From contig NZ_CP121634.1 of assembly GCF_029714945.1 (NCBI RefSeq), forward strand, positions 4,671,001-4,735,000: a DNA stretch of 64,000 bases, written 5' to 3'. Shown piece after piece: positions 1 through 64,000 of the stretch. Origin of the DNA: Bradyrhizobium sp. CIAT3101 (GTDB taxonomy: Bacteria > Pseudomonadota > Alphaproteobacteria > Rhizobiales > Xanthobacteraceae). Position 1 is the stretch's first letter; the number at the start of each line of letters is the position of its first letter. The notes beneath the pieces were generated by a model, which ran no database searches, was not told the origin of the DNA, and worked only from the letters and a program-made list of their open reading frames with translations. Made by a program: the position numbers and the translations under genes.

Positions 1-543
1 CGATCGCTGTTCCTGCTTGTCAGCCACGCGCCCGCGCGCGTGCTCGCCACGATCCAGTCGCGTTGCCGCAAGCTGCGTTTGCGGTCGCTGACGACCGACG
101 AGGTCATTCGCGCAGCCGCCACGGCCGCCGATCTCGCTCCGACCGATCTGGCTTTGCGCGAGGCCGCGGAGGCCTCCGAAGGCAGCGTCGCACGGGCACT
201 GACCCTGCTCGGCGGTGATGCGCTGAAGCTCCAGCAGCGCACGGCGGCACTGCTTTCACGTCTGCCGCAAGTGGATCCGCGCGAATTGCATACGCTCGGC
301 GAATCCCTTGGCACCAGCGACCGCGTCGCGCTTGCGGCCTTCATCGACGGCATCGATCGCTGGATCGCCGAACGCCTCCATTCCGACGAGGCCAATGCCA
401 ACCAGAACCTGCCGCGCCTTGCGCGCCTAGCTGAGGTATGGGAAAAGATCGTCCGCGCCGCGCGCGACACCGAAACCTATAATCTGGAGCGAAAGCCCTT
501 GGTTTTCTCGGTGTTCGGCTGGCTGGCGGACGCAACGCGCTAG
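1..543 (+). CDS. holB: DNA polymerase III subunit delta' (C-terminal part, 5' end outside window)
   Basis: This is the C-terminal part of the clamp-loader delta' subunit, which helps load the sliding clamp during replication. The reading frame is open from base 1 and begins with the motif SHAPARVLATIQSRCRKL, the end of the AAA+ core seen in HolB/DnaX proteins (a serine-rich stretch followed by SRC). The remaining 170 or so residues are alpha-helical, as expected for the lid and collar domains. The 5' end, including the P-loop, lies before the window. The stop codon at 541-543 is embedded in the left arm of a palindromic repeat. metG follows on the same strand after about 105 bases. Assignment rests on the SRC region and the holB-metG-tatD-MBL order common in alphaproteobacteria. 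Confidence 0.85.
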   Translation, partial: RSLFLLVSHAPARVLATIQSRCRKLRLRSLTTDEVIRAAATAADLAPTDLALREAAEASEGSVARALTLLGGDALKLQQRTAALLSRLPQVDPRELHTLGESLGTSDRVALAAFIDGIDRWIAERLHSDEANANQNLPRLARLAEVWEKIVRAARDTETYNLERKPLVFSVFGWLADATR

Positions 544-589
544 AGCATGATCCGGAAAAGTGTGCAGGTTTTCCGAGAAGACCATGCTC
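543..589. repeat. Palindromic intergenic repeat between holB and metG
   Basis: The arms GAGCATGATCCGGAAAA and TTTTCCGAGAAGACCATGCTC can pair with a short loop. I remember very similar palindromes (GAGCATGATCCGGAAAA...) as abundant short repeats in Bradyrhizobium and related Rhizobiales. It overlaps the holB stop codon, so it would form a hairpin at the end of the holB message and may act as a processing or termination element. Confidence 0.65.
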
Positions 590-650
590 AGAACAATAAC
601 CGAACCCAAATTCGTTTCCAAATTTCGAGAAGCCGGTAAAGGAATTCGTC

Positions 651-2642
651 GTGGCAACACGAGCTAAGAAAACCGCCAAGGGCAAGAGCAGCAAGAAGAA
701 GGCTTCCAAGAAGGCCGCGAAGAAGGCTGTGAAGGCGCTCGCGCGCAAAGCTGCCAAGAAGGTCAAGAAGACCAAGAAGGCGGCCGCCAAGAAGGGCGTG
801 AAGAAGGGCGCGACGAAGACGGCAAAGAAGGTCGGCAAGAAGGCTTCGAAGAAGCAGGTCGTCGCCAAGAAAGCCGTGACAAAGAAGGCTGCCAAGAAGC
901 CCGCCAAGGCTCCGGCGAAGAAGGTGGCCAAGAAGGCGAGGGTGAGCGCGCCCGCCGTGATGTCCGCTCCGGTCGCCGCGCCGGCGCCTGTCGGCACACC
1001 GCCGAAGACTGTGAAGCCCAAAGTGTCGAAACCGAAGGCGCCGCCTGCGCCGAAGCCGTTGGCTGCGCCGAAGGCGGCCGCGCCCGTAGCGGCGCCCGCG
1101 CGCGACAACGTTTTCTACATCACCACCGCCATCGCCTATCCCAACGGCGTTCCGCATATCGGTCACGCCTATGAGGCGATCGCCACCGACGTGCTGGCGC
1201 GCTTTGCGCGGCTCGACGGCAAGGACGTGTTCTTCCTGACCGGCACCGACGAGCACGGTCTCAAGATGGTCCAGACCGCACAGAACGAGGGCCTGACGCC
1301 CGCCGCGCTCGCGACCCGCAACGCCGCCCGCTTCAAGGAGATGGACGAGCGGCTCAACGTGTCGTTCGACCGTTTCATCCGTACCACCGAAGAGCAGCAC
1401 CATCGCTCGACCCAGGAGATCTGGCGTCGCATGGAGGCGAACGGCGACATCTATGCCGATACCTATTCCGGCTGGTACTCCGTGCGCGACGAAGCCTATT
1501 ACGCCGAGGACGAGACGCGCCTGAACGACGACGGCGTGCGGCTGGGACCGCAGGGCACGCCGGTCGAATGGGTCGAGGAGAAGAGCTATTTCTTCCGCCT
1601 CTCGGCCTATCAGGACAAGCTGCTCAGGCTCTACACGGATCGCCCTGATTTCATCGGACCGGACTCCCGCAAGAACGAGGTGGTGAGCTTCGTCAAGGGT
1701 GGCCTGCGCGATCTCTCGATCTCGCGCACGACGTTCGACTGGGGCGTCAAGGTGCCTGGCGACGAAGAGCACGTGATGTATGTCTGGGTCGATGCGCTGA
1801 CCAACTACATCACGGGCGTCGGCTTCCCCGACGAGAGCGACCAGAACTGGCGCTACTGGCCGGCCGACGTGCACATCATCGGCAAGGACATCATCCGCTT
1901 CCACGCTGTGTACTGGCCCGCATTCCTGATGTCGGCCGGTATTCCCGTGCAGAAGCGGGTCTATGCTCACGGCTTCCTGTTCAACAGGGGCGAGAAGATG
2001 TCGAAGTCGGTCGGCAACGTCGTCGATCCCTTCAACCTCGCCGACCAGTATGGCGTCGACCAGATGCGCTATTTCTTCCTGCGCGAGGTCCCGTTCGGCC
2101 AGGATGGCAACTACAACCATGAAGCCATCGTCGCGCGCATCAATGCCGATCTCGCCAACGATCTCGGCAATCTCGCGCAGCGCTCGCTGTCGATGATCGC
2201 CAAACAGCTCGGCGGCGTGCTGCCCGAGCCCGGCGAGTTCAGCGACAACGACAAGGCGATCCTGGCGATGGCCGACGGCATGATCGCGGCCGGCCGCGAA
2301 GCGATGTCGACGCAGCAGATCCATCAATGGCTCAACGCTGTGTGGGCGGTGGTCGCGGAAGCCAACCGCTATTTTGCGGGCGAGGCGCCGTGGGCGCTGG
2401 CCAAGACCGACCCGGCGCGGCAGAAGACGGTGCTGTACGTCACCGCCGAAGTGGTGCGCCAGATCGCGATCCTGGCCCAGCCGGCTATGCCGACCGCATC
2501 GAGCTTGCTGCTCGACAGCCTTGGCATTCCCGCAGGCGAGCGCGACTTTGCGATGCTTGGCGGTGCCAGGCGGATCGCGCCCGGTTCGACACTGCCGGCG
2601 CCGACGCCGGCGTTCCCGCGCTACATCGAGCCGGCGGCCTGA
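651..2642 (+). CDS. metG: Methionyl-tRNA synthetase with lysine-rich N-terminal extension
   Basis: It charges tRNA-Met with methionine in the cytoplasm. The class I core starts near residue 151 ([16 protein letters not shown]). The HIGH signature is at residues 169-172 and KMSKS at 449-453, followed by the anticodon-binding helical domain. The loop that carries zinc-binding cysteines in other MetRS proteins (residues about 260-300) has no cysteines, so this is a zinc-less type. There is no C-terminal EMAP-like tRNA-binding domain; the protein ends at residue 663. Residues 1-98 are an almost pure Lys/Ala tail of AAKK-type repeats like histone H1, followed by a Pro/Ala/Lys linker to residue 150. 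The GTG start at 651 is the first in-frame start after the repeat. No stop separates tail and core, so the tail appears to be part of the enzyme. Confidence 0.93.
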
Positions 2643-2654
2643 GGCGTTCGCACG

Positions 2655-3431
2655 ATGCTGGTCGATAGTCACTGCCATCTGGATTTTCCGGACTTTGCGG
2701 AGGATCTCGACGGGATCGTGTCTCGTGCCCGCGCGGCCGGGATCGGCCGCATGGTCACGATCTCGACGCGGGTGCGAAAGCTCGATCAGCTTCTCGCCAT
2801 CGCCGGGCGCTACGACGACGTCTATTGCTCGGTCGGTACCCATCCGCACAATGCGGACGAGGAGGACGGCATTTCGCCGGACGAGCTGATCGCGCTGACG
2901 CAGCATCCGAAGGTCGTCGCACTCGGCGAAGCCGGGCTCGATTACTTCTATGACGACGGCTCGCCGGAGGCGCAGGCGAGGGGTTTTCGTGCCCACATCG
3001 CGGCGGCGCGCGTCACCGGCCTGCCGCTGGTGATCCACACCCGCGAAGCCGACGAGGATTGCGCCCGCATCCTGGAAGAGGAGGCGGCGAAGGGGGCGTT
3101 TCGCGCGGTGCTGCATTGTTACACCGGCGGGCGCGAGCTGGCGCTGAAGGCGGTGTCGCTCGGGCTCTATATCGGGTTCACGGGTATCCTGACCTTCAAG
3201 AAGTCGGATGCCTTGCGTGCGCTTGCGGCCGAACTGCCGTCCGACCGTATTCTGGTTGAAACAGACTCGCCCTACCTTGCGCCGGGCAAGTTCCGGGGCA
3301 AGCGCAACGAGCCTGCCTATGTGGTCGAGGTCGCCAAGGTGCTGGCCGAGACGCGCGGCGTGTCGCTCGAAGAGATTTCACACCAGACCAGCGAAAACTT
3401 CTTCCGCCTGTTCTCCAAGGTGAAAGCTTAA
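2655..3431 (+). CDS. tatD: TatD-family metal-dependent hydrolase (deoxyribonuclease)
   Basis: This TIM-barrel hydrolase of the TatD/YcfH family usually acts as a metal-dependent exonuclease. The metal ligands are visible: the N-terminal DSHCHLDF (His6 and His8), the glutamate of GEAGLDY, the histidines of VIHTREAD and LHCYTGG, and the aspartate of ETDSPYLAP. Its 258 residues are typical for the family. It starts 12 bases after metG and is followed by the MBL hydrolase after 14 bases, so the three are probably co-transcribed; this metG-tatD-MBL order is common in alphaproteobacteria. YcfH or TatD naming cannot be distinguished from sequence alone. Confidence 0.9.
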   Translation: MLVDSHCHLDFPDFAEDLDGIVSRARAAGIGRMVTISTRVRKLDQLLAIAGRYDDVYCSVGTHPHNADEEDGISPDELIALTQHPKVVALGEAGLDYFYDDGSPEAQARGFRAHIAAARVTGLPLVIHTREADEDCARILEEEAAKGAFRAVLHCYTGGRELALKAVSLGLYIGFTGILTFKKSDALRALAAELPSDRILVETDSPYLAPGKFRGKRNEPAYVVEVAKVLAETRGVSLEEISHQTSENFFRLFSKVKA

Positions 3432-3445
3432 AGACTAGGAGCCGC

Positions 3446-4243
3446 ATGACTCTGACGCTGACGATCCTGGGGTGCGGCTCCTCCGCCGGCGTGCCGCGCC
3501 CGGCGCTCGGCTGGGGGGCCTGCGATCCCAACAACCCCAAGAACCGCCGCCGCCGCTGCTCGCTGCTGGTCGAGAGGACGTCAAGCCACGGCACCACGCG
3601 CATCGTGATCGACACCTCGCCGGATCTGCGCGAGCAGCTCATCGACACGAATGTTGACCACATCGACGCGGTGTTCCTGACCCATGAGCATGCCGACCAG
3701 ACTCATGGCATGGACGATCTGCGCTCCGTCGTTCTCCACATGCGCAAGCGCATTCCGACCTATTTCAACCAGTCGACCGCGAAGGACATCATGGCGCGGT
3801 TCTCCTACTGCTTCATTTCCCCGGAGGGCAGCGACTATCCGCCGATCCTGACACGGCATTCGATCGAGGCAGGAGGGAGCCAAATCGTCATCGGCAAGGG
3901 CGGGGACGTGACCATGACCGCCTTCCTGGTCCAGCATGGCAACATTCCCGCGCTGGGCTATCGCATCGGCAACGCGGCCTACACGCCCGATCTCAACGAC
4001 ATCCCGCGCGAAAGTTGGGGCGCGCTGGAAAACCTCGATCTCTGGATCGTCGACGGCCTGCGCTACACCCCGCATGTCAGCCATTTCAGCATCGACGACG
4101 CGCTGTCCTGGATCGAGCGCTTCAAGCCGAAGCGTGCCGTCATCACCAACATGACGGCCGACGTCGATTACGAGGTGATCCGGCAGAAGCTGCCTTCCGG
4201 CGTGGTGCCGGCCTATGACGGACTGCGGCTGGAGACGAACTAG
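3446..4243 (+). CDS. MBL-fold metallo-hydrolase (PhnP-like)
   Basis: This is a metallo-beta-lactamase-fold hydrolase of 265 residues. It starts TILGCGSSAGVPRPALGWGACDP, a segment typical of PhnP-like phosphodiesterases. The metal-binding motif is THEHADQTHG, a variant of HxHxDH with glutamate and glutamine in the variable positions. Further ligands probably come from VQHGN and the C-terminal HVSHFSIDDA. PhnP relatives hydrolyse cyclic phosphodiesters, but the gene lies next to tatD rather than in a phosphonate cluster, so the substrate is unknown. A purine-rich ribosome-binding sequence (AGACTAGGAG) precedes the ATG. It converges tail to tail with the autotransporter gene, 2 bases apart. Confidence 0.85.
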   Translation: MTLTLTILGCGSSAGVPRPALGWGACDPNNPKNRRRRCSLLVERTSSHGTTRIVIDTSPDLREQLIDTNVDHIDAVFLTHEHADQTHGMDDLRSVVLHMRKRIPTYFNQSTAKDIMARFSYCFISPEGSDYPPILTRHSIEAGGSQIVIGKGGDVTMTAFLVQHGNIPALGYRIGNAAYTPDLNDIPRESWGALENLDLWIVDGLRYTPHVSHFSIDDALSWIERFKPKRAVITNMTADVDYEVIRQKLPSGVVPAYDGLRLETN

Positions 4244-4245
4244 CC

Positions 4246-5679
4246 TTACCAAGTGTAGCGGACTACGGCCTTGCCGGTATAGGCGCGCACCAGGCTCGAC
4301 AGCTCGCTGTCGAAGTTCGCGCTCGCCGACCAGCCGTTCAAGCCGCGCAGCTCGAGGGCTACGCCAGTCAGTGCCGAGTTAGGTGCAAGCGCCGTGGTTC
4401 CGATCACGAAGCCTTGGCCGGCCCCCTGGCCGGATCCCTGGCCGGAGAACGCCTGATACACCGCTGGCAAAGACTGCGTTGCGCTGAAATCATGCGCCCA
4501 GGCCAGACGTCCTCGCAGATCGAAGAGGCTGCCAGCGAGCACGAACGACGTGCTCGTGCGCAGGCCGAGCTCGCTGCGGCTGTCGGTAAAGCTGTTGCTG
4601 TTGCTGGAGGGCGCCCTGGACGGATCGGCAGCGTCAGCCAGCTGACCGGCGCTGGCAGCGAGGCGGAACATGGTGACCTGGCCGGCTGCGTAAGGCGTGA
4701 TGCCGAACCATGGCATCGCAATCCGGTAGCCGCTCTCGATGCGGCCCGAATAGGCGTTGGCGTTGACGGCCGGGGAGAGCTGATCGCTGCCGGCCGGCGT
4801 GACCTGATGATCACTGGTGATGGCCTGCCAGCCATAGGCCAGCGCGGTCGCGACATAGGCCGCGCCGATGGAGTGCCTGATGAAAGTGCCGGCCTGGAAC
4901 AGGTCAGAGCGGCCGCTTGAGAAATTATTGGCAAAGCCGGTGCCGCCGCCGGCAAGCGCAAAGCCCATCCGTGTCTGTGGTGAGAGCGAATAATCCGCGC
5001 CCACGGCGGTGGCGAAGCTGCGGGCCGACGAGCCGTTGCCATCGGTTGCGGTCTGCGATCCGCCGAAGCCTGCGGCCCAGATGCTCCAGTGTGGAGCCGC
5101 GAGTGACGGCTTGCCGTAGATCGCCTCATACGCATCGCGCCCGATGCCGCCGTGCGTGCGGTCATTGCCGAGATCGGCGTAGGCAGAGAGCTCCGAGTCG
5201 AACTCGGGCCGCCCGATGCCGCGTCCGTCGATGGCTGGATCAAGAAGGGTCTGCGTGAATTGCGTCATCGCCAGGAACGTGGCTTGCGCCGCATCGGTCT
5301 GTGACGTAGCAGCGGAGCCGCCGCCAAACGCCTGCCGCGTGCCGAACCGGCCTGCGCCGGCGAGCCCTGGTGGCTCTCCGTTCCAGCCGTAGTTCGGCTG
5401 CATCCCCGAGGCGCCGTTGTGGCCACTGCCGTACGGCGCGCCGCCAAAGCCAGACATCGGCGGTGGGGCGCCGAACATCGCGCCGCCCGTGCCAGCAAAA
5501 TTGTTGCCACCACCAAAATTGCCGAAGCTGCCGGGTGCATTCGGACTGGGCATGCCAAAATTCTCGGAAGCGGCGAAGCCGCCGTACTCACGCATGGCCT
5601 GCGCGTCCGCCGCGCGCGGCAGAAACAATCCAGCCGTCAATAACAGCAGCGCCAGACGCGCACGCACGTCTGTGCTCAC
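4246..5679 (-). CDS. Autotransporter-domain outer-membrane barrel protein, copy 1
   Basis: This is a probable outer-membrane beta-barrel protein. With the GTG at 5679 as start, the N-terminus is a good Sec signal peptide (MSTDVRARLALLLLTAGLFLPRAADA). A Gly/Asn/Phe/Pro-rich low-complexity segment of about 110 residues follows, then a C-terminal domain that ends in VRYTW, the terminal aromatic typical of outer-membrane barrels. The domain resembles autotransporter barrels (IWAAGFGGSQT, alternating hydrophobic strands, SELGLRTSTSFVL), but no large passenger is present. A longer frame reaches a GTG at 5736. The next gene is a paralogue sharing the segment QFTQTLLDPAIDGRG. The start choice is an inference from comparing the two paralogues. 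Confidence 0.75.
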   Translation of the reverse strand: MSTDVRARLALLLLTAGLFLPRAADAQAMREYGGFAASENFGMPSPNAPGSFGNFGGGNNFAGTGGAMFGAPPPMSGFGGAPYGSGHNGASGMQPNYGWNGEPPGLAGAGRFGTRQAFGGGSAATSQTDAAQATFLAMTQFTQTLLDPAIDGRGIGRPEFDSELSAYADLGNDRTHGGIGRDAYEAIYGKPSLAAPHWSIWAAGFGGSQTATDGNGSSARSFATAVGADYSLSPQTRMGFALAGGGTGFANNFSSGRSDLFQAGTFIRHSIGAAYVATALAYGWQAITSDHQVTPAGSDQLSPAVNANAYSGRIESGYRIAMPWFGITPYAAGQVTMFRLAASAGQLADAADPSRAPSSNSNSFTDSRSELGLRTSTSFVLAGSLFDLRGRLAWAHDFSATQSLPAVYQAFSGQGSGQGAGQGFVIGTTALAPNSALTGVALELRGLNGWSASANFDSELSSLVRAYTGKAVVRYTW

Positions 5680-5795
5680 GACAGCAACCGCATGAAGCGC
5701 CCCAACCGCGCCGGTCGCCAGCCGCGCAGCCTGCACGGCGAATCAGGTGGAATCAGCGAATCCGACGGGAAGGAAACGTAAATGCGTCTCTAACG

Positions 5796-5820
5796 TTTTC
5801 CAATCTTTTCCTGTCGTGTC
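5796..5820 (-). promoter_or_regulatory. Leader block conserved upstream of both autotransporter paralogues (copy 1)
   Basis: This 25-base block matches 7510-7534 at 21 of 25 positions. The flanking sequence down to the gene start is also alignable between the two leaders. On the minus strand it contains GGAAAAGATT. A loose -35/-10 pair (TTGGAA, 17 bases, TACGTT) can be placed here, but this is weak. It is probably promoter or regulator-binding sequence duplicated with the gene. Confidence 0.45.
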
Positions 5821-5957
5821 TCGATGTCGTCAAACATGCACGATTCATTTCAGGGCGAATTCCGATCGCCGCAAACGCAACTCCGCGCTTCTACGGGCAT
5901 GTCAGACTGGCAATGGTCGCCGTGATGCCGGCTTGGGGCCAAGTACCCGCTGCGGCC

Positions 5958-7415
5958 TCACCAGGCATAGCGCATGATGGCCTTGCCGGTGTACGACCTC
6001 ACTTGGCTTGAGAGTTCGCCATCGAGGGTTGCGGCCGCGGCCCAGCCGTTCAGCCATTTCACTTCGATGGTGCCGCCCGCGAGCGTCGAATTCGGTGCCA
6101 GCGCCGCGCCGCTTGTGACGTAGCCGAGCCCCGGCAGAGCCTGGAAAGCAGCGGGCAGAGTACCGGCAGCAGTGAAATCATGCGCCCAGGCCACGCGCGC
6201 CCGAACATTCGCGATGCCGTCGTCAAGCGCGAAGGATGTACTGGTACGCAAGCCCAGTTCGCTCCTTCTATCGTTGATGCGATCACTGCCGAAAGCAGTC
6301 GCAACGGCGTTCGCAACATAGGCTGGTAGGTTGAAGGTCATGAACTGCCCGGCGGCATAGGCGGTCACGCCGGGCCCTGGCGTGGCGAAGCGATAGCCGC
6401 TCTCAATGCGGCCGGAATAGGCATCGGCATTGAACGCAGCGTTGAGCTGATCGATGCCCGGGTGATCGCTGGTCATCGCCTGCCAGCCATAGGCGAGGGC
6501 CGTGGCGACATAGGCCCGCCCGATTGTGTGGCGGACGAACGCGCCGGTCTGGAACAGGTCGGAGCGGCCGCTTCCGGCACTGCCGGTGAAATTGGTGCCG
6601 CCGCCAGCCATTGCGAAGCCCAGCTGCGTTTGCTGCGAGAGCGAGTAATCGGCGCCGACCACAGTTGCAAAGATGCGGCTCGATGAACTGGAGCCAGACG
6701 TAGCGTTGCTGCTCGAGACCTGCGAGCCCAACCCCGAGGCCCAGACGTTCCAATGCGGCGCGTAAGACGAGCCGGGGAAGGGCAGCTTACCGTAAAAGGC
6801 CGCATAGACATCGCGCCCGACACCGCCGCGCGTTCGATCAGACTCAGACGGTGCCGCCGCATAGGCCTCAAGCGCCTGATCGACGGGCCCTGCACCGGCT
6901 CCGCGGCCGTCGATCGCGGGGTCGAGCAGAGTCTGCGTGAACTGCGTCATCGCCAGGAACGTGGCCTGTGCGGTTTCGGCCTGCGACAGCACCGCAGGGC
7001 TCGAAGGCGACAACGCAGCGACGGCGCCAACGTTCGCCGTAGCGGACGGCGCGCCGGCAACAGTTGCGACGCTCGGCTGACTGGTCACGGTATTGCTGGC
7101 AGGAGCAGGCGAGCTCGTGCCACTGCTGGCCGTCACGCTGTTGCTGGACGCGGCCGAAGCAACAGAAGCCGGACTGGCGAGCGCGGTACTCAAGGTTGTT
7201 GCCGTCAACGGCTGCGACGATGGCGCCGGACTAGCGGCCGTCACACTCGCCTGCGTTGTTTGCGACGGAACCGAAGGAATGGCGCTCTGGGTCGGCGGAG
7301 ACGCGCTGGCAGGCACCTTCGCCGGGGCTTGCGCGTTGGCGCTACCGGGTAGCAGTCCGATCATCAATAGCGGCGCGAGACGCAAAAATGCGCCGTCGCG
7401 CGAGATCAATCGCAT
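5958..7415 (-). CDS. Autotransporter-domain outer-membrane barrel protein, copy 2
   Basis: This is a paralogue of the preceding gene with the same architecture: a signal peptide (MRLISRDGAFLRLAPLLMIGLLPGSANA), a low-complexity Ser/Ala/Val/Thr/Pro-rich segment to about residue 145, and a C-terminal beta-barrel ending in MRYAW. Shared blocks with copy 1 include QFTQTLLDPAIDGRG, RTRGGVGRDVYAAFYGK (RTHGGIGRDAYEAIYGK in copy 1), VVGADYSLSQQTQLGFAMAGGG and RSELGLRTSTSF. The low-complexity parts differ completely. An in-frame ATG four codons upstream (7427) is an alternative start. Function is unknown; surface exposure is inferred from the barrel. Confidence 0.75.
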   Translation of the reverse strand: MRLISRDGAFLRLAPLLMIGLLPGSANAQAPAKVPASASPPTQSAIPSVPSQTTQASVTAASPAPSSQPLTATTLSTALASPASVASAASSNSVTASSGTSSPAPASNTVTSQPSVATVAGAPSATANVGAVAALSPSSPAVLSQAETAQATFLAMTQFTQTLLDPAIDGRGAGAGPVDQALEAYAAAPSESDRTRGGVGRDVYAAFYGKLPFPGSSYAPHWNVWASGLGSQVSSSNATSGSSSSSRIFATVVGADYSLSQQTQLGFAMAGGGTNFTGSAGSGRSDLFQTGAFVRHTIGRAYVATALAYGWQAMTSDHPGIDQLNAAFNADAYSGRIESGYRFATPGPGVTAYAAGQFMTFNLPAYVANAVATAFGSDRINDRRSELGLRTSTSFALDDGIANVRARVAWAHDFTAAGTLPAAFQALPGLGYVTSGAALAPNSTLAGGTIEVKWLNGWAAAATLDGELSSQVRSYTGKAIMRYAW

Positions 7416-7509
7416 CAACCGCCCCAACCGTACCGGTCGCCAACCGCGCGGCGCATCGTTCAGGAATCGACGAACCCGGCGCGATGGAACCGTAAGGGCG
7501 GCGCCGCCT

Positions 7510-7534
7510 TTTTCAAATCTTTTCCCGTTATGTC
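7510..7534 (-). promoter_or_regulatory. Leader block conserved upstream of both autotransporter paralogues (copy 2)
   Basis: This is the counterpart of 5796-5820 (21 of 25 bases identical), about 95 bases upstream of the chosen start of copy 2. On the minus strand it reads GGGAAAAGATTTGAAAA in its middle. Conservation of a non-coding block upstream of both copies suggests shared regulation. Confidence 0.45.
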
Positions 7535-7574
7535 CGGGGTTTCACGGGAATCCGACCCGGTCGTCGCAGATCAA

Positions 7575-9224
7575 TCAGACCGTAATCGCCTTGGCCGAGC
7601 CGACCTCGTTGCGCAGCAGGAATTTCTGGATCTTGCCCGTCGACGTCTTCGGGATCGGCCCGAACACGACCGCCTTCGGGGTCTTGAAGCCGCTCATATG
7701 CGTGCGGCAGAAGGCGATGATGTCGGCCTCGCTCGCGCTCGCGCCGTCCTTGAGCTCGACGAAGGCGCAGGGCACCTCGCCCCATTTCGGATCGGGCTTC
7801 GCGACCACGGCAGCGAACAGCACGGCCGGGTGCTTGTAGAGGATGTCCTCGACCTCCACCGACGAAATGTTCTCGCCGCCGGAGATGATGATGTCCTTGG
7901 AGCGATCCTTGATGGTGACGTAGCCGTGCTCGTCGAGCACGCCGAGATCGCCGGTGTGAAACCAGCCGCCCTCGAAGGCTTCCTTCGTCGCCTTCTCGTT
8001 CTTGAGGTAGCCCTTCATCACGATGTTGCCGCGGAACATGACCTCGCCGATGGTTTCGCCGTCGCGCGGCACCTCCTGCATGGTCTGCGGATTGATGACC
8101 GTAACGCCTTCCTCGAGCGGGTAGGGCACGCCCTGCCGGCGTTTCATTTTCGCGCGTTCGGGAGCGGGAAGCTCGTCCCAGCCGGGCTGCTCGGCGCAGA
8201 CGGAGGCGGGGCCGTAGACCTCGGTCAGGCCATAGACGTGCGTGAGCTTGATACCGATGCTTTCGGCGCCTTCGAGCACGGCGACCGGCGGGGCAGCGCC
8301 GGCGATCAGGCCGACCACGCGGCGGGCGGCACCGCCCTTCGGCGCGTCCGGCGCATTGATCAGCGTGTTGTAGACGATCGGCGCGCCGCACATGTGGGTG
8401 ACACCGTGCTGCTTGATCAGCTCGAAGATCTTGGTCGGCTCGACCTTGCGGAGGCAGACATTGATGCCGGCGGCCGCCGCCAAGGTCCAGGGAAAGCACC
8501 AGCCGTTGCAGTGGAACATCGGCAGCGTCCAGAGATAGACCGGATGCTGACCGAGATTGCCGGCAAGGATGTTGCTGACGGCATTCAGATAGGCGCCGCG
8601 ATGATGGGTGACGACGCCTTTGGGATTGCCCGTGGTGCCAGAGGTGTAGCTCAGCGCGATCGCATCCCACTCGTCCTTTGGCAGGATCGCCGCAAAATTC
8701 GGATCGCCTTGCGCGACGGCGGCTTCATATTCGAACTCGCCGATGCGCTTGCCGCCCTTAAACGAGGCATCATCGACGTCGATTACGAACGGCTTTGGCC
8801 CGCTCATTTGCGCCAACGCATCGGTGATCACGCCGGAAAACTCGGGGTCGACAAGGATGATCTTGGCGCCGCCATGATCGAGCTGGAACGCGATCGAGGG
8901 CGCATCGAGGCGGATGTTGAGCGCATTGAGCACGGCGCCCGTCATGGGCACCGCGAAGTGGGCCTCGTTCATCGCCGGAATGTTCGGCAGCATCGCCGCG
9001 ACGGTGTCGCCGACGCCGATGCCCTTGCCGGCGAGCCAGGATGCAAACCGCTTGCAGCGCTCATGCGTCTGAGCCCAGGTGAAGCTGCGGCTCTCATAGA
9101 CCGTGCTGACGTGATCCGGATACACCGCGGCGCTGCGCGCGAGGAAGCTCAGCGGCGACAGCGGCACGTAGTTGGCGGGGGTCTTGTCGAGGCCGATATT
9201 GTACTGGTTCTGCTGATCGCTCAT
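7575..9224 (-). CDS. Acyl-CoA synthetase (AMP-forming)
   Basis: This is an ANL-superfamily ligase that activates a carboxylic acid to its CoA thioester through an acyl-adenylate. The AMP-binding motif YTSGTTGNPKGV is clear. It is followed by PMFHCNGWCFPW, a pattern typical of medium-chain and methylthiopropionate-type (DmdB-like) ligases, then GLTEVYGPA, the hinge region (HTGDLGVLDEHGYVTIKDRSKD) and the C-terminal lysine in STGKIQKF. Length is 549 residues. The ATG at 9224 is preceded by GGAGGG. The gene follows the TRAP permease gene by 26 bases and is the last of a three-gene operon, which suggests that the imported acid is its substrate. Exact chain or ring specificity cannot be read from the sequence. 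Confidence 0.88.
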   Translation of the reverse strand: MSDQQNQYNIGLDKTPANYVPLSPLSFLARSAAVYPDHVSTVYESRSFTWAQTHERCKRFASWLAGKGIGVGDTVAAMLPNIPAMNEAHFAVPMTGAVLNALNIRLDAPSIAFQLDHGGAKIILVDPEFSGVITDALAQMSGPKPFVIDVDDASFKGGKRIGEFEYEAAVAQGDPNFAAILPKDEWDAIALSYTSGTTGNPKGVVTHHRGAYLNAVSNILAGNLGQHPVYLWTLPMFHCNGWCFPWTLAAAAGINVCLRKVEPTKIFELIKQHGVTHMCGAPIVYNTLINAPDAPKGGAARRVVGLIAGAAPPVAVLEGAESIGIKLTHVYGLTEVYGPASVCAEQPGWDELPAPERAKMKRRQGVPYPLEEGVTVINPQTMQEVPRDGETIGEVMFRGNIVMKGYLKNEKATKEAFEGGWFHTGDLGVLDEHGYVTIKDRSKDIIISGGENISSVEVEDILYKHPAVLFAAVVAKPDPKWGEVPCAFVELKDGASASEADIIAFCRTHMSGFKTPKAVVFGPIPKTSTGKIQKFLLRNEVGSAKAITV

Positions 9225-9250
9225 CGACACCCTCCATGACGCCGCGCGGT

Positions 9251-11134
9251 TTACAGGAATCCGATCGAGATCCAGGGGAAGACCGCGACGATGATCAATC
9301 CCACCAGCAGCGCCAGCAGATAGCCCCAGATCGGTCTGATGCCTTCGGCCGGATCGACCCGTCCGATGGCGCAGGCGGCATAATAGCCGACGCCGAACGG
9401 CGGGGCGAATAGCCCGATGCCCATCGCCAGGATGATGATCATGGCGTAGTGCACCTCGTGCACGCCGACGAGCCGGGCGATCGGAAACATCAGCGGTCCG
9501 AACAGCACGATGGCCGGGATGCCTTCCAGCACGCTGCCGAGGATCACGAAGGCCAGGATCGAGACGGCGATGAAGGTGGCGGAGCCGCCGGGCAGGCCGG
9601 TCATGGACGCCGCCAGCGCGCGCGAGAAGCCGGACTGGGTCAGGCCCCAGGCCATGCCGGTCGCAGTCCCAATGATCAGCAGGATGGCGCCGGACAGGCA
9701 TGCGGTCTCGATCAGCATCGGCAATAGCCGCCGCCAGTCGAATTGCCGATAGATCAGGAGCCCAATCACCAGCGCGTAGACGATGCCGATGGTCGAGACT
9801 TCGGTGGCGGTCGCGATGCCTTCGACCACGGCGTAGCGGATGACAAAGGGCAGGGCCAGGGCAGGGATGGAGACCACGAATGCACGGGCGATCTCGCCGG
9901 ACGTTGCACGGGTGACGTGGCTCAGATCCTCGCCGCGGTAGCGCCACCACACCAGTCCCGACAGCGTCAGCGCCAGCACGACGCCCGGCAGCAGGCCGCC
10001 GGTGAACAGCGCGGAGATCGATACGCCCGTGACCGAGCCGATGGTGATCAGCACCAGGCTCGGCGGAATGGTTTCGGTCTGGGCGCCGGTTGCCGCGAGC
10101 AGGGCGACGAGATCGCCCGGTTTGGCGCCGCGCTGCTTCATTTCCGGAAACAGCACGGGCGCAACGGCCGCCATGTCAGCCGCCTTGGCGCCCGAAATGC
10201 CTGAGACCAGGTACATCGCGCCGACCAGCACATAATGCAGGCCGCCGCGGACATGGCCGAGCAGGCTCGCCAGAAACGCCACCATGGCCCGCGCCATGCC
10301 GGTCATCTCGATCAGGAGCCCCAGGAACACGAACAGCGGCACCGAGAGCAGGATGAGGTGGCTCATGCCCTCGTCCATCCGCCCGACCAGCACCATCAGC
10401 GGCGTCCGCGTGGTCAGCGCCAGATAGCCGAAGATCGCCAGCCCGAAAGCAAACGCGATCGGCACGCCCGCGAACACGCAGAGGCCGACCACGCCGACGA
10501 AGAAGATGATGAGATTGAGATTGCCGAGCGGCTTGAGCAGCGGCTGCGCGTACCAGAACGCGGCGCAGAGCACGACGACCGTGGCGGCGGCCGCCAGCAG
10601 CGTCCTGATGTCGCCGACGCGGAGCAGCCGCAGCAGCGCGAACAGCACCATCAGGCAGATGCCGACCGGCAGCGCCGCAGCGCGCCAGGTATTGGAGATC
10701 TGCAGCGCCGGCGTCGTGATGAAACTCTCTTCGTAGGCGTATTCATAGGCCGGGTGCACGATCAGCAGCAGGAATGCCAGCGCCGCGCAGGTCGCGACCA
10801 CGTCGAGATAAGCCCAGAGCCTGGGGCCGGCGCTCGCGACCAGCGCCGTCATCCGCATGTGCTCGCTGCGGCGGAATGCGACCGCGGAGCCCAGCATCGC
10901 CAGCCACAGGAACAGCATCGAGGCCAGCTCGTCCGACCACACCAGCGGCGCATGCAGCACGTAGCGCGAGACCACGCCGGCAAACAGGATCACGACCTCG
11001 GCGACGACCAGGATCGCCGCCGGGATCTCGACCAGCCATTTCAATGCATGCTCGATCGCGCCGAGCACAGGCCGGCGGCGAGGGGGTGTTGCCACCTCGC
11101 CGGCCACGGCTGGCGTCATGTCGACATGAGCCAT
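9251..11134 (-). CDS. TRAP transporter permease, fused small and large subunits (DctQ-DctM)
   Basis: This is the inner-membrane component of a tripartite ATP-independent periplasmic transporter, which uses an ion gradient to import organic acids. The 627-residue protein begins with about four membrane segments of the DctQ type (LFAGVVSRYVL..LVWSDELASMLFLWLAMLGSAVAFRRSEHMRM) and continues into a full DctM with about twelve segments (GVPIAFAFGLAIFG, GGLHYVLVGAMYLVSGISGAKAADMAAVAP, IPPSLVLITIGSVTGVS, LFAPPFGVGYY). Such QM fusions are well known in the family. Start at MAHVDM (11134) is chosen because it lies 25 bases after the dctP stop. The second TRAP system in the window has separate Q and M genes. 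Confidence 0.9.
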   Translation of the reverse strand: MAHVDMTPAVAGEVATPPRRRPVLGAIEHALKWLVEIPAAILVVAEVVILFAGVVSRYVLHAPLVWSDELASMLFLWLAMLGSAVAFRRSEHMRMTALVASAGPRLWAYLDVVATCAALAFLLLIVHPAYEYAYEESFITTPALQISNTWRAAALPVGICLMVLFALLRLLRVGDIRTLLAAAATVVVLCAAFWYAQPLLKPLGNLNLIIFFVGVVGLCVFAGVPIAFAFGLAIFGYLALTTRTPLMVLVGRMDEGMSHLILLSVPLFVFLGLLIEMTGMARAMVAFLASLLGHVRGGLHYVLVGAMYLVSGISGAKAADMAAVAPVLFPEMKQRGAKPGDLVALLAATGAQTETIPPSLVLITIGSVTGVSISALFTGGLLPGVVLALTLSGLVWWRYRGEDLSHVTRATSGEIARAFVVSIPALALPFVIRYAVVEGIATATEVSTIGIVYALVIGLLIYRQFDWRRLLPMLIETACLSGAILLIIGTATGMAWGLTQSGFSRALAASMTGLPGGSATFIAVSILAFVILGSVLEGIPAIVLFGPLMFPIARLVGVHEVHYAMIIILAMGIGLFAPPFGVGYYAACAIGRVDPAEGIRPIWGYLLALLVGLIIVAVFPWISIGFL

Positions 11135-11159
11135 GGCGAGGCCCCTATTGCTTGGTACG

Positions 11160-12191
11160 TTACGACAGCTTGCCGACGGACTTTTCGAGCAGATCCCAGG
11201 CCTTGTCGCCGTACTTGCCCTTCCACTCGGCGTAGAATCCGGCGGCGCGCAGCTTGTCACGGAACGGCCCGACCTCGGGCTGGTTGAACGTGAGGCCCTT
11301 GCCCGCGAGCTCCTGCCTGACGCTGATATTGAGCTTCTCGGTGTCTTCGCGCTCCTTGACGGCGGCCGCGTTGACGTTCTTGGCGACGATGGTCTTGATG
11401 TCGTCCGGCAGCGCCGCCCAGGCGCGGCGGTTCATCAGGAACCAGAAGCCGTCCCACATGTGGTTGGTCAGCGAGCAGTATTTCTGGACCTCGTAGAGCT
11501 TCGCCGTCGAGATCAGGGCCAGCGGGTTCTCCTGGCCTTCGACGATCTTGGTCTGCAGGGCCGAATAGACTTCGGCGAAATTGATCGAGGCGGGCGAGGC
11601 ATCGAACGCCTTGAACATCGAGGTCCACAGCGGCGACACCGGCACGCGGATCTTGAAGCCCTTGAAATCGTCCGGGCCGTTGATCGGCTTGGTCGAGGAC
11701 GTGGTCTGGCGGAAGCCGTTGTCCCAGATCTTGTCCATGACCTCGAGGCCCGCCTTGTTGATCTCGCCGCGGACATAGGCGCCGAGATCGCCGTCCATGG
11801 CCTTCCAGACCGTGGGGTAATCCGGGAACGCAAAGCCGATGCCGTTGATCGAGGCCGCCGGCACCAGGGTCGCCAGGATCAGGCCGGACAGCGTGAAGAA
11901 CTCGACGCCGCCGGAGCGCACCTGGCTCAGCATGTCGGTGTCGGAGCCGAGCTGGCTGTTCGGAAAGACCTGGAGGTCGAACCGGCCGTTGGTCTCGGTC
12001 TTGATGGCCGCCGCCATCTCACGGGCGCGCGCCACGAACGGATGCGACTCAGGCAGGTTGTTGGCGAACTTGTAGGAGAACTCGGCGGCCTGGGCACGGG
12101 CCACATAGGGCGCGCTCACGCCGCCAAAGACGGCGGTCGCGGCGGAGGCCTTGAGAAGCGTGCGGCGGGAAAAACGCGTCGAAAAGACCAT
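11160..12191 (-). CDS. TRAP transporter substrate-binding protein (DctP), Tat signal
   Basis: This periplasmic binding protein of the DctP family captures the substrate for the adjacent DctQM permease. The N-terminus has a twin-arginine signal (SRRTLLKASAATAVFGG) ending in ARAQA, so export is probably through the Tat pathway, as seen for many TRAP binding proteins. Family features include LPESHPFVARAREMAAAIKTET, QVFPNSQLG, the GFKIRVP segment with the conserved arginine that binds a carboxylate, and FAEVYSALQTKIVEGQENP. ATG at 12191 is preceded by GAGGAAG. The gene heads a dctP-dctQM-acyl-CoA synthetase operon. The upstream region holds a 12-base palindrome. Confidence 0.9.
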   Translation of the reverse strand: MVFSTRFSRRTLLKASAATAVFGGVSAPYVARAQAAEFSYKFANNLPESHPFVARAREMAAAIKTETNGRFDLQVFPNSQLGSDTDMLSQVRSGGVEFFTLSGLILATLVPAASINGIGFAFPDYPTVWKAMDGDLGAYVRGEINKAGLEVMDKIWDNGFRQTTSSTKPINGPDDFKGFKIRVPVSPLWTSMFKAFDASPASINFAEVYSALQTKIVEGQENPLALISTAKLYEVQKYCSLTNHMWDGFWFLMNRRAWAALPDDIKTIVAKNVNAAAVKEREDTEKLNISVRQELAGKGLTFNQPEVGPFRDKLRAAGFYAEWKGKYGDKAWDLLEKSVGKLS

Positions 12192-12709
12192 GGGTCTGCT
12201 TCCTCGGAAGTTTGTTCTTGTTGTGAGATGCAAACCTATACGGACGTCTGGTCAGCAGTCATCTGCGATCTCGCGAAGCTCGCTTATTGCAGCCGGACAA
12301 GGTCGCGGCAATATCGGCTTTCGGCAGATGGGTCGGATTCGAAAAGGCGAAAACAACCCCATGCACAGTAGCCGTCAGGAGCTGCGGCGACGACCGATGG
12401 GTCGGCTCGAAAATCGGCTGCAGCGAAGGCGTGGTGTCAGGAACTTCGCCTAAATAATTGATCCAATTGGATATAGATATATTCCATAATATACCTTATG
12501 CGAATTACGGATATGGCTGTCCCGGTTCGGGTACGACCTGGCGTCTGGCCGCCGAAACGCTCCTCTCTCCGGTCACAGCCTGCCTCGCAGGCCGTGGCCA
12601 GCGCGACGCATCGTCGCCGCGCGGGCGTTGGCTGTCCTTGCTTTGATGGGCTTGCTTCGAAATGGATGGCGCCGGCGAACGGCGTCATCCGGGATCGTCC
12701 GGCCGGCAA
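12192..12709. other. Intergenic region upstream of the TRAP/acyl-CoA synthetase operon
   Basis: These 518 bases contain no gene that I can support. The side near 12192 is GC-rich. An AT-rich core at about 12450-12500 contains the perfect palindrome ATCCAATTGGAT and, on the minus strand, a TATATTATGG segment that could be a -10 element. It is probably the promoter region of the TRAP operon and may also hold the 3' end of the minus-strand nitro cluster transcript. Confidence 0.5.
12461..12472. promoter_or_regulatory. Perfect 12-base palindrome, candidate operator of TRAP operon
   Basis: ATCCAATTGGAT is a perfect palindrome in the only AT-rich patch of this intergenic region, about 270 bases upstream of dctP. 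Its position and symmetry suit a dimeric regulator such as a GntR or LysR protein, but no regulator gene is adjacent to this operon, so the partner is unknown. Confidence 0.4.
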
Positions 12710-13255
12710 TCAGGACGGCGCGGTGAAGTCGTAGGAGATGCGTCCGGCGGGCAGATAGAACAGCGCGATGACGGCGCCGCCGCGGACCTCGGGATAGTGC
12801 CGGCTGCCGGGATCGGGCGCCGTCCAGCCGGGCCCTTGCCAGCCCTGCAGCCCCCTCAGCTCGGCGCCCTTGTCCAGGGGCACGACCAGGTTCAGTTCCC
12901 CATAGGGATGGCCGTGATACTGCCCGCGCAGCACGTCATGGTCATGGTCGTCCTCGTCCTTGAAGCGGCGTGGATCGGCGCTGTTCATGTAGACGGCCGT
13001 GATGCTGAACTGGAACGTGTCGGGCATGGGCTCCAGGATGCGGCTGCGCCGGTAGTTCGGACCATCGACCTCCTGGTTCGCTGCCCAGCCTTCCTCGACG
13101 CCGCGCTTTATCAGGCGGGCCAGGTCCTGGTAGAGCTGGCTGTCCTCGCCGTATCTCTCGTTGAGCCACCGCTCCATCTCCGCGCCGGGCGTCATGTCCT
13201 TGACCTCGCGCAGGAACGGAATGCTGCTCTGAATCAGGTCCTCTCGGCTTCCCAT
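12710..13255 (-). CDS. DUF4863-like protein, probable 4-hydroxylaminobenzoate lyase (PnbB-like)
   Basis: This is a 181-residue protein with the pattern VDGPNYRRSRI, FSITAVYM, YHGHPYGELNLVVPLDKGAEL, GWTAPDPGSRHYPEVRGGAVIALFYLPAGRISYDF, which I recognise as the DUF4863/PnbB family. PnbB converts 4-hydroxylaminobenzoate to protocatechuate and ammonium. A histidine- and aspartate-rich stretch (DEDDHDHD, HGHPYGE) could bind metal in a cupin-like fold. Its start overlaps the end of the nitroreductase gene by 22 bases, so the two are translationally coupled. A nitroreductase would supply exactly the hydroxylamino substrate this family uses, which strengthens the call. The true ring substitution pattern is not known. 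Confidence 0.7.
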   Translation of the reverse strand: MGSREDLIQSSIPFLREVKDMTPGAEMERWLNERYGEDSQLYQDLARLIKRGVEEGWAANQEVDGPNYRRSRILEPMPDTFQFSITAVYMNSADPRRFKDEDDHDHDVLRGQYHGHPYGELNLVVPLDKGAELRGLQGWQGPGWTAPDPGSRHYPEVRGGAVIALFYLPAGRISYDFTAPS

Positions 13256-14019
13256 GGCCGTGTCCTTTCTGTTTCGGTTGCACACTGGTCTTCGAACCCC
13301 GCGAACGCGGCGAAGTCGGCGATGTCCGCGCGCGGCATCAGCCTGCCCCGCGACCCGTCCCTGGCACGGCCGATCGAGATGCCGCACACCACCATTTGCT
13401 CCGCCGGGATCTGCAGCAGCGGGCGCAGGATCCGGTGATATTTCGAGAACGTCTCCTGCGGACAGGACTGCAGCCCGTGGCCCGCCGCCGCCAGCAGCAC
13501 GTTCTGGACGAACATGCCGAGGTCGAGCCAGCTCCCGACCTGCAGGCGCCGGTCGATTGTGACGATCAGTCCGACGGGCGCGCCGAAGAACGCGTAATTC
13601 CTGGCCGTCTGCGCGCTTCTGGCCTCGCTATCGGTTTGGGCTATGCCGAGCGAGCCGTAGAACAATCGGCCGAACTCCTTCCGTCGCTGCAGGTAGGGTT
13701 CGGGCAGGTCGCTGGCATAGTAGCGGTATTCCGACACGTGCGCGTCGCGAGCGGTTTCGTGGGCTTCGTGGAGCGCCGCCGACACGCGCTCCTTGGCGTC
13801 GCCCGCCAGGACGTAGACGCGCCAGGGCTGGATGTTGGCGCCGCTCGGCGCGAACCGCGCCACGCGTAGAATCTCTTCGATGATCCCTCGCCCGACCGGC
13901 GCGCCCGAGAAGTCGCGGCATGCAAAACGGCTTGCGATGATCTCGTCGATGCGGCTCTGGGCCGCCAAGCCTTTGCCGACGACGCCTTGGCCGATCATGA
14001 CTTCTTGGGGAATGGACAT
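13234..14019 (-). CDS. Nitroreductase family protein (PnbA-like)
   Basis: This FMN-dependent nitroreductase has 261 residues. The FMN-binding segments are visible: SRFACRDFSGAPV near residue 30, ILRVARFAPSGANIQPWRVYV near residue 50-70, and the C-terminal GLQSCPQETF..PLLQIPAEQMVVCGISIGRA. These enzymes use NAD(P)H to reduce nitroaromatics to hydroxylamines, or act on quinones. Here the gene starts inside the end of the binding-protein gene (25-base overlap) and ends inside the PnbB-like gene, so the three form a tight operon. In pnb clusters the nitroreductase makes 4-hydroxylaminobenzoate for the lyase. ATG at 14019 is chosen because the frame upstream is the binding protein read out of frame. 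Confidence 0.87.
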   Translation of the reverse strand: MSIPQEVMIGQGVVGKGLAAQSRIDEIIASRFACRDFSGAPVGRGIIEEILRVARFAPSGANIQPWRVYVLAGDAKERVSAALHEAHETARDAHVSEYRYYASDLPEPYLQRRKEFGRLFYGSLGIAQTDSEARSAQTARNYAFFGAPVGLIVTIDRRLQVGSWLDLGMFVQNVLLAAAGHGLQSCPQETFSKYHRILRPLLQIPAEQMVVCGISIGRARDGSRGRLMPRADIADFAAFAGFEDQCATETERTRPWEAERT

Positions 14020-15203
14020 CCGCCCTGCTCCATCGGCCGGAAAGCTTCGTCTCCCGGGATCGTCGCCAGCAGCTCGTAATAGTCGAACTTGTATTTGGAC
14101 TGCTCGGGCGTCTTGACGCGAAACAGATACATGTCGCGAACCAGCCGGCCGTCGTCGCGGATCCGGCCGTTGCGGGTCATGAAATCGTTCACGGGCATTG
14201 CGCGCATCGTGGCGGCGACGGTTGGCCCATCCAGCGTGCCCGCCGCCTGGACGGCTTTCAGGTAGTGCATGACCGCGCCATACGTGCCGGCATGGATCAT
14301 GGTCGGGACCTTCTGGGTCTTCGCGATGAAACGCCTGGACCACGCGCGCGTGTCGTCGTTGAGGTCCCAGTAGAACGCCGAGCTCAGCATCAGGCCCTGG
14401 GCGCTCTGGAGTCCGAGACTGTGAATGTCGGCGATGAAGACGAGCAACCCGACAAGCTTCTGCCGCTCCGTAATGCCGAATTCGCCGGCCTGCTTGACGG
14501 CGTTGATGAAGTCGCCGCCGGAATCGGCGAGCGCGATCACGTCCGCCTTTGACGACTGCGCCTGCAGCAGGAAGGACGAGAAGTCGGGCGTGTTGATCGG
14601 ATGTTTGGCTGCTCCAGCCACCTTGCCGCCCATGGCGTCGATGACCTTGCGGCTGTCGGCTTCGAGCTGGGCTCCGAGGGAGTAGTCGACCGAAATGAAG
14701 TACCAGGAGTTTGCGCCGAGACGCGACATCGCCTTCGTCGTTCCCTGCGACAATGCGTAGGTGTCGTAGGTCCAGTGGATCCCGGTCGGCGAGCATTCGT
14801 CGCCGGTGAGGCGGGACGTGGCGGCGCCGGTGGCGAGGAACAGCTTCTTCTTGTCGCGGGTGATGCCCTGCACGGCCAGTGCGACGGCAGAGTTCGGCAC
14901 GTCGAGAATGACCTCGACATTTTCATTCTCGAGCCAGCGCCGGGCGATGGTCGCTCCCACATCGGCCTTGTTCTGGTGATCTCCCGCGACGATCTGGATG
15001 GGGCGCCCGAGCACCTGACCGTTGAAATCGTCGACGGCCATCTGCGCCGCAACCACCGAGCCCTGACCGCCATTGTCGGCGTAGAGCGAGGACATGTCGG
15101 TCAGGACGCCGAGCTTCACGGGACCGTCCTGCGCAATGGCCGGCGCCGTCAACAGCGCCAGCGCTACTCCGACAACTCCGATCGATATCCCGCAGGATGT
15201 CAT
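13995..15203 (-). CDS. ABC transporter substrate-binding protein, LIV/aromatic-acid type
   Basis: This periplasmic binding protein of the branched-chain amino acid (LivJ-like) family has 402 residues. It has a Sec signal peptide (MTSCGISIGVVGVALALLTAPAIA) and then VKLGVLTDMSSLYADNGGQGSVVAAQMAVDDFNG, the usual start of the mature domain. Relatives with this opening often sit in aromatic catabolism clusters of Bradyrhizobium. No ABC permease or ATPase genes are nearby, so it must work with a transporter encoded elsewhere or act as a sensor. It is the first gene of the operon with the nitroreductase and PnbB-like genes and is transcribed away from a LysR gene. Confidence 0.87.
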   Translation of the reverse strand: MTSCGISIGVVGVALALLTAPAIAQDGPVKLGVLTDMSSLYADNGGQGSVVAAQMAVDDFNGQVLGRPIQIVAGDHQNKADVGATIARRWLENENVEVILDVPNSAVALAVQGITRDKKKLFLATGAATSRLTGDECSPTGIHWTYDTYALSQGTTKAMSRLGANSWYFISVDYSLGAQLEADSRKVIDAMGGKVAGAAKHPINTPDFSSFLLQAQSSKADVIALADSGGDFINAVKQAGEFGITERQKLVGLLVFIADIHSLGLQSAQGLMLSSAFYWDLNDDTRAWSRRFIAKTQKVPTMIHAGTYGAVMHYLKAVQAAGTLDGPTVAATMRAMPVNDFMTRNGRIRDDGRLVRDMYLFRVKTPEQSKYKFDYYELLATIPGDEAFRPMEQGGCPFPKKS

Positions 15204-15247
15204 GGTCCGTCTCCTCCAAATCCGGTGCCGGGATCATGACGGGATCG

Positions 15248-15278
15248 CGCAATTGCGGAAGTGAAACTCTTGCAGAGT
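15248..15278. promoter_or_regulatory. Two small inverted repeats in the LysR/binding-protein divergent promoter
   Basis: CGCAATTGCG (15248-15257) is a perfect palindrome and ACTCT-TGC-AGAGT (15266-15278) is a perfect interrupted repeat. They lie 45-75 bases from the binding-protein start, inside the 228-base divergent region. This is where a LysR-type regulator would bind to control both transcripts. A strict T-N11-A box is not evident. Confidence 0.4.
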
Positions 15279-15431
15279 GATCCTGAACCACCTTCAGTTT
15301 GGCGCCACGCGCGGCCCGGCGTCGCGGTCCCGGCGCCCTGCTCGGTTGCGTCGGCTGGCCGTCTGGCCTTAACTGGACAAGATCGCAGGTACGCAACGGG
15401 CGCGCGATCCGCCTGCGATGGTGTGCTGCTC

Positions 15432-16457
15432 GTGGCTGTTTCCTTCAAGACCCTGGACCTGAACCTGCTCAAGGTCTTCGATGCCGTCATGGAGGAGCGC
15501 AGCGTGCTGCGGGCGAGTCAGCGGGTGGCTCTCAGTCAATCCGCCGTGAGCCATTCGCTCGCCCGGCTCCGCGAGATGTTGGAAGACGATTTGTTCGTGC
15601 GCACCGCGACCGGCATGCAGCCGACCGCGCGCGCATTGACGATGGCGCCGCAGGTTCGCGAGGCCCTGCGATCGCTCGAGGTGGCGGTCGAACTGCCGAG
15701 CTTCGTTCCGGCCGCCTCCACCAGGCAGTTCACCCTGGCCGCCAACGACTTTACCACGATGGTGCTGGCCTCACCGCTCCTGAAGATACTCAGGCACGAG
15801 GCGCCGGCGATCGACCTGATGATCAAGCCGGTGACGCGGATCGACCTCGCCGAACAGATCGACCTTGGTCGCATCGACGTTGCGATCGGCGTCTTCTCGG
15901 ACCCGCCGAGCCGATTCCGGACGTCGCTGTTATTCGAATATGATGACGTGCTGATCGTGGGCGGAAAGCGCAAGCTCGGCCGGATCGACAACGCGGCTCT
16001 GGCGCGCATGCCGCTCGTCGTTGTCTCCTTCGGCGGCGAGCAGGAAGGAGCGATCGGAGGCTTCATCTCCGAGCGCGGCCTCGCCAGGCGATCGGAAATG
16101 TACGACCGCGCGGCGCTCGAACGGGCTTTGTCCGAAAGCGATCGGCCGCCGCGAATAGCAGTTTCGTTGCCGCATTTCCTGGCCCTGCCTGCCCTGCTCG
16201 CGGACTCGGAATTGGCGGCCATCGTTCCGCGGCCATTGGCGCGGGCGTTCGCACGCGCGCATGCGATCACAACGTACGAGCTGCCCTACGCCACGACCCC
16301 GGTCGAGGTCCGGCTGCTATGGCACGAACGCATCGCGGGCGAGCCATCGCACGACTGGCTTCACGACATCCTCAGGCGCGCGACCGAGGACCTCAGGAGC
16401 GAGCGGCCGCCTCTCGAGCAACGGAGTCCCCGGCGTAAGGGGCGGGTCACTCGCTGA
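15432..16457 (+). CDS. LysR-family transcriptional regulator
   Basis: This is a LysR-type regulator with an N-terminal winged helix-turn-helix (LDLNLLKVFDAVMEERSVLRASQRVALSQSAVSHSLARLREMLEDDLFVRTATGMQPTARA, quoted here only as the span of residues 7-65) and a periplasmic-binding-protein-like effector domain. The start GTG at 15432 (VAVSFKTLDLNLL) gives the usual length before the helix-turn-helix. A GTG three codons earlier is also possible. It is divergent from the binding-protein/nitroreductase/PnbB-like operon and probably controls it in response to an aromatic acid, as PnbR does in Pseudomonas. The 3' end overlaps the convergent esterase gene by 11 bases. Confidence 0.87.
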   Translation: MAVSFKTLDLNLLKVFDAVMEERSVLRASQRVALSQSAVSHSLARLREMLEDDLFVRTATGMQPTARALTMAPQVREALRSLEVAVELPSFVPAASTRQFTLAANDFTTMVLASPLLKILRHEAPAIDLMIKPVTRIDLAEQIDLGRIDVAIGVFSDPPSRFRTSLLFEYDDVLIVGGKRKLGRIDNAALARMPLVVVSFGGEQEGAIGGFISERGLARRSEMYDRAALERALSESDRPPRIAVSLPHFLALPALLADSELAAIVPRPLARAFARAHAITTYELPYATTPVEVRLLWHERIAGEPSHDWLHDILRRATEDLRSERPPLEQRSPRRKGRVTR

Positions 16458-18105
16458 CGCCGTAGAACGTCATCTGGTAATCGTGGAACAGCGCGTTGCG
16501 ACGTTCGGCGGTCGTGCCTGCATACGGCGAGGCGCTGGTCGCGCCGGTCGATGTCTCGTTGAATGACATGTAGGTGCCGTTGTTGGAACGGCTGGCCTTG
16601 GGCCAGGCCGGCAAGCCCTCTCCGTTGGGATCGCCCGTCTTGACGAAATTGGCCCACATCGAGGAGGCCTGCTCGGCCAGCTCGAAATCATAGGGCGCCC
16701 ACGGGCGTTGGCCGGGCTCGTTGCGAAGCGAGTTGAAGGTGTACCAGAGGTCGGACGAATGCCACGCGCCGTAGTATTCGCGATCGCGTCCGGGCGTCGG
16801 GTGGTTGAAGTAGAAGACGTAGACCTTGCTGGACGGGTTTCGGGCCGTGAGAAGTGAGCCCGCGATCCGGTTCTGCTCGAGCAGCAGGTCGGCCTGGGCC
16901 TTGAGGTGCTGGCGGTAGGCGTCGCGTTCGGTGGACGCCGGGTACAGCTTCTCGAACGCATATTTGGCGTAGAGCTGTTCGCCGAGCAGCTTTTTCCAGT
17001 AGGCATGGAAGGCCGGGATCTCCATGACCTTGTCAGGCGCACCGTCGAGCGCGGTCCGCTCGTCGGCGACGGTGCCGACGATGACGTCGACGCCATTGAG
17101 GGCACCCTCCTTCGTGAGGTCTACCGAGTCCGTCGTCAGGACGTGACCGTCGATGACCGCGTACATGTTGCTGGTGACGGCGTACATGGCGTCGACCTTG
17201 GCCGGATCTTTGTAGAAGTCCTCGGCCGGCAGTTTCCTGAGATCGTCAAGCGTCTTGCCGGGAAAGGCCTTCTCGAACACCGGCCCGGCCGCAGCCGTCT
17301 TGTCCGCGAGCGTGACGTAGTTCGGCTTTCCCGGCTGCGCCATCACGGTGGGGCTCGAGTGCATGATCGCGCGCTGGAACAGGCCCTTGGAGAGCGGCGT
17401 GGACATGACGCTTCTGACATTGCGCGATCCCGCCGATTGCCCGGCAATGGTCACCTTGCCGGGGTCACCGCCGAACGCGCCGATGTTCTTGTGCACCCAT
17501 TTCAGCGCCTCCACGGCGTCGAGGATCGCAAAGTTTCCGGCGCCCTCCTCCTTCATTCCGGGCAAAGCGAGGAAGCCCATGATGTTCAGGCGATAGGCGG
17601 CCGAGACGACGATGATACCCTTGGCGGCGAGCTTGGCCGCGTTGAACTCGACCTCGGAATTGTTGCCGTGGCGGTTGCCGCCGCCGTGGTAGTACACCAT
17701 CACCGGAAGCGCCGCGCCGGCAGGTTTTGCCGGCACCCAGATGTTCAGATAGAGGCAGTCTTCGCTGTCTTTGGGATCCTTCGCCGGGTCCCAATAATAT
17801 TCATTGAAGTAGAACGTGCCCGGCGGATTGGCGCTGGCGAGTTGGGTGCACCGGTTTGGCCACGCGCCGCTGTCCTTGACGCCCGACCAGGGCACCACGG
17901 GCTGAGGTGACTTCCAGCGGTTGCCGCCCACCGGAGGTGCTGCGAACGGCACCGCTTTGTAGATGGAAACTCCGGCGACATCGGATGCGACACCGCGGAT
18001 TTGCCCGCCCTCCACGGCGATGGCGGCATCGGGTGTCTGCGCCATGGCGGGCGAAACGGTCAGTCCCGCCACAGCCACGACGGAAAGCATCCTGCTGAGC
18101 TTCAT
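16447..18105 (-). CDS. Secreted type-B carboxylesterase
   Basis: This alpha/beta-hydrolase of the type-B carboxylesterase family (552 residues) has a Sec signal peptide (MKLSRMLSVVAVAGLTVSPAMA). The oxyanion hole is YYHGGGN, the nucleophile motif is GQSAGS, and the histidine is in GAWHSSDLWYTF, matching the GAxHGxELxYVF motif of the family. EDCLYLNIWVP is a further signature. It would hydrolyse esters in the periplasm or outside the cell. Family members include para-nitrobenzyl esterases, which fits the nitro cluster next door only by association. It is transcribed on the minus strand, 148 bases after the KstD-like gene, and may be read with that operon or from its own promoter. Confidence 0.88.
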   Translation of the reverse strand: MKLSRMLSVVAVAGLTVSPAMAQTPDAAIAVEGGQIRGVASDVAGVSIYKAVPFAAPPVGGNRWKSPQPVVPWSGVKDSGAWPNRCTQLASANPPGTFYFNEYYWDPAKDPKDSEDCLYLNIWVPAKPAGAALPVMVYYHGGGNRHGNNSEVEFNAAKLAAKGIIVVSAAYRLNIMGFLALPGMKEEGAGNFAILDAVEALKWVHKNIGAFGGDPGKVTIAGQSAGSRNVRSVMSTPLSKGLFQRAIMHSSPTVMAQPGKPNYVTLADKTAAAGPVFEKAFPGKTLDDLRKLPAEDFYKDPAKVDAMYAVTSNMYAVIDGHVLTTDSVDLTKEGALNGVDVIVGTVADERTALDGAPDKVMEIPAFHAYWKKLLGEQLYAKYAFEKLYPASTERDAYRQHLKAQADLLLEQNRIAGSLLTARNPSSKVYVFYFNHPTPGRDREYYGAWHSSDLWYTFNSLRNEPGQRPWAPYDFELAEQASSMWANFVKTGDPNGEGLPAWPKASRSNNGTYMSFNETSTGATSASPYAGTTAERRNALFHDYQMTFYGVSE

Positions 18106-18253
18106 GGTTTCCTCCGCGCGGCCATCGGTCGTGGCCGATGGCTCTCTTGTTGATTTGCGGACTACATTGGACGAGTGCAGGCCCGAGCACTAATGCCGTA
18201 TCGGAATGATTTGAGAACAAAACGGCATGTCCGAGAGACTGCAACGACGTGCT

Positions 18254-19984
18254 TTAGCGCGGTGGCGGATCGATAAATCTGCGCAACGTTCCCGCAGCAT
18301 CCATCGCGGCGCACCAGCCGAATACGAGCGCCGGGCCGATCATCGTGCCAGGACCCGGGTACGTTCCGCGAAAGATCGAGGATGCATCGGTGCCGACCGC
18401 GTACAGCCCGGATAATCTCTTCCCGTCGCGAGACAACACCCGGCCGCATGAATCCGTGCGCAAGCCGGCGCTGCTGGCGAGGTCCGACGGCCAGACGGCC
18501 ACCGCATAATATGGCCCTGGCCCGATCCGTCGCAGGCATGGGTTTGGCTTGGCCTTGGGATCGCCATTGAACCGATTCAGTTCGCTGGCGCCCCGGCCGA
18601 AGTCTTCGTCGATCCCGGTTTCTGCAAAGCCGTTGTACCGCTCGACTGTCTGCGCGAGCTGGTCGGGGTCCACGCCGATCTTGCGGGCCAGGGCCGCGAC
18701 GGTGTCGCCTTCCATCAGATATCCGGCCCCCAGGAAGCCGCTCAAATTCCTGGTCCCGGGGTGAACCAACCCGAGGCCAAAATCCCTGATGAAGGCACGG
18801 TCGCAGATCATGAAAGCTGGTGTCGTTGACGCTGCCGACGCGTTCGAGCGCAGCATCGCTGCGACGAAGTCGTGGTAGGAGTCCGCTTCATTCACGAAGC
18901 GGCGCCCCGATTTGTTCACGGCCAGCAGTCCCGGCTTGGCCCGATCGAGCATGATGTGCGGGAAGACCGAGACATGGCCGTCGGCCTGCGCCATCACCGA
19001 GCTCGGCATCCACAAGGCCGGGCTTTCGAGGTCGCGCTCGATCACGGCGTTGGCACGCTCGGCCGCCAAAATGCCGTCTCCGGTGTTTGATGAGGACACA
19101 AGCGAAAAGCGCTGCGCCGCCTCCGGAAACAGCCGCTCCCGAAGCTCGCGGCTCCAGCCGATGCCGCCTGTCGCCAGCACCACGCCCTTGCGCGCACGTA
19201 TGGCCATCTCTCCGGTCGGAGACGACAGCACGGCACCGACGATGTCGTCGCCTTCACAGATGATCTCGCGAAGTGCTGTCCCAAACCGCAAGTCGACGCC
19301 GGTGCGACGGACACTGTCGAACAGTCTCGCGACAAGCGCATTGCCCATGATCAGGCGCGTCCCGCGCTTGTAGCTCAGCCGATCCAGGGCATGGCGCGTG
19401 AGGAGGCTGACGACGTGCTTGAAGTGTGTCCAGTTGCGGAAGGGCGCCAGCAAGGGCGGAATGTCTGCCTTTCCGACCATCAGGCCGCCGAGAACCATGA
19501 ACTCCCGGCGCGGCGGCCTGACCCGGGCAAAGTCTCGGCCCAGCCGGCGGCCGTCGAACGGAAGTGCCCCAAGGGCCCGCCCGCCGATCGCCGCGCCCGG
19601 CAGGTTCTTGTAGTCGGGGTGGACCGGGGGCGCCACGAATTGCACGCTCGTCTTCTGCTCGAGATAATCGAGCACGATCGGGCCTGCCTTCAGGAACATG
19701 TCCAGTCGTTCGTCCGTCGCGTGCGCGCCGAGCATCGCGGCGAGATAGGTGCGCGCGGCCTCGACCGTATCTGGCGTGCCCGCGCGCTGTCCCTGCCGGT
19801 TGCCCGGAATCCAGACGGTCCCGGCGGAGGTTGCGGTCGTGCCGCCCACCATGTCCGACTTTTCGCAAAGGATGACATCGAGTCCCTCGAGGGCGCTGAC
19901 CAACGCGGCGGTCATGCCGGCCGCACCGGCGCCGACGACCAGCAGATCGGTCTCCACGTCGAAGGAGCGATCGCCTTGCGGCAT
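18254..19984 (-). CDS. FAD-dependent dehydrogenase, 3-ketosteroid-dehydrogenase (KstD)-like
   Basis: This flavoprotein belongs to the fumarate reductase/3-oxosteroid 1-dehydrogenase superfamily (576 residues). The FAD-binding motif VVGAGAAGMTAA is near residue 20, with GGTTATSAGTVWIPGN after it, and the second FAD segment (GLYAVGTDASSIFRGTYPGPGTMIGPALVFG) lies near the C-terminus. The TYPGPG sequence corresponds to the Tyr and Gly that polarise the ring ketone in KstD enzymes, so a cyclic ketone substrate is likely. ATG at 19984 lies 16 bases after the TIM-barrel gene. It is the last gene of the TRAP2-aroQ operon. A steroid substrate is not implied: no steroid genes are present and the neighbours act on small ring acids. 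Confidence 0.82.
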   Translation of the reverse strand: MPQGDRSFDVETDLLVVGAGAAGMTAALVSALEGLDVILCEKSDMVGGTTATSAGTVWIPGNRQGQRAGTPDTVEAARTYLAAMLGAHATDERLDMFLKAGPIVLDYLEQKTSVQFVAPPVHPDYKNLPGAAIGGRALGALPFDGRRLGRDFARVRPPRREFMVLGGLMVGKADIPPLLAPFRNWTHFKHVVSLLTRHALDRLSYKRGTRLIMGNALVARLFDSVRRTGVDLRFGTALREIICEGDDIVGAVLSSPTGEMAIRARKGVVLATGGIGWSRELRERLFPEAAQRFSLVSSSNTGDGILAAERANAVIERDLESPALWMPSSVMAQADGHVSVFPHIMLDRAKPGLLAVNKSGRRFVNEADSYHDFVAAMLRSNASAASTTPAFMICDRAFIRDFGLGLVHPGTRNLSGFLGAGYLMEGDTVAALARKIGVDPDQLAQTVERYNGFAETGIDEDFGRGASELNRFNGDPKAKPNPCLRRIGPGPYYAVAVWPSDLASSAGLRTDSCGRVLSRDGKRLSGLYAVGTDASSIFRGTYPGPGTMIGPALVFGWCAAMDAAGTLRRFIDPPPR

Positions 19985-20000
19985 TCGGAGCACCCTTCCC

Positions 20001-20819
20001 TCAGGACTTCGCGCGCGCCCTCTCGACCACGGCCTTGCCCGCCGCGAGTGCCCGGCGCGCCCGGGTTTCGGCATCGACGGTCTTCGCGAGCTGGACGGTC
20101 GGAACCTCGATGCTGATGGTGAGGTCGTCCGGTATCGCCCTCGTCAGTTCAACAAGGTCGATGCCGCCCTCGCCCGGAAACATCCGCTCCTCGCGCGCGG
20201 CATGGATGAGCTGCTCCGTCGTCGTCGGACGCTCAGTCGGACCGTCGCAGAGCTGCCAATAGTGCAGCCGATGTGCCGGGATGGTGCGGAGATCGGCAAG
20301 CGAGCTCTGCGATCGATCGAAATGCAGCGCATCGACCAGAATGCCGGCAGAGGGATGGTCGACATCGGCGACGATCCGCATCGCGGTCTTGAGGTCCGGA
20401 ACGCTGGTCCAGGGCATGAATTCCAGGTCGGACGTCAGTCCGAACGCGGCAGCCGCCTCGCAAAACCGATGGTAGCGGTCCGAAAACCGCGTCAGATCCG
20501 GATCGTAGGCGGCGACGAGGATGTGCCGCGCGCCAAGACGCGCGCCCGTTTCGAAGAAGGGCGTGAAGGACGCGACATCGGTTTCCGGCCTGAACGCGAC
20601 GACCTCGAGATCGGCAACGCTCACGCCCGTCGCCTGCAATCGCGCCAGCGTCTCCCGCAAGAGCGGTGCATCGTCCATCAGGCGGTAGGCAATTCCGCCC
20701 GGCGTTGCCGGCAGCAGCCTTAGCCCGACTTTCTCGTAGCCGCAGCGCGCCGCCAGCGCGATCATCTCGGGCGGCGCAAGCTCGAGCACGGTCAGGGCGG
20801 CGAGCGAGAAACTTGCCAT
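20001..20819 (-). CDS. TIM-barrel isomerase/dehydratase of the xylose-isomerase-like family
   Basis: This 272-residue metal-dependent TIM-barrel protein belongs to the sugar phosphate isomerase/epimerase superfamily, which also contains 3-dehydroshikimate dehydratases. Candidate metal ligands are Glu133 (SDLEFMPW), Asp163 (ILVDALHF), Gln189 (YWQLCDG) and Glu238 (SIEVP). The Glu/Asp/Gln/Glu set and its spacing resemble what I remember for the QsuB-type 3-dehydroshikimate dehydratase domain. Its start ATG overlaps the stop of the preceding gene (ATGA), and it lies between the unknown gene and the flavoenzyme in the TRAP2 operon with an AroQ homologue. Dehydration of 3-dehydroshikimate or an analogue is a plausible role; epimerisation is the alternative. 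Confidence 0.75.
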   Translation of the reverse strand: MASFSLAALTVLELAPPEMIALAARCGYEKVGLRLLPATPGGIAYRLMDDAPLLRETLARLQATGVSVADLEVVAFRPETDVASFTPFFETGARLGARHILVAAYDPDLTRFSDRYHRFCEAAAAFGLTSDLEFMPWTSVPDLKTAMRIVADVDHPSAGILVDALHFDRSQSSLADLRTIPAHRLHYWQLCDGPTERPTTTEQLIHAAREERMFPGEGGIDLVELTRAIPDDLTISIEVPTVQLAKTVDAETRARRALAAGKAVVERARAKS

Positions 20820-21475
20820 CAGCCGAAATCCGCGATGCGGGCGTCGAGCGTAAACATGGTTTGATAGACTTCCGGCTCGCTCGCTCGCCCAAGAATGTCA
20901 GGCGCAATCGTGCGCGCCCGCTGCAAGGCGGCCTGTAGCGAGGCTTCATCGAGCGCCTCGATCAACAGAAGGCCCGAGAAGAAGCCCTCCTCCTTGCGCA
21001 TGCCCTTTTCCGTCGTCGGCACCGATGTCCTCGCCTCGTCGGTTGCTCCGATCTGCACGGCGGCGACCCCGTCGCACGCGACCAGCGCCTCGGCCAATGT
21101 CATGGGGTTACCAGGCAGCTTCTCGATCCGGAGCGCCAGAATTGTGGCCCCCTCGCCCCGCCCTGCCCGCGCCAGCATGGCGCCGCCGCCCCGCAAGAAA
21201 TTGCCAAGCCTTGGCATGATGCGCTGTGACCACGGCGTCGGCGCGTTGAGGCGTGCCAGATAGGCTTCGCCGTCGAGCACCTCGGGTGTTTCCAGCTCGT
21301 ACAGGATGAAGAAGCGATTGATAGCGTCCCGCGTGGTGCAGAACACGCGCGATGCGAGAAACCCCTTCGTGGTCACGCGCTCCGTGGTGTGCTCGCGCGT
21401 CAGCCAGTGCCGGTAATCGGTCAGGTCCTGCGCTGCGACATCGCTCCAGATGGCGAGAAATCCCGATCCGCGCAT
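20819..21475 (-). CDS. Conserved protein of unknown function, two ferredoxin-like (EthD/DUF4286-like) halves
   Basis: I do not recognise a function. The 218 residues appear to form two alpha/beta halves. The first (FLAIWSDVAAQDLTDYRHWLTREHTTERV, quoted by its ends at residues 5-33) has the xxYxxWxxxEH pattern of dimeric alpha-beta barrel proteins of the EthD/DUF4286 type. The second (LLLIEALDEASLQAAL) is a strand-helix unit of the same sort. Such small barrels are often auxiliary enzymes or isomerases in ring-degradation clusters. It is tightly packed in the operon: 15 bases after aroQ and overlapping the TIM-barrel start by one base. That suggests a role in the same pathway. Confidence 0.6.
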   Translation of the reverse strand: MRGSGFLAIWSDVAAQDLTDYRHWLTREHTTERVTTKGFLASRVFCTTRDAINRFFILYELETPEVLDGEAYLARLNAPTPWSQRIMPRLGNFLRGGGAMLARAGRGEGATILALRIEKLPGNPMTLAEALVACDGVAAVQIGATDEARTSVPTTEKGMRKEEGFFSGLLLIEALDEASLQAALQRARTIAPDILGRASEPEVYQTMFTLDARIADFG

Positions 21476-21490
21476 CCCGCTCTCCTGAGG

Positions 21491-21985
21491 CTATGCCCGA
21501 CCCGCGACCGCTAGCCCATGAAGGGCCGGCGGGATCGTGGCAGGCAATTGTCCGAGCTTTTGGACGGCCGCCAGCATCGCGGCGAGATAGCCGTACGGAC
21601 CCAGGCCGCAGATCACGGCCGTGCAGGCACTCGACGTGATCGAGTGGCGGTGCAGCTCGTCGCGCGCGTGGATGTTGGAGATATGCAGCTCGATCTTCAC
21701 GCCTTCAAAAATCTTGAGCGCATCGATCAGGGCGATCGAGGTGAAGGAATAGCCGGCCGGGTTGATGATGATCGCATCCGCGTTGCCATGAGCGGACTGG
21801 ATCAGGCTGACGAGCTCGCCTTCCATGTTGGACTGATGGAACGCGATCGAGACGCCGAGCTGGTCGGCCAGCGCCCGGCAGCTCGCCTCGATTTCCTGCA
21901 GCGTCGTCCGGCCGTAGATATGCGGCTCCCTGATGCCGAGGAAATTGAGATTGGGCCCGTTGAGGATCATGATGTTAGCGGCCAT
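21491..21985 (-). CDS. aroQ: Type II 3-dehydroquinate dehydratase homologue with altered active site
   Basis: This 164-residue protein has the full fold signature of AroQ, which dehydrates 3-dehydroquinate. Using the numbering of the Mycobacterium enzyme, which this sequence matches without gaps, Asn12, Arg19, Tyr24 (general base), Asn75, Asp88, His101 and Arg108 are kept. His81 is replaced by Phe (GYSFTS instead of the usual THTS), Arg87 by Ile, and Arg112 by His (LHRHS instead of FRHHS). These positions contact the substrate, so specificity may be shifted. The gene sits in a catabolic TRAP operon rather than with accBC, as the biosynthetic aroQ often does. A quinate/shikimate-like or modified cyclohexane acid substrate is inferred. 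Confidence 0.8.
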   Translation of the reverse strand: MAANIMILNGPNLNFLGIREPHIYGRTTLQEIEASCRALADQLGVSIAFHQSNMEGELVSLIQSAHGNADAIIINPAGYSFTSIALIDALKIFEGVKIELHISNIHARDELHRHSITSSACTAVICGLGPYGYLAAMLAAVQKLGQLPATIPPALHGLAVAGRA

Positions 21986-22017
21986 TGCCCTGCTCCGTTC
22001 CATTGTATCCGATGCGA

Positions 22018-23298
22018 CTAGCCGCCGAACCATCTTGCCGGGATCGTGACCAGCCCCGGGAACAATACCATTGCGAACAGGACGATCAGTTGCGCGATCA
22101 TGAAGGGCCAGACGCCCTTGATGATGTCCTCCATGCTGATCCTGGAGACGCCGCAGACGACGTTGAGCACGATTCCGACCGGTGGCGTGATCAGGCCGAT
22201 GGAATTGTTGATGATGAAGAGCACGCCGAAATAAACCGGGTCGATATGGGCCGCCTTGATGATCGGCATCAGGATCGGCGTCAGGATCAGGATGGTCGGC
22301 GTCATGTCGAGCGCCGTGCCCACGATCACGACCACGACCATGATCGCGAGCATCAGGATGGTGTTGTTGCCCATGAAGGGTTTTAAGAGATCGACCACCT
22401 GGGCGGAGATCTCGGACACCGTGATCAGCCAGGACGACACCAGCGCGGCGGCGACCAGGAACATGACGACGCTCGTCGTCACGGCCGACGACACCATCAC
22501 CGCGTAAACTTCCGACCATTTCAGCTCGCGATAGATGCAGGTCGCGACGAACAGCGAATAGACGGCGACGACGACGCCGGCCTCGGTCGGCGTGAAGATG
22601 CCGAAGCGCAGGCCCACGATGATGATCCCGGGCAGCATCAACGCCCAGAAACCGTCGATGACGGCGTGCAGGATCTCGCGCAGCGAGGCCCGCGGCGGCG
22701 GCGTCAGGTTCTCCTTGCGCACGACCCAGTACCAGGCGGCGCAGAGGCCCAATCCGAGCAGCAGTCCCGGCACGATGCCGGCCAGAAACAGCTTGGAGAT
22801 CGAGACGTTGGCGGCGACGCCGAAGATCACGAAGCCGATGCTGGGCGGGATGACCGGGCCGATGACGCCGCCGGCGGCGACGAGGCCCGCCGCGTAGGTC
22901 TTCTTGTGCCCCGCCGCCACCATCATCGGCACCAGCAGCGCCGCCAGCGCGGCGGCGTCGGCGGCCGCCGACCCCGACAGCGACGACAGGATGCAGGCCG
23001 CCATGATCGTGACGTAACCAAGCCCGCCGCGGAAATGACCGACCGCAACAAGGGCGACATTGACGATGCGTTTGGCCAGCCCGCCCTTGTTCATGATCTC
23101 GCCGGCGAGCATGAAGAAGGGAATCGCCATCAGCGGAAAGCTGTCGGCGCCGTTGATGACGTTCTGCGCCACGATCTGGGAGTCGAACATGTCGATCGTG
23201 CTCATCAGCGCGACGCCGCAGATGAGGAGCGCGAAGGCGATCGGCATGCCCAGCGCCATGGCGCCGAGCAGCGAGAAGGTGAAGACGGCGATCGTCAT
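22018..23298 (-). CDS. dctM: TRAP transporter large permease (DctM)
   Basis: This integral membrane protein of 426 residues has about 12 predicted hydrophobic segments and the DctM signatures GMPIAFALLICGVALM, GGLGYVTIMAACILSSLSGSAAADAAALAALLVP and GGVIGPVIPPSIGFVIFGVAANVS. It catalyses sodium-driven uptake of the ligand delivered by DctP. It starts one base after the dctQ stop codon. Downstream, aroQ starts 32 bases later, so import and the first catabolic steps are one transcription unit. Confidence 0.92.
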   Translation of the reverse strand: MTIAVFTFSLLGAMALGMPIAFALLICGVALMSTIDMFDSQIVAQNVINGADSFPLMAIPFFMLAGEIMNKGGLAKRIVNVALVAVGHFRGGLGYVTIMAACILSSLSGSAAADAAALAALLVPMMVAAGHKKTYAAGLVAAGGVIGPVIPPSIGFVIFGVAANVSISKLFLAGIVPGLLLGLGLCAAWYWVVRKENLTPPPRASLREILHAVIDGFWALMLPGIIIVGLRFGIFTPTEAGVVVAVYSLFVATCIYRELKWSEVYAVMVSSAVTTSVVMFLVAAALVSSWLITVSEISAQVVDLLKPFMGNNTILMLAIMVVVVIVGTALDMTPTILILTPILMPIIKAAHIDPVYFGVLFIINNSIGLITPPVGIVLNVVCGVSRISMEDIIKGVWPFMIAQLIVLFAMVLFPGLVTIPARWFGG

Positions 23299-23299
23299 G

Positions 23300-23809
23300 T
23301 CACTGCTCCTCCGATTCCCGGACGGCCACCATGTCCTCCTCGCTCGCCTGCCCGCTGATCACGCGGTACAGATCGTAGAGAAGGATGATTGCGGTCGATG
23401 CGCCGAAGATCACGCCGACCGCGTAGAAGATGCCCATCGACAGACCGGTCGCCGGCGCGCGATCGTCGAGGTTGATGATGGTCTGCCGCCAGCTGCCGGA
23501 GAGCAGAAGCCAGTCGGCAAACAACATCAGGCAGTAATTGAGCACGAAGCAGATGCGCTTGCCGGAGGCCGGCAGCTTCCGGATCAGGGTGTCGACGCCG
23601 AGATGGGCGTGCTCGCGCATCGCGACGATGGCCCCGAGGAAGGTCAGCCAGACCAGCAGCCAGCGCGACAGTTCCTCGGAGATCGTGATGCCGGAGTTGA
23701 AGCCGTAACGCAGCACCACGTTGCCGAAGACCAGGACCACCATGACCGCAAGACATGCGGCAATGACGGCCTTCAGGAAGGTGCAATAGAGATCGAGAGC
23801 GCGCGCCAT
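23300..23809 (-). CDS. dctQ: TRAP transporter small permease (DctQ)
   Basis: This is a 169-residue membrane protein with four hydrophobic segments and the DctQ pattern NVVLRYGFNSGITISEELSRWLLVWLTFLGAIVAMREHAHLGVD (residues about 30-73). It is the small subunit that joins DctM and DctP in the transporter. ATG at 23809 (MARALDLYC) is preferred over an upstream in-frame ATG at 23848, because it removes a 13-residue polar tail not usual for the family. The gene lies 76 bases after dctP and one base before dctM. Confidence 0.88.
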   Translation of the reverse strand: MARALDLYCTFLKAVIAACLAVMVVLVFGNVVLRYGFNSGITISEELSRWLLVWLTFLGAIVAMREHAHLGVDTLIRKLPASGKRICFVLNYCLMLFADWLLLSGSWRQTIINLDDRAPATGLSMGIFYAVGVIFGASTAIILLYDLYRVISGQASEEDMVAVRESEEQ

Positions 23810-23885
23810 GCGTGACGTCCGGGCAAAGGAGGAGCGTGAGCCGGCCATGGGCCGGCTCGGCCGCCTGCGTTAACGAAGAGGTGGA

Positions 23886-24905
23886 CTACTTCACGTCCTT
23901 GCGGATGCGCTCGACTTCGTCGTTGAAGAGCTTCACCGTCTCGGGGCGAAAGCCGGCAGAGATCTTGTCCGCGACCGGCTGCGACGTCTTGCGCATGCGC
24001 TCGGTCTCCTCGGGCGCGATCGCGTTGTACTGCATGCCCTTGGCCTGCAATTCCGCGAGCGCCTTTTCGGTCTGAGCGCGGGTCTGCTCCTTCTGGTAGC
24101 CGCGGCTCTCTGCATAGGCTTCGCGCATCAGGCGCTGCTCGGTCGGCGACAGCTTGTCCCAGAACGCCTTGCTCACCAGGATGATGTTCAGCGTGAAGGT
24201 GTGGTTGGTGGCGGAGACGTATTTCTGCACTTCGTAGAATTTGTTGGAGAGGATGACCGTGTAGGGATTCTCCTCGCCGTCGACGGTGCGGGTCTCCAGC
24301 GCCGAATACAGCTCGCCGAAGGCCATCGGGACCGGATTGGCTTTGAAGGCGCCGAAGGTCTCGAGATAGACCGGGTTCGGAATGACGCGCAGCTTGAGGC
24401 CGCTGAAATCCTCGAGCTTGGTGATGGGCCGTGTGCTGTTGGTGACGTTGCGGAAGCCGAGGCCCCAATAGCCGAGACCGATCAGGCCCTTCGACGGCAA
24501 GGTATCGAGCATCGCCGTGCCGAATTTTCCGGTCGCGAGCGCATCGGCCTGCTCGGTCGTGTTGAACAGGAACGGGAAATCGACGAGGCCGAACTCCGGA
24601 ATGACGGTTGCGAGTGAGGTCGTGGAGGCCGACAGCATTTCCTGGGTGCCGCCGCGTAGCGCGGATTGCTGCTGCAATTCGTTGCCGAGTTGTGAGGCCG
24701 CGAACTCGCGGACCTTCATCTTGCCCCCGCTCTTCGCTAGCAGGATCTCGGCGAATTTCTGCACGCCAAAGCTGACGGGGTGATCGGTGTTGTTCAGGTG
24801 CCCCCACCTGATCGTCCGCTCCTGAATGTCATCGGCGGCGGATGCGCCGACTGTCAGCGCCACGCAGATCGCCGTCGCAGACAGCGCCCGTACCCACAAG
24901 CTCAT
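23886..24905 (-). CDS. dctP: TRAP transporter substrate-binding protein (DctP), Sec signal
   Basis: This periplasmic solute-binding protein of the DctP family (339 residues) has a Sec signal peptide (MSLWVRALSATAICVALTVGASA). Family signatures are IRWGHLNNTDHPVSFGVQKFAEILLAKSGGK, the substrate-clamp arginine region GLKLRVIPNP, and FGELYSALETRTVDGEENP. The ligand is probably a carboxylate. It is the first gene of the seven-gene minus-strand operon that continues with dctQ, dctM, aroQ, an unknown gene, a TIM-barrel gene and a KstD-like gene. It is divergent from a GntR regulator across an AT-rich 228-base region. Confidence 0.92.
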   Translation of the reverse strand: MSLWVRALSATAICVALTVGASAADDIQERTIRWGHLNNTDHPVSFGVQKFAEILLAKSGGKMKVREFAASQLGNELQQQSALRGGTQEMLSASTTSLATVIPEFGLVDFPFLFNTTEQADALATGKFGTAMLDTLPSKGLIGLGYWGLGFRNVTNSTRPITKLEDFSGLKLRVIPNPVYLETFGAFKANPVPMAFGELYSALETRTVDGEENPYTVILSNKFYEVQKYVSATNHTFTLNIILVSKAFWDKLSPTEQRLMREAYAESRGYQKEQTRAQTEKALAELQAKGMQYNAIAPEETERMRKTSQPVADKISAGFRPETVKLFNDEVERIRKDVK

Positions 24906-24964
24906 CGTTACCTCCCTGGTCCCACGGGCACGAACGGCGGCTTAAGCGCTCATTTTCTCGTGCC

Positions 24965-25004
24965 CTCAGATTATTTACACATCATACATATATTTCCATG
25001 TCAA
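24965..25004 (-). promoter_or_regulatory. Candidate promoter of the dctPQM-aroQ operon
   Basis: On the minus strand a perfect -35 hexamer TTGACA (25004-24999) is followed by an AT-rich stretch with possible -10 sequences (TATGAT or TGTAAAT), none at an ideal spacing. The region is strikingly AT-rich compared with the surroundings and lies 60-100 bases upstream of dctP. Confidence 0.35.
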
Positions 25005-25031
25005 ACGACATTATTGATTTCATATGATATT

Positions 25032-25042
25032 ATTGTAGACGT
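25032..25042. promoter_or_regulatory. Candidate GntR (FCD-type) operator
   Basis: ATTGTAGACGT contains GTAGAC, which fits the GTMKAC core of FadR/GntR-subfamily operators. It lies in the divergent region between dctP and the GntR gene, about 92 bases from the GntR start, next to the candidate dctP promoter. A single core match is weak evidence. Confidence 0.35.
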
Positions 25043-25133
25043 CAGATATCGACGATCTGCTATAGTGCTGGCAACGTTGATGGTTCGCCTGCTCTTGCGC
25101 AGCGGGCGGTCCGGACAAGCGGGATCAGAAGGC

Positions 25134-25793
25134 ATGACGGCACTCGAGGAACGGTCTTTGTCGGCGGGCGACAGCGGCTATCAGCGCATCCGCTCCGACA
25201 TCATTTTCGGCGTGCTGACGCCCTCCGGGCGTCTCAAGCTCGATGCCATGAAGGAGGATTACGGCGTCAGCATCTCGACGCTGCGTGAGATCCTCAATCG
25301 CCTGACGTCGGAAGGTTTCGTGGTGGCCGAAGGCCAGCGCGGCTTCGAGGTGGCGCCGATCTCGATCCAGAACCTGCGCGAGCTCGCGGATCTGCGCATC
25401 CTGCTGGAGCATCACGCGATGGCCGAGTCGTTTCGGGCCGGTGACGTCGAGTGGGAGGGACGCGTGGTGTCGGCGCATCACAAGCTGGCCGCGACCGAGC
25501 GCACCGTCCTCAAGGAGGGCGACGATCCTGAGCTGCGCAAGCGCTACGACGGCGAATTCCACCAGGCGCTGATTTCGAGCTGCGGCTCGCGCGAGCTGAT
25601 GCACACGCACGCGATCGTATTCGACAAATACTTCCGCTACGCGCTGCGCTATCGCGGCACCGAGACGATCAACCAGCACAAGGCGCTGCTGGAATGCGCG
25701 CTGAAGCGCGACATCAAGAGCGCGAGGACCGTGCTGAGCGAGCACATCAATGGCTGCGTCGCGCATGCCCTGTCGTCCTGGAAGGACGCCTGA
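25134..25793 (+). CDS. GntR-family transcriptional regulator (FCD domain)
   Basis: This 219-residue regulator has an N-terminal winged helix-turn-helix (YQRIRSDIIFGVLTPSGRLKLDAMKEDYGVSISTLREILNRLTSEGFV, residues 16-63) and a C-terminal all-helical FCD ligand-binding domain (LRELADLRILLEHHAM, FHQALISSCGSRELM, HKALLECALKRD, VLSEHI). The metal-binding histidines typical of FCD domains (FHQAL, HKALL, LSEHI) are present. The ATG at 25134 gives the usual N-terminus; an upstream ATG at 25080 would add 18 residues. It is divergent from the dctPQM-aroQ operon and is followed by the M24 and SMP-30 genes. It is probably the local repressor that senses the imported acid. Confidence 0.9.
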   Translation: MTALEERSLSAGDSGYQRIRSDIIFGVLTPSGRLKLDAMKEDYGVSISTLREILNRLTSEGFVVAEGQRGFEVAPISIQNLRELADLRILLEHHAMAESFRAGDVEWEGRVVSAHHKLAATERTVLKEGDDPELRKRYDGEFHQALISSCGSRELMHTHAIVFDKYFRYALRYRGTETINQHKALLECALKRDIKSARTVLSEHINGCVAHALSSWKDA

Positions 25794-25843
25794 CCGCCCT
25801 CGCCTGCCCGCAAGATCAAATCGTCGACGCAGAAGAACGATCG

Positions 25844-27016
25844 ATGCACGCCAACATTCCATTCTCCACGGCCAGGCTCGACGGCCTGCTCGACGATGCC
25901 GGCATCGACGTCCTGATCGTGACGTCGAAGCACAACATCCAGTACCTTCTCGGCGGGTACTATCATTTCCAGTTCGACTACATGGAAGCGATCGGCATCA
26001 GCCGGTATCTGCCCGTCTTCGTCTACGTGAAGGGCGACCTGGACAAGTCGGCTTACATCGCCAACCGCAACGAGCGGGACAGCATCCACAACAGAACCAG
26101 CGCCGGATACTGGATGCCGCCGGTCGTGTTCGGGTCGTCGACCTCGGTCGAGGCGATGACGCTCGCGCTTGGGCATATCAAGGCCATCGCGACGCGCACG
26201 CTTCGCGTCGGCGCGGAGCTGTCGTTCCTGCCGGCCGATGCCGCGGATGTGCTGCGCCGGGAGCTTCCCGATTGCCCGCTTGTCGAGGCGATGCGGCCGC
26301 TGGAGAAGCTGCGCTCGATCAAGACCGCGGCCGAGCTGGAAATTCTCCGCGAGGCGTCCGAGCGCGTGGTCGCGTCGATGATGGACGCGGCGAGCCTTAC
26401 CCGCGCCGGACAGAGCAAGCGCGAAATCATCGATCATCTGCGCCGCGCGGAGCTGTCGCGCGACATGATCTTCGAATACGCGTTGGTGACGATGGGCACG
26501 AGCTTCAACCGGGCGCCGTCCGAGCAGCGCCTCGCGCCCGGCGATATCGTCTCGCTGGATTCAGGCGGAAATTACAAAGGCTATATCGGCGATCTCTGCC
26601 GGATGGCCGTGCACGGGACGCCGGACGGCGAGCTGGTCGATCTGCTCGACGAGATCGATTTGATCCAGCAGGCAGCCCGCGCGCCGATCCGCGCGGGTCT
26701 TGACGGCTGCGAGATCTACGCCGCCGCCACCGAGGCGCTGGCGCGATCGCCTCACGGCAAGCAGATGCATTTCGTCGCCCACGGTATGGGCATCGTCAGC
26801 CACGAAGCGCCGCGCCTGACAGCGAGCGGCCCCATTCCCTATCCCGCCGACGACGCGAACGCGCCACTGCAAGCCGGCATGGTCATCTCGATCGAAACCA
26901 CGCTGCCCCACCCCCGACGGGGCTTCATCAAGCTCGAGGATACGATCGCCGTGACCCCGGATGGCTATCAGGCCTTTGGCGACGGTTCGCGCGGCTGGAA
27001 CCGGATCCCGGCATGA
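25844..27016 (+). CDS. M24-family metallopeptidase-like protein (Xaa-Pro aminopeptidase/creatinase fold)
   Basis: This is a 390-residue protein of the pita-bread fold. The N-terminal creatinase-like domain (ARLDGLLDDAGIDVLIVTSKHNIQYLLGG) is followed by the catalytic domain. All five metal ligands of active M24 enzymes can be seen: the aspartates in SLDSGGNYKGYIGDLCR, the histidine in HFVAHGMGI, and the glutamates in SIETTL and KLEDTI. It is therefore probably an active amidohydrolase or dipeptidase rather than a creatinase. It lies 50 bases after the GntR gene and overlaps the SMP-30 gene by four bases. A role in cleaving an amide or C-N bond in the substrate of the adjoining operon is possible. 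Confidence 0.85.
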   Translation: MHANIPFSTARLDGLLDDAGIDVLIVTSKHNIQYLLGGYYHFQFDYMEAIGISRYLPVFVYVKGDLDKSAYIANRNERDSIHNRTSAGYWMPPVVFGSSTSVEAMTLALGHIKAIATRTLRVGAELSFLPADAADVLRRELPDCPLVEAMRPLEKLRSIKTAAELEILREASERVVASMMDAASLTRAGQSKREIIDHLRRAELSRDMIFEYALVTMGTSFNRAPSEQRLAPGDIVSLDSGGNYKGYIGDLCRMAVHGTPDGELVDLLDEIDLIQQAARAPIRAGLDGCEIYAAATEALARSPHGKQMHFVAHGMGIVSHEAPRLTASGPIPYPADDANAPLQAGMVISIETTLPHPRRGFIKLEDTIAVTPDGYQAFGDGSRGWNRIPA

Positions 27017-27882
27017 GCGCGAATTCGATCTCCCCGCACAAGGTCGAGACCGCCGTCGCCAGCGCGGATATCCTGGGCGAGACGCCCTTGTGGTGCGACC
27101 GCTCCCGCAAGCTGTGGTGGATCGACATCGACGGCAGGCTGCATCAATCCTTCGACCCGGCGACGGGCGCGCATCATGTCACCTCCTACGAATGCCAATT
27201 CCTCGGCAGCCAGGCCCTGACGGCGGACGGTGCGCATCTGCTCGCGCAGGATTTGACCCTCCACCATCGCCAGACCGCGATCGAGGTCGAACGCGGCCTC
27301 GACAACCGTCTCAACGACGGCCGCGTCGACGCCCGTGGCCGCCTGTGGATCGGCACCATGGACAACCAGCTGCATCGCCCGAACGGCGCGCTTTATCGCG
27401 TGACCGGCGACGGCCAGGTCGCACGCATCTTCGACGGCGTCATCGTCACCAACGGGATTGCGTTCTCGCCCGACCATCGCACGCTCTATTTCACCGACAC
27501 GCGGCGGTATCGCACCTTTGCGTTCGACTTCGATCTCGACGACGGCGTGATCCGAAACAGGCGCCTGTTTGCCGATTACAGCGCCTCGCAGGAGCGACCT
27601 GACGGCGCCTGCGTTGATGTGACCGGCGGGCTATGGACGGCATTCTTCTCGGGCGGCCGGGTGGTGCGCTATCGGCCGGACGGAACGATCGACACCGTCA
27701 TCCCGCTGCCTGTGACCAATCCGACATGCCTGTGTTTTGGCGGCAGCGACCTCAAAACGCTGTACGTGACCACGGCCCGGAAATTCCTGGACCGGCAGCA
27801 GCTCAGCGTCGAGCCTCGGGCCGGTCATCTTCTCGCCATCCACGGCGTTGCGCAGGGTCTGCCGGAACACCGTTTCGGCTAG
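27013..27882 (+). CDS. SMP-30/gluconolactonase/LRE family protein
   Basis: This is a six-bladed beta-propeller lactonase of 289 residues. Family signatures are ILGETPLWCDRSRKLWWIDI (Glu metal ligand), LNDGRVDARGRLWIGTM (Asn ligand), GIAFSPDHRTLYFTDT and RPDGACVDVTGGLW (Asp ligand). Members hydrolyse sugar lactones or related esters with a divalent metal. Its ATG overlaps the TGA of the M24 gene (ATGA), so the two are translationally coupled. Placement beside the GntR-controlled TRAP/aroQ operon suggests that a lactone is formed or opened in that pathway. The last codons converge with the next gene on the minus strand. Confidence 0.87.
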   Translation: MSANSISPHKVETAVASADILGETPLWCDRSRKLWWIDIDGRLHQSFDPATGAHHVTSYECQFLGSQALTADGAHLLAQDLTLHHRQTAIEVERGLDNRLNDGRVDARGRLWIGTMDNQLHRPNGALYRVTGDGQVARIFDGVIVTNGIAFSPDHRTLYFTDTRRYRTFAFDFDLDDGVIRNRRLFADYSASQERPDGACVDVTGGLWTAFFSGGRVVRYRPDGTIDTVIPLPVTNPTCLCFGGSDLKTLYVTTARKFLDRQQLSVEPRAGHLLAIHGVAQGLPEHRFG

Positions 27883-28694
27883 CGCAGCGGCAACAGCTCC
27901 AACTGGCTCTGCGCCTTCTTCACGGCCGCCGCAAACCAGCTCTGGCTCGGTGCCTCCTTAGCGAAGCACTTTGTGTAGGCGTCCATCGCCTGATCTTCCT
28001 TGGCCATGGAATCCTGCGGGACCTTTTTGGCCATCATCTGCTTCCAGACCTTCTCGCAAGCCGGGATCTCGGCCGTCTTCACCGCGTCGGTCGCTGCCAG
28101 GAAGAAGACCTTATCGCCCTGGATCGCGACCACGTCGATCTCGCGCGGCGGCCCCTTCAAATCGCCATTGCCACGGACGCCGAGGACGGCGACCGCAGCG
28201 CCCGCGGATGCGGGCTTGGTGATCGGTAGCTCCGCGTATTTGGCGAAGGCGGCGTCCTGGATCGCCTGATAGTAGAAGCGGTCCGACCTGAACGCGGCAT
28301 CGATCTCCTGCGGCATGCCGTCCTTGCCGTGCTCGCGCAGCCAGTGCTTGAGCAGCGCGGTCGTGGTCACCACGGCCTGCTGCTTGTCGCCTTCGGTGGC
28401 GAAGCCGAGCCCGTCGAGATGGCCGAAGCCGATGTCTTCCCTGAACAGCGTGTCGACGTTCGACTTGCCCTCGGCCGGCAGCCCCTTGATCGTGACGGGA
28501 CCGACCAGGCCGCGCAGTGCCCCGGTCAGCTCGTTAAGCGCCGCGTCGTGCTGCTTGAAGGTCTCGTCGCTCTCCTTGGCCTTCGAGAATTTCGCGATGT
28601 AGCGGTCGCGCAGATCGAGATAGTGCTGCTCGGGAGACGCCGCGTGTGCTGATGCGGCGAAGGCGAGCAGGCAGAGCAAGGCGAACGATCTCAT
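27879..28694 (-). CDS. Secreted/periplasmic protein of unknown function
   Basis: This is a 271-residue protein with a clear Sec signal peptide (MRSFALLCLLAFAASAHA). The mature part begins SPEQHYLDLRDRYIAKFSK and is mostly helical with many charged residues. Cysteines occur in IPACEKVW and YTKCFAKE and could form a disulfide. I do not recognise a family. It stands alone on the minus strand, overlapping the SMP-30 gene end by four bases and facing the PilZ-XRE gene across a 200-base divergent region. No function is proposed. Confidence 0.6.
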   Translation of the reverse strand: MRSFALLCLLAFAASAHAASPEQHYLDLRDRYIAKFSKAKESDETFKQHDAALNELTGALRGLVGPVTIKGLPAEGKSNVDTLFREDIGFGHLDGLGFATEGDKQQAVVTTTALLKHWLREHGKDGMPQEIDAAFRSDRFYYQAIQDAAFAKYAELPITKPASAGAAVAVLGVRGNGDLKGPPREIDVVAIQGDKVFFLAATDAVKTAEIPACEKVWKQMMAKKVPQDSMAKEDQAMDAYTKCFAKEAPSQSWFAAAVKKAQSQLELLPLR

Positions 28695-28894
28695 TGCGAT
28701 GTCCGGAAGGCTAAGGGCGATCTCCAGTCTTGGTGGCGTCGCCGGGCCGGAAGGTTCATCCCGACGCGGTGTCCTGCCCGGTCGAGAACCAATCCTTCAC
28801 CATGGCTTGCGGGTTCGATTGAGCGCAGGGAACCCGGGAGGTAAAATCGGCTGCAGATTTTCAGCAGGTGCTGGACATCCCGGGGGCGACGTCC

Positions 28895-29434
28895 ATGAGC
28901 GAATTGCGCGCTGCGACCAGGCAATCCACGGCCAGGACCGGGATCATCGAATTCGATGGCGCCAGGGGCACGGTGAGCATCCCCTGCACCATCGCGGACG
29001 TATCAGGCACCGGCGCGCGGCTGAAGCTCGACTGGTCGCTGTCGTTTCCGAAAGAAGCCACGCTGGTCTTTGCCGACGGCTTGCGAAAAACCTGCCGCGT
29101 CGCCTGGCAGCAGCGGCGGCTGATCGGCGTCGCCTTCGCCGATGGCGTCGCGAGCGCGGACGAACAGGCGCTCATGATGACCGAGAAAGAGCAGGCCCTG
29201 CACCGCCGCCATATTGGCGCGCAGCTCAAAGGCGCGCGCGAGGCGCGTGGCTATACCGAGGCCCAGATCGCCAACCTCGTCGGCGTCTCGCCCGAGTTCG
29301 TCTCGCGGGCCGAGAATGGCGAGATCAGCATCCCGCTCCACCAGCTCACCCACATGGCCGATTTGCTGCTGGTCGATCTCGACAGTCTCGTGGCAGGCCC
29401 GGCGTCCAGCGACGTCGAGCTGATGGCGGAGTGA
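28895..29434 (+). CDS. PilZ domain fused to XRE-type helix-turn-helix
   Basis: This 179-residue protein joins two domains. Residues about 10-85 form a PilZ-like domain: ARTGIIEFDGARGTVSIPCTIADVSGTGARLKL contains the DxSxxG motif (DVSGTG), and an arginine pair precedes it (RQSTAR), though not in the canonical RxxxR spacing. Residues about 110-165 form a Cro/XRE helix-turn-helix (IGAQLKGAREARGYTEAQIANLVGVSPEFVSRAENGE, span 107-143). It could link cyclic-di-GMP or another surface signal to DNA binding. ATG at 28895 is preferred, with GGGGGCG upstream; a GTG at 28868 is possible. Confidence 0.72.
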   Translation: MSELRAATRQSTARTGIIEFDGARGTVSIPCTIADVSGTGARLKLDWSLSFPKEATLVFADGLRKTCRVAWQQRRLIGVAFADGVASADEQALMMTEKEQALHRRHIGAQLKGAREARGYTEAQIANLVGVSPEFVSRAENGEISIPLHQLTHMADLLLVDLDSLVAGPASSDVELMAE

Positions 29435-29541
29435 GCGCACTGCCCCTGCGGGACAGCCCTGCTCTGCCGGTCCATGTGGGAAACGCCTTTTGCCTGCTGT
29501 AAGCTCGCACCCGCGTCAGTGTCGACGCGGGAGATGATCGT

Positions 29542-29934
29542 ATGGCGGAGCCGGGTTTCGGTCGGTTCATGAAGGACCACCGGGAGTTTTTCAACGCGCT
29601 GGCCGATGAGGGATGGCGCTCGGTCCCTGGCTATGTCGGGGTCGAGGAAAAGATCCTGTCCGGTCGCTTCGATCACGCGGCACGGACGGGTGCGGTCACC
29701 CGCCTGTCGCGCTGGGCCGCCGGTGCCTCTGTGGGCCAGCCAGTCTCGCACGATTGGTGCGAGGAGGTCTTTCTGGTTTCGGGTACGCTGTCGATCGGCA
29801 CCGCGTCACATGAAACGCAGTTGCTGGCGGCCGGCACCTATGCCGTGAGGCCGGCCCATGTCGAGCATGGACCGTCCTTCACCCGCGATGGCTGCCTCAT
29901 GATCGAATTTCTCTACTATCCGCCGGCGGACTAG
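29542..29934 (+). CDS. Cupin-domain protein
   Basis: This is a small single-domain beta-barrel protein (130 residues) of the ChrR-like cupin type. Signatures are TRLSRWAAGASVGQPVSHDWCEEVFLVSGTL (residues about 50-80) and the second motif AAGTYAVRPAHVEHGPSFTRDGC. Histidine 69 and glutamates 73 and 74 of the first motif and His108/His111 of the second could bind metal. Possible roles are a small-molecule binding or dioxygenase-like activity. It stands alone; a hairpin that may end transcription follows at 29957-29984. Confidence 0.75.
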   Translation: MAEPGFGRFMKDHREFFNALADEGWRSVPGYVGVEEKILSGRFDHAARTGAVTRLSRWAAGASVGQPVSHDWCEEVFLVSGTLSIGTASHETQLLAAGTYAVRPAHVEHGPSFTRDGCLMIEFLYYPPAD

Positions 29935-29956
29935 CGGTTTCCGCGAACGTCTGTTT

Positions 29957-29984
29957 TTCGGCTGGCTCTCCCGGGCGAGCCGAA
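29957..29984. terminator. Hairpin between convergent cupin and cyclase genes
   Basis: TTCGGCT (29957-29963) and AGCCGAA (29978-29984) are perfect complements. A nested alternative stem GGCTC/GAGCC lies inside. The position, 22 bases after the cupin stop and 17 bases beyond the cyclase stop, fits a shared terminator, but neither strand gives a clear U-tract. Confidence 0.4.
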
Positions 29985-30001
29985 GGCTCTGCCAATCACC
30001 G

Positions 30002-31324
30002 TTACAGGCTGGCGGCGAAGATATCCCATCGGCCCGGCAGGCCCTTGAATTCGTGCGAACCACGCGCGGCGAAGCTCAAACCCGCGCCGGCAACCAGATC
30101 AGTTACGACCCTTGAGACCAAAACCTCGTCAGCGTTCGAATGCCCCATGACGCGCGCTGCCGCGTGTACCGCAATCCCGCCGATGTCGCCGCCCCTGATC
30201 TCAATCTCACCTGTGTGAAGACCCGCTCGCACCGCCAGACCCAGTTGCTTCGAGGAATGACTGAAAGCTAGCGCGCAACGAACCGCGCGGCCGGGACCGT
30301 CGAATGTCGCCAGGATGCCATCACCTGTGCTTTTTATGAACGTGCCGCGATGCTGCTGGATGACGTCTTTTGCCAACTGATCATGCCGGTCCAGAACCTG
30401 TCGCCATTTCAGGTCTCCCATATTGGCAGCGTTGCGCGTGGAATCGACGATATCGGTGAAAAGCACGGTCGCCAAAACCCGCTCCCTGTCGCGCGATGAG
30501 CTTTCGCGGCTGCCCGTGATGAACTCTTCGACGTCTCCTAACAGGGTGTCGGCGTCACCGGAGCCCAGTATGTGATCACCATCCGGGTACTCGATATATT
30601 TGGCGTCGGGAATCTTCCTTGCGAGATTTCGTCCGGCTTGCACCGGAATGAGAGCGTCCGTCTCGCGGTGAAGGATCAATGTTGGTACTCGCACCACCGA
30701 CAATATGGACTCGACGTCGATAGCGGCGTTCAGCAAGGAAAAGGACTTGAACGCCCCTGGGCTGGCAGACAGCCTTTCAAACTTGGCGAAATGTTTGACC
30801 GCCTCAGGGTTATGAGCCTCACTCGGATTGATAAGATTGATCAATCCCCCCGTTCCCCACGCCTTTGCACGTTCGGACACGAGCGCTGCGTAGTTCGCGA
30901 CCTTTTGGGCCGGTGAGCTCGCAAAGCCGGCGTACAGAATGAGATGAGAGACGCGATCGGGGTATGTCGCGGCAAACAAGATGCTCATTGCCGAACCTTC
31001 GGAGATACCCATCAGGGCCGCGCGGGGCGAACCGATTTCATCCATGATGGCTCGAACGTCGTCCATGCGCTGTTCAAGCGAGGGAGCATCCGGCATTCTG
31101 TCGGAGAGGCCCTGGCCTCGCTTGTCAAAGGTGACGACCCGGGCGAAATGAGCCAGGCGCCGCAACGAGGTCGTGTATCCCGGGCCTTCATGCATGAACT
31201 CGACATGGGACACCATGCCGGGGACGATGATGAGATCGATCGGTCCTTCACCGATTGTTTGATATGCGATGTTGAGCTCCCCGCTTAGCGCGTAGCGGGT
31301 CACAGGCAATTCGAAATCGCTCAT
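30002..31324 (-). CDS. Alpha/beta-hydrolase fused to class III adenylate/guanylate cyclase domain
   Basis: This is a 440-residue two-domain protein. Residues 1-270 form an alpha/beta-hydrolase fold with the nucleophile elbow MGISEGS, the early FDKRGQGLSDR segment and a late GDHI histidine. Residues about 285-440 form a class III nucleotide cyclase catalytic domain: ATVLFTDIVDSTRNAANMGD carries the first metal-binding aspartate, and STGDGILATFDGPGRAV the second, followed by AVRAGLHTGEIE. It has no signal peptide or membrane segment and is probably cytoplasmic. The hydrolase half may be a ligand sensor (as for epoxide-hydrolase-like cyclases) that controls cAMP synthesis. ATG at 31324 (MSDFELPV) gives the best N-terminus. 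Confidence 0.85.
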   Translation of the reverse strand: MSDFELPVTRYALSGELNIAYQTIGEGPIDLIIVPGMVSHVEFMHEGPGYTTSLRRLAHFARVVTFDKRGQGLSDRMPDAPSLEQRMDDVRAIMDEIGSPRAALMGISEGSAMSILFAATYPDRVSHLILYAGFASSPAQKVANYAALVSERAKAWGTGGLINLINPSEAHNPEAVKHFAKFERLSASPGAFKSFSLLNAAIDVESILSVVRVPTLILHRETDALIPVQAGRNLARKIPDAKYIEYPDGDHILGSGDADTLLGDVEEFITGSRESSSRDRERVLATVLFTDIVDSTRNAANMGDLKWRQVLDRHDQLAKDVIQQHRGTFIKSTGDGILATFDGPGRAVRCALAFSHSSKQLGLAVRAGLHTGEIEIRGGDIGGIAVHAAARVMGHSNADEVLVSRVVTDLVAGAGLSFAARGSHEFKGLPGRWDIFAASL

Positions 31325-31401
31325 CGGGCGCCTCCACGACCGTCGTGGATGTTGCGCTCCCGCCAATGCCTGAGCAAGCCCCTACCACGCGGTCTGCAGA
31401 C

Positions 31402-33396
31402 CTAGCCCTTGTGACAGCATGACCCGCTGCCGGCGTCCTTCTGCTCACCTGCAAGCACGCTGCGGCTGTTGCGGTCCGGCGGGATGTCGCCGGCGGCATT
31501 GGCCGCGAAGAAGCCGGTCGGCTTCAGCGTGAAGCCGGCATATTCGACCGGCATGATCGGAAAATCCTCGGGCTTGCAGATGTGGGTGTGGCCGAAAGAG
31601 TGCCACAGCACGATATCGGTATTCTCGATGTTGCGGTTCTGCGCGGCATAGCGCGGCAACCCATCGCCGCCGGCATGGTTGTTGGGATAATCGCCGCTGG
31701 CGTACTTTTCCGCCGCGTCGAAGGCCGTCACCCAAACATGCTTGGTCGCGAAGCCGCCGCGCCTTCGGACGTAGCTGCCCTCCTGGGCCAGCATCAGAGG
31801 GCTTGGATTAACCACGAGCTTGTAGGCCGGCGCGTTGCCGACCGAATTGGTCTCGTTGGGATTGCTGATCTTCCAGAACCGACCGGTCTCGCCATTGGCA
31901 ATGGCGGCGGCATCGCGCTCACGTGACAGCACGCGCGTGGTGGCGTCGAACGCATTGCCGTGCGGATTGTCCGCCCCCCAGGGCCGCGGCACGAACTCGT
32001 GCTCGCTGACGGTGTTGCCGCCGCCGTCGAGATCCATGTGCATGCGCACGTTGAAGAAGTGCTGGTGCGTCGGGCCGCCGAGATTGTCGTCGACCATCCC
32101 GCCCCATTTGTACTTTTCGCCAGACGGTACGGCGGCGGTCTGGATGATGCCGGTGAGTTTTGTCTCTAACTGGATCGTGCCGTCCTGGTAGAGATACCAG
32201 TAGAAGCCGTAGTCGTAATTTCCGACGGTGGCGAAGAACGAAATCACGAGCCGCCGCGAGCGCCGCACCTCGAACAGGCCGTTGCGGAATTCGTAGTGCT
32301 TCCAAGCAATTCCGTAGTCTTCTTCATGCATGCAGATAGCGTTCTGCATGACGAAGGGTTTTCCATTGTTGTCGGCGGCCGGCACGTTGAAATAGTGGAT
32401 GTTGCCGAGGCAGTCGCAGCCGAGCTCGAGCGCATTGGCGAGCATGCCGAGGCCGTATTCGCCGGCATCGAACGCCGACTTCCAGAAATGGTTCGCGCTG
32501 GGATCGGCGTAAGGCACCACCATCTCGGTGACGCTGGCGCGATGGATCAGCGACCGCTTGCGCGCGCCGTCCTGGTAGGCGAGCTGATGCAGCACCAGCC
32601 CTTCGCGCGGCGTGAAGCCGACGCGAAAACTCCATTTCTGCCAGTCGACCTTCCAGCCATCGACCTCAAAGCTCGCGCCCTCGGGCTGCTCGATATGCAG
32701 CGGCTTGATGTCGGTTCGCGTATTGGTGACTTCATGCGCGCCGTAATTCCGCTTCTTGCGCGGGATCGGCACGATCGGGTCCCCGTCAGTGAGGTCGAGC
32801 ACTTTGCCGCTGATGAGGTCGACGACCGCGACCACGCCCTCGATCGGATGAGCATAGCCGTTGTCCTGGAGATGTTCGCGAAAGAAGCTGACAGCGCGGA
32901 CGATGCGCGCGCCGCGCTCATACTCAAAGTCGAAGAAGCCCGAGGAGAACGGATCGACCTGAACCAGCTCGATGTCCTTGTCGGTGAGGCCACGCCGGTA
33001 CATCGCATTTCGCCAGCCGGGATCGGCCTTGACCATGGCCTCGCACTTGATGATTTCCTCGAGCATCACCGACGGCTGCCCATAGGGCGCCTCCCGGTTC
33101 GGAATGACTTTTCGGGCGACGATCTCGTTGCGGGCGAGATCGACGATGTGTTCGATCGCCTCTCCTGTCGCGACATCGAGTGTCAGCGCGAACGCACGAC
33201 GCGGCACGCCACCCGCGGCCAGCTCCTGCTTGGTCGGCTCTTCCAGCCGCACCGTTGGGAAGCGACAATTCTCCGGCGAGGCTGAGGCCGAACGCACCAG
33301 GGTGCAGGCCGCGGTGATCTCCTCGGCGGTCAGCGGGTCGAGCGGATGCGGCGTCGCGCTCTGCGCCTGCGATTTGGCTTTGACTGTATCGAGCAT
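31402..33396 (-). CDS. tynA: Copper-containing primary-amine oxidase
   Basis: This copper/topaquinone amine oxidase (664 residues) oxidises primary amines to aldehydes with release of ammonia and hydrogen peroxide. The topaquinone precursor is Tyr394 in VGNYDYGFYW. The copper histidines are His444 and His446 in THQHFFNVRM and His605 in HTHICKPEDFPIMP. The catalytic base is Asp310 in FDAGEYGLG. No signal peptide is present, so it is probably cytoplasmic as in Arthrobacter enzymes. The odd C-terminus (GSGSCCHKG) has two cysteines. It lies 15 bases after a NylB-like hydrolase gene in one operon, with an AraC regulator divergent. Confidence 0.93.
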   Translation of the reverse strand: MLDTVKAKSQAQSATPHPLDPLTAEEITAACTLVRSASASPENCRFPTVRLEEPTKQELAAGGVPRRAFALTLDVATGEAIEHIVDLARNEIVARKVIPNREAPYGQPSVMLEEIIKCEAMVKADPGWRNAMYRRGLTDKDIELVQVDPFSSGFFDFEYERGARIVRAVSFFREHLQDNGYAHPIEGVVAVVDLISGKVLDLTDGDPIVPIPRKKRNYGAHEVTNTRTDIKPLHIEQPEGASFEVDGWKVDWQKWSFRVGFTPREGLVLHQLAYQDGARKRSLIHRASVTEMVVPYADPSANHFWKSAFDAGEYGLGMLANALELGCDCLGNIHYFNVPAADNNGKPFVMQNAICMHEEDYGIAWKHYEFRNGLFEVRRSRRLVISFFATVGNYDYGFYWYLYQDGTIQLETKLTGIIQTAAVPSGEKYKWGGMVDDNLGGPTHQHFFNVRMHMDLDGGGNTVSEHEFVPRPWGADNPHGNAFDATTRVLSRERDAAAIANGETGRFWKISNPNETNSVGNAPAYKLVVNPSPLMLAQEGSYVRRRGGFATKHVWVTAFDAAEKYASGDYPNNHAGGDGLPRYAAQNRNIENTDIVLWHSFGHTHICKPEDFPIMPVEYAGFTLKPTGFFAANAAGDIPPDRNSRSVLAGEQKDAGSGSCCHKG

Positions 33397-33411
33397 GGTG
33401 ATGTCCAGAGA

Positions 33412-34608
33412 TCAGCGCGGAGCGAGATGTGTGGTGATGGCGCGGTAGGCCGCGAACCAGCGTTGGTCGATCGGGACGTCCATCGCCTTGGGCTGCGTCG
33501 CGAGCTTGACGATGACGGTGTCCGTTTCGAGATCGACATAAAGGTGCTGGCCGTGGATGCCGATCGCGGTGAGCGCGTTGCGCGCCGGATCGATCGTGAA
33601 CCATTTGCTGCGGTAGCGCGCGCCCGGGAAGAATTCCGCGAGGTCACCGTCAGCCCAGGCTTTGGGATCGCCGTTCTCGCGGATATCGTCGACCCACCAG
33701 CCCGGCACGACCTGCCGTCCCTCGACCACGCCGCGGTTGCGCATCATCTCGCCAAAGCGCAGCAGGTCGCGCGCGGTGACGGAGATACCGCCGGCGATGC
33801 GGCCCATGCCGTGGCTGTCGAGCGTGAGCGAGCCGTCCTCCTCGGCGCCCAGGGGCTGCCAGAGATATTCCGAGAGGATGCGATGGTAGGGCATGCCGCA
33901 GGCGCGCTCATAGACCCAGCCGAGCACCTCGGTGTTGGTCGAGACGTAGTGGAACACCTTGCCGTGCGGCTTGCCGGTGCCGCGGAGCGTCGCGAGATAG
34001 GCGCGCTGATGGCCGGGCTCGATACCCGGCGGTGGCACATCCCAGCCCGATGAGAAGCGGTACCGCGCGACGTCGCCGGCGGGGTCCTCGTAGTCTTCCT
34101 CGAATTGGATCGCGACGGCCATGTCGAGCAGGTTGCGCACGGTGCAGGTGCCGTAAACCGAAGTCTCGAGCTCCGGCACGTAGCGCACCACCCTCGCCTC
34201 CGGATCGACCAGGCCGCGCGCCGCCAGCACGCCGCCGAGCGTCCCGGCGATCGCCTTGCTGATCGAGCAGATCAGGTGCGGCGTGGTCACGCCCATGCCG
34301 TCGCCATACCATTCGTGGATCAACGTGCCTCGATGCATCACGAGCAGCGTGTCGGACTGGGTCTCGCGCAGCGTCGCCTCGATCGTGGTCGCCTTGCCGT
34401 CGGGCGCGGTGAAGCCGAGCTTTGCCAACTCGCGTGGTGCGCTGGGAATTGGCGTCGGATGCGCGGAGCGACGGATGTCGGCGGTCGGCAGCACTTCGCG
34501 AACGTGCGTGAAGCCCCAGCGGATCGCTGGAAAACTGCGCCAGTTGGCGCGGGTCACCTGGGCCTCCGGTGCGGGCGGGCTGCCGCGCATGATCTCGGTC
34601 GGTCGCAT
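33412..34608 (-). CDS. Serine hydrolase, 6-aminohexanoate-dimer-hydrolase (NylB)-like
   Basis: This 398-residue serine hydrolase of the class C beta-lactamase/DD-peptidase fold has the SxxK motif at Ser115-Lys118 (ICSISKAIAG). The conserved tyrosine is Tyr221 (FHYVSTNTEVLGW). Tyr173 (EDYEDP) aligns with the residue I remember as Tyr170, needed for amide hydrolysis in NylB. No signal peptide is evident. ATG at 34608 is preceded by GGAGGG. It is the first gene of an operon with the copper amine oxidase, so it may hydrolyse an N-acyl amine or oligoamide whose amine product the oxidase then oxidises. Ester or lactam hydrolysis is possible too. Confidence 0.8.
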   Translation of the reverse strand: MRPTEIMRGSPPAPEAQVTRANWRSFPAIRWGFTHVREVLPTADIRRSAHPTPIPSAPRELAKLGFTAPDGKATTIEATLRETQSDTLLVMHRGTLIHEWYGDGMGVTTPHLICSISKAIAGTLGGVLAARGLVDPEARVVRYVPELETSVYGTCTVRNLLDMAVAIQFEEDYEDPAGDVARYRFSSGWDVPPPGIEPGHQRAYLATLRGTGKPHGKVFHYVSTNTEVLGWVYERACGMPYHRILSEYLWQPLGAEEDGSLTLDSHGMGRIAGGISVTARDLLRFGEMMRNRGVVEGRQVVPGWWVDDIRENGDPKAWADGDLAEFFPGARYRSKWFTIDPARNALTAIGIHGQHLYVDLETDTVIVKLATQPKAMDVPIDQRWFAAYRAITTHLAPR

Positions 34609-34793
34609 CTCGATCCCTCCGCAAGGCGCGATCCCAACCCCGGTGTCGGGAACGGCTGGGGAGGAAGACTGCACGGAAGGCCGCGCGGGGCGTTATCGAA
34701 ATCCCGCAATATTTTGCTGGACTCGGACGCAGGGCGTGCCAGTCTTGGCGCAGTTCTTGCTGGTTTTCGTCTGACAAAATCTGACGTCCGATC

Positions 34794-35777
34794 ATGGCCT
34801 TAAGCGCAACTCTTCCGATTCAGGACTCGGCTGCCAGCCTGCTTCAGGCTGATAGCACCGACGTCGACGAGCATTGCGCCAAGCTCGGCCGCTGGAGGCT
34901 GAGCTACGACCAGATCAGCGCCGGGGCGTTCCGGGGCAGCTTTACGCAACTGACCCTGCCCCGGCTTGAGGTGTTTCGCGAGATCACCAGCCAGCAAGTG
35001 CGCCAATACGGCCAGTTAGGTGCCGACAGTTTTGGCATCGGCCTGCCTTGGGACGGCGACGGCGAACTCAGCTGTAACGGAACCAGCGCGAGAGGCGCCC
35101 GCGTGCTCGCCAGCATCGATGCCGAGATCGACATGTGCACGCCGAGGGCCTTCGAGCTGCGCGGCGTCGTTGCCAGCACGGTGCTGATCGCGGAGCTTGC
35201 AGCCCGGCTCGATATCGAGTTGCCGCGCGCCGTCTGGCACCAGCTGCGGGTGATCGAGACGGCCGAAGCGCCTGTCGCGCGGCTGCGCGCCCATCTCGCC
35301 GCCATTCAGGAGACCATTACGATCGCGCCCGAGCGCCTTGACGATCCGGCCGCCCGGCAGGCGCTGGAAGACGCCCTCCTCGTCGAGATCATGGACATGC
35401 TGCCGACTGCACGCCCGAGCGATCCCGGCCGCAGTTCGGCGGCACGGAAGCGGACCGTGGATCGTGCCCGCGAGCTGATGCATGGCAGCGGTGAGCGCGC
35501 GCTGTCGCTGCTGGAGGTCTGCAAGGCGGTCGGCGCCAGCCCGCGCAAGCTCGGCTATTGCTTCCAGGAGGTGGTGGGCACCAGCCCGATGCACTATTGG
35601 CGCGCGATGCGGCTGAACCGCGTGCGGCGCGACCTCAAGCGCGGTACTGATGCGTCAATCTACGACGTCGCCGTGCAGCACGGCTTCTGGCACTTCAGCC
35701 AGTTCTCGCTCGACTACAAGCGCCACTTCGCAGAGCTGCCCTCGGAGACGCTGCGGCGCGCCAGGCTCGCGGCCTGA
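34794..35777 (+). CDS. AraC-family transcriptional regulator
   Basis: This is a 327-residue regulator. The N-terminal 220 residues are a sensor domain with a cupin-like character. The C-terminal part has two helix-turn-helix motifs (ALSLLEVCKAVGASPRKLGYCFQEVVGTSPMHYWRAMRLNRVRRDL, span residues about 238-282, then IYDVAVQHGFWHFSQFSLDYKRHFAELPSETLR). The second motif GFWHFSQFSLDYKRHF matches the AraC signature. It is divergent from the NylB-like/amine oxidase operon with a 185-base region between and probably activates it. EutR and FeaR, which respond to amines, belong to the same family. Confidence 0.88.
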   Translation: MALSATLPIQDSAASLLQADSTDVDEHCAKLGRWRLSYDQISAGAFRGSFTQLTLPRLEVFREITSQQVRQYGQLGADSFGIGLPWDGDGELSCNGTSARGARVLASIDAEIDMCTPRAFELRGVVASTVLIAELAARLDIELPRAVWHQLRVIETAEAPVARLRAHLAAIQETITIAPERLDDPAARQALEDALLVEIMDMLPTARPSDPGRSSAARKRTVDRARELMHGSGERALSLLEVCKAVGASPRKLGYCFQEVVGTSPMHYWRAMRLNRVRRDLKRGTDASIYDVAVQHGFWHFSQFSLDYKRHFAELPSETLRRARLAA

Positions 35778-35792
35778 CGCGCCTGCGCGAGC

Positions 35793-36566
35793 CTACCAGG
35801 TCGGAAGGTAGGTGCCCTTGAAGCGCGTCTCCAGGAACGCCTTCACCTGATCGGAGTGATAGGCCTCGATCAACTGCTTCACCCAGGGCTTGTCCTTGTC
35901 TTCTTCGCGGACGGCGAGGATGTTGACCCTGGGACCGTCCGGATTCTCCTGCGCAACCGCATCCTTTGACGGATTGAGGCCGGCCTGCACGGCGTAATTG
36001 TTGTTGATCGAGACCAGATCGACGTCCTGGAGCGCGCGCGGAAGCTGGGCCGCGTCGAGCTCGACGAAGCGGAGCTTCTTCGGGTTGTCGGTGATATCCG
36101 CAATCGTGGAGCTGACGTCGTTCGGGTTCTTCAGCTTGATCAGGCCGTGCAGCGCCAGGATCATCAGGCCGCGGGCGCCGTTGGAGGGATCGTTGGCGAT
36201 GGCGACGCGGGCGCCTTCGGGCAGCTCAGCGAGCTTCTTGTATTTTTGCGAGTAGACGCCCTGCGGCGAGCCGATCGTGGTCGCGACCTTGACGATCTTC
36301 CAGCCGGTCTTCGAAATCTGGTTCTTCAGGTAAGGCTCGTGCTGAAACGAGTTGGCCTCGAGGTCCTTCAGTGCCAGCGCCTGGTTCGGGATCACATAGT
36401 CGGTGAACTCGACGACCTTGATGTCGAGGCCGCGCTCGGCGCCGACCTTCTTCACGACGTCCATGATCTCGGCGTGGGGACCGGCGGTCACGCCGACGCG
36501 AATGGTTTCGGCTCTCGCCGTGGTCGCAAGCAAGGCTGCAGCCGCAAGGGTTGCGAGAAAACGCAT
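35793..36566 (-). CDS. metQ: Methionine ABC transporter substrate-binding protein
   Basis: This is a 257-residue NlpA/MetQ-family binding protein. Its signal peptide is MRFLATLAAAALLATTARA, without a lipobox cysteine, so it is soluble in the periplasm. Signatures are IRVGVTAGPHAEIMD, VEFTDYVIPNQALALKDLEANSFQHEPYL and IANDPSNGARGLMIL. It captures methionine for MetI/MetN. It is the last gene of the metN-metI-metQ operon, 29 bases after metI. It converges with the AraC gene. Confidence 0.92.
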   Translation of the reverse strand: MRFLATLAAAALLATTARAETIRVGVTAGPHAEIMDVVKKVGAERGLDIKVVEFTDYVIPNQALALKDLEANSFQHEPYLKNQISKTGWKIVKVATTIGSPQGVYSQKYKKLAELPEGARVAIANDPSNGARGLMILALHGLIKLKNPNDVSSTIADITDNPKKLRFVELDAAQLPRALQDVDLVSINNNYAVQAGLNPSKDAVAQENPDGPRVNILAVREEDKDKPWVKQLIEAYHSDQVKAFLETRFKGTYLPTW

Positions 36567-36595
36567 TGGTGTCTCCAGTTTCGAAAACGTTTGGA

Positions 36596-37261
36596 TCAGC
36601 GATGCCGCAGCCGGCGGTTGACCCGGCGCGCCAGATAATCGCCTGCGCTCTGGACCAGCTGCACCAGCGCGATCAGCACGACCACGACGGCCAGCATCAT
36701 CTCCGGCATGAAGCGCTGATAGCCGTAGCGGATGCCGAGATCGCCAAGTCCGCCGCCGCCGACGGCGCCGACCATGGCGGAGTAGCCGAGCAGGCTGACC
36801 ACCGCGAGCGTCAGCGCCAGCAGCAGGCCGGGCAGCGCCTCGGGGATCAAGACCTTGAACACGATCTGGATCGGCGAGGCCCCGAACGAGGACGCGGTCT
36901 CGATCAGGCCGCCATCGACCTCGCGGATCGCGGCCTCGACGAGGCGCGCGATGAACGGCGTCGATGCAATCACCAGCGGGACGATCGCCGCGGTCGAGCC
37001 GATCGAGGTGCCGGCAATCAGCCGCGTGAACGGGATGATGGCAACGACGAGGATGATGAAGGGCGTCGAGCGCGTCGCATTGACGACGATGCCGAGCACG
37101 CGATTGACGGCGGGAGCCGCGAACAGCTCGCCCTTCCGGCTGGTCGCAAGGAAGACGCCGAGCGGCAGGCCGAAGGCGGTGCCGAGCAGCGCCGCAATGC
37201 CGACCATGTAGAGGCTCTCGCCCGTGGCCTGGATAATCAGGTTGATGAGTTCAGGCGACAT
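36596..37261 (-). CDS. metI: Methionine ABC transporter permease
   Basis: This is a 221-residue membrane protein of the MetI family with about five or six hydrophobic segments. The permease EAA loop is VEAAIREVDGGLIETASSFGASPIQIVFKVLIPEALPG (residues about 109-146). The start SPELINLIIQATGESLYMVGIAALLGTAFGLPLG is typical of MetI. Its ATG at 37261 overlaps the 3' end of metN by 11 bases. It forms the channel of the D/L-methionine importer. Confidence 0.9.
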   Translation of the reverse strand: MSPELINLIIQATGESLYMVGIAALLGTAFGLPLGVFLATSRKGELFAAPAVNRVLGIVVNATRSTPFIILVVAIIPFTRLIAGTSIGSTAAIVPLVIASTPFIARLVEAAIREVDGGLIETASSFGASPIQIVFKVLIPEALPGLLLALTLAVVSLLGYSAMVGAVGGGGLGDLGIRYGYQRFMPEMMLAVVVVLIALVQLVQSAGDYLARRVNRRLRHR

Positions 37262-38372
37262 AGCCGAGACGCTCCGCCGAGAATTGATATTGAGACAGCC
37301 AGGCCAGCGTGCGCGCCGCAGCGCTGTCTCCGCCGGGAATGCCGAGCACCAGCGATCCCACATGCTGGCCGCCGATCTCGTCGATGCGCGCCGAGAGCAG
37401 CGAGACGTCGAGGCCGAGCTCGCGGGCAAGCCGCGCGATCAGCGTGTCTCCCGCCCCTGCCCCGCGCACCTGGACGCGGATCACGGCGTGGCTGCCCGGC
37501 TCCTGCACGATCCGGCTGGCCAGAGAGACCGGCAGGCTGTCGCCGGTCACCTCGGCCAGGAAGGACTGGGTGATCGGATGTTTGGGATGGGTGAAGATAT
37601 CCGCGACGTGGCCGCTCTCGACGACGTGGCCGGCATCGAGCACGACGACTTCCTTGGCGAGCTGGCGCACGACGGACATTTCATGGGTGATCAGCACGAT
37701 GGTCACGCCGAGCTCGCGGTTGATGTTCGCAAGCAGATCGAGGATCGCGCGCGTGGTCTGCGGATCGAGCGCGGAGGTCGCCTCGTCCGACAGCAGCACG
37801 CTCGGCCGCGTCGCCAGCGCGCGGGCAATGCCGACGCGCTGCTTCTGGCCACCGGAAAGTTCCGAGGGGTAACGGTCGTGCTTGTCGGCGATCCCGACGA
37901 GGTCGAGCAGCTCGGCCACACGAGCCTTGATGTCGGCCTTGGACCAGCCGGCGATCTCCAGCGGCAGCGCGATGTTATCGGCCGCGGTGCGCGACGACAG
38001 CAGGTTGAAGTGCTGGAAGATCATGCCGATCGAGCGCTGCGCGAGCCGCAAGTCCCGCCCGGTGAGCGCCGAGATGTCCTTGCCATCGACGACGACGCGG
38101 CCCGTGGTCGGCTTCTCCAGCCCGTTGATCAGCCGAACCAGGCTCGACTTGCCGGCGCCGGAGCGGCCGATCACGCCGGTGATGGAACCACGCGCGATCG
38201 CGAAATCGATGCCTTCCAGCGCATTGACGCCGGGCTTGCCGCGATAGGCCGGATAGGTCTTCGAGATGTCGGCGAAACGGACCATGGCTTCCGGTTCAGC
38301 CGCGGTGTCCTTGATCTCGACCGGCTCTCCGATCACCAGCGATGGGTGCGCATTCATGGAAGCGACTTTCAT
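37251..38372 (-). CDS. metN: Methionine ABC transporter ATP-binding protein with NIL domain
   Basis: This 373-residue ABC ATPase has Walker A GRSGAGKSSL, signature LSGGQKQRVGIARAL, Walker B VLLSDEATSALDP and the switch histidine in ITHEMSVV. The C-terminal NIL/ACT-like domain (about residues 290-370) senses intracellular methionine and inhibits transport when it is high. An in-frame ATG six codons further on (MNAHPS) is an alternative start. The 233-base upstream region to the DASS gene shows no SAM riboswitch that I can recognise. Confidence 0.92.
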   Translation of the reverse strand: MKVASMNAHPSLVIGEPVEIKDTAAEPEAMVRFADISKTYPAYRGKPGVNALEGIDFAIARGSITGVIGRSGAGKSSLVRLINGLEKPTTGRVVVDGKDISALTGRDLRLAQRSIGMIFQHFNLLSSRTAADNIALPLEIAGWSKADIKARVAELLDLVGIADKHDRYPSELSGGQKQRVGIARALATRPSVLLSDEATSALDPQTTRAILDLLANINRELGVTIVLITHEMSVVRQLAKEVVVLDAGHVVESGHVADIFTHPKHPITQSFLAEVTGDSLPVSLASRIVQEPGSHAVIRVQVRGAGAGDTLIARLARELGLDVSLLSARIDEIGGQHVGSLVLGIPGGDSAAARTLAWLSQYQFSAERLGYVA

Positions 38373-38605
38373 GCACGATATTTAGCTCGCCCGCCCGAGA
38401 GGCGCACGAGAACCAGGTCGCCATCCAAGCGACGGAGGGTGGAACAGTGGCAGGTGCCGAACGGCGACGCTGCACTGCAGCACACCATCGCCTTTTCCAG
38501 TCTTTCTTGCAATTTCAGATATTTGCTGGCGATTGGGCGAAGTTTTCCCAATCCCCCGACTGGGAAGAAAATTCGTCTGCCGGGGGTATCAGCCTGCGGC
38601 CGGGC

Positions 38606-40048
38606 TCACCGGACCATTTGCAGCCAGGGCAGCACGATCAGCAGCAGCCCGGCGAAATAGAGCACTCCGAAGATCAGGCCAAAGCCCCAGAACTGCCCCT
38701 TCCCGATATAGCCGCTGCCGTAATACATCGGCGCCGGACCCGTGGCGTAAGGCGAGATCACGCCCATCAGGCCGAGCGAGTACATGCAGAGCATCGCCAG
38801 CGTCGTCACCGGCAGATCGGCGATACCGGAACCGACCGCGAGCACGACGGGCAGCACGGCAGCGGCATGCGAGGTGATGCTCGAGAAGAAATAGTGGATC
38901 CAGAAGAACAGCGCGACCAGCAGGATCATCGCGGTCGACGGCGTGAGGCCTGCGAGCGGTTTGGCGAATTCGTTCGCAAACCATTTGATGAAGCCGATCT
39001 CGTTGAGGCCCGAGGCCAGCGTGAGCAGCGAGGTGAAATAGAAGAACACCTCCCACGCGCTCTTCTCGCTGACGATGTCGGCGAACTCGATCACGCCGGT
39101 CACCAGCATCAGCGAGATCACGATGAACACGACGGTCGTGGCATTGACGAAGTTCGAGCCGAGCACGGGCACATGGATGTCCGGGCTCGAGCCCGCGATC
39201 CACAGGAACATCGCGAGGATGATCAGCGCCAGCATGATCCACTCGTTGCGCGACATCGGGCCCATCTCCGCGAGCTCGTTCGCGGCCCAATCGGAGATCT
39301 CGGGGCTGTGCTTCACCTCCGGCCGGCAGATCGCGTAGCTGAGCAGCGGCACGAGGATCATCAGCAGAATGCCGAGCGGCGCGAAGCCGATGAACCACTG
39401 GCCCCAGCTCACTTCGACACCGACCGTCTTCTTGGCGATGGCGAGCGCCGCCGCGTTCGGCGCCAGTGCGGTGAAGAACAGCGAGCTGGTGATCGCGGTC
39501 GCCGCGAACGCGGTCCACATCACGTAGGTGCCGATCTTGCCGGCGGTCGGCCCCGGCTCGGAGCCGTAGATGCGCGGGATGTTGCTGATGATGGGATAGA
39601 CGATGCCGCCGCTGCGCGCGGTGTTGGACGGCGTCGCGGGGGCAAGCAGGAAGTCGGACATCGCGACCGCGTAGCCGAGGCCGAGCGTGTTGCGTCCCAG
39701 GCGCCGCACGAGCACCAGTGCGATGCGCCGGCCGAGCTGGCTCTTGCGATAGCCGATCGAGAACACGAAGGCGCCGACGATCAGCCACACCGTGCTCTCG
39801 GCGAATCCTGCCAGCATCCAGCGCAGCGATTTGCCGGGATCGGGATCGACATAGCCGCCGACGCCTGCGACCGTCAGCCCGATCAGGCCGACCGCGCCGA
39901 CCGGCATCGATTCCAGGATCAGCCCGGTGATGACGGCCGCGAACACTGCAAAATAGTGCCACTGATTGACGTTGAGGCCCGCCGGAACCGGCCACAGATA
40001 GATCGCGAGCCATACCACCAGCGGCGCAATCAGCTTCCAGCGATGCAT
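38606..40048 (-). CDS. DASS-family sodium/anion symporter
   Basis: This 480-residue integral membrane protein belongs to the divalent anion:sodium symporter family, which transports C4-dicarboxylates, citrate, tartrate or sulfate. The SNT motif is in TPSNTARSGGIVYPI near residue 140, with a second helix-hairpin motif around SSITSHAAAVLPV. About 12-14 hydrophobic segments can be seen. ATG at 40048 follows GAGGGACCGAGA. It is a single gene without regulator or enzyme partners. Substrate cannot be assigned. Confidence 0.85.
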   Translation of the reverse strand: MHRWKLIAPLVVWLAIYLWPVPAGLNVNQWHYFAVFAAVITGLILESMPVGAVGLIGLTVAGVGGYVDPDPGKSLRWMLAGFAESTVWLIVGAFVFSIGYRKSQLGRRIALVLVRRLGRNTLGLGYAVAMSDFLLAPATPSNTARSGGIVYPIISNIPRIYGSEPGPTAGKIGTYVMWTAFAATAITSSLFFTALAPNAAALAIAKKTVGVEVSWGQWFIGFAPLGILLMILVPLLSYAICRPEVKHSPEISDWAANELAEMGPMSRNEWIMLALIILAMFLWIAGSSPDIHVPVLGSNFVNATTVVFIVISLMLVTGVIEFADIVSEKSAWEVFFYFTSLLTLASGLNEIGFIKWFANEFAKPLAGLTPSTAMILLVALFFWIHYFFSSITSHAAAVLPVVLAVGSGIADLPVTTLAMLCMYSLGLMGVISPYATGPAPMYYGSGYIGKGQFWGFGLIFGVLYFAGLLLIVLPWLQMVR

Positions 40049-40153
40049 TCTCGGTCCCTCCCGCGGCGTGCGCGGGATCGTTGACCGAGCCGCTGCCGCC
40101 AAAGCCTGTTACGGCACAGATCGGCGGGCGATTCAATGCCTGCGCGAAGCCGG

Positions 40154-41392
40154 CTAGCCGTCTGTCCCCGTCTTGGCGAGCGGCGCCATCAGGGAGCGGC
40201 GGTCGGACTCCACGACCCGGTTACGGCCCTGCCCCTTGGCCTGGTACAGCGCCGTGTCGGCCGCTGCCACCAGCATGTCGCCCTTCGGCACGTGCAGCGG
40301 CGTCACGGCAAGGCCGATCGACGCCGTGATGTTGCGCAATGGCGCGCCGTTGGGGATGTCGACATGCATTGCACGGACCGCATCGAGCACGGCATTGGCG
40401 CGTGACATGGCCGCGTCGATATCGGCGCCCGGCATCAGCACCAGGAATTCCTCGCCGCCGAAGCGGCCGACGATGTCGGTCTTGCGGATGGTCTTCTCGA
40501 GCACCGCGCCGAGCTCGCGCAGCACCGCATCGCCGGACTCGTGGCCGAAGGTGTCGTTGATCTTCTTGAAATGGTCGACGTCGATGATCAAGAGCGCCAT
40601 CGTCTCGCCGGTGCGCATCGCCCGGCCGGATTCTCGCGCCAGCGCGTCCTCGAGGAAGCGGCGGTTGTAGAGGCCGGTGAGCTGGTCGCGGATGGCCTGG
40701 CTGCGCAACTGCTCGCGGAGCTGGAGGTTGGCGAGCGCCAGCGAAATCTGCTCGGCAAGCATCGTCGCAAGCTGGTCCGTGCCGGCGGCAAAGCAAGCAT
40801 TGCCGGCTTCACGATAGAGCACGCCGAGCAGCGTGTTCTGTGCAACCAGGGGCTCGCAAACATAAGTGCCGACGCCGGCCTCGCAGCAGGCATGACCGCA
40901 GACGAGCCCCTGGCTCGCCTCGGAGACCGGGAATTTGGTGCCGCGGCGCAGTGCCCAGCAATCTTCCAGCGCAAACGCCTGCGATGTCGCGGCCACCTCG
41001 CCCCAGCGCGGCCCGCGTGTGACGCCGTCACGGGCGTCGTTCATCAGGTACAGCGCGCCCGCCTCCTCCGGAAACAGGAAGCCGGCATAGGTTTCGACCG
41101 CGGCAAAAACCTCGTCCGGCTTCTGGCAGGACTGCAGCAGGCCGGAAAGCTCGGTCAGCAGCGCGATTTCCTTGGTACGGATCTCGGCCGCCTTGAGCGA
41201 TGAGGTCAGCCGGGCGTTGGTGTCCTGGAGTTGTCTCGCGTGATCGGCGCGTTCGGCTTCGAGCGCGATGAGCTTGCCGAACAGGCGGCGGGAGCGCAGC
41301 CAGATGCCGGCGACCAGCGCAATCAGCAGCGCGATCACAATGCCGCTGGCGAGAACCAAATCAGGCGCGATTTGCGTATCGGCGGCGAGCAT
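40154..41392 (-). CDS. Diguanylate cyclase with membrane anchor and GAF-like domain
   Basis: This 412-residue protein makes the second messenger cyclic-di-GMP. It has one N-terminal membrane helix (LVLASGIVIALLIALVAGIWL), a coiled coil (residues about 40-75), a GAF-like sensor domain (LLTELSGLLQSCQKPDEVFAAV to residue about 235) and a GGDEF domain. The active-site signature is GGEEF. The inhibitory site RKTD lies five residues before it, so product inhibition is likely. Cysteine-rich residues in the sensor (DCWALRRG, VCGHACCEAG) resemble GAF domains of the cyanobacteriochrome-like or metal-sensing type. It is a single gene. Confidence 0.9.
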   Translation of the reverse strand: MLAADTQIAPDLVLASGIVIALLIALVAGIWLRSRRLFGKLIALEAERADHARQLQDTNARLTSSLKAAEIRTKEIALLTELSGLLQSCQKPDEVFAAVETYAGFLFPEEAGALYLMNDARDGVTRGPRWGEVAATSQAFALEDCWALRRGTKFPVSEASQGLVCGHACCEAGVGTYVCEPLVAQNTLLGVLYREAGNACFAAGTDQLATMLAEQISLALANLQLREQLRSQAIRDQLTGLYNRRFLEDALARESGRAMRTGETMALLIIDVDHFKKINDTFGHESGDAVLRELGAVLEKTIRKTDIVGRFGGEEFLVLMPGADIDAAMSRANAVLDAVRAMHVDIPNGAPLRNITASIGLAVTPLHVPKGDMLVAAADTALYQAKGQGRNRVVESDRRSLMAPLAKTGTDG

Positions 41393-41516
41393 GTCCGCAA
41401 TTCCTTAACCACGAGCGCCCACCTCCGGGCGGAACATGCGGGGTGGATATCGTGAGGCCATTGAGAATGGGTTTGCGGCGCATCCCTCCTGTGCAAAGCG
41501 GTAAAGAAAGCGTTGG

Positions 41517-42323
41517 CTACCTTCCCTTAAACTTAGGCTTGCGCCGCGTCAGGAACGCCTCGACGCCCTCCTGGTGGTCCTCGCTGAGGCTCGCCAGCGC
41601 GAACTGGTCGAGATCCATGTGGCTGGCGAGATCGTCCAGCGCGTGCGCGAGCCGGTTGACGGTCAGTTTTGTCATGGCGACCGAGAGCGGCGGCTGGGCG
41701 GCCACCTTGCGCGCCAGCTCCATGGCGGCATCGAAGGCATGGCCGGGATCGACGACCTGCTCGACCAGGCCCCACTGATAGGCCTCGTCGGCGGAGATGC
41801 GCTCGCCGGCGAGGATCACCGCCTGCTTGGTACGGGCCGGTCCAATCAGATGCAGCATGCGCGGGATGCTCTGCCAGCTCATGTTCATGCCGAGCCCGAT
41901 CTCGGGCACGCGCAGATGCGCATCGCCGCCCATCACGCGGAAGTCGAGTGCGACCGCAAGCGCCACGCCGCCGCCGACGCAAAAGCCTTCGATCGCCGCG
42001 ATCGTGATCTGCTCCATCTCCTGCCATGCGTGCGTCAGGCGCGGTCCGAGCTTGAGATGCCGTCGCAGCGCGCCGAGATCCATCTCCTTGCGCGAGCGCC
42101 CTTCGGCGTCCTTCAAATCGAAGCCGGCGCTGAACGCCCCCGAATTGCCGGTCAGCACCACGACGGACGTCGCCGCGTCATCCTCGAAGGAGCGCGCCGC
42201 TGCGGTGAGCTGGCGCAGCGCCTCCGGCGACAGCGCATTGATGCCGTCATGACGGTCGAACCGCACAACCGCGATCCGCCCGTCGGGGCCGAGGCCCCTC
42301 TCGATCTTGACGAAGTCTTTCAT
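41517..42323 (-). CDS. Enoyl-CoA hydratase/isomerase family protein
   Basis: This is a 268-residue crotonase-fold protein. The oxyanion-hole segments are SGAFSAGFDLKDAEG and EGFCVGGGVALAVALDFRV. The first catalytic glutamate position is less clear, while PEIGLGMNMSWQSIPRML carries the second conserved acidic region. Possible roles are hydration of an enoyl-CoA or an isomerase/hydrolase reaction. ATG at 42323 (MKDFVKIERGLGPDG) is used because it follows GGGGCGCC and gives the normal N-terminus. It is divergent from the nitrile hydratase operon. Confidence 0.85.
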   Translation of the reverse strand: MKDFVKIERGLGPDGRIAVVRFDRHDGINALSPEALRQLTAAARSFEDDAATSVVVLTGNSGAFSAGFDLKDAEGRSRKEMDLGALRRHLKLGPRLTHAWQEMEQITIAAIEGFCVGGGVALAVALDFRVMGGDAHLRVPEIGLGMNMSWQSIPRMLHLIGPARTKQAVILAGERISADEAYQWGLVEQVVDPGHAFDAAMELARKVAAQPPLSVAMTKLTVNRLAHALDDLASHMDLDQFALASLSEDHQEGVEAFLTRRKPKFKGR

Positions 42324-42444
42324 GGGGCGCCTCCAAAGCTGATTTTCGATGATGTTAGCCCACAAACGACGTCACGAATATGGGACCGATCGCGCTGCAA
42401 CGAAGGCTCGACAGGCAGGGACCATGCGCTTAATCTTTCGCGCC

Positions 42445-43080
42445 ATGAGCCACGATCACGACCACCATCATCACCACGATCACGACCACTCGGAATTGTC
42501 GGAGACCGAGCTGCGCGTGCGCGCGCTCGAGACGATTCTGACCGAAAAGGGTTACGTCGAGCCGGCCGCGCTCGATGCCATCATCCAGGCCTATGAGACC
42601 AAGATCGGCCCGCACAACGGTGCGCGCGTCGTCGCCAAGGCCTGGACCGATCCGGCATTCAAGAAGGCACTGCTGGAGGACGGCAGCAAGGCGATCGGCA
42701 CGCTCGGCCATGTCAGCCGCGTCGGGGACCATCTCGTCGTGGTCGAGAACACGCCGCAGCGGCACAACATGGTCGTGTGCACGCTGTGCTCCTGCTACCC
42801 CTGGGAAATGCTCGGGCTGCCGCCGGTCTGGTACAAGGCCTCGCCCTATCGCTCGCGCGCGGTGAAAGATCCGCGCGGCGTGCTCGCCGATTTCGACGTG
42901 ACGCTGCCGAAGGACATCGAAATCCGGGTCTGGGATTCCACCGCGGAGACGCGCTTCCTGGTGCTGCCGATGCGGCCCGCAGGCACCGAGGGCTGGAGCG
43001 AGGAACAGCTCGCCGACCTCGTCACCCGCGACTCCATGATCGGCACGGGCTTCCCCAAGACGCCCGGAGCGCCGTCGTGA
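42445..43080 (+). CDS. nthA: Nitrile hydratase alpha subunit, cobalt type
   Basis: This is the catalytic subunit that hydrates nitriles to amides. The metal-binding claw is VCTLCSC with Cys112, Cys115 and Cys117 (numbering from ATG 42445). Thr after the first cysteine is the hallmark of cobalt-type enzymes, where iron types have Ser. The N-terminus is unusually rich in His and Asp ([13 protein letters not shown]), which could hold metal. The conserved [15 protein letters not shown] segment follows. An ATG at 42424 would add seven residues. The stop overlaps the GTG start of the beta subunit. Unlike many such operons, no amidase gene is adjacent. Confidence 0.93.
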
Positions 43081-43736
43081 ACGGCGTCCACGACATGGGC
43101 GGCATGGACGGGTTCGGCAAGGTCGAGCCCGAGCCGAACGAGCCTGTTTTCCACGAGGAGTGGGAGTCCCGCGTGCTGGCGATGGTGCGCGCGATGGGCG
43201 CGGCCGGCGCCTTCAACATCGACACCTCGCGCTTCTATCGCGAGACGCTGCCGCCGCATGTCTACCTCTCGAGCTCCTACTACAAGAAGTGGTTCCTCGG
43301 GCTCGAGGAGATGCTGATCGAGAAGGGCTACCTCACCCGCGAAGAGGTCGCCGCCGGTCATGCGATGCAGCCCGGCAAGGCGCTCAAGCATGGCAAGTTC
43401 GACCTCGCCAATGTCGAGCGCATCATGGTGCGCGGCAAGTTCGCCCGCCCTGCCCCCGCGGCCGCCAAATTCAACATCGGCGATCGCGTCCGTGCGAAGA
43501 ACATCCACCCGACCACGCACACGCGGCTGCCGCGCTATGTGCGCGGGCATGTGGGTGTGGTCGAGCTGAACCATGGCTGCCACGTGTTTCCGGATTCCGC
43601 GGCGATGGAGCTTGGTGAGAATCCGCAGTGGCTCTACACCGTCGTATTCGACGGCCGCGACCTCTGGGGCGCGGATGGTGATCCGACGCTGAAAGTCTCG
43701 ATCGACGCGTTCGAGCCTTATCTGGATCCGGCGTAA
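43077..43736 (+). CDS. nthB: Nitrile hydratase beta subunit
   Basis: This is a 219-residue beta subunit beginning with [19 protein letters not shown], the classic start of the family (GTG start at 43077). Further signatures are [37 protein letters not shown] and the C-terminal SH3-like domain [36 protein letters not shown]. The arginines that contact the cysteine claw are in [11 protein letters not shown]. It pairs with the alpha subunit in an alpha2beta2 cytoplasmic enzyme. Its start overlaps the alpha stop and its stop overlaps the accessory gene's start. Confidence 0.93.
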
Positions 43737-44113
43737 TGAGCAGCAAGGCCGCTGCCGCTGCGACGGCAGCCATTCCGAGCATTCCGCGCGATGACGACGG
43801 CCCGGTGTTCCGCGCGCCCTGGGAAGCACACGCCTTCGCGATGGCGCTGACGCTGCACGACCGCGGCGTGTTCACCTGGCCGGAATGGGCCGCAGCCTTG
43901 GCCGATGAGATCAAGCGCGCGCAGGCCGCCGGAGATCCCGATACGGGCGAGACCTATTATCTGCACTGGCTCGCCACCCTGGAGGGGCTCGTCGCCCGCA
44001 AGGGCGTGGCGTCGATCGACACGATGCATCGCTATCGCAATGCCTGGGATCACGCCGCCGATCGCACCCCGCATGGCAAGCCGATCGAGCTGCGGGACGA
44101 GGATTTTGGCTAG
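43736..44113 (+). CDS. Nitrile hydratase accessory (activator) protein
   Basis: This is a 125-residue protein of the small nitrile hydratase activator family, similar to the beta-subunit N-terminus: DGPVFRAPWEAHAFAMALTLHDRGVFTWPEWAAALADEIKRAQ, then YYLHWLATLEGLVARKG. Such proteins carry the cobalt-loaded alpha subunit into the holoenzyme. The ATG at 43736 shares one base with the nthB stop TAA. It is the last gene of the operon; a large palindromic repeat follows directly. Confidence 0.88.
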   Translation: MSSKAAAAATAAIPSIPRDDDGPVFRAPWEAHAFAMALTLHDRGVFTWPEWAAALADEIKRAQAAGDPDTGETYYLHWLATLEGLVARKGVASIDTMHRYRNAWDHAADRTPHGKPIELRDEDFG

Positions 44114-44124
44114 CTAGTGCCTCG

Positions 44125-44270
44125 CTCTCATGTCCCGGACGCGCTGCAGCGTGCAACGCTGCGGCGCAGAGCCGGGACCCAGAAAGCCACAGAGCATCCT
44201 ACACAGACATGGGCCCCGGCTCTGCAGCGCACCGCTGAAGTAGCGCTGCGCCGCGTCCGGGGCACGAGAG
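44125..44270. repeat. Long palindromic intergenic repeat between nitrile hydratase operon and queC
   Basis: The ends CTCTCATGTCCCGGACGCG and CGCGTCCGGGGCACGAGAG are inverted, and inner segments (GCTGCAGCGTG / CGCTGCGC; AGAGCCGGGACCCA / ATGGGCCCCGGCTCT) also pair. The whole region can fold into one long branched hairpin. I remember nearly identical elements as high-copy repeats in Bradyrhizobium genomes. It lies between convergent genes and probably works as a two-way terminator. Confidence 0.7.
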
Positions 44271-44286
44271 GAGTCTGGCGAGGCAA

Positions 44287-45000
44287 CTACCTCCCCGCCA
44301 CAAACTCACGCCATCCCTTCGCGCGCAGGCTGCACGCCGGGCACTCGCCGCAGCCATAGCCCCAATCGTGCTGCGCGCCGCGTTCGCCGAGATAGCAGGT
44401 GTGCGACTGCTCGCGGATGAGATCGACGAGCCCCGCGCCGCCGAGGTCATGCGCCAGCTTCCACGTCGCCGCCTTGTCGATCCACATCAGCGGCGTATGC
44501 AACTCGAACTTGCGGGCCATGCCGAGCGAGAGCGCGGCCTGCATCGCGCGGATGGTGTCGTCGCGGCAATCGGGATAGCCGGAATAGTCGGTCTCGCACA
44601 TGCCGCCGACGATGTGGGTGATGCCCCGGCGATACGCCAGCGCTGCGGCGAACGTCAAAAACACCAGATTGCGGCCGGGCACGAAGGTATTCGGCAGGCC
44701 GTCAGCGCCCATCGCGATTGCGACGTCGCGCGTCAGCGCGGTCTCAGACACGGCGGCCAGCGTCGGGATCGACAGCGTATGGCTCTCGCCGAGCTTGGCG
44801 GCCCAATCGGCACGCAAGCCCTTGATGCCGTCGAACAGCCGGTCGCGGCAATCGAGCTCGACGGCGTGGCGTTGCCCGTAGTCGAACCCCAGCGTTTCCA
44901 CGCGCGCGAAGCGGCTGAGCGCCCAGGCAAGGCTGGTGGTGGAATCCTGGCCGCCGGAAAACAGCACCAGCGCGGTTTGTGATGAAAATGCGTCGCTCAT
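44287..45000 (-). CDS. queC: 7-cyano-7-deazaguanine synthase
   Basis: This 237-residue ATP-dependent ligase makes preQ0, the precursor of queuosine. The ATP pyrophosphatase loop is [12 protein letters not shown]. The zinc-binding cysteines are in HTCYLGER and [17 protein letters not shown]. Further signatures are [28 protein letters not shown] and [18 protein letters not shown] at 45000 (MSDAFSSQ) is chosen; an ATG three codons upstream is also possible. No other queuosine genes or preQ1 riboswitch are visible nearby. Confidence 0.93.
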
Positions 45001-45143
45001 GGGCTTCAATTAATCCACATCGCCGACGCCAGCAATGCAGGAACACGCAGGAGCCTCGCACCAAAGAGCCCATCCATTGCCGCCTTATGCTCGCTCTGGT
45101 AGTGTGCTAACATTGCCACACGATCCAATGGATGGAAGACCGT

Positions 45144-45659
45144 ATGGGCTATTTTGAGGGGGTGACTAGTAGCAGTTTCAAGATCACGGAGGATGGTCGC
45201 CGGCTGTTCTTTCCATGGGGGACGCTGGGCCGGGGATACGTTCTTCGCTCGGAGGAGGATTATCGGCGCCTCCTCGCCCAAGTGAAGGCCTTCATGGTGG
45301 TTTCGTTCGCGCTCATCCTCGTGCCCAACTTGCTTCGCGCCTATGTCCTTGCCGCAACGTTGACGATTGTCCCGATTGGATTCTACGGGGTATGGATGTG
45401 GCTGTTGCTGCGCCGATTAGAGGTTGCTGACGAGCGACTGTCCTTCCAGGAAAGCATGACATCCCAGGCCCGCGCTCACGGCGCCGCGGTGCTCTGGCTA
45501 ATGGCAGTCGGCTCGCTGCTACTCGCGCTCGGTGGGTTATTCCTGCTGATCACGAAGCACGAGAAGCTGCTTGGGTCCGCCGCCACTGCTTTCTTCGGCC
45601 TTTGCGCAGTGGCTTTCGTTTTCATGCTCATTCTTAGAAGTCGGACGGCCGACGCCTAG
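45144..45659 (+). CDS. Small membrane protein of unknown function
   Basis: This 171-residue protein begins MGYFEGVTSSSFKITEDGRRLFFPWGTLGRGYVLRSEEDYRRL, a pattern I have seen in conserved uncharacterised membrane proteins. It then has four hydrophobic segments (FMVVSFALILVPNLLRAYVL, IVPIGFYGVWMWLLL, GAAVLWLMAVGSLLLALGGLFLL, AATAFFGLCAVAFVFMLIL). The ATG at 45132 adds four residues. Lower GC content than the neighbours may point to a different history. It stands alone between queC (divergent) and mazG. Function unknown. Confidence 0.65.
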   Translation: MGYFEGVTSSSFKITEDGRRLFFPWGTLGRGYVLRSEEDYRRLLAQVKAFMVVSFALILVPNLLRAYVLAATLTIVPIGFYGVWMWLLLRRLEVADERLSFQESMTSQARAHGAAVLWLMAVGSLLLALGGLFLLITKHEKLLGSAATAFFGLCAVAFVFMLILRSRTADA

Positions 45660-45760
45660 TTGCAGCTCGTCGGTGGAAATCGAGCCGATTCCTGCCCGTC
45701 CCGCTGTGATCGGGCGGACGGTTTTGGCATAAAGCCGGAAACACGCAACTCCGGTGCCCA

Positions 45761-46591
45761 ATGACCCCTTCCCGCGACATTTCCCGCCTGATCGAGATCA
45801 TGGCCGCGCTGCGCACGCCGGTGACCGGCTGCCCCTGGGACCTCGAGCAGGATTTTTCGACGATCGCGCCCTACACGATCGAGGAGGCCTATGAGGTGGT
45901 CGACGCGATCGACCGCAACGATCTCGACGACCTCAGAGAGGAGCTCGGCGACCTCCTGTTGCAGGTCGTGTTCCACGCCCAGATGGCCTCCGAGCAGAAC
46001 GCCTTTGCCTTCGGTGATGTCGTCGAGGCGATCACGCGAAAAATGATCCGGCGTCATCCCCATGTCTTCGCCGACAAGGAGGGCAATCTCGCCTCCTCCC
46101 ATGTCAAGGAAGTCTGGGATCGCATCAAGGCCGAAGAGAAGGCCGAACGCGCTGCGCGCCGTCCGCCGGAGGCAACGCCGCCGCACAAATCTCTGCTGTC
46201 GGGCGTCAAGGCCGGCCAGCCCGCGCTGACCCGCGCCATGGAGCTGCAGCGCAAGGCCTCCACCGTCGGCTTCGACTGGAACGATCCGCGCGCGGTGCTG
46301 CAAAAGATCCGTGAGGAAGCGGACGAGATCGAGGCCGCGCTGGATCGGAACGACAAGCAGGAGATCGCGGAGGAAACCGGCGACCTCATGTTCGCCCTCG
46401 TCAACCTCGCCCGCCATGTCGATGCCGATCCGGAAGCCGCATTGCGTGCGACCAACGCAAAATTCGAAAAGCGCTTTGCCTATATCGAACGCGCACTGGA
46501 GGCGCAGGGGCGCACGCTGGAGCAGGCCTCGCTGGCGGAGATGGACGCGCTGTGGAACGAGGCAAAGGGTGAAGCGGCATCGGAGGGATAA
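45761..46591 (+). CDS. mazG: Nucleoside triphosphate pyrophosphohydrolase
   Basis: This 276-residue house-cleaning enzyme hydrolyses NTPs to NMP and pyrophosphate. It has two MazG domains. In the first, CPWDLEQDFSTIAPYTIEEAYEVVDAI and DLREELGDLLLQVVFHAQMA (residues about 24-85) contain the EExxE...ExxD metal motif. The second is similar (EEADEIEAALDRNDKQEIAEETGDLMFALVNLARHV). Cytoplasmic; the ATG at 45761 gives the family's usual N-terminus. It stands about 100 bases after the small membrane protein gene. Confidence 0.92.
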   Translation: MTPSRDISRLIEIMAALRTPVTGCPWDLEQDFSTIAPYTIEEAYEVVDAIDRNDLDDLREELGDLLLQVVFHAQMASEQNAFAFGDVVEAITRKMIRRHPHVFADKEGNLASSHVKEVWDRIKAEEKAERAARRPPEATPPHKSLLSGVKAGQPALTRAMELQRKASTVGFDWNDPRAVLQKIREEADEIEAALDRNDKQEIAEETGDLMFALVNLARHVDADPEAALRATNAKFEKRFAYIERALEAQGRTLEQASLAEMDALWNEAKGEAASEG

Positions 46592-46833
46592 AAGGCGGTC
46601 CGCCGCTAGCCTTGCGGCATTCACCGCATGCAGCTCCGCCCAACCGGCGCGATTTGATACAGACAAAGGTCAGTCCCCTTTCCTGAATGCAGCGATGCCG
46701 CCCTGCCAGAGCGTAAAGTCCGGCTCGGGGCTTGGTGGATCACCCGTCTTTCAAGCCATCAAATCGTCACGACCGACAGTCTAGAGTTGAACGGCGAAGC
46801 CAGCGCAGCCGTAACCCATGGCAGGTGAGTGCG

Positions 46834-47862
46834 ATGCCACTGAAGAGCTATTCGGTCCTCAAGGGACGCCCGATCGCGATGCGTTTCGGCACCGGCCAGT
46901 CGCCGCACTACCAGGTCCATATCGTGGCCGACAACGCGGACTTCCGCATCGCCGTCAATGTGCAGTCAGCCGACGGAAGCGAAGTCGAATTCCTGGTGCG
47001 GTCGCCCTTTGTCCATCCGATCACCGATCAACTCGCGGCGCTGCCGCAAGGGCTGCATGCGCAACCGCCGAAACCGGGCGGGGTCGCGCTCGACTTCATT
47101 CGCGGCAATCTGATGCAGCCGCAGGAAATGACTCCGCTGCCGCTGTCTGCGCCTGGACCGGATAACGACCTCAACGAGAAGCTCAACCAGTTCGTCCAGC
47201 GCGCACTCTCGGACGAGAGCGCGATAATGTACGCATTCGGCGACACATGGGGACCGGAGACGAAGGCGGACAATTATTTCGGCTTCCGTCCGGGCCGCGG
47301 CATTCACGACATCCATATGAACCAGGGAAACCCGATCGGAAGCTTCTCGGCCGACAACGGCCCGTGGCAGGACGGCGGACTCGTATTCGAATTCCCCAAT
47401 CAAAAGCTTTGGACCGCGGTCTTCCTCAAATTCCAGACGCAGGCCTGGCACACCGACGACAAGACCGGTGATCCAATCGATCTCGGTGGAGGCACGCCGA
47501 CGCCGCCGCCAGATCCGACGACACCTCCGACCGGGCAACTGCCGGATGGTCTCGTGCGCGTCATCGCGGCACTCGTCAACGCCGTGAAGACGCCCGAGCG
47601 GGAGGTCGTCACGCTGCTCAATACGGCCGATCGCGACATCGATCTCACCGGCTGGATGCTGGCCGACAAGCAGAAGAACAAGATGGTCCTGTCAGGGACA
47701 ATCGCGGCCGGGGGCACGCTCGCCGTCGTCGTGCAGGCGCCGATGCAATTGTCGAACCAGGGTGGCATCATTTCGTTGCTGGACGCGAATGGTGTCAAGA
47801 TCCACGGCGTCGCCTATACCAAGGCGCAAGCGAAAACCCCGGGGCTGACCATTCCGTTCTAG
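46834..47862 (+). CDS. YukJ-like (DUF2278) protein with C-terminal lamin-tail domain
   Basis: This is a 342-residue protein with two domains. Residues 1-220 match the YukJ/DUF2278 pattern: MPLKSYSVLKGRPI, HYQVHIVADNADFRIAVNVQS, FRPGRGIHDIHMNQGN and WTAVFLKFQTQAWHT. A proline/threonine linker (TPTPPPDPTTPPTG) leads to a C-terminal beta domain (VVTLLNTADRDIDLTGWMLADKQKNKMVLSGTIAAGGTLAVVV) of the lamin-tail type, which in bacteria is often found on secreted nucleases and surface proteins. No signal peptide is seen. ATG 46834 is preceded by AGGTGAGTGCG. Function is unknown. Confidence 0.75.
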   Translation: MPLKSYSVLKGRPIAMRFGTGQSPHYQVHIVADNADFRIAVNVQSADGSEVEFLVRSPFVHPITDQLAALPQGLHAQPPKPGGVALDFIRGNLMQPQEMTPLPLSAPGPDNDLNEKLNQFVQRALSDESAIMYAFGDTWGPETKADNYFGFRPGRGIHDIHMNQGNPIGSFSADNGPWQDGGLVFEFPNQKLWTAVFLKFQTQAWHTDDKTGDPIDLGGGTPTPPPDPTTPPTGQLPDGLVRVIAALVNAVKTPEREVVTLLNTADRDIDLTGWMLADKQKNKMVLSGTIAAGGTLAVVVQAPMQLSNQGGIISLLDANGVKIHGVAYTKAQAKTPGLTIPF

Positions 47863-47973
47863 GGCTCGCAGTCACAGGTCTCGACGTTCGACTTGGCATT
47901 TTGGTCGTCGGATCGCCCGGAAGCGGTTACTTATGGGGCGAGGACGAGGACTAGTCTCAAGTTCGAGGGCATT

Positions 47974-48432
47974 GTGGACATCAGGCAAGACGATCCGAAG
48001 GCGGCACATGTCGCCGATTTGTTGGCGCATCATCTGAGAGAGCTGCAGAGCGTCATGGGTGAACACGCGCAGGCACTCGACGCGAGCGGTCTTTCGGCTG
48101 CGTCAGTGACGTTCTGGACCGCCTGGCAGGACGGCACGCTGGCCGGCTTCGGTGCCCTGAAGCAGTTCGATGCGACACATGGCGAAGTGAAGTCGATGCG
48201 CGCCGCGCCGACCGCGCGGCGGACCGGTGCCGGGCGCATGATTTTGAACCACATCATTGCCGAGGGGCGTAAGCGCGGATATGCGCGTCTCAGCCTGGAG
48301 ACTGGCACCGCGCTGCTGCATGAACCTGCGATCGCGCTCTACCGCAGCGCCGGCTTCGTCTCATGTGCACCGTTCGCCGACTATCAGGCGAGCCCGCACA
48401 ACCAGTTCATGAGCCTCGATCTGTCCAAATAG
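47974..48432 (+). CDS. GNAT-family N-acetyltransferase
   Basis: This is a 152-residue acetyltransferase. It starts VDIRQDDPKAAHVADLLAHHLRELQ, the usual beginning of a subfamily of small GNAT proteins. The acetyl-CoA binding loop is TARRTGAGRMILNHIIAEGRKRGYARLSLETG. It ends ALYRSAGFVSCAPFADYQASPHNQFMSLDL. The GTG at 47974 is preferred over the TTG at 47893, because the upstream residues have no family match. Substrate unknown. It faces hflX across a large palindromic repeat. Confidence 0.83.
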   Translation: MDIRQDDPKAAHVADLLAHHLRELQSVMGEHAQALDASGLSAASVTFWTAWQDGTLAGFGALKQFDATHGEVKSMRAAPTARRTGAGRMILNHIIAEGRKRGYARLSLETGTALLHEPAIALYRSAGFVSCAPFADYQASPHNQFMSLDLSK

Positions 48433-48450
48433 TTCACTTCACACTCCGCT

Positions 48451-48586
48451 GTCGTCCTGGCGAAAGCCAGGACCCATTACCCCAGCGAGTGGTTTGGCGA
48501 AGGCTCGTAGTTACACGTAGATTGGTACTCAGACCGCTCTACCTCGATAGATCACGCGGTATGGGTCCTGGCTTTCGCCAGGACGA
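48451..48586. repeat. Long palindromic intergenic repeat between GNAT gene and hflX
   Basis: GTCGTCCTGGCGAAAGCCAG at the left end and CTGGCTTTCGCCAGGACGAC at the right end are perfect inverse complements, extended by GACCCATTACC / GTATGGGTC. Each end is also a small hairpin by itself (CCTGGCGAAAGCCAGG). I remember this as another high-copy Bradyrhizobium repeat. It separates convergent genes and ends one base before the hflX stop codon. Confidence 0.7.
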
Positions 48587-49972
48587 CTACGGGGCCGACA
48601 GACGCGGCACGGCATCGAACCTGTTCACCACGATATCCCGCTTGGTCTCGTCCACGCGCACGGTCATGTCGAAGCGGCCGTCATGCAGCTCCTTGGCCAG
48701 CACCTCGGAATTGCGGTGCAGCCAGGAGATGCCGGCGCCGTCGGCGGCGTCGATCGAGAGATCGAGCGTTGTGCGCTTGGCGGCGAGGCGTTCCTCGATG
48801 GCGCTCAGCAGCGCATCGATCCCCTCGCCTGACACGGCGGAGACCAGCATGGCCGGGTGATCCTCAGGCCGGCGCGCCGCGATATTCAACAGCTCTTCGC
48901 GCTGTTCGGAATCGTAGCGGTCGATCTTGTTCCAGACCTCGATGATGCGGCCGGAGTCATCCGGATTGATACCGAGCTGGCGCAGCACGGCGTCGACGTC
49001 GCTCTGCTGCGCCTCAGCGTCTTCATGAGAGATGTCGCGGACATGCAGGATGACGTCGGCTTCCAGCACCTCCTCGAGCGTGGCGCGGAAGGCGGCGACG
49101 AGCTGCGTCGGCAGATTGGAGATGAAGCCAACGGTGTCCGACAACATCGCCTTGCCGCCATGCGGCAGCGTCAGCGCGCGCAAGGTGGGATCGAGCGTTG
49201 CGAACAGCATGTCGGCGGCCTGCACGTCGGCGCGGGTCAGGCGGTTGAACAGCGTCGATTTGCCGGCATTGGTGTAGCCGACCAGCGCAACCACGCGATA
49301 CGGCACGCGCTGGCGGCCGGCGCGATGCAGCCGCCGCGTCGCCTGCACCTTCTTCAGCTCGCCCTCGAGTTTGGAGATGCGTTCCTGGATCAGGCGGCGG
49401 TCGGCCTCGATCTGCGTCTCGCCCGGACCGCCCATGAAGCCGAAACCGCCGCGCTGGCGTTCGAGATGGGTCCAGGAGCGCACCAGGCGCGAGCGCTGGT
49501 AGTTGAGATGGGCGAGTTCGACCTGAAGCGAGCCTTCCTTGGTCTTGGCGCGGCGGCCGAAGATTTCGAGAATGAGTCCGGTGCGGTCGAGCACCTTGGC
49601 GTGCAACTCCTTCTCGAGATTGCGCTGCTGGATGGGCGCGAGCGCGCAATCCATCACCACGAGCTCGGCCTCGAGGCTCTTGGCCAGCGCTGCGATCTCC
49701 TCGACCTTGCCCTTGCCGATATAGGTCGCGGGCCGGATCTGGCTGATCGGCGCGATGATCGCATCCGCAATGACGAGATCGATGGCGCGCGCGAGGCCGG
49801 CGGCTTCGTCGAGCCGCGCCTCGGCATCGCGCTGGATATGACTCTCCGATTGCGCGTCGGCACCGCCTGCGCGCACCCGCAAATAGGGGCCGATGACAAG
49901 CACCCGCCCCGTCTGCTTAGCCCCTGCCGACCGCGGACGATCGGCATCCCCGTCGAAATTCCGGGGTTCCAA
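48587..49972 (-). CDS. hflX: Ribosome-associated GTPase HflX
   Basis: This is a 461-residue GTPase that splits or rescues ribosomes under stress. The N-terminal HflX domain (TYIGKGKVEEIAAL, FGRRAKTKEGSLQVELAHLNYQRSRL) is followed by a coiled coil (RISKLEGELKKVQATR) and the G domain with G1 GYTNAGKST, G3 DTVGFISNLP, G4 NKID and G5 SAVSGEG. The frame reaches a TTG at 49972 as start (MEPRNFDGDADR); this fits the 11-base gap after hfq. The hfq-hflX order is conserved across proteobacteria. Confidence 0.93.
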   Translation of the reverse strand: MEPRNFDGDADRPRSAGAKQTGRVLVIGPYLRVRAGGADAQSESHIQRDAEARLDEAAGLARAIDLVIADAIIAPISQIRPATYIGKGKVEEIAALAKSLEAELVVMDCALAPIQQRNLEKELHAKVLDRTGLILEIFGRRAKTKEGSLQVELAHLNYQRSRLVRSWTHLERQRGGFGFMGGPGETQIEADRRLIQERISKLEGELKKVQATRRLHRAGRQRVPYRVVALVGYTNAGKSTLFNRLTRADVQAADMLFATLDPTLRALTLPHGGKAMLSDTVGFISNLPTQLVAAFRATLEEVLEADVILHVRDISHEDAEAQQSDVDAVLRQLGINPDDSGRIIEVWNKIDRYDSEQREELLNIAARRPEDHPAMLVSAVSGEGIDALLSAIEERLAAKRTTLDLSIDAADGAGISWLHRNSEVLAKELHDGRFDMTVRVDETKRDIVVNRFDAVPRLSAP

Positions 49973-49983
49973 TCAGAGCACTC

Positions 49984-50232
49984 TCAAGCCGGCTGATCCT
50001 CGCCGCCTTCGAACAGCTGGATCGGAGCGCCCGGCATGATGGTCGAGATCGCATGCTTGTAGACGAGCTGCGAATGACCGTCGCGCCGAAGCAGCAAACA
50101 GAAATTGTCGAACCAGGTCACGATGCCCTGGAGCTTCACTCCGTTGACCAGAAAGATCGTCAGTGGCGTTTTGGTTTTGCGAACGTGATTGAGGAAGGTG
50201 TCCTGCAGGTTTTGTGCGCGGTCTGCCGCCAT
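49984..50232 (-). CDS. hfq: RNA chaperone Hfq
   Basis: This is an 82-residue Sm-like RNA chaperone that pairs small RNAs with messages and, in rhizobia, also affects nitrogen fixation. Residues [44 protein letters not shown] (span 7-50) carry the Sm1 motif. The Sm2 motif is [11 protein letters not shown]. An alphaproteobacterial short C-terminus (EGGEDQPA) follows. The upstream 236 bases to ntrX form its promoter region. hflX lies directly downstream. Confidence 0.97.
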
Positions 50233-50468
50233 TGTTTTTTTCTCGCTTTGAGTTTCTTTTTATTGCGCCGGTTGCGACCCTGTTTTCAAAATTTGGGCCT
50301 TCTTCCGGTTGCCGTTCCTCATGAGATCCCCCTCGGAGGAACAGCCCCTTGATTAGAGGACAGGTCGGCTTATTAGGCAAGCCGCTTGACGCGGCAGGGC
50401 CCGTCCATTTTCTCCGAAAAACTACGGAAATAGATGATTTTTCTCGCTTATCCCCGGGGCGTCCGGCG

Positions 50469-51839
50469 TCAGCCCACGCCGAGCGCCTTCAACTTCCGGT
50501 GCAACGCCGAACGTTCCATGCCAACAAACTCGGCCGTACGAGAAATATTTCCTGAAAAACGACTGATCTGGGCAATCAAATAGTCGCGCTCGAATACTTC
50601 GCGGGCCTCGCGGAGCGGCAGGCCCATGATGTGCTCGCCATTGTTGCTGGTCGGCATCGCCGGCACCATCGAGCCGACGTCCTGCGGGAGCATATCGGCG
50701 GTGATGATCACCTCCGGTCCGCCTGCGGCCAGAATCATGACTCTTTCAACATTGTTGCGGAGCTGGCGCACATTGCCCGGCCAGACATGCGATTGCAGCA
50801 CGGCCATCGCATCCTGCCCGATCTGCCGTTTGGGCAGGCCGCTGCCGGCCGAGATCTGCTCCATGAAATAGTCGATCAGCTCCGGAATGTCCTCGCGCCG
50901 CTCCGAGAGCGCGGGCACGCGGATCGGCACCACCGAGAGCCGATGATAGAGGTCCTCGCGGAAATGGCCGGCGGCGATCTCCTCTTCGAGATTGCGCGCG
51001 GTCGAGGAGATGATGCGGACGTCGACCTGCACCTTGGCGGTGCCGCCGACGCGCTGGAACGACTGCTCGACCAGCACGCGCAAGATCTTGTTCTGGGTCT
51101 CGCGCGGCATGTCCGCGATCTCGTCGATGAACAGCGTGCCGCCATGGGCCTCTTCGAGCGCGCCCGGCTTGCGCGGCTGCTCGCCGTTGGACTGCTCGAC
51201 GCCGAACAGCTCGTGCTCCATGCGCTCGGGCGTGATCGCGGCGGCGTTGATGACGACGAAGGGGCCATCGGCGCGGCCTGAGGCCGTATGCAGCGTGCGC
51301 GCGGTCAGCTCCTTGCCGGCGCCGGCGGGGCCGACGATCAGGATGCGGCTGTTGGCCTTCGCGGCGCGCTCGATGGTCTGGCGCAACTGGTTCATGCTCG
51401 GCGAGCGGCCGACGAGCTGGCTGGCGCTCGGTGCGAGCTGCTTCAGCTCCTTGACCTCGCGCTTGAGCCGCGAGTTCTCCAGTGCGCGGTTGGCGACCAG
51501 GATCAGGCGATCGGCCTTGAACGGCTTCTCGATGAAATCATAGGCGCCGCGCTTGATCGCCGCGACCGCGGTCTCGATGTTGCCGTGGCCCGAGATCATC
51601 ACCACAGGCAGATCGGCATTGTCCTTCTTGACCTGCTCGAGCAGTTGCAGGCCGTCGAGCTTGGAGCCCTGCAGCCAGATGTCGAGGAATACGAGGTGCG
51701 GCCGGCGATTGGCGATTTCGGCCAAAGCCGAGTCGCTGTCGCGCGCGGTGCGGGTGACGAATCCCTCGTCCTCGAGGATGCCCGCAACGAGATCCCGAAT
51801 ATCGGCCTCATCATCGACAATCAGAATTTCACTTGCCAT
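50469..51839 (-). CDS. ntrX: Nitrogen assimilation response regulator NtrX
   Basis: This is a 456-residue response regulator with receiver (ILIVDDEADIRDLV, phospho-acceptor in VFLDIWL), AAA+ ATPase and Fis-type HTH (MERSALHRKLKALGVG) domains. It pairs with NtrY to control nitrogen metabolism and envelope functions. In the AAA+ domain the Walker A region reads GPAGAGKE instead of GESGTGKE, and the GAFTGA loop that contacts sigma-54 is missing: MEHELFGVEQSNGEQ is followed directly by KPGALEEAHGGTLFIDEI. Sigma-54 activation is therefore unlikely. The gene starts 17 bases after ntrY. Confidence 0.94.
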   Translation of the reverse strand: MASEILIVDDEADIRDLVAGILEDEGFVTRTARDSDSALAEIANRRPHLVFLDIWLQGSKLDGLQLLEQVKKDNADLPVVMISGHGNIETAVAAIKRGAYDFIEKPFKADRLILVANRALENSRLKREVKELKQLAPSASQLVGRSPSMNQLRQTIERAAKANSRILIVGPAGAGKELTARTLHTASGRADGPFVVINAAAITPERMEHELFGVEQSNGEQPRKPGALEEAHGGTLFIDEIADMPRETQNKILRVLVEQSFQRVGGTAKVQVDVRIISSTARNLEEEIAAGHFREDLYHRLSVVPIRVPALSERREDIPELIDYFMEQISAGSGLPKRQIGQDAMAVLQSHVWPGNVRQLRNNVERVMILAAGGPEVIITADMLPQDVGSMVPAMPTSNNGEHIMGLPLREAREVFERDYLIAQISRFSGNISRTAEFVGMERSALHRKLKALGVG

Positions 51840-51856
51840 GGGTCGCGCCTGTCTTG

Positions 51857-54301
51857 TCAGCTGCCTGTTGAGGCTTCGATTTTCGTTGAATCATTGGTCT
51901 TTTCAGCGGGCTCTTTGGTTTCGGCCGCCGGCTCTTTTGTTTCGTGCGCCGCGACGGAAGCCGCAGCCGTTTCCTTGATATCCGCCGTGGCTCCGGCCCT
52001 AGCCGCTGTCTCGGCCGGGTCCTTCGCCGGTTCTTTGACGGCCGGCGCCTGCACGGCTCCCTCGGCCTTCTTGGCCTCGCCGGAGATCGCAAAGCGCATC
52101 CGCATCCAGGCACCGCGCTGGCCTTCGCGGAAGTCGGAGGCGTCCTTCAGCTCGATGCGGCCGCCATGGTCTTCCAGCACGCGGCCGACGATGGCAAGGC
52201 CAAGGCCGGTGCCCTTGGCGCGCGTCGTCACATAGGGCTCGAGCAACCGCGAGCGCGCGACCTTGGGCAGTCCGATGCCGTTGTCGATCACGTCGATCAG
52301 CACGTCCTCGCCCTCGCGCGACACCACGACGTCGATGCGGCCCTTGCCGCCGTCCTTGCCGAGCTCTTCCGGCGGGACCTGCTCGATCGCCTCGGTCGCA
52401 TTCTTGACGATGTTGGTGACCGCCTGCGAGATCAGCCGCCGGTCGAACTGGGCGCGCAGCGGATCGTCCTTGAACTCGGCCTCGATATCGAGCTCGGGAT
52501 GGGCGACCTTCATCAGGAAGACCGCCTGCCGCACGGTGTCGGCGACGTCCTCGCCTTCCATCACGGGCTTCGGCATCCGCGCAAAGCGCGAGAACTCGTC
52601 GACCATGCGGCGGATGTCGTCGACCTGGCGCACGATGGTGTCGGTGCACTGGTCGAAGATCTGCTTGTCCTTGGCCTCGGTGATGTCCTTGCCGAACTTG
52701 CGGCGGATGCGCTCCGCGGAGAGCTGGATCGGCGTCAGCGGGTTCTTGATCTCGTGGGCGATGCGGCGCGCGACATCGCCCCAGGCCGAGGTGCGCTGCG
52801 CCGAGACCAGCTCGGTGATGTCGTCGAGCGTGATGATGTAGCTGTCGTGCGGCTGGTTCTTCTCGGCGCTGACCCGCACCGAAAGGTTTCGCTCGGTGCC
52901 ATCGCGCGTGATGGTGATCTGGCCCTGTACCAGGCGCTGGGTCCCTTCCCGCGACGTCTTCATCATCTCGTCGAGCTCGGGCAGCACGTCGGAGAGCGGA
53001 TGGCCGAGTGTTTCGGCCTCGGAATGACCGATCAGCTTCTCGGCTGAGCGGTTGAGAATGCCGACGCTGCCCGAGGTGTCGACGCCGATGATGCCGGCAC
53101 TCGCCGAAGACAGCACGGCTTCGATGAAGCGGCGGCGGCTGTCGATGAGGTCGCTGGCATTGACGAGCTCGTCGCGCTGGCTGCGCAGTTCCTGCGTCAT
53201 CTTGTTGAAGGTCTCGCCGAGCTGGGCGAGATCGCCCTCCGATTGATGCACGGGCACCTTCACATGGAGATCGCCGGTCGAAACCGTGTGGGCCGCGTTC
53301 ATCAGCCGCCGGATCGGCGCCACCAGCGAGTTGGCGAAGTTGAGGCCGATCAGCACCGAGGCCATCAGAATGGTCAACGCGATCACCGCGAACATCAGCG
53401 CGAACGCCACCTGGATGCCGAGCCGGCGCGACTCGATCTGGGCGTACTCGGCGACGCTGATCTCGGTCTGCTTGAGCTGACTGACGACCTTCGGATCGAG
53501 CGGGCGGGCGACGTACAGGAACGTGTCGCTGAAGGCGCGCAGGCGGATCACCGCGGCGACATAGCTCGCATCCGGCAGCACCGCGATCTCGGGCTCATTC
53601 TCGTTGACGTTACTGAGGAAGTCCGGCGCCGGCGGCGAATAGGCCAGCCGCATGCCGGTGTCGGCGGACTCCAGGATATTGGTGTTCTTGTCGATGATCA
53701 TCGCGCCCGGCAGGTTGCGGGAGCCGGCGCTGGCGGTCAGCAGCTCGCGGAACGACCGCCGATCCTGGTCGTAGAGCGGCCTTGCATGGGCGATGTCATT
53801 GGCCATGCCGAGAATGTCGCCGCGGATCAATTGCGCATGGTCCTGCATGTAGGCCCGCGCGATATCCAGCGAGTTCTGGATGACTTCCTTGGTCGGCCCC
53901 GAGAACAGCCGGTCGAGGCCGCGTTCGAGGGTGACGTTGGCGACGACGGAAACGAGCACCGCCGGCAGGACGGCGACGATCGAGAACAGGCTGACGATCT
54001 GGACATGCAGGCGCGCCGCCGCCCGGCCCCGCCGCCGCGCCAGGATCAGCTGCCAAAGCTCGCGCACGATGATGCCGACCAGCAGCAGGATCGTGCCCGC
54101 ATTGATCAGGTAGAACGACCGGACCACCTCCGGCGTCGGATCGATCCTGGTAAGGCCGGTCAGGACGAGGAAGGTCAGGAGGCCCGACAACAGCGCCAGC
54201 GCCACCGCAAACGGCACCAGCCAGCGTCGCACCGACCAACGCCGGGGCTCTTCCGCTGGGGCCGTGTCAAAGGATGCGGCCGAGGTATCTGCGCTGGTCA
54301 T
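51857..54301 (-). CDS. ntrY: Nitrogen regulation sensor histidine kinase NtrY
   Basis: This is an 814-residue membrane sensor kinase. It has about four N-terminal membrane helices around a large periplasmic part (residues about 25-310), then HAMP (NSLVAPIRRLMNAAHTVSTGDL), PAS (IDSRRRFIEAVLSSASAGIIGVDTSG), HisKA with the phospho-acceptor histidine ([21 protein letters not shown]) and HATPase (NIVKNATEAI, DNGIGLP, GTGLGLAIV). The C-terminal 75 residues are low-complexity and rich in Glu/Lys/Ala/Thr, an uncommon tail with repeated EPA units. It is read with ntrX. The upstream region of 508 bases contains several inverted repeats. Confidence 0.94.
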   Translation of the reverse strand: MTSADTSAASFDTAPAEEPRRWSVRRWLVPFAVALALLSGLLTFLVLTGLTRIDPTPEVVRSFYLINAGTILLLVGIIVRELWQLILARRRGRAAARLHVQIVSLFSIVAVLPAVLVSVVANVTLERGLDRLFSGPTKEVIQNSLDIARAYMQDHAQLIRGDILGMANDIAHARPLYDQDRRSFRELLTASAGSRNLPGAMIIDKNTNILESADTGMRLAYSPPAPDFLSNVNENEPEIAVLPDASYVAAVIRLRAFSDTFLYVARPLDPKVVSQLKQTEISVAEYAQIESRRLGIQVAFALMFAVIALTILMASVLIGLNFANSLVAPIRRLMNAAHTVSTGDLHVKVPVHQSEGDLAQLGETFNKMTQELRSQRDELVNASDLIDSRRRFIEAVLSSASAGIIGVDTSGSVGILNRSAEKLIGHSEAETLGHPLSDVLPELDEMMKTSREGTQRLVQGQITITRDGTERNLSVRVSAEKNQPHDSYIITLDDITELVSAQRTSAWGDVARRIAHEIKNPLTPIQLSAERIRRKFGKDITEAKDKQIFDQCTDTIVRQVDDIRRMVDEFSRFARMPKPVMEGEDVADTVRQAVFLMKVAHPELDIEAEFKDDPLRAQFDRRLISQAVTNIVKNATEAIEQVPPEELGKDGGKGRIDVVVSREGEDVLIDVIDNGIGLPKVARSRLLEPYVTTRAKGTGLGLAIVGRVLEDHGGRIELKDASDFREGQRGAWMRMRFAISGEAKKAEGAVQAPAVKEPAKDPAETAARAGATADIKETAAASVAAHETKEPAAETKEPAEKTNDSTKIEASTGS

Positions 54302-54444
54302 TCCGGCAATGGGGTGCTGAAAACGGGTCCGCTACGAGCGGCTACTGATGTATTCGTACCACATTGTTGCCGAATTGCGACAATTCCGCGGCGTCTCACC
54401 CGCGGCGGACGGGCGCATCCACAGGCGGATGCTGGTCAATTCCC

Positions 54445-54469
54445 CCGGAACAGAATCGGGCCGTTCCGG
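54445..54469. promoter_or_regulatory. Inverted repeat CCGGAAC-N11-GTTCCGG upstream of ntrY
   Basis: This is a perfect 7-base inverted repeat with an 11-base spacer, 144 bases upstream of ntrY. It could be an operator for the ntrYX promoter or a hairpin. It shares the GGAAC/GTTCC core with 54668-54680. Confidence 0.35.
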
Positions 54470-54480
54470 CTTGACCCGGC

Positions 54481-54627
54481 ATGGACAGGATATTTCTCGC
54501 GATAATGGTGTCGGCCGTGCTGCTGCTGATCGTGGCGTCGGACCTGCTGGTCAATGGCCCCAGCAGGCAGGACCAGACAGCGGAGATGGCCAACATGCAG
54601 CCGGTCGTCGCGCGCCTGATCCGATAG
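54481..54627 (+). CDS. Possible 48-residue membrane-anchored small protein
   Basis: This ATG-started frame encodes one strong hydrophobic helix (IFLAIMVSAVLLLIVASDLLV) followed by a polar tail ending VVARLIR. The layout, a membrane anchor with a short soluble tail, is what I would expect of a real small protein, and codon usage shows the normal GC-rich third positions. No good ribosome-binding site is seen, and it is antisense to the ntrY leader. It may be a small protein conserved near ntrYX; that needs comparison with relatives. Confidence 0.4.
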   Translation: MDRIFLAIMVSAVLLLIVASDLLVNGPSRQDQTAEMANMQPVVARLIR

Positions 54628-54667
54628 GTGCGACGCCGCGCCCTGCGGCCGAATGACAAATTCGAAC

Positions 54668-54680
54668 GTTCCAGCGGAAC
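54668..54680. promoter_or_regulatory. Inverted repeat GTTCC-AGC-GGAAC
   Basis: This is a perfect 5-base inverted repeat with a 3-base spacer, next to TTCGAA (54661-54666), in the ntrC-ntrY gap. It may be a regulator site or a small repeat. Confidence 0.3.
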
Positions 54681-54743
54681 ATTTCGGCCCGATTCGGACT
54701 TCTGCTCACCGCGTCAGCCACACAGGCCAGCGCGATCCGGACA

Positions 54744-54777
54744 GGCTCAGCTCACCTTTGGTAGGGGGAGCTGAGCC
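54744..54777. terminator. Strong hairpin downstream of ntrC
   Basis: GGCTCAGCTC (54744-54753) and GAGCTGAGCC (54768-54777) form a perfect 10-base stem with a 14-base loop, 33 bases beyond the ntrC stop. It probably ends or stabilises the dusB-ntrBC transcript before ntrY. A U-tract is absent on both strands, so a pure intrinsic terminator is not certain. Confidence 0.5.
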
Positions 54778-54809
54778 ACTCCGCGCGAATTGAGCGTTGG
54801 CCGCGAGGA

Positions 54810-56252
<1,443 letters not shown>

Positions 56253-56261
56253 CGTTAATCC

Positions 56262-57437
56262 TCATTTTGCCCCCTGTGATGCAGACGACGACTTCCCGGC
56301 AGAGCCGTCGCGACTGCTGTGATCAGCGTGTTTGACCGATGTGGAATACATCGGCATCAGCACGCGGAAGGTGGTCTTGCGCGGCTGAGACTCGCATTCG
56401 ATGATGCCCCCGTGATCGCCCACGATCTTCGCGACCAGCGCGAGACCGAGGCCAGAGCCGGTCTGCTTGGTGGTCACGAAGGGGTCGAACAGATTGGGCA
56501 GAAGGTCGTCCGGCACGCCTGGTCCATTGTCCCTCACGCAGAATTCCAGCGGCAGGGATACCCGGGATTTTTGACCGGGGACTGACAGGCGCACGCCGGG
56601 GCGGAACGCGGTGGTGAGCTGGATCTCGGCGTCGGGGACGTCGATCAGCGCTTCGGCGGCATTCTTCACCAGATTGAGGAACACCTGGATCAGCTGGTCC
56701 TGGTTCGCAAGCACGGGCGGCAGCGAGGGATCGTAGTCCTCGATGAAGCGGATGTTGCGGGCAAAGCCCGACTGCGCCAGCCGCTTCACGTGGTCGAGCA
56801 CCGAATGAATGTTGACAGGACCGCGCACCACCGGCCGCTCGTCGCCGAACACCTCCATGCGGTCGACCAGCGTCACGATGCGGTCGGCCTCGTCGCAGAT
56901 CAGGCGCGTCAGCATGCGGTCTTCGGAGGACGCCTGCTGCTCCAGCAGTTGCGCCGCGCCGCGGATGCCGGAGAGCGGATTTTTGATCTCGTGCGCCAGC
57001 ATCGCGGCCAGCGCGATCACCGAACGGGCGGCGCTGCGATGCGTGAGCTGCCGGTCCATCTTGTCGGCGATGGAGCGCTCCTGGAGCATCACCACGATGT
57101 GGCCGGGCCGCTCGGTCAGCGGCGCGACATGCAGATCGACCTGGCGGTCGCCGCCCATGCGCGGCGTGCCGAGATCGACCTTGTATTCGTTGACCGGCGA
57201 ATTCGACGAGCGCACCTGATCGATCAGCGCGAGCAAGGGGCTGCCGAACGGCACCAGCTCTTTCAGAGCCTGCCGCTTCAGGAACTGCGTCGAGATATCG
57301 AAGAAGGCTTCGGTCGCGATATTGGCGGCGACGATCTTGCCGTCCGGCCCGATCATCAGCACGGGGTTGGGCAAGGCGTCCAGGATCGCGTCGCTCTCGG
57401 ACGGAAGCGGCCGGCGATAGTCAGCGGCTGAGCTCAT
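56262..57437 (-). CDS. ntrB: Nitrogen regulation sensor histidine kinase NtrB
   Basis: This is a 391-residue cytoplasmic kinase/phosphatase of NtrC, controlled by the PII protein. It has an N-terminal PAS domain ([22 protein letters not shown]), a HisKA box with the phospho-acceptor histidine ([21 protein letters not shown]) and an HATPase domain ([39 protein letters not shown]). The ATG at 57437 overlaps the dusB stop (ATGA). An in-frame ATG at 57452 inside dusB is an alternative start. Confidence 0.95.
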
Positions 57438-58510
57438 GCAGCGGCGCTCCATGCGAAATCGTCGAAGGCATCCTGCAGCGACTGGTGGACGAGGCCCGGA
57501 TCTTCGGATGTGAGGATCTTCTGGCGCCAGGCCTTCAGCGTCTCGATCGGCGCGCCGCTCGCGTCTGCCGCGACATCGAGCGCCCAGCCGAGATGCTTGC
57601 GCGCATGCTTGAGGCCAACACGCAGGCCATAGAGCGCGCAGACGCCCTCATAGAGCGTACGGACATAATGCAGCTGCGTTGCGAGCGACGGCGTTGCTTC
57701 AGCTGCGCCGCCGTTCAGGCGCCGGCCGATCTCGCCGGGCAGCCAGGGCTGGCCCTGCGCGCCGCGGCCGATCATCACGGCATCGGCGCCGGAGGCCTGA
57801 AGCGCCGCGAGCGCCTTCTCGTAAGTGGTGATGTCGCCGTTGACGACGAGCGGAATGGAGATGGCCTCGCGCACCGCGCGGATCGCATCCCAATCGGCCT
57901 CGCCCTTGTAGAACTGGCAGCGCGTGCGGCCATGCACGGTGACGAGCTTGATGCCGGCAGCCTCCGCGCGACGAGCGAGCTCCGGCGCGTTGCGGGTGCG
58001 GTCGTCCCAGCCGAGCCGCATCTTCAGCGTCACCGGGACTTTCACGGCTGATATCGTCGCCTCGATCAGGCTGACGGCGTGATCGAGATCGCGCATCAGG
58101 GCCGAGCCGGACTGGCCGCCGGTGACGTGGCGGGCCGGGCAGCCCATGTTGATATCGATGATGTCGGCGCCCTCGGCTTCGGCGATCCGGGCGCCCTCCG
58201 CCATCCAATGCGCCTCGCAACCGGCGAGCTGGACCACATGCGGCCCGACCCCGGTTGCTTCGCAGCGCAACCGCGACATCCGGTGCCCATTGGCGAGCTC
58301 ATCGCTGGCGGTCATTTCGGAGACGACCAGACCCGCCCCAAGCTCAGCGGCCAACCGCCGGACGGGTGAGTCCGTCACTCCCGACATCGGTGCCAGGAAG
58401 ACCGGGGTGGCGATTTCAATTTCGCCTATTTTCAACGGCTTAGAGCCTGATCTTGCCGAGCCGGTCACAGGGGTCTCGTTGAGTGGACAGGGCCTCATCG
58501 CGCCTGCCAT
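57434..58510 (-). CDS. dusB: tRNA-dihydrouridine synthase B (NifR3)
   Basis: This is a 358-residue FMN-dependent TIM-barrel enzyme that reduces uridine to dihydrouridine in tRNA. Signatures are [21 protein letters not shown], the catalytic cysteine in [36 protein letters not shown] and [11 protein letters not shown]. It is the first gene of the dusB(nifR3)-ntrB-ntrC operon typical of alphaproteobacteria. Start can be at 58510 (MAGAMRP) or four codons later. An NtrC-type palindrome lies 13-27 bases upstream. Confidence 0.95.
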
Positions 58511-58522
58511 GGCCTATCTTGC

Positions 58523-58537
58523 GCACAATTCTTGTGC
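58523..58537. promoter_or_regulatory. NtrC-type binding site upstream of dusB-ntrBC
   Basis: GCACAATTCTTGTGC is a perfect palindrome (6-base arms, 3-base centre) and fits the NtrC pattern GCAC-N7-GTGC. It lies 13-27 bases before the dusB start, where bound NtrC would block transcription. Negative autoregulation of this operon by NtrC is known in other bacteria, so the site is a strong candidate for that role here. Confidence 0.65.
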
Positions 58538-58618
58538 AGTCAAGCGTCATGCCTACAGTTTAGACAGTTCTGCAAATCTTTCAAGTGCAGTGCAGCAAAA
58601 TGCTGAATCCCACAATCC

Positions 58619-58637
58619 GGGGAAACCCCCTTTTTTT
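58619..58637 (+). terminator. Small GGGG-AAA-CCCC hairpin with T7 tract upstream of ispDF
   Basis: GGGGAAACCCCC followed by seven T resembles a minimal intrinsic terminator or attenuator on the plus strand, 80-98 bases before the ispDF ATG. The stem has only four or five pairs. Its purpose is unclear. Confidence 0.3.
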
Positions 58638-58716
58638 GCGGGCCTGCCGTGCTAGAGGCATGCCGGCAATCACCCCACGCCCGACGCATCCCCTAACAGC
58701 TGAATATTTGAGTCCT

Positions 58717-59913
58717 ATGGCGAAATCACAGCGCACCGCAGTTGTTCTTGTCGCGGCCGGTCGTGGCCTGCGCGCAGGCGCCGGCGGGCCGAAGCAATAT
58801 CGTGAGATCGGCGGCGTGCCGGTGATCTACCGCGCCATGGAAGCCTTCAGCACCCATGCCGACGTATTCGCGGTGCAGCCGGTGGTGAACCCGGATGACA
58901 GCGCCATGTTCACGGCAGCGGTCGCAGGTCTGAAGCACGAGGCACCCACCAATGGCGGCACGACGCGCCAGGCCTCGGTGCTCGCCGGCCTCGAAGCGCT
59001 GGCAAAGCACGAGCCCGACATCGTCCTGATTCACGACGCCGCGCGCCCCTTCGTCTCGGCTGGCGTGATCTCGCGGGCGATCGAGGCGGCAAGCCGCACG
59101 GGTGCGGCGATCCCCGTCGTCCCCGTCACCGACACGATCAAGGTCACGGGCGCGGACGGCAATGTCGAGGACACGCCCGACCGGGCTTCCTTGCGAATCG
59201 CGCAGACGCCGCAATCCTTTCGTTTCGACGTCATCCTCGAAGCGCATCGTCGCGCGGCAAAGGATGGACGAAGCGATTTCACCGATGATGCCGCGATCGC
59301 CGAATGGGCGGGATTGACGGTTGCGACCTTTGAAGGCGATGTTGCCAATATGAAGCTCACCACTCCCGAAGATTTCGTGCGCGAGGAAGCGCGCCTGGCC
59401 AGCCTGCTCGGCGACATCAGGACCGGCACGGGCTATGACGTGCATGCCTTCGGCGAAGGCGACCACCTCATGCTCTGCGGCGTGCGCGTGCCGCACACGA
59501 AGGGCTTCCTGGCCCATTCCGACGGTGACGTCGGCCTGCATGCGCTGGTCGACGCGATCCTCGGCGCGCTCGCCGACGGCGACATCGGCTCGCACTTCCC
59601 GCCGAGCGATGCGAAGTGGAAGGGCGCCTCCTCCGACCAGTTCCTGAAATACGCCATCGAGCGCGTCACGGCACGCGGCGGCCGCATCGCCAATCTCGAG
59701 GTCACCATGATCTGCGAGCGGCCGAAGATCGGCCCGTTGCGTGACGTCATGCGCGCGCGCATCGCCGAGATCTCCGGCGTCGATGTCTCCCGCGTCGCGG
59801 TGAAGGCGACGACCAGCGAGCGGCTCGGCTTCACCGGCCGCGAGGAAGGCATCGCGGCGACCGCGAGCGCCACCATCCGCCTGCCATTTAACGAAAAGAC
59901 TTGGAGCGTCTAG
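58717..59913 (+). CDS. ispDF: Bifunctional IspD/IspF isoprenoid enzyme
   Basis: This is a 398-residue fusion of two non-consecutive MEP-pathway enzymes. Residues 1-230 are IspD (CTP-dependent cytidylyltransferase; nucleotide loop [37 protein letters not shown]). Residues 235-398 are IspF ([61 protein letters not shown], given as span 239-300, with Asp and His zinc ligands). The fusion is typical of alphaproteobacteria. ATG at 58717 is chosen from the family N-terminus; a longer in-frame reading has no support. Divergent from dusB; cinA follows after three bases. Confidence 0.95.
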
Positions 59914-59916
59914 GTC

Positions 59917-60528
59917 ATGGCCGGCAGCGACGCACGCGCCCTCTCCCGCTCGCTGCTCGACCTCTGCCGGATGCGCAAGCTGACCATCGCGACCGCCGAG
60001 TCCTGTACCGGCGGCCTCGTTGCCGGCGCGCTGACCGACATCCCCGGCTCCTCTGACGTCATCGACCGCGGCTTCGTCACCTATTCCAACGACGCCAAGC
60101 GCGCGATGCTCGGCGTCGAGGCCGGCACGCTCACCAATTTCGGCGCCGTCAGCAAGGAGACCGCGACCGCAATGGCAGTCGGCGCGCTGGAGCGTGCCGG
60201 CGTCGACCTCGCGGTTGCCATCACTGGCATCGCCGGTCCCGGCGGCGCTACCCCGGGCAAGCCGGTCGGCCTCGTCCATTTTGCCGCCGCCGCGCGCGAC
60301 GGCCGCATCATCCATCGCGAGCAGCGCTTCGGCGCGATCGGCCGCACCGCCGTGCGCCAGCGCTCGGTGGTCGAGGCGCTGCGCATGCTGATGGAGCTCG
60401 CCCGCGGCCCGCAAGCCGCTGCCAAGCCCCGCCGTGCCACCGCCGCGACGAGACTTCGTCCGCGCGTGACCCGCTCACCGCGCCGGCACGTCGTGAAGCG
60501 CAGGACGCCGCGGTCGCCGCGCGGGTGA
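59917..60528 (+). CDS. cinA: CinA-family C-terminal (nicotinamide-nucleotide amidase) protein with basic tail
   Basis: This is a 203-residue stand-alone CinA C-terminal domain, the PncC-type amidase that deamidates nicotinamide mononucleotide in NAD recycling. Signatures are TIATAESCTGGLVAGALTDIPGSSDV (catalytic Ser/Thr region), YSNDAKRAMLGV, GAVSKETATAMA and ITGIAGPGGATPGKPVGLV. The core ends near residue 163. Residues 164-203 are a Pro/Arg/Lys-rich tail (RRATAATRLRPRVTR...) not usual for the family; it could bind nucleic acid or be a reading past the original stop. Starts three bases after ispDF. Confidence 0.9.
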   Translation: MAGSDARALSRSLLDLCRMRKLTIATAESCTGGLVAGALTDIPGSSDVIDRGFVTYSNDAKRAMLGVEAGTLTNFGAVSKETATAMAVGALERAGVDLAVAITGIAGPGGATPGKPVGLVHFAAAARDGRIIHREQRFGAIGRTAVRQRSVVEALRMLMELARGPQAAAKPRRATAATRLRPRVTRSPRRHVVKRRTPRSPRG

Positions 60529-60529
60529 C

Positions 60530-60690
60530 GCGCCCTACGCAGCCGCGAGAGCACGCGTTGCTTGACCGCATCGGCATCCGACGGCTTCACCTTTGCACTC
60601 ACGGTCAATTGCTCGCTGACGCGCGGGTCATCGCGCAGCTCCTGCAGGATCTGGTCGGATTGCTCCTGCAGCTGGTGCGCCCCTGCGCAT
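60530..60690 (-). pseudogene. Possible gene remnant on the minus strand
   Basis: A minus-strand frame reads AHQLQEQSDQILQELRDDPR..SEQLTVSAKVKPSDADAVKQRVLSRLRR, which looks like a genuine helical protein segment. It has no start codon before the in-frame TAG near 60738 and runs into the cinA tail region. It may be the eroded end of a gene or a coincidence. No family recognised. Confidence 0.3.
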
Positions 60691-60734
60691 CTTTGCCTCT
60701 GACTCCCGGGAATCGATCGGCAGGACTTCCGCGT

Positions 60735-60929
60735 CTAGGTCAGGTCCGATCCTTGCGAGGTTCGCGCGATCCGATGGATGACGGGAAGCTTCTGCTCGAT
60801 CGCCTTCGCGAGCACAGTTCCGGTGGTCCGGCCGAGCTCCTTCGCGATCATCGTGATTGGCTTGGTCCCTGCAAGCTTCCTGAGTCGATTGAGGTCGTCG
60901 TCGCTCCACGACTGCTTCCAGCGCGCCAT
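60735..60929 (-). CDS. Small SANT/Myb-like helix-turn-helix protein
   Basis: This is a 64-residue basic protein beginning MARWKQSWSDDDLNRLRKLAGTKPI. The tryptophan spacing and the helix-turn-helix pattern (SDDDLNRLRKLAGTKPITMIAKELGRTTGTVLAKAIEQ, span 8-45) resemble SANT/Myb-like DNA-binding domains (as found in many small rhizobial proteins). ATG at 60929 is preceded by AGGAG. It is read toward cinA. Function is unknown; a small DNA-binding regulator is possible. Confidence 0.6.
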   Translation of the reverse strand: MARWKQSWSDDDLNRLRKLAGTKPITMIAKELGRTTGTVLAKAIEQKLPVIHRIARTSQGSDLT

Positions 60930-61629
60930 GTCTCCTGGTTCCGCTACACAAGCCCTGCGCCCGACTCGGAGTCTAATTGTCCCCCTCGCGAAATGCAGCC
61001 CGTCCTGATGTGCCATCCACGACAAGGGGTGTTCCGTCACTCCTCTGCATTTTGGCACAAACTGCACTTGTCACCGATCCTCATCGAGGCGTGAATCGAC
61101 GGTTGGGTGCCAGCTAGCGGGCACTTCACAGCCCTCGCGTTGCCCGTCGGCAAAACACCCCACAAACGGGTCAATCCGCGCACGCGAAAAGATTCCGCTT
61201 TACCGAATTTCGGATTTGCAGTGGAGATCCGCCACCTCATCCCGGTCAGAGGGGCGGATCGCGATCGTCACGAATTTGGGGTGAGCCGTGGTGGACGCAG
61301 GTCGCATCGGCGCGAAGGGCATCGCAGGGCGGATAATCGTGAGCGAGAGCGTCGCGCGCACGACCGCACCCGGTCTTCCCTGCGCCCTCTGACAAAGAGG
61401 GTGATACAACGAGGCTAAGCTCGGGCACGAGCGGCTGCGAGGCTGCAGCATCATGTTTGCTTTTCAAATTGCACGCAAATTTGTCCAAATCGATCATCAT
61501 GTGCGATGCAGCGGCGCGACCAAACGTCGTCGTCCCTAAGTGATCTTGCGTTGAAAAATATTGGCGCAATAATGCCGCTCTACGTTGCGATCCGGAATCA
61601 ACCGGTCCAGCACACTGGAGGGCGACACC
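60930..61629. other. Gene-free region upstream of cytochrome c operon
   Basis: These 700 bases hold no gene I can support. The part 61120-61445 looks like a degenerate copy of a long Bradyrhizobium repeat. The part 61446-61629 is more AT-rich (GAAAAATATTGGCGCAATAATG) and should contain the promoter of the cytochrome genes. No convincing FNR/FixK box (TTGAT-N4-ATCAA) was seen. Confidence 0.5.
61120..61445. repeat. Degenerate copy of a long Bradyrhizobium intergenic repeat
   Basis: The succession CGTTGCCCGTCGGCAAAACA, ACCGAATTTCGGATTTG, TCAGAGGGGCGGATCGCGAT, CGTCACGAAT, and CCGGTCTTCCCTGCGCCCTC is the order I remember from a high-copy repeat of several hundred bases in Bradyrhizobium genomes. 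Here it is shortened. Frames inside it are not real genes. The call depends on memory and should be checked by a genome self-search. Confidence 0.5.
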
Positions 61630-62337
61630 GTGTTCGCTCGCGACGCGGCTCTGGCCGCTGCACTTTTCACTTTGGCCGTCTTTGATGGTGCGGCCGCGCA
61701 AACGGCCAACCAGCCTCCTGATACCATGGCGGCGCGGGTGGAGGCCTGCACGCCCTGTCATGGCAACAAGGGCGAAGGCACCAGCGACGTCTATTTCCCG
61801 CGACTTGGCGGCAAGCCGGCCGGCTATCTCTACAACCAGCTCCTCGCCTTCCGCAGTGGCCGGCGCAAATACCCGCCGATGAACTATCTGCTGGAGTTTC
61901 TGCCCGATCCCTATCTGGAGGCGATGGCGGAATATTTTGCCAGCGAGCACCCGCCATTACCGCAGCCCGTGCCGAGCGAGGTCAGCAAGGAAGTCCTCGC
62001 GCAGGGCGAATTGCTCGCGACCAGCGGCGATGCCGGTCGTAATATACCGGCGTGTGTGAGCTGCCATGGTCCGGGACTCACGGGCATGCAGCCCGGCATC
62101 CCCGGCCTGCTCGGCTTGCGCGCCGCCTATGTCAGCGCCCAGCTCGGCGCATGGCGCTACGGCACCCGCACGGCGAAATCGCCCGACTGCATGCAGCTCG
62201 TTGCCGGCCACCTGACCGAGGCCGACGTCACCGCGGTCGCGGCCTGGCTTGCGACGCGCCCTGCCCCCGCAAATCCTGCACCCGTTGCGAAAGGCACCTA
62301 CGCGTTGCCGTTCGGCTGCGGCAGCCAGCCCAACTGA
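61630..62337 (+). CDS. Di-haem cytochrome c (c4-like)
   Basis: This is a 235-residue periplasmic cytochrome with two haem-binding motifs, CTPCH and CVSCH. Each is followed by a cytochrome c fold with methionine ligand candidates. The signal peptide is VFARDAALAAALFTLAVFDGAAA from the GTG at 61630, preceded by GGAGGG. Arrangement of two similar halves resembles cytochrome c4, an electron donor to terminal oxidases. It lies eight bases before the three-haem cytochrome gene and belongs to the oxidase operon that runs off the window. Confidence 0.85.
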   Translation: MFARDAALAAALFTLAVFDGAAAQTANQPPDTMAARVEACTPCHGNKGEGTSDVYFPRLGGKPAGYLYNQLLAFRSGRRKYPPMNYLLEFLPDPYLEAMAEYFASEHPPLPQPVPSEVSKEVLAQGELLATSGDAGRNIPACVSCHGPGLTGMQPGIPGLLGLRAAYVSAQLGAWRYGTRTAKSPDCMQLVAGHLTEADVTAVAAWLATRPAPANPAPVAKGTYALPFGCGSQPN

Positions 62338-62345
62338 CGAGGCGG

Positions 62346-63587
62346 ATGATGGGCTCGAAACTGTCGATCGCAATCCTCGCTCTCGCCGCGTTCACCACGC
62401 CGGCGTGGGCCCAGGATAAAACAAGCGACATCATCGCGCGCGGCGAATATCTCGCCCGTGCCGGCGATTGCACCGCCTGCCACACCGCGGCTGAGGGCCG
62501 CCTGTTCGCCGGCGGGCGCCCGATGCCGACCCCGTTCGGAACGATCTACACTTCCAACATCACGCCCGATCCGGAGACCGGCATCGGCAAGTGGAGTGCG
62601 GACGATTTTTACCGGACCATGCACAGCGGCCGCTTCCCGGATGGCGGGCTGATCTATCCGGCGATGCCGTTTGCCTCCTACACCAAAGTCACGCGCGCCG
62701 ACAGCGACGCGATCTTCGCCTATCTGCGCTCGATTGCGCCGGTGAACCAGAAGAACAAGCCGCACGAGCTGCGCTTCCCCTATGACAACCGCCAGCTCAT
62801 CCTGGGATGGCGCACGCTGTTCTTCAGCGAAGGCGAGTTCAAGCCCGATCCGACCAAATCGGCCGAATGGAATCGCGGCGCCTATCTGGTCGAAGGCCTC
62901 GGCCATTGCGGCATGTGCCATTCGCCGATCAACGCGCTCGGCGGCACCTCGCAGTCGGACGCCTTCAAGGGTGGCCTGATCCCGATGCAGAACTGGTACG
63001 CACCCTCGCTCACCTCGAACCGCGAGGCAGGTCTCGGCGACTGGAGCATCAAGGACATCACCGATCTGCTCCAGACCGGCGTCTCCGCGCGCGGCGTGGT
63101 CTACGGCCCGATGGCCGAGGTCGTGCACAACAGCCTGCAATACCTCAACGACGCCGACACCAAGGCGATGGCGGTGTATCTTAAGGGCATCGCGGAAGGC
63201 TCGTCGCCGCCGCCGACAAGCACGGCCTTGCCGAATACCGAGAGCAGCCTGCTGATCAGCCTCGGCAAGACCGTGTACGACAAGAACTGCGCGAGCTGTC
63301 ACGGCGCGCAGGGCGAAGGCAAGCCGCCACACTGGCCGCCGCTTGCCAACAACCAGTCGATCGAGATGCAGTCGGCGGTCAATCCGATCCGCATGGTGCT
63401 CAATGGCGGCTATCCGCCCGGCACCAAGGGTAATCCGATGCCCTACGGCATGCCGCCCTTCGCGGGCCTCCTCTCCGACAACGAGGTCGCCGCCGTCGTC
63501 TCCTACATCCGCACCGCCTGGGGCAATCGCGGAACGCCGGTCTCGGCGCGCGAGGCCAACGAGCTGCGCTCCGCACCGCTGAACTGA
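62346..63587 (+). CDS. Tri-haem cytochrome c (dehydrogenase-subunit type)
   Basis: This is a 413-residue periplasmic protein with three CxxCH motifs (CTACH, CGMCH, CASCH), as in cytochrome subunits of alcohol, gluconate and aldehyde dehydrogenases. Its signal peptide is MMGSKLSIAILALAAFTTPAWA. Signatures GEYLARAGDCTACHTA, GTIYTSNITPDPETGIGKWSADDF and NRGAYLVEGLGHCGMCHSP match that family. No dehydrogenase gene is next to it; it is instead grouped with a di-haem cytochrome and oxidase genes, so it may feed electrons to the oxidase. Two in-frame ATGs (62346, 62349) are possible starts. Confidence 0.88.
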   Translation: MMGSKLSIAILALAAFTTPAWAQDKTSDIIARGEYLARAGDCTACHTAAEGRLFAGGRPMPTPFGTIYTSNITPDPETGIGKWSADDFYRTMHSGRFPDGGLIYPAMPFASYTKVTRADSDAIFAYLRSIAPVNQKNKPHELRFPYDNRQLILGWRTLFFSEGEFKPDPTKSAEWNRGAYLVEGLGHCGMCHSPINALGGTSQSDAFKGGLIPMQNWYAPSLTSNREAGLGDWSIKDITDLLQTGVSARGVVYGPMAEVVHNSLQYLNDADTKAMAVYLKGIAEGSSPPPTSTALPNTESSLLISLGKTVYDKNCASCHGAQGEGKPPHWPPLANNQSIEMQSAVNPIRMVLNGGYPPGTKGNPMPYGMPPFAGLLSDNEVAAVVSYIRTAWGNRGTPVSAREANELRSAPLN

Positions 63588-63595
63588 GAGGCGTC

Positions 63596-63772
63596 ATGTT
63601 CAACTCCGATCCGCCGACCAGCCCAGCCGCCGCCGACCAGGCCGTCGAGGAAGTGGTCGCGCAAGGCCCGTCAGGTGCCATCGTGCTGGCCGGCATCGCC
63701 ACGGCCTGCGTGGTCGCGATGTGGCTTGCCTTCTATCTGTTCGTCTTCCTGCCGCGGGGACCGCTGCAATGA
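63596..63772 (+). CDS. Small single-helix membrane protein of oxidase operon
   Basis: This is a 58-residue protein: a soluble N-terminus (MFNSDPPTSPAAADQAVEE) and one membrane helix (GAIVLAGIATACVVAMWLAFYLFVFL). It starts eight bases after the tri-haem cytochrome gene, and its stop TGA overlaps the ATG of the next gene (ATGA). By position and shape it is probably a small accessory subunit of the terminal oxidase. It is too short to assign by family. Confidence 0.65.
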   Translation: MFNSDPPTSPAAADQAVEEVVAQGPSGAIVLAGIATACVVAMWLAFYLFVFLPRGPLQ

Positions 63773-64000
63773 GCGCGGAGGACACGCATCGCAGCGTCGA
63801 GGTCGCGGCCCGCGTCGAGCGGCGCTGGGCCGCCATTGCCGTGATCATCATCGTGGGCATGGCGCTGCTGGCGGCGTTCGCCGGCATCCATCAGGCGACG
63901 ATGCCGCAGCCGCGCGTCGAGACCACCGATCCGTCGCGGATTCATCTGTCCGGCGAGTTCGTCGAGAGCAATCTCGGCAGTGTGCTGGAGACCAACGGCA
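63769..64000 (+). CDS. Probable cytochrome c oxidase subunit II (5' part; runs past window end)
   Basis: The first 77 residues are visible. A cytoplasmic N-terminus (MSAEDTHRSVEVAARVERRW) is followed by one membrane helix (AAIAVIIIVGMALLAAFAGI) and the start of a periplasmic domain (PRVETTDPSRIHLSGEFVESNLGSV). This layout, one helix and then a beta-rich domain, is that of ba3-like oxidase subunit II, and the HLSGEFVE segment is one I associate with this type. The CuA site would lie beyond the window. The cytochromes c upstream support an oxidase operon. Confidence 0.65.
   Translation, partial: MSAEDTHRSVEVAARVERRWAAIAVIIIVGMALLAAFAGIHQATMPQPRVETTDPSRIHLSGEFVESNLGSVLETNG

Follow-up and report, generated by a model that had tools for sequence, protein, structure and literature searches.

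Bacterial catabolism of quinate and shikimate, which are abundant plant acids, employs QuiA/AroE, AroQ or QuiB, and QuiC to reach protocatechuate, and Bradyrhizobium lives on and in plant roots. In Bradyrhizobium sp. CIAT3101, a stretch of 64,000 nucleotides (contig NZ_CP121634.1, positions 4,671,001 to 4,735,000; hereafter the window) contains an operon that shares with this catabolism an AroQ homologue and a TIM-barrel enzyme resembling dehydroshikimate dehydratases, and whose relatives in other genomes carry AroE, QuiC and pca genes. In contrast to the described pathway, the operon adds a flavoenzyme resembling 3-ketosteroid-delta-1-dehydrogenase (KstD), a 218-aa protein and a TRAP importer, and the window operon is devoid of an AroE-type dehydrogenase. 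We consider this operon to be probably a catabolic unit for cyclohexane carboxylates of the quinate/shikimate class, ending in an aromatic product. Judged by titles and the beginnings of abstracts, the open-access papers searched apparently include nothing on this operon; on the transport of quinate and shikimate by TRAP systems they yielded one rumen paper, and nothing was found there on the combination of quinate, TRAP and dehydroshikimate dehydratase, on a 4-oxocyclohexanecarboxylate desaturase, or on the bacterial FAD-dependent dehydrogenation of dehydroshikimate to gallic acid.

Organization of the operon and its importer

Seven genes are arranged head to tail on the minus strand (18254..24905) in the order dctP-dctQ-dctM-aroQ-218-aa protein-TIM barrel-flavoenzyme, with a GntR regulator gene diverging from them. 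This arrangement had been described in an earlier note on this DNA, and both the genes and their spacings (76, 1, 32, 15, -1 and 16 bases) were recovered as reported, the first gap being 76 bases with the shorter dctQ start near 23809 and 37 bases if the upstream ATG is taken. Within the unit, the only terminator-like site on the minus strand is a 6-pair stem inside the gene for the 218-aa protein, and across the scanned stretch 2 such sites were found compared to a shuffle mean of 4.3. The Pfam families represented in the operon are DctP, DctQ, DctM, DHquinase_II, AP_endonuc_2 and FAD_binding_2.

The importer genes are of the TRAP type. The periplasmic solute-binding protein DctP (23886..24905; PF03480, 291 bits) exceeds the cut-off of TIGR00787 (244 bits, cut-off 175) and has 4p47 and 7bbr as its closest PDB chains, and the large permease DctM (22018..23298; PF06808, 405 bits) exceeds that of TIGR00786 (472 bits, cut-off 268). 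The small permease DctQ (23300..23848, or from the shorter start) matches PF04290 with 97.5 bits. DctM is closest to the model of the 2,3-diketogulonate permease YiaN; however, the equivalogs of the 2,3-diketo-L-gulonate transporter YiaMNO were not reached (YiaN, 531 bits with a cut-off of 800; YiaM, 99 with a cut-off of 260).

AroQ lacks both contacts to the C5 hydroxyl

The aroQ gene (21491..21985, minus strand) encodes a homologue of type II 3-dehydroquinate dehydratases, scoring far above the gathering score of Pfam DHquinase_II (173.8 bits, gathering score 23.3) and above the cut-off of the subfamily model PRK05395.1-3 (190.8 bits, cut-off 171), while falling just under that of the NCBIfam equivalog TIGR01088 over its full length (166.0, cut-off 169.85). 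Its catalytic residues and those contacting the carboxylate, C1 and C4 are retained (Asn12, Arg19, Tyr24, Asn75, Asp88, His101, Ser103 and Arg108; roles as given in PMC6011038). According to the same source, type II dehydroquinases bind the C5 hydroxyl by His81 and Arg112, and both contacts are missing from the window AroQ, which has Phe81 and His112 in their place. Phe81 together with His112 or Tyr112 was found in 102 of 106 AroQ matches at the loci; S. meliloti AroQ has Thr81 and Arg112 and no Phe81.

At 4 of 12 additional loci, the Phe81/His112 clade furthermore sits beside QuiC. No FAD match was found within the stretch examined at these 4 loci; one of the 4, G262, encodes a 44% homologue of the flavoenzyme approximately 14 kb away. 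Because its clade also adjoins QuiC in other genomes, ordinary dehydroquinate appears, at the level of sequence, to be the likeliest substrate of AroQ, despite the lost C5-hydroxyl contacts.

The TIM barrel as a putative 3-dehydroshikimate dehydratase

The TIM-barrel protein (20001..20819, minus strand; Pfam AP_endonuc_2) has as its three nearest structures Lmo2234 of Listeria, which we take to be QuiC2 of that organism, IolI, which is an isomerase, and QuiC1, with IolI being as near as QuiC1. In comparison to QuiC1 (PDB 5hmq) and Lmo2234 (PDB 2g0w), it shares 20-22% identity and is a single-domain protein without the HPPD-like half. The set Glu133/Asp163/Gln189/Glu238 that had been pointed out in this protein is present and corresponds to the metal set of QuiC1. 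From the list of QuiC1 active-site residues (PMC7442255), 8 of 10 could be mapped by HMMER alignments and the TIM-barrel sequence, with Arg64 and Leu97 left unmapped: Glu134, Asp165, His168, Gln191, Arg210 and Glu239 of QuiC1 correspond to E133, D163, H166, Q189, R212 and E238 (Glu239 was paired by position past the aligned stretch), and Ser206 and Leu136 are replaced by Ala and Met, respectively. With 272 aa, the protein does not have the two-domain length of the QuiC equivalog NF042435 and scores 34.7 bits with a cut-off of 1200, which all 18 of the 18 full-length QuiC matches likewise fail to reach. Based on structure, residues and gene context, it is likely a 3-dehydroshikimate dehydratase. 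A further, full-length QuiC is encoded elsewhere in the CIAT3101 genome, at 9.13 Mb, and the TIM barrel may therefore be redundant or have another role.

A KstD-like flavoenzyme and a 218-aa protein

The flavoenzyme (18254..19984, minus strand; FAD_binding_2) is an FAD-dependent dehydrogenase of the KstD/ChcC superfamily. The ketone-binding motif of KstD that had been ascribed to it is indeed found as YPGPG, starting at Tyr542, and in an alignment to 4c3x its residues Tyr125, Tyr370, Tyr542 and Gly546 coincide with the catalytic set of KstD1, Tyr119, Tyr318, Tyr487 and Gly491. While it thus shares the superfamily and the Tyr/Tyr/Tyr/Gly set with 3-ketosteroid-delta-1-dehydrogenase, it stays below the cut-offs of the NCBIfam KstD equivalogs (447 with a cut-off of 789, 434 with 788, and 350 with 793) and of those for the 4-oxocyclohexane(ene)carboxylate dehydrogenases ChcC1/ChcC2, known as cyclohexanecarboxylate desaturases (319 with 1000, and 445 with 900). 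The nearest NCBIfam model is PRK12843, which has no stated reaction (719 bits, under its cut-off of 758).

The gene between aroQ and the TIM barrel (20819..21475, minus strand) encodes the 218-aa protein, which has no matches in Pfam or NCBIfam and, in a sequence search of the PDB, only hits with E-values of 0.66 and above. Its AlphaFold2 model (pLDDT 94.3) predicts a double alpha/beta-barrel fold, in which both halves are ferredoxin-like and match double-barrel proteins of solved structure. The fold is common to sulfur oxygenase reductase 6m35, the anthrone-oxidase-like 5f9p and the monooxygenase PenE 9kdp, with an identity of 8-9%, and a function cannot be read from it. The family is large, comprising 1811 clustered relatives. 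A 659-aa fusion of the protein at one locus (L053) was discarded, as the extra 440 residues form a Pfam-less, chance-like open frame with the protein's own start lying inside.

Full-length QuiC and the TIM barrel were surveyed in 27 hand-picked genomes, nearly all of which had been chosen for carrying the 218-aa protein or a homologue (G395 has none beside its FAD gene). Both enzymes are missing from 7 of these genomes, and the 218-aa protein is present in all 7, which leaves room for a new dehydroshikimate dehydratase but says little in a sample selected in this way; the candidate role of the protein as sole dehydratase was set aside for this reason. A broader version, in which it would be a 3-dehydroshikimate dehydratase of a non-TIM, alpha/beta-barrel class, with the flavoenzyme as a dehydrogenative entry (or gallate exit) beside dehydration, is in our view unlikely. 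If true, it would represent a quinate-type pathway with two enzyme kinds that have not been described for such a pathway.

Recurrence in other genomes

The search for this gene order in other genomes, as the earlier note had suggested, revealed, among 80 named loci, 14 with the full row from dctP to the flavoenzyme (FAD) gene and 68 in which no more than 2.5 kb separate aroQ from the gene for the 218-aa protein. This recurrence and this linkage are beyond chance. Relatives of the operon variously add AroE-family dehydrogenases, QuiC, pcaHG or ligAB, while the TIM-barrel and flavoenzyme genes vary independently across loci. Since AroE-family genes occur within 9 kb of the gene for the 218-aa protein in 15 of the 80 loci, the previous statement that no quinate dehydrogenase is present holds for the window operon but not for all of its relatives. 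More distant flavoenzyme homologues are often found elsewhere: only 2 of 11 loci of other families (L161 and L162) have TIM, AroE-type or 218-aa protein matches, and neither AroE nor AroQ is listed at the Methylobacterium, Delftia, Neorhizobium and Azospirillum plasmid loci.

A second arrangement within Bradyrhizobium (class C) has the order pcaF-FAD-aroQ-218-aa protein-dioxygenase. At one such locus, L109, this row is followed by an OMA tautomerase and LigK, both over their cut-offs, and 2 amidohydrolase-family genes. At another, L219, LigA and LigB score above cut-off, and the class C operon can thus be read as one for the 4,5-cleavage of protocatechuate. Of 195 Bradyrhizobium genomes, 98 carry the class C dioxygenase gene with an identity of at least 81%, and 73 of these 98 are without an FAD gene at 69% or more. 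Finally, clusters of S. meliloti Rm41 and S. americanum combine AroQ, FAD and TIM-type proteins and a homologue of the 218-aa protein with genes for an intradiol dioxygenase and for a protein annotated as maleylacetate reductase, a setting that in S. meliloti Rm41 points to an aromatic other than protocatechuate; in the NCBIfam scan, the annotated S. meliloti gene had no maleylacetate reductase match.

Proposed route and alternatives

In the route that we propose, the TRAP importer would take up the ring acid or its 3-keto form, and AroQ, judged by family and context, would strip the C1 hydroxyl, converting 3-dehydroquinate to 3-dehydroshikimate. The QuiC1/Lmo2234-like TIM barrel would then aromatise 3-dehydroshikimate to protocatechuate, to be handled by pca genes elsewhere in the genome. 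In a related ring acid, the flavoenzyme would add a double bond beside the C3 ketone, and we favour formation of C1=C2 in a C1-hydrogen analogue, a dihydroshikimate-type ketone, so that dehydration by AroQ and dehydrogenation by the flavoenzyme may both feed one pool of 3-dehydroshikimate. The 218-aa protein would be a further enzyme of the route. Several observations speak against this route: the low score of the TIM barrel with the QuiC model and its equal nearness to IolI, the full-length QuiC encoded elsewhere in the genome, the lost C5-hydroxyl contacts of AroQ, the independent variation of the TIM-barrel and flavoenzyme genes, the more distant flavoenzyme homologues in other settings, and the cluster of S. 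meliloti Rm41. The earlier proposal of a quinate/shikimate-like acid, dehydrated by AroQ and made aromatic with a TIM barrel resembling dehydroshikimate dehydratases and a KstD-like enzyme, fits, as far as sequences can tell, the relatives with AroE, QuiC, pcaHG or ligAB. Its description as an undescribed pathway does not extend to the operon as a whole, because the part from dehydroquinate via dehydroshikimate to protocatechuate is already known; the flavoenzyme and the 218-aa protein are without a described role in a quinate/shikimate-type pathway.

Among the alternatives, a gallate branch, in which the flavoenzyme would dehydrogenate C4-C5 of 3-dehydroshikimate and the product would tautomerise to gallate, is improbable, though we give it some weight. 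The C4-C5 bond occupies the alpha,beta position of the C3 ketone, on the other side from the double bond already in the ring, like the bond that KstD attacks in 3-keto-4-ene steroids; this parallel, the joint occurrence of the FAD gene with aroQ, and the genes downstream at L109 are consistent with such a branch. However, the flavoenzyme and the TIM barrel would vie for one substrate, and the OMA tautomerase was not found in the CIAT3101 genome. Gallate as a proven end product was rejected, with the hint from L109 weakened by LigA and LigB at L219 and by a dioxygenase that is common in the genus, mostly without the FAD gene. The exchange of both C5-hydroxyl binders in an AroQ that nonetheless keeps its carboxylate, C1, C4 and catalytic residues could instead indicate a substrate in which the C5 hydroxyl is absent or masked, namely a 5-deoxy or 5-substituted 3-dehydroquinate, which AroQ would dehydrate and the flavoenzyme, there being no C5 hydroxyl left to eliminate, would have to dehydrogenate at C4-C5 to yield protocatechuate. 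A 5-deoxy substrate, suggested by the missing His81 and Arg112, was set aside, as the same clade adjoins QuiC, which eliminates the C5 hydroxyl; moreover, the TIM barrel would be pointless, and the changes at residues 81 and 112 may instead tune affinity. We regard this reading as quite unlikely.

Equally slight is the chance that the resemblance is superficial and that the operon serves the breakdown of a sugar acid or cyclitol, with a YiaN-like TRAP permease, an IolI-like TIM barrel and a CsiR-like regulator. While the nearest model of DctM and the presence of IolI among the three nearest folds agree with this, the linkage to AroE, QuiC, pcaHG and ligAB in several families and the carboxylate-binding and catalytic residues of AroQ argue against it. 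Very unlikely, finally, is the production of a trihydroxybenzene such as hydroxyquinol, whose ring an enzyme resembling hydroxyquinol-1,2-dioxygenase would open on the way via maleylacetate to 3-oxoadipate. The S. meliloti Rm41 and S. americanum clusters and the class C gene order would suit it, and 3-dehydroquinate minus CO2, H2O and 2H gives C6H6O3; yet the oxygen pattern of 3-dehydroshikimate would, once decarboxylated, result in pyrogallol rather than hydroxyquinol, the reductase of S. meliloti lacks support from NCBIfam, and its AroQ, being without Phe81, may serve another pathway.

If the proposed route is right, it accounts for how quinate/shikimate-type acids could be used in about one-third of Bradyrhizobium (the gene for the 218-aa protein is present in 69 of 195 sampled genomes) and places a large unnamed protein family in a setting. 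It would also provide two enzyme candidates, a KstD-like dehydrogenase acting on hydroxylated ring acids and a possible dehydroshikimate dehydratase of a new kind that could help to produce protocatechuate or gallate.

The divergent regulator (25131..25793, plus strand; PF00392 and PF07729) is of the GntR/FCD type and scores 101 bits with the CsiR model, under its cut-off of 218. It is followed on the same strand by an M24 peptidase/creatinase-like gene (25847..27016, with the start placed by eye in a frame open from 25694; PF00557) and an SMP-30/gluconolactonase-like gene (27013..27882; PF08450, 246 bits), both of which are also conserved alongside the GntR gene at loci of the window type.

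A probable quinate/shikimate-class operon with two added enzymes

All seven genes that an earlier note had described as a minus-strand row at 18254-24905 were found there as described, encoding a TRAP importer (dctP-dctQ-dctM), AroQ, a 218-aa protein (20819-21475), a QuiC1/Lmo2234-like TIM-barrel protein (TIM) and a KstD-like flavoenzyme (FAD, 18254-19984). The 16-base gap given there between the TIM and FAD genes fits a FAD start at 19984, which is probably the correct one and yields a product of 576 aa, and the 76-base dctP-dctQ gap is obtained with one dctQ start, the other possible start giving 37 bases. On the opposite strand from the operon lie genes for a GntR/FCD regulator, an M24 peptidase-like protein and an SMP-30-like protein. 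The CIAT3101 genome is a single contig of 9.37 Mb, and the nearest named relative seen, Bradyrhizobium sp. CCGUVB4N (L102), carries copies of the operon genes with 95-99% identity (tblastn).

The operon probably belongs to the quinate/shikimate class, with protocatechuate as its likely product. It would be a variant adding to an ordinary quinate/shikimate core two putative enzymes, FAD and the 218-aa protein.

Immediately downstream of FAD, an esterase-like protein (16447-18105, minus strand) with a weak LipP1 match and, by eye, a signal-peptide-like start could release ring acids from esters; its gene likewise lies behind FAD in L100 and L102. At the limits applied, neither Pfam nor NCBIfam matched a 271-aa protein (27879-28694, minus strand) that, by eye, also has a signal-peptide-like start; its homologues are encoded directly after FAD in two loci (L023, L024) and close to SMP30 in others. 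Approximately 7 kb from the operon lies a second, long TRAP large-permease gene (9251-11260, minus strand; 669 aa).

Conservation and architecture of related loci

With the 218-aa protein as query, some match at E 0.001 was obtained in 40 of 60 genomes (CIAT3101 included), and matches of at least 47% identity over most of the length in only 18. A scan covering a single genome for each species yielded 110 candidate stretches, of which 91 were confirmed and 80 kept. Among these 80 loci, aroQ is found no more than 2.5 kb from the 218-aa protein gene in 68, and a Tct-type binding protein, at the same limit, in 14. FAD and AroE-type genes lie within 9 kb of it in 33 and 15 loci, respectively, TRAP genes within 7 kb in 46, and TIM within 4.5 kb in 26. 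Rarer were a hydroxyquinol-1,2-dioxygenase-like gene (12), pcaHG (6) and the two-domain 3-dehydroshikimate dehydratase QuiC (4). Therefore, the stable core consists of aroQ and the 218-aa protein gene with an importer, and TIM and FAD are variable. Contig ends cut some of the 12 loci in which aroQ was not seen; it was present in 15 of 23 loci grouped as non-Bradyrhizobium, a grouping that placed L099 (titled Frankia; 88-97% like the window) with Bradyrhizobium.

The complete seven-gene order of the operon recurs in 14 of the 80 loci. In the window type, SMP30, M24 and GntR are divergent from TRAP-aroQ-218-aa protein-TIM-FAD. A second type has pcaF-pcaH-pcaG-dioxygenase, FAD and GntR divergent from TRAP-aroQ-218-aa protein-TIM-(LysR)-AroE (L104, L106, L115, L116, L119; in L088 visible from the dioxygenase onward); PcaG, PcaH and AroE of L028, of this type, passed curated cut-offs, and the overlapping stretch L043 has a PcaF match. 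The third type, class C, reads pcaF-FAD-aroQ-218-aa protein-(TIM)-dioxygenase-TctC (L089, L105, L109, L110, L112, L113), followed on longer contigs (L109, L217-L219) by LysR and lig genes, with OMA tautomerase and LigK (L109) as well as LigA and LigB (L219) above their cut-offs. Furthermore, QuiC and AroE adjoin TRAP-aroQ-218-aa protein in Phreatobacter (L047, L048) and Ferrovibrio (L052), and nine Roseomonas-type loci read GntR-aroQ-TctC-218-aa protein. In L162, from an alphaproteobacterium of another family, the 218-aa protein gene shares one row with FAD, pcaH, pcaG, a pcaB-like gene (under cut-off) and an AroE-like gene (30% identity). Plasmids carry GntR-FAD-218-aa protein-ADH with TIM and TRAP nearby (Sagittula), ABC-AroE-SDR-TIM-FAD-FAD-NIPSNAP (Rhizobium sullae), ABC-AroE-SDR-FAD (Paraburkholderia) and FAD genes with QuiC and pcaGH (Paracoccus).

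In five loci (L031, L032, L035, L036, L037), neither TIM nor FAD accompanies TRAP-aroQ-218-aa protein; a CoA-transferase III gene lies close by, joined in some by a radical SAM gene and TctA. Clusters on S. meliloti Rm41 pRM41A (L255) and S. americanum plasmid A (L252) combine AroQ, FAD, TIM-type proteins and a 218-aa protein homologue with an intradiol dioxygenase, an annotated maleylacetate reductase and NIPSNAP/NTF2-like proteins, and possibly represent a separate alicyclic-to-hydroxyquinol pathway.

Substitutions in AroQ

The window AroQ retains Asn12, Arg19, Tyr24, Asn75, Asp88, Glu99, His101, Ser103 and Arg108, and has Phe81 and His112 in place of His81 and Arg112. According to PMC6011038, the residues binding the C5 hydroxyl are His81 and Arg112, and the C4 hydroxyl is bound by Asp88 from the adjacent subunit. 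Of 106 AroQ matches across loci (some genomes counted twice), 102 carry Phe81 together with His or Tyr112. Three of the other four have the standard pair, two of these being the housekeeping AroQ and one an additional copy in L026; the S. meliloti protein, the last of the four, combines Thr81 with Arg112. Among 29 AroQ loci fetched in a class-wide search, the changed pair was present in 12 and the standard pair in 14, and 3 had Met or Thr81 with Arg112. QuiC accompanies four of the 12 changed-pair loci, three of them together with AroE, and one of the four (G262) encodes a 44% FAD homologue approximately 14 kb away. Since the changed pair occurs with QuiC (and AroE), it marks a catabolic dehydroquinase clade, and is not by itself proof of a different AroQ substrate.

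The flavoenzyme and its genomic association

The proposed KstD-like nature of FAD was borne out by full-length alignment to the 3-oxosteroid dehydrogenases 7p18 and 4c3x and by the KstD catalytic set, which is retained in 74 of 75 FAD matches across loci. Given this alignment and catalytic set, FAD should desaturate a ring ketone. The window FAD falls below the NCBIfam cut-offs for KstD, ChcC1 and ChcC2 and under that for PRK12843 (719 of 758), which the class C homologue exceeds (825).

Within the genus, the 218-aa protein is present in 69 of 195 genomes and a FAD homologue (E 1e-145) in 39, with at least 69% identity in 32. In our association test these 32 counted as FAD-bearing, the seven with 44-65% identity being dropped: 27 of the 32 also have the 218-aa protein versus 11.3 expected (Fisher p 6e-10, only a guide because the genomes are related), and in 26 of the 27 the two genes lie at most 10 kb apart. 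Two of the five exceptions (L222, L226) have TRAP-aroQ-218-aa protein-FAD with a 218-aa protein homologue of only 32-34% identity, and L225 has one of 29%; the protein was not found in the fetched stretch of L224, and L223 reads aroQ-FAD-GntR without its gene. In all five, FAD and an aroQ homologue belong to the same gene run, with TRAP genes between them in L224 and L225.

Among 11 fetched FAD loci of other families, TIM, AroE-type or 218-aa protein matches were found only in L161 and L162, and neither AroE nor AroQ is listed in the incomplete gene tables of plasmid FAD loci (47-52% identity) from Azospirillum, Methylobacterium, Delftia and Neorhizobium. The link between FAD and quinate-type genes is thus not backed by every FAD locus.

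Decayed copies were also seen: a 218-aa protein gene in fragments next to an aroQ (L042, genome G014), a short FAD gene carried by a B. japonicum plasmid (L256), and in-frame stops in FAD (G359, G005) and in TIM (G019).

Of the 195 genus genomes, 98 carry the dioxygenase, which is of the hydroxyquinol type by its PDB neighbours, with at least 81% identity; 73 of these 98 lack a FAD of at least 69%, and the dioxygenase gene is not specific to FAD-bearing genomes. The CIAT3101 copy lies far from the window in a thiolase-pcaH-pcaG cluster; in Bradyrhizobium (L178 and the genus sample), such a gene likewise adjoins pcaH, pcaG and a thiolase gene.
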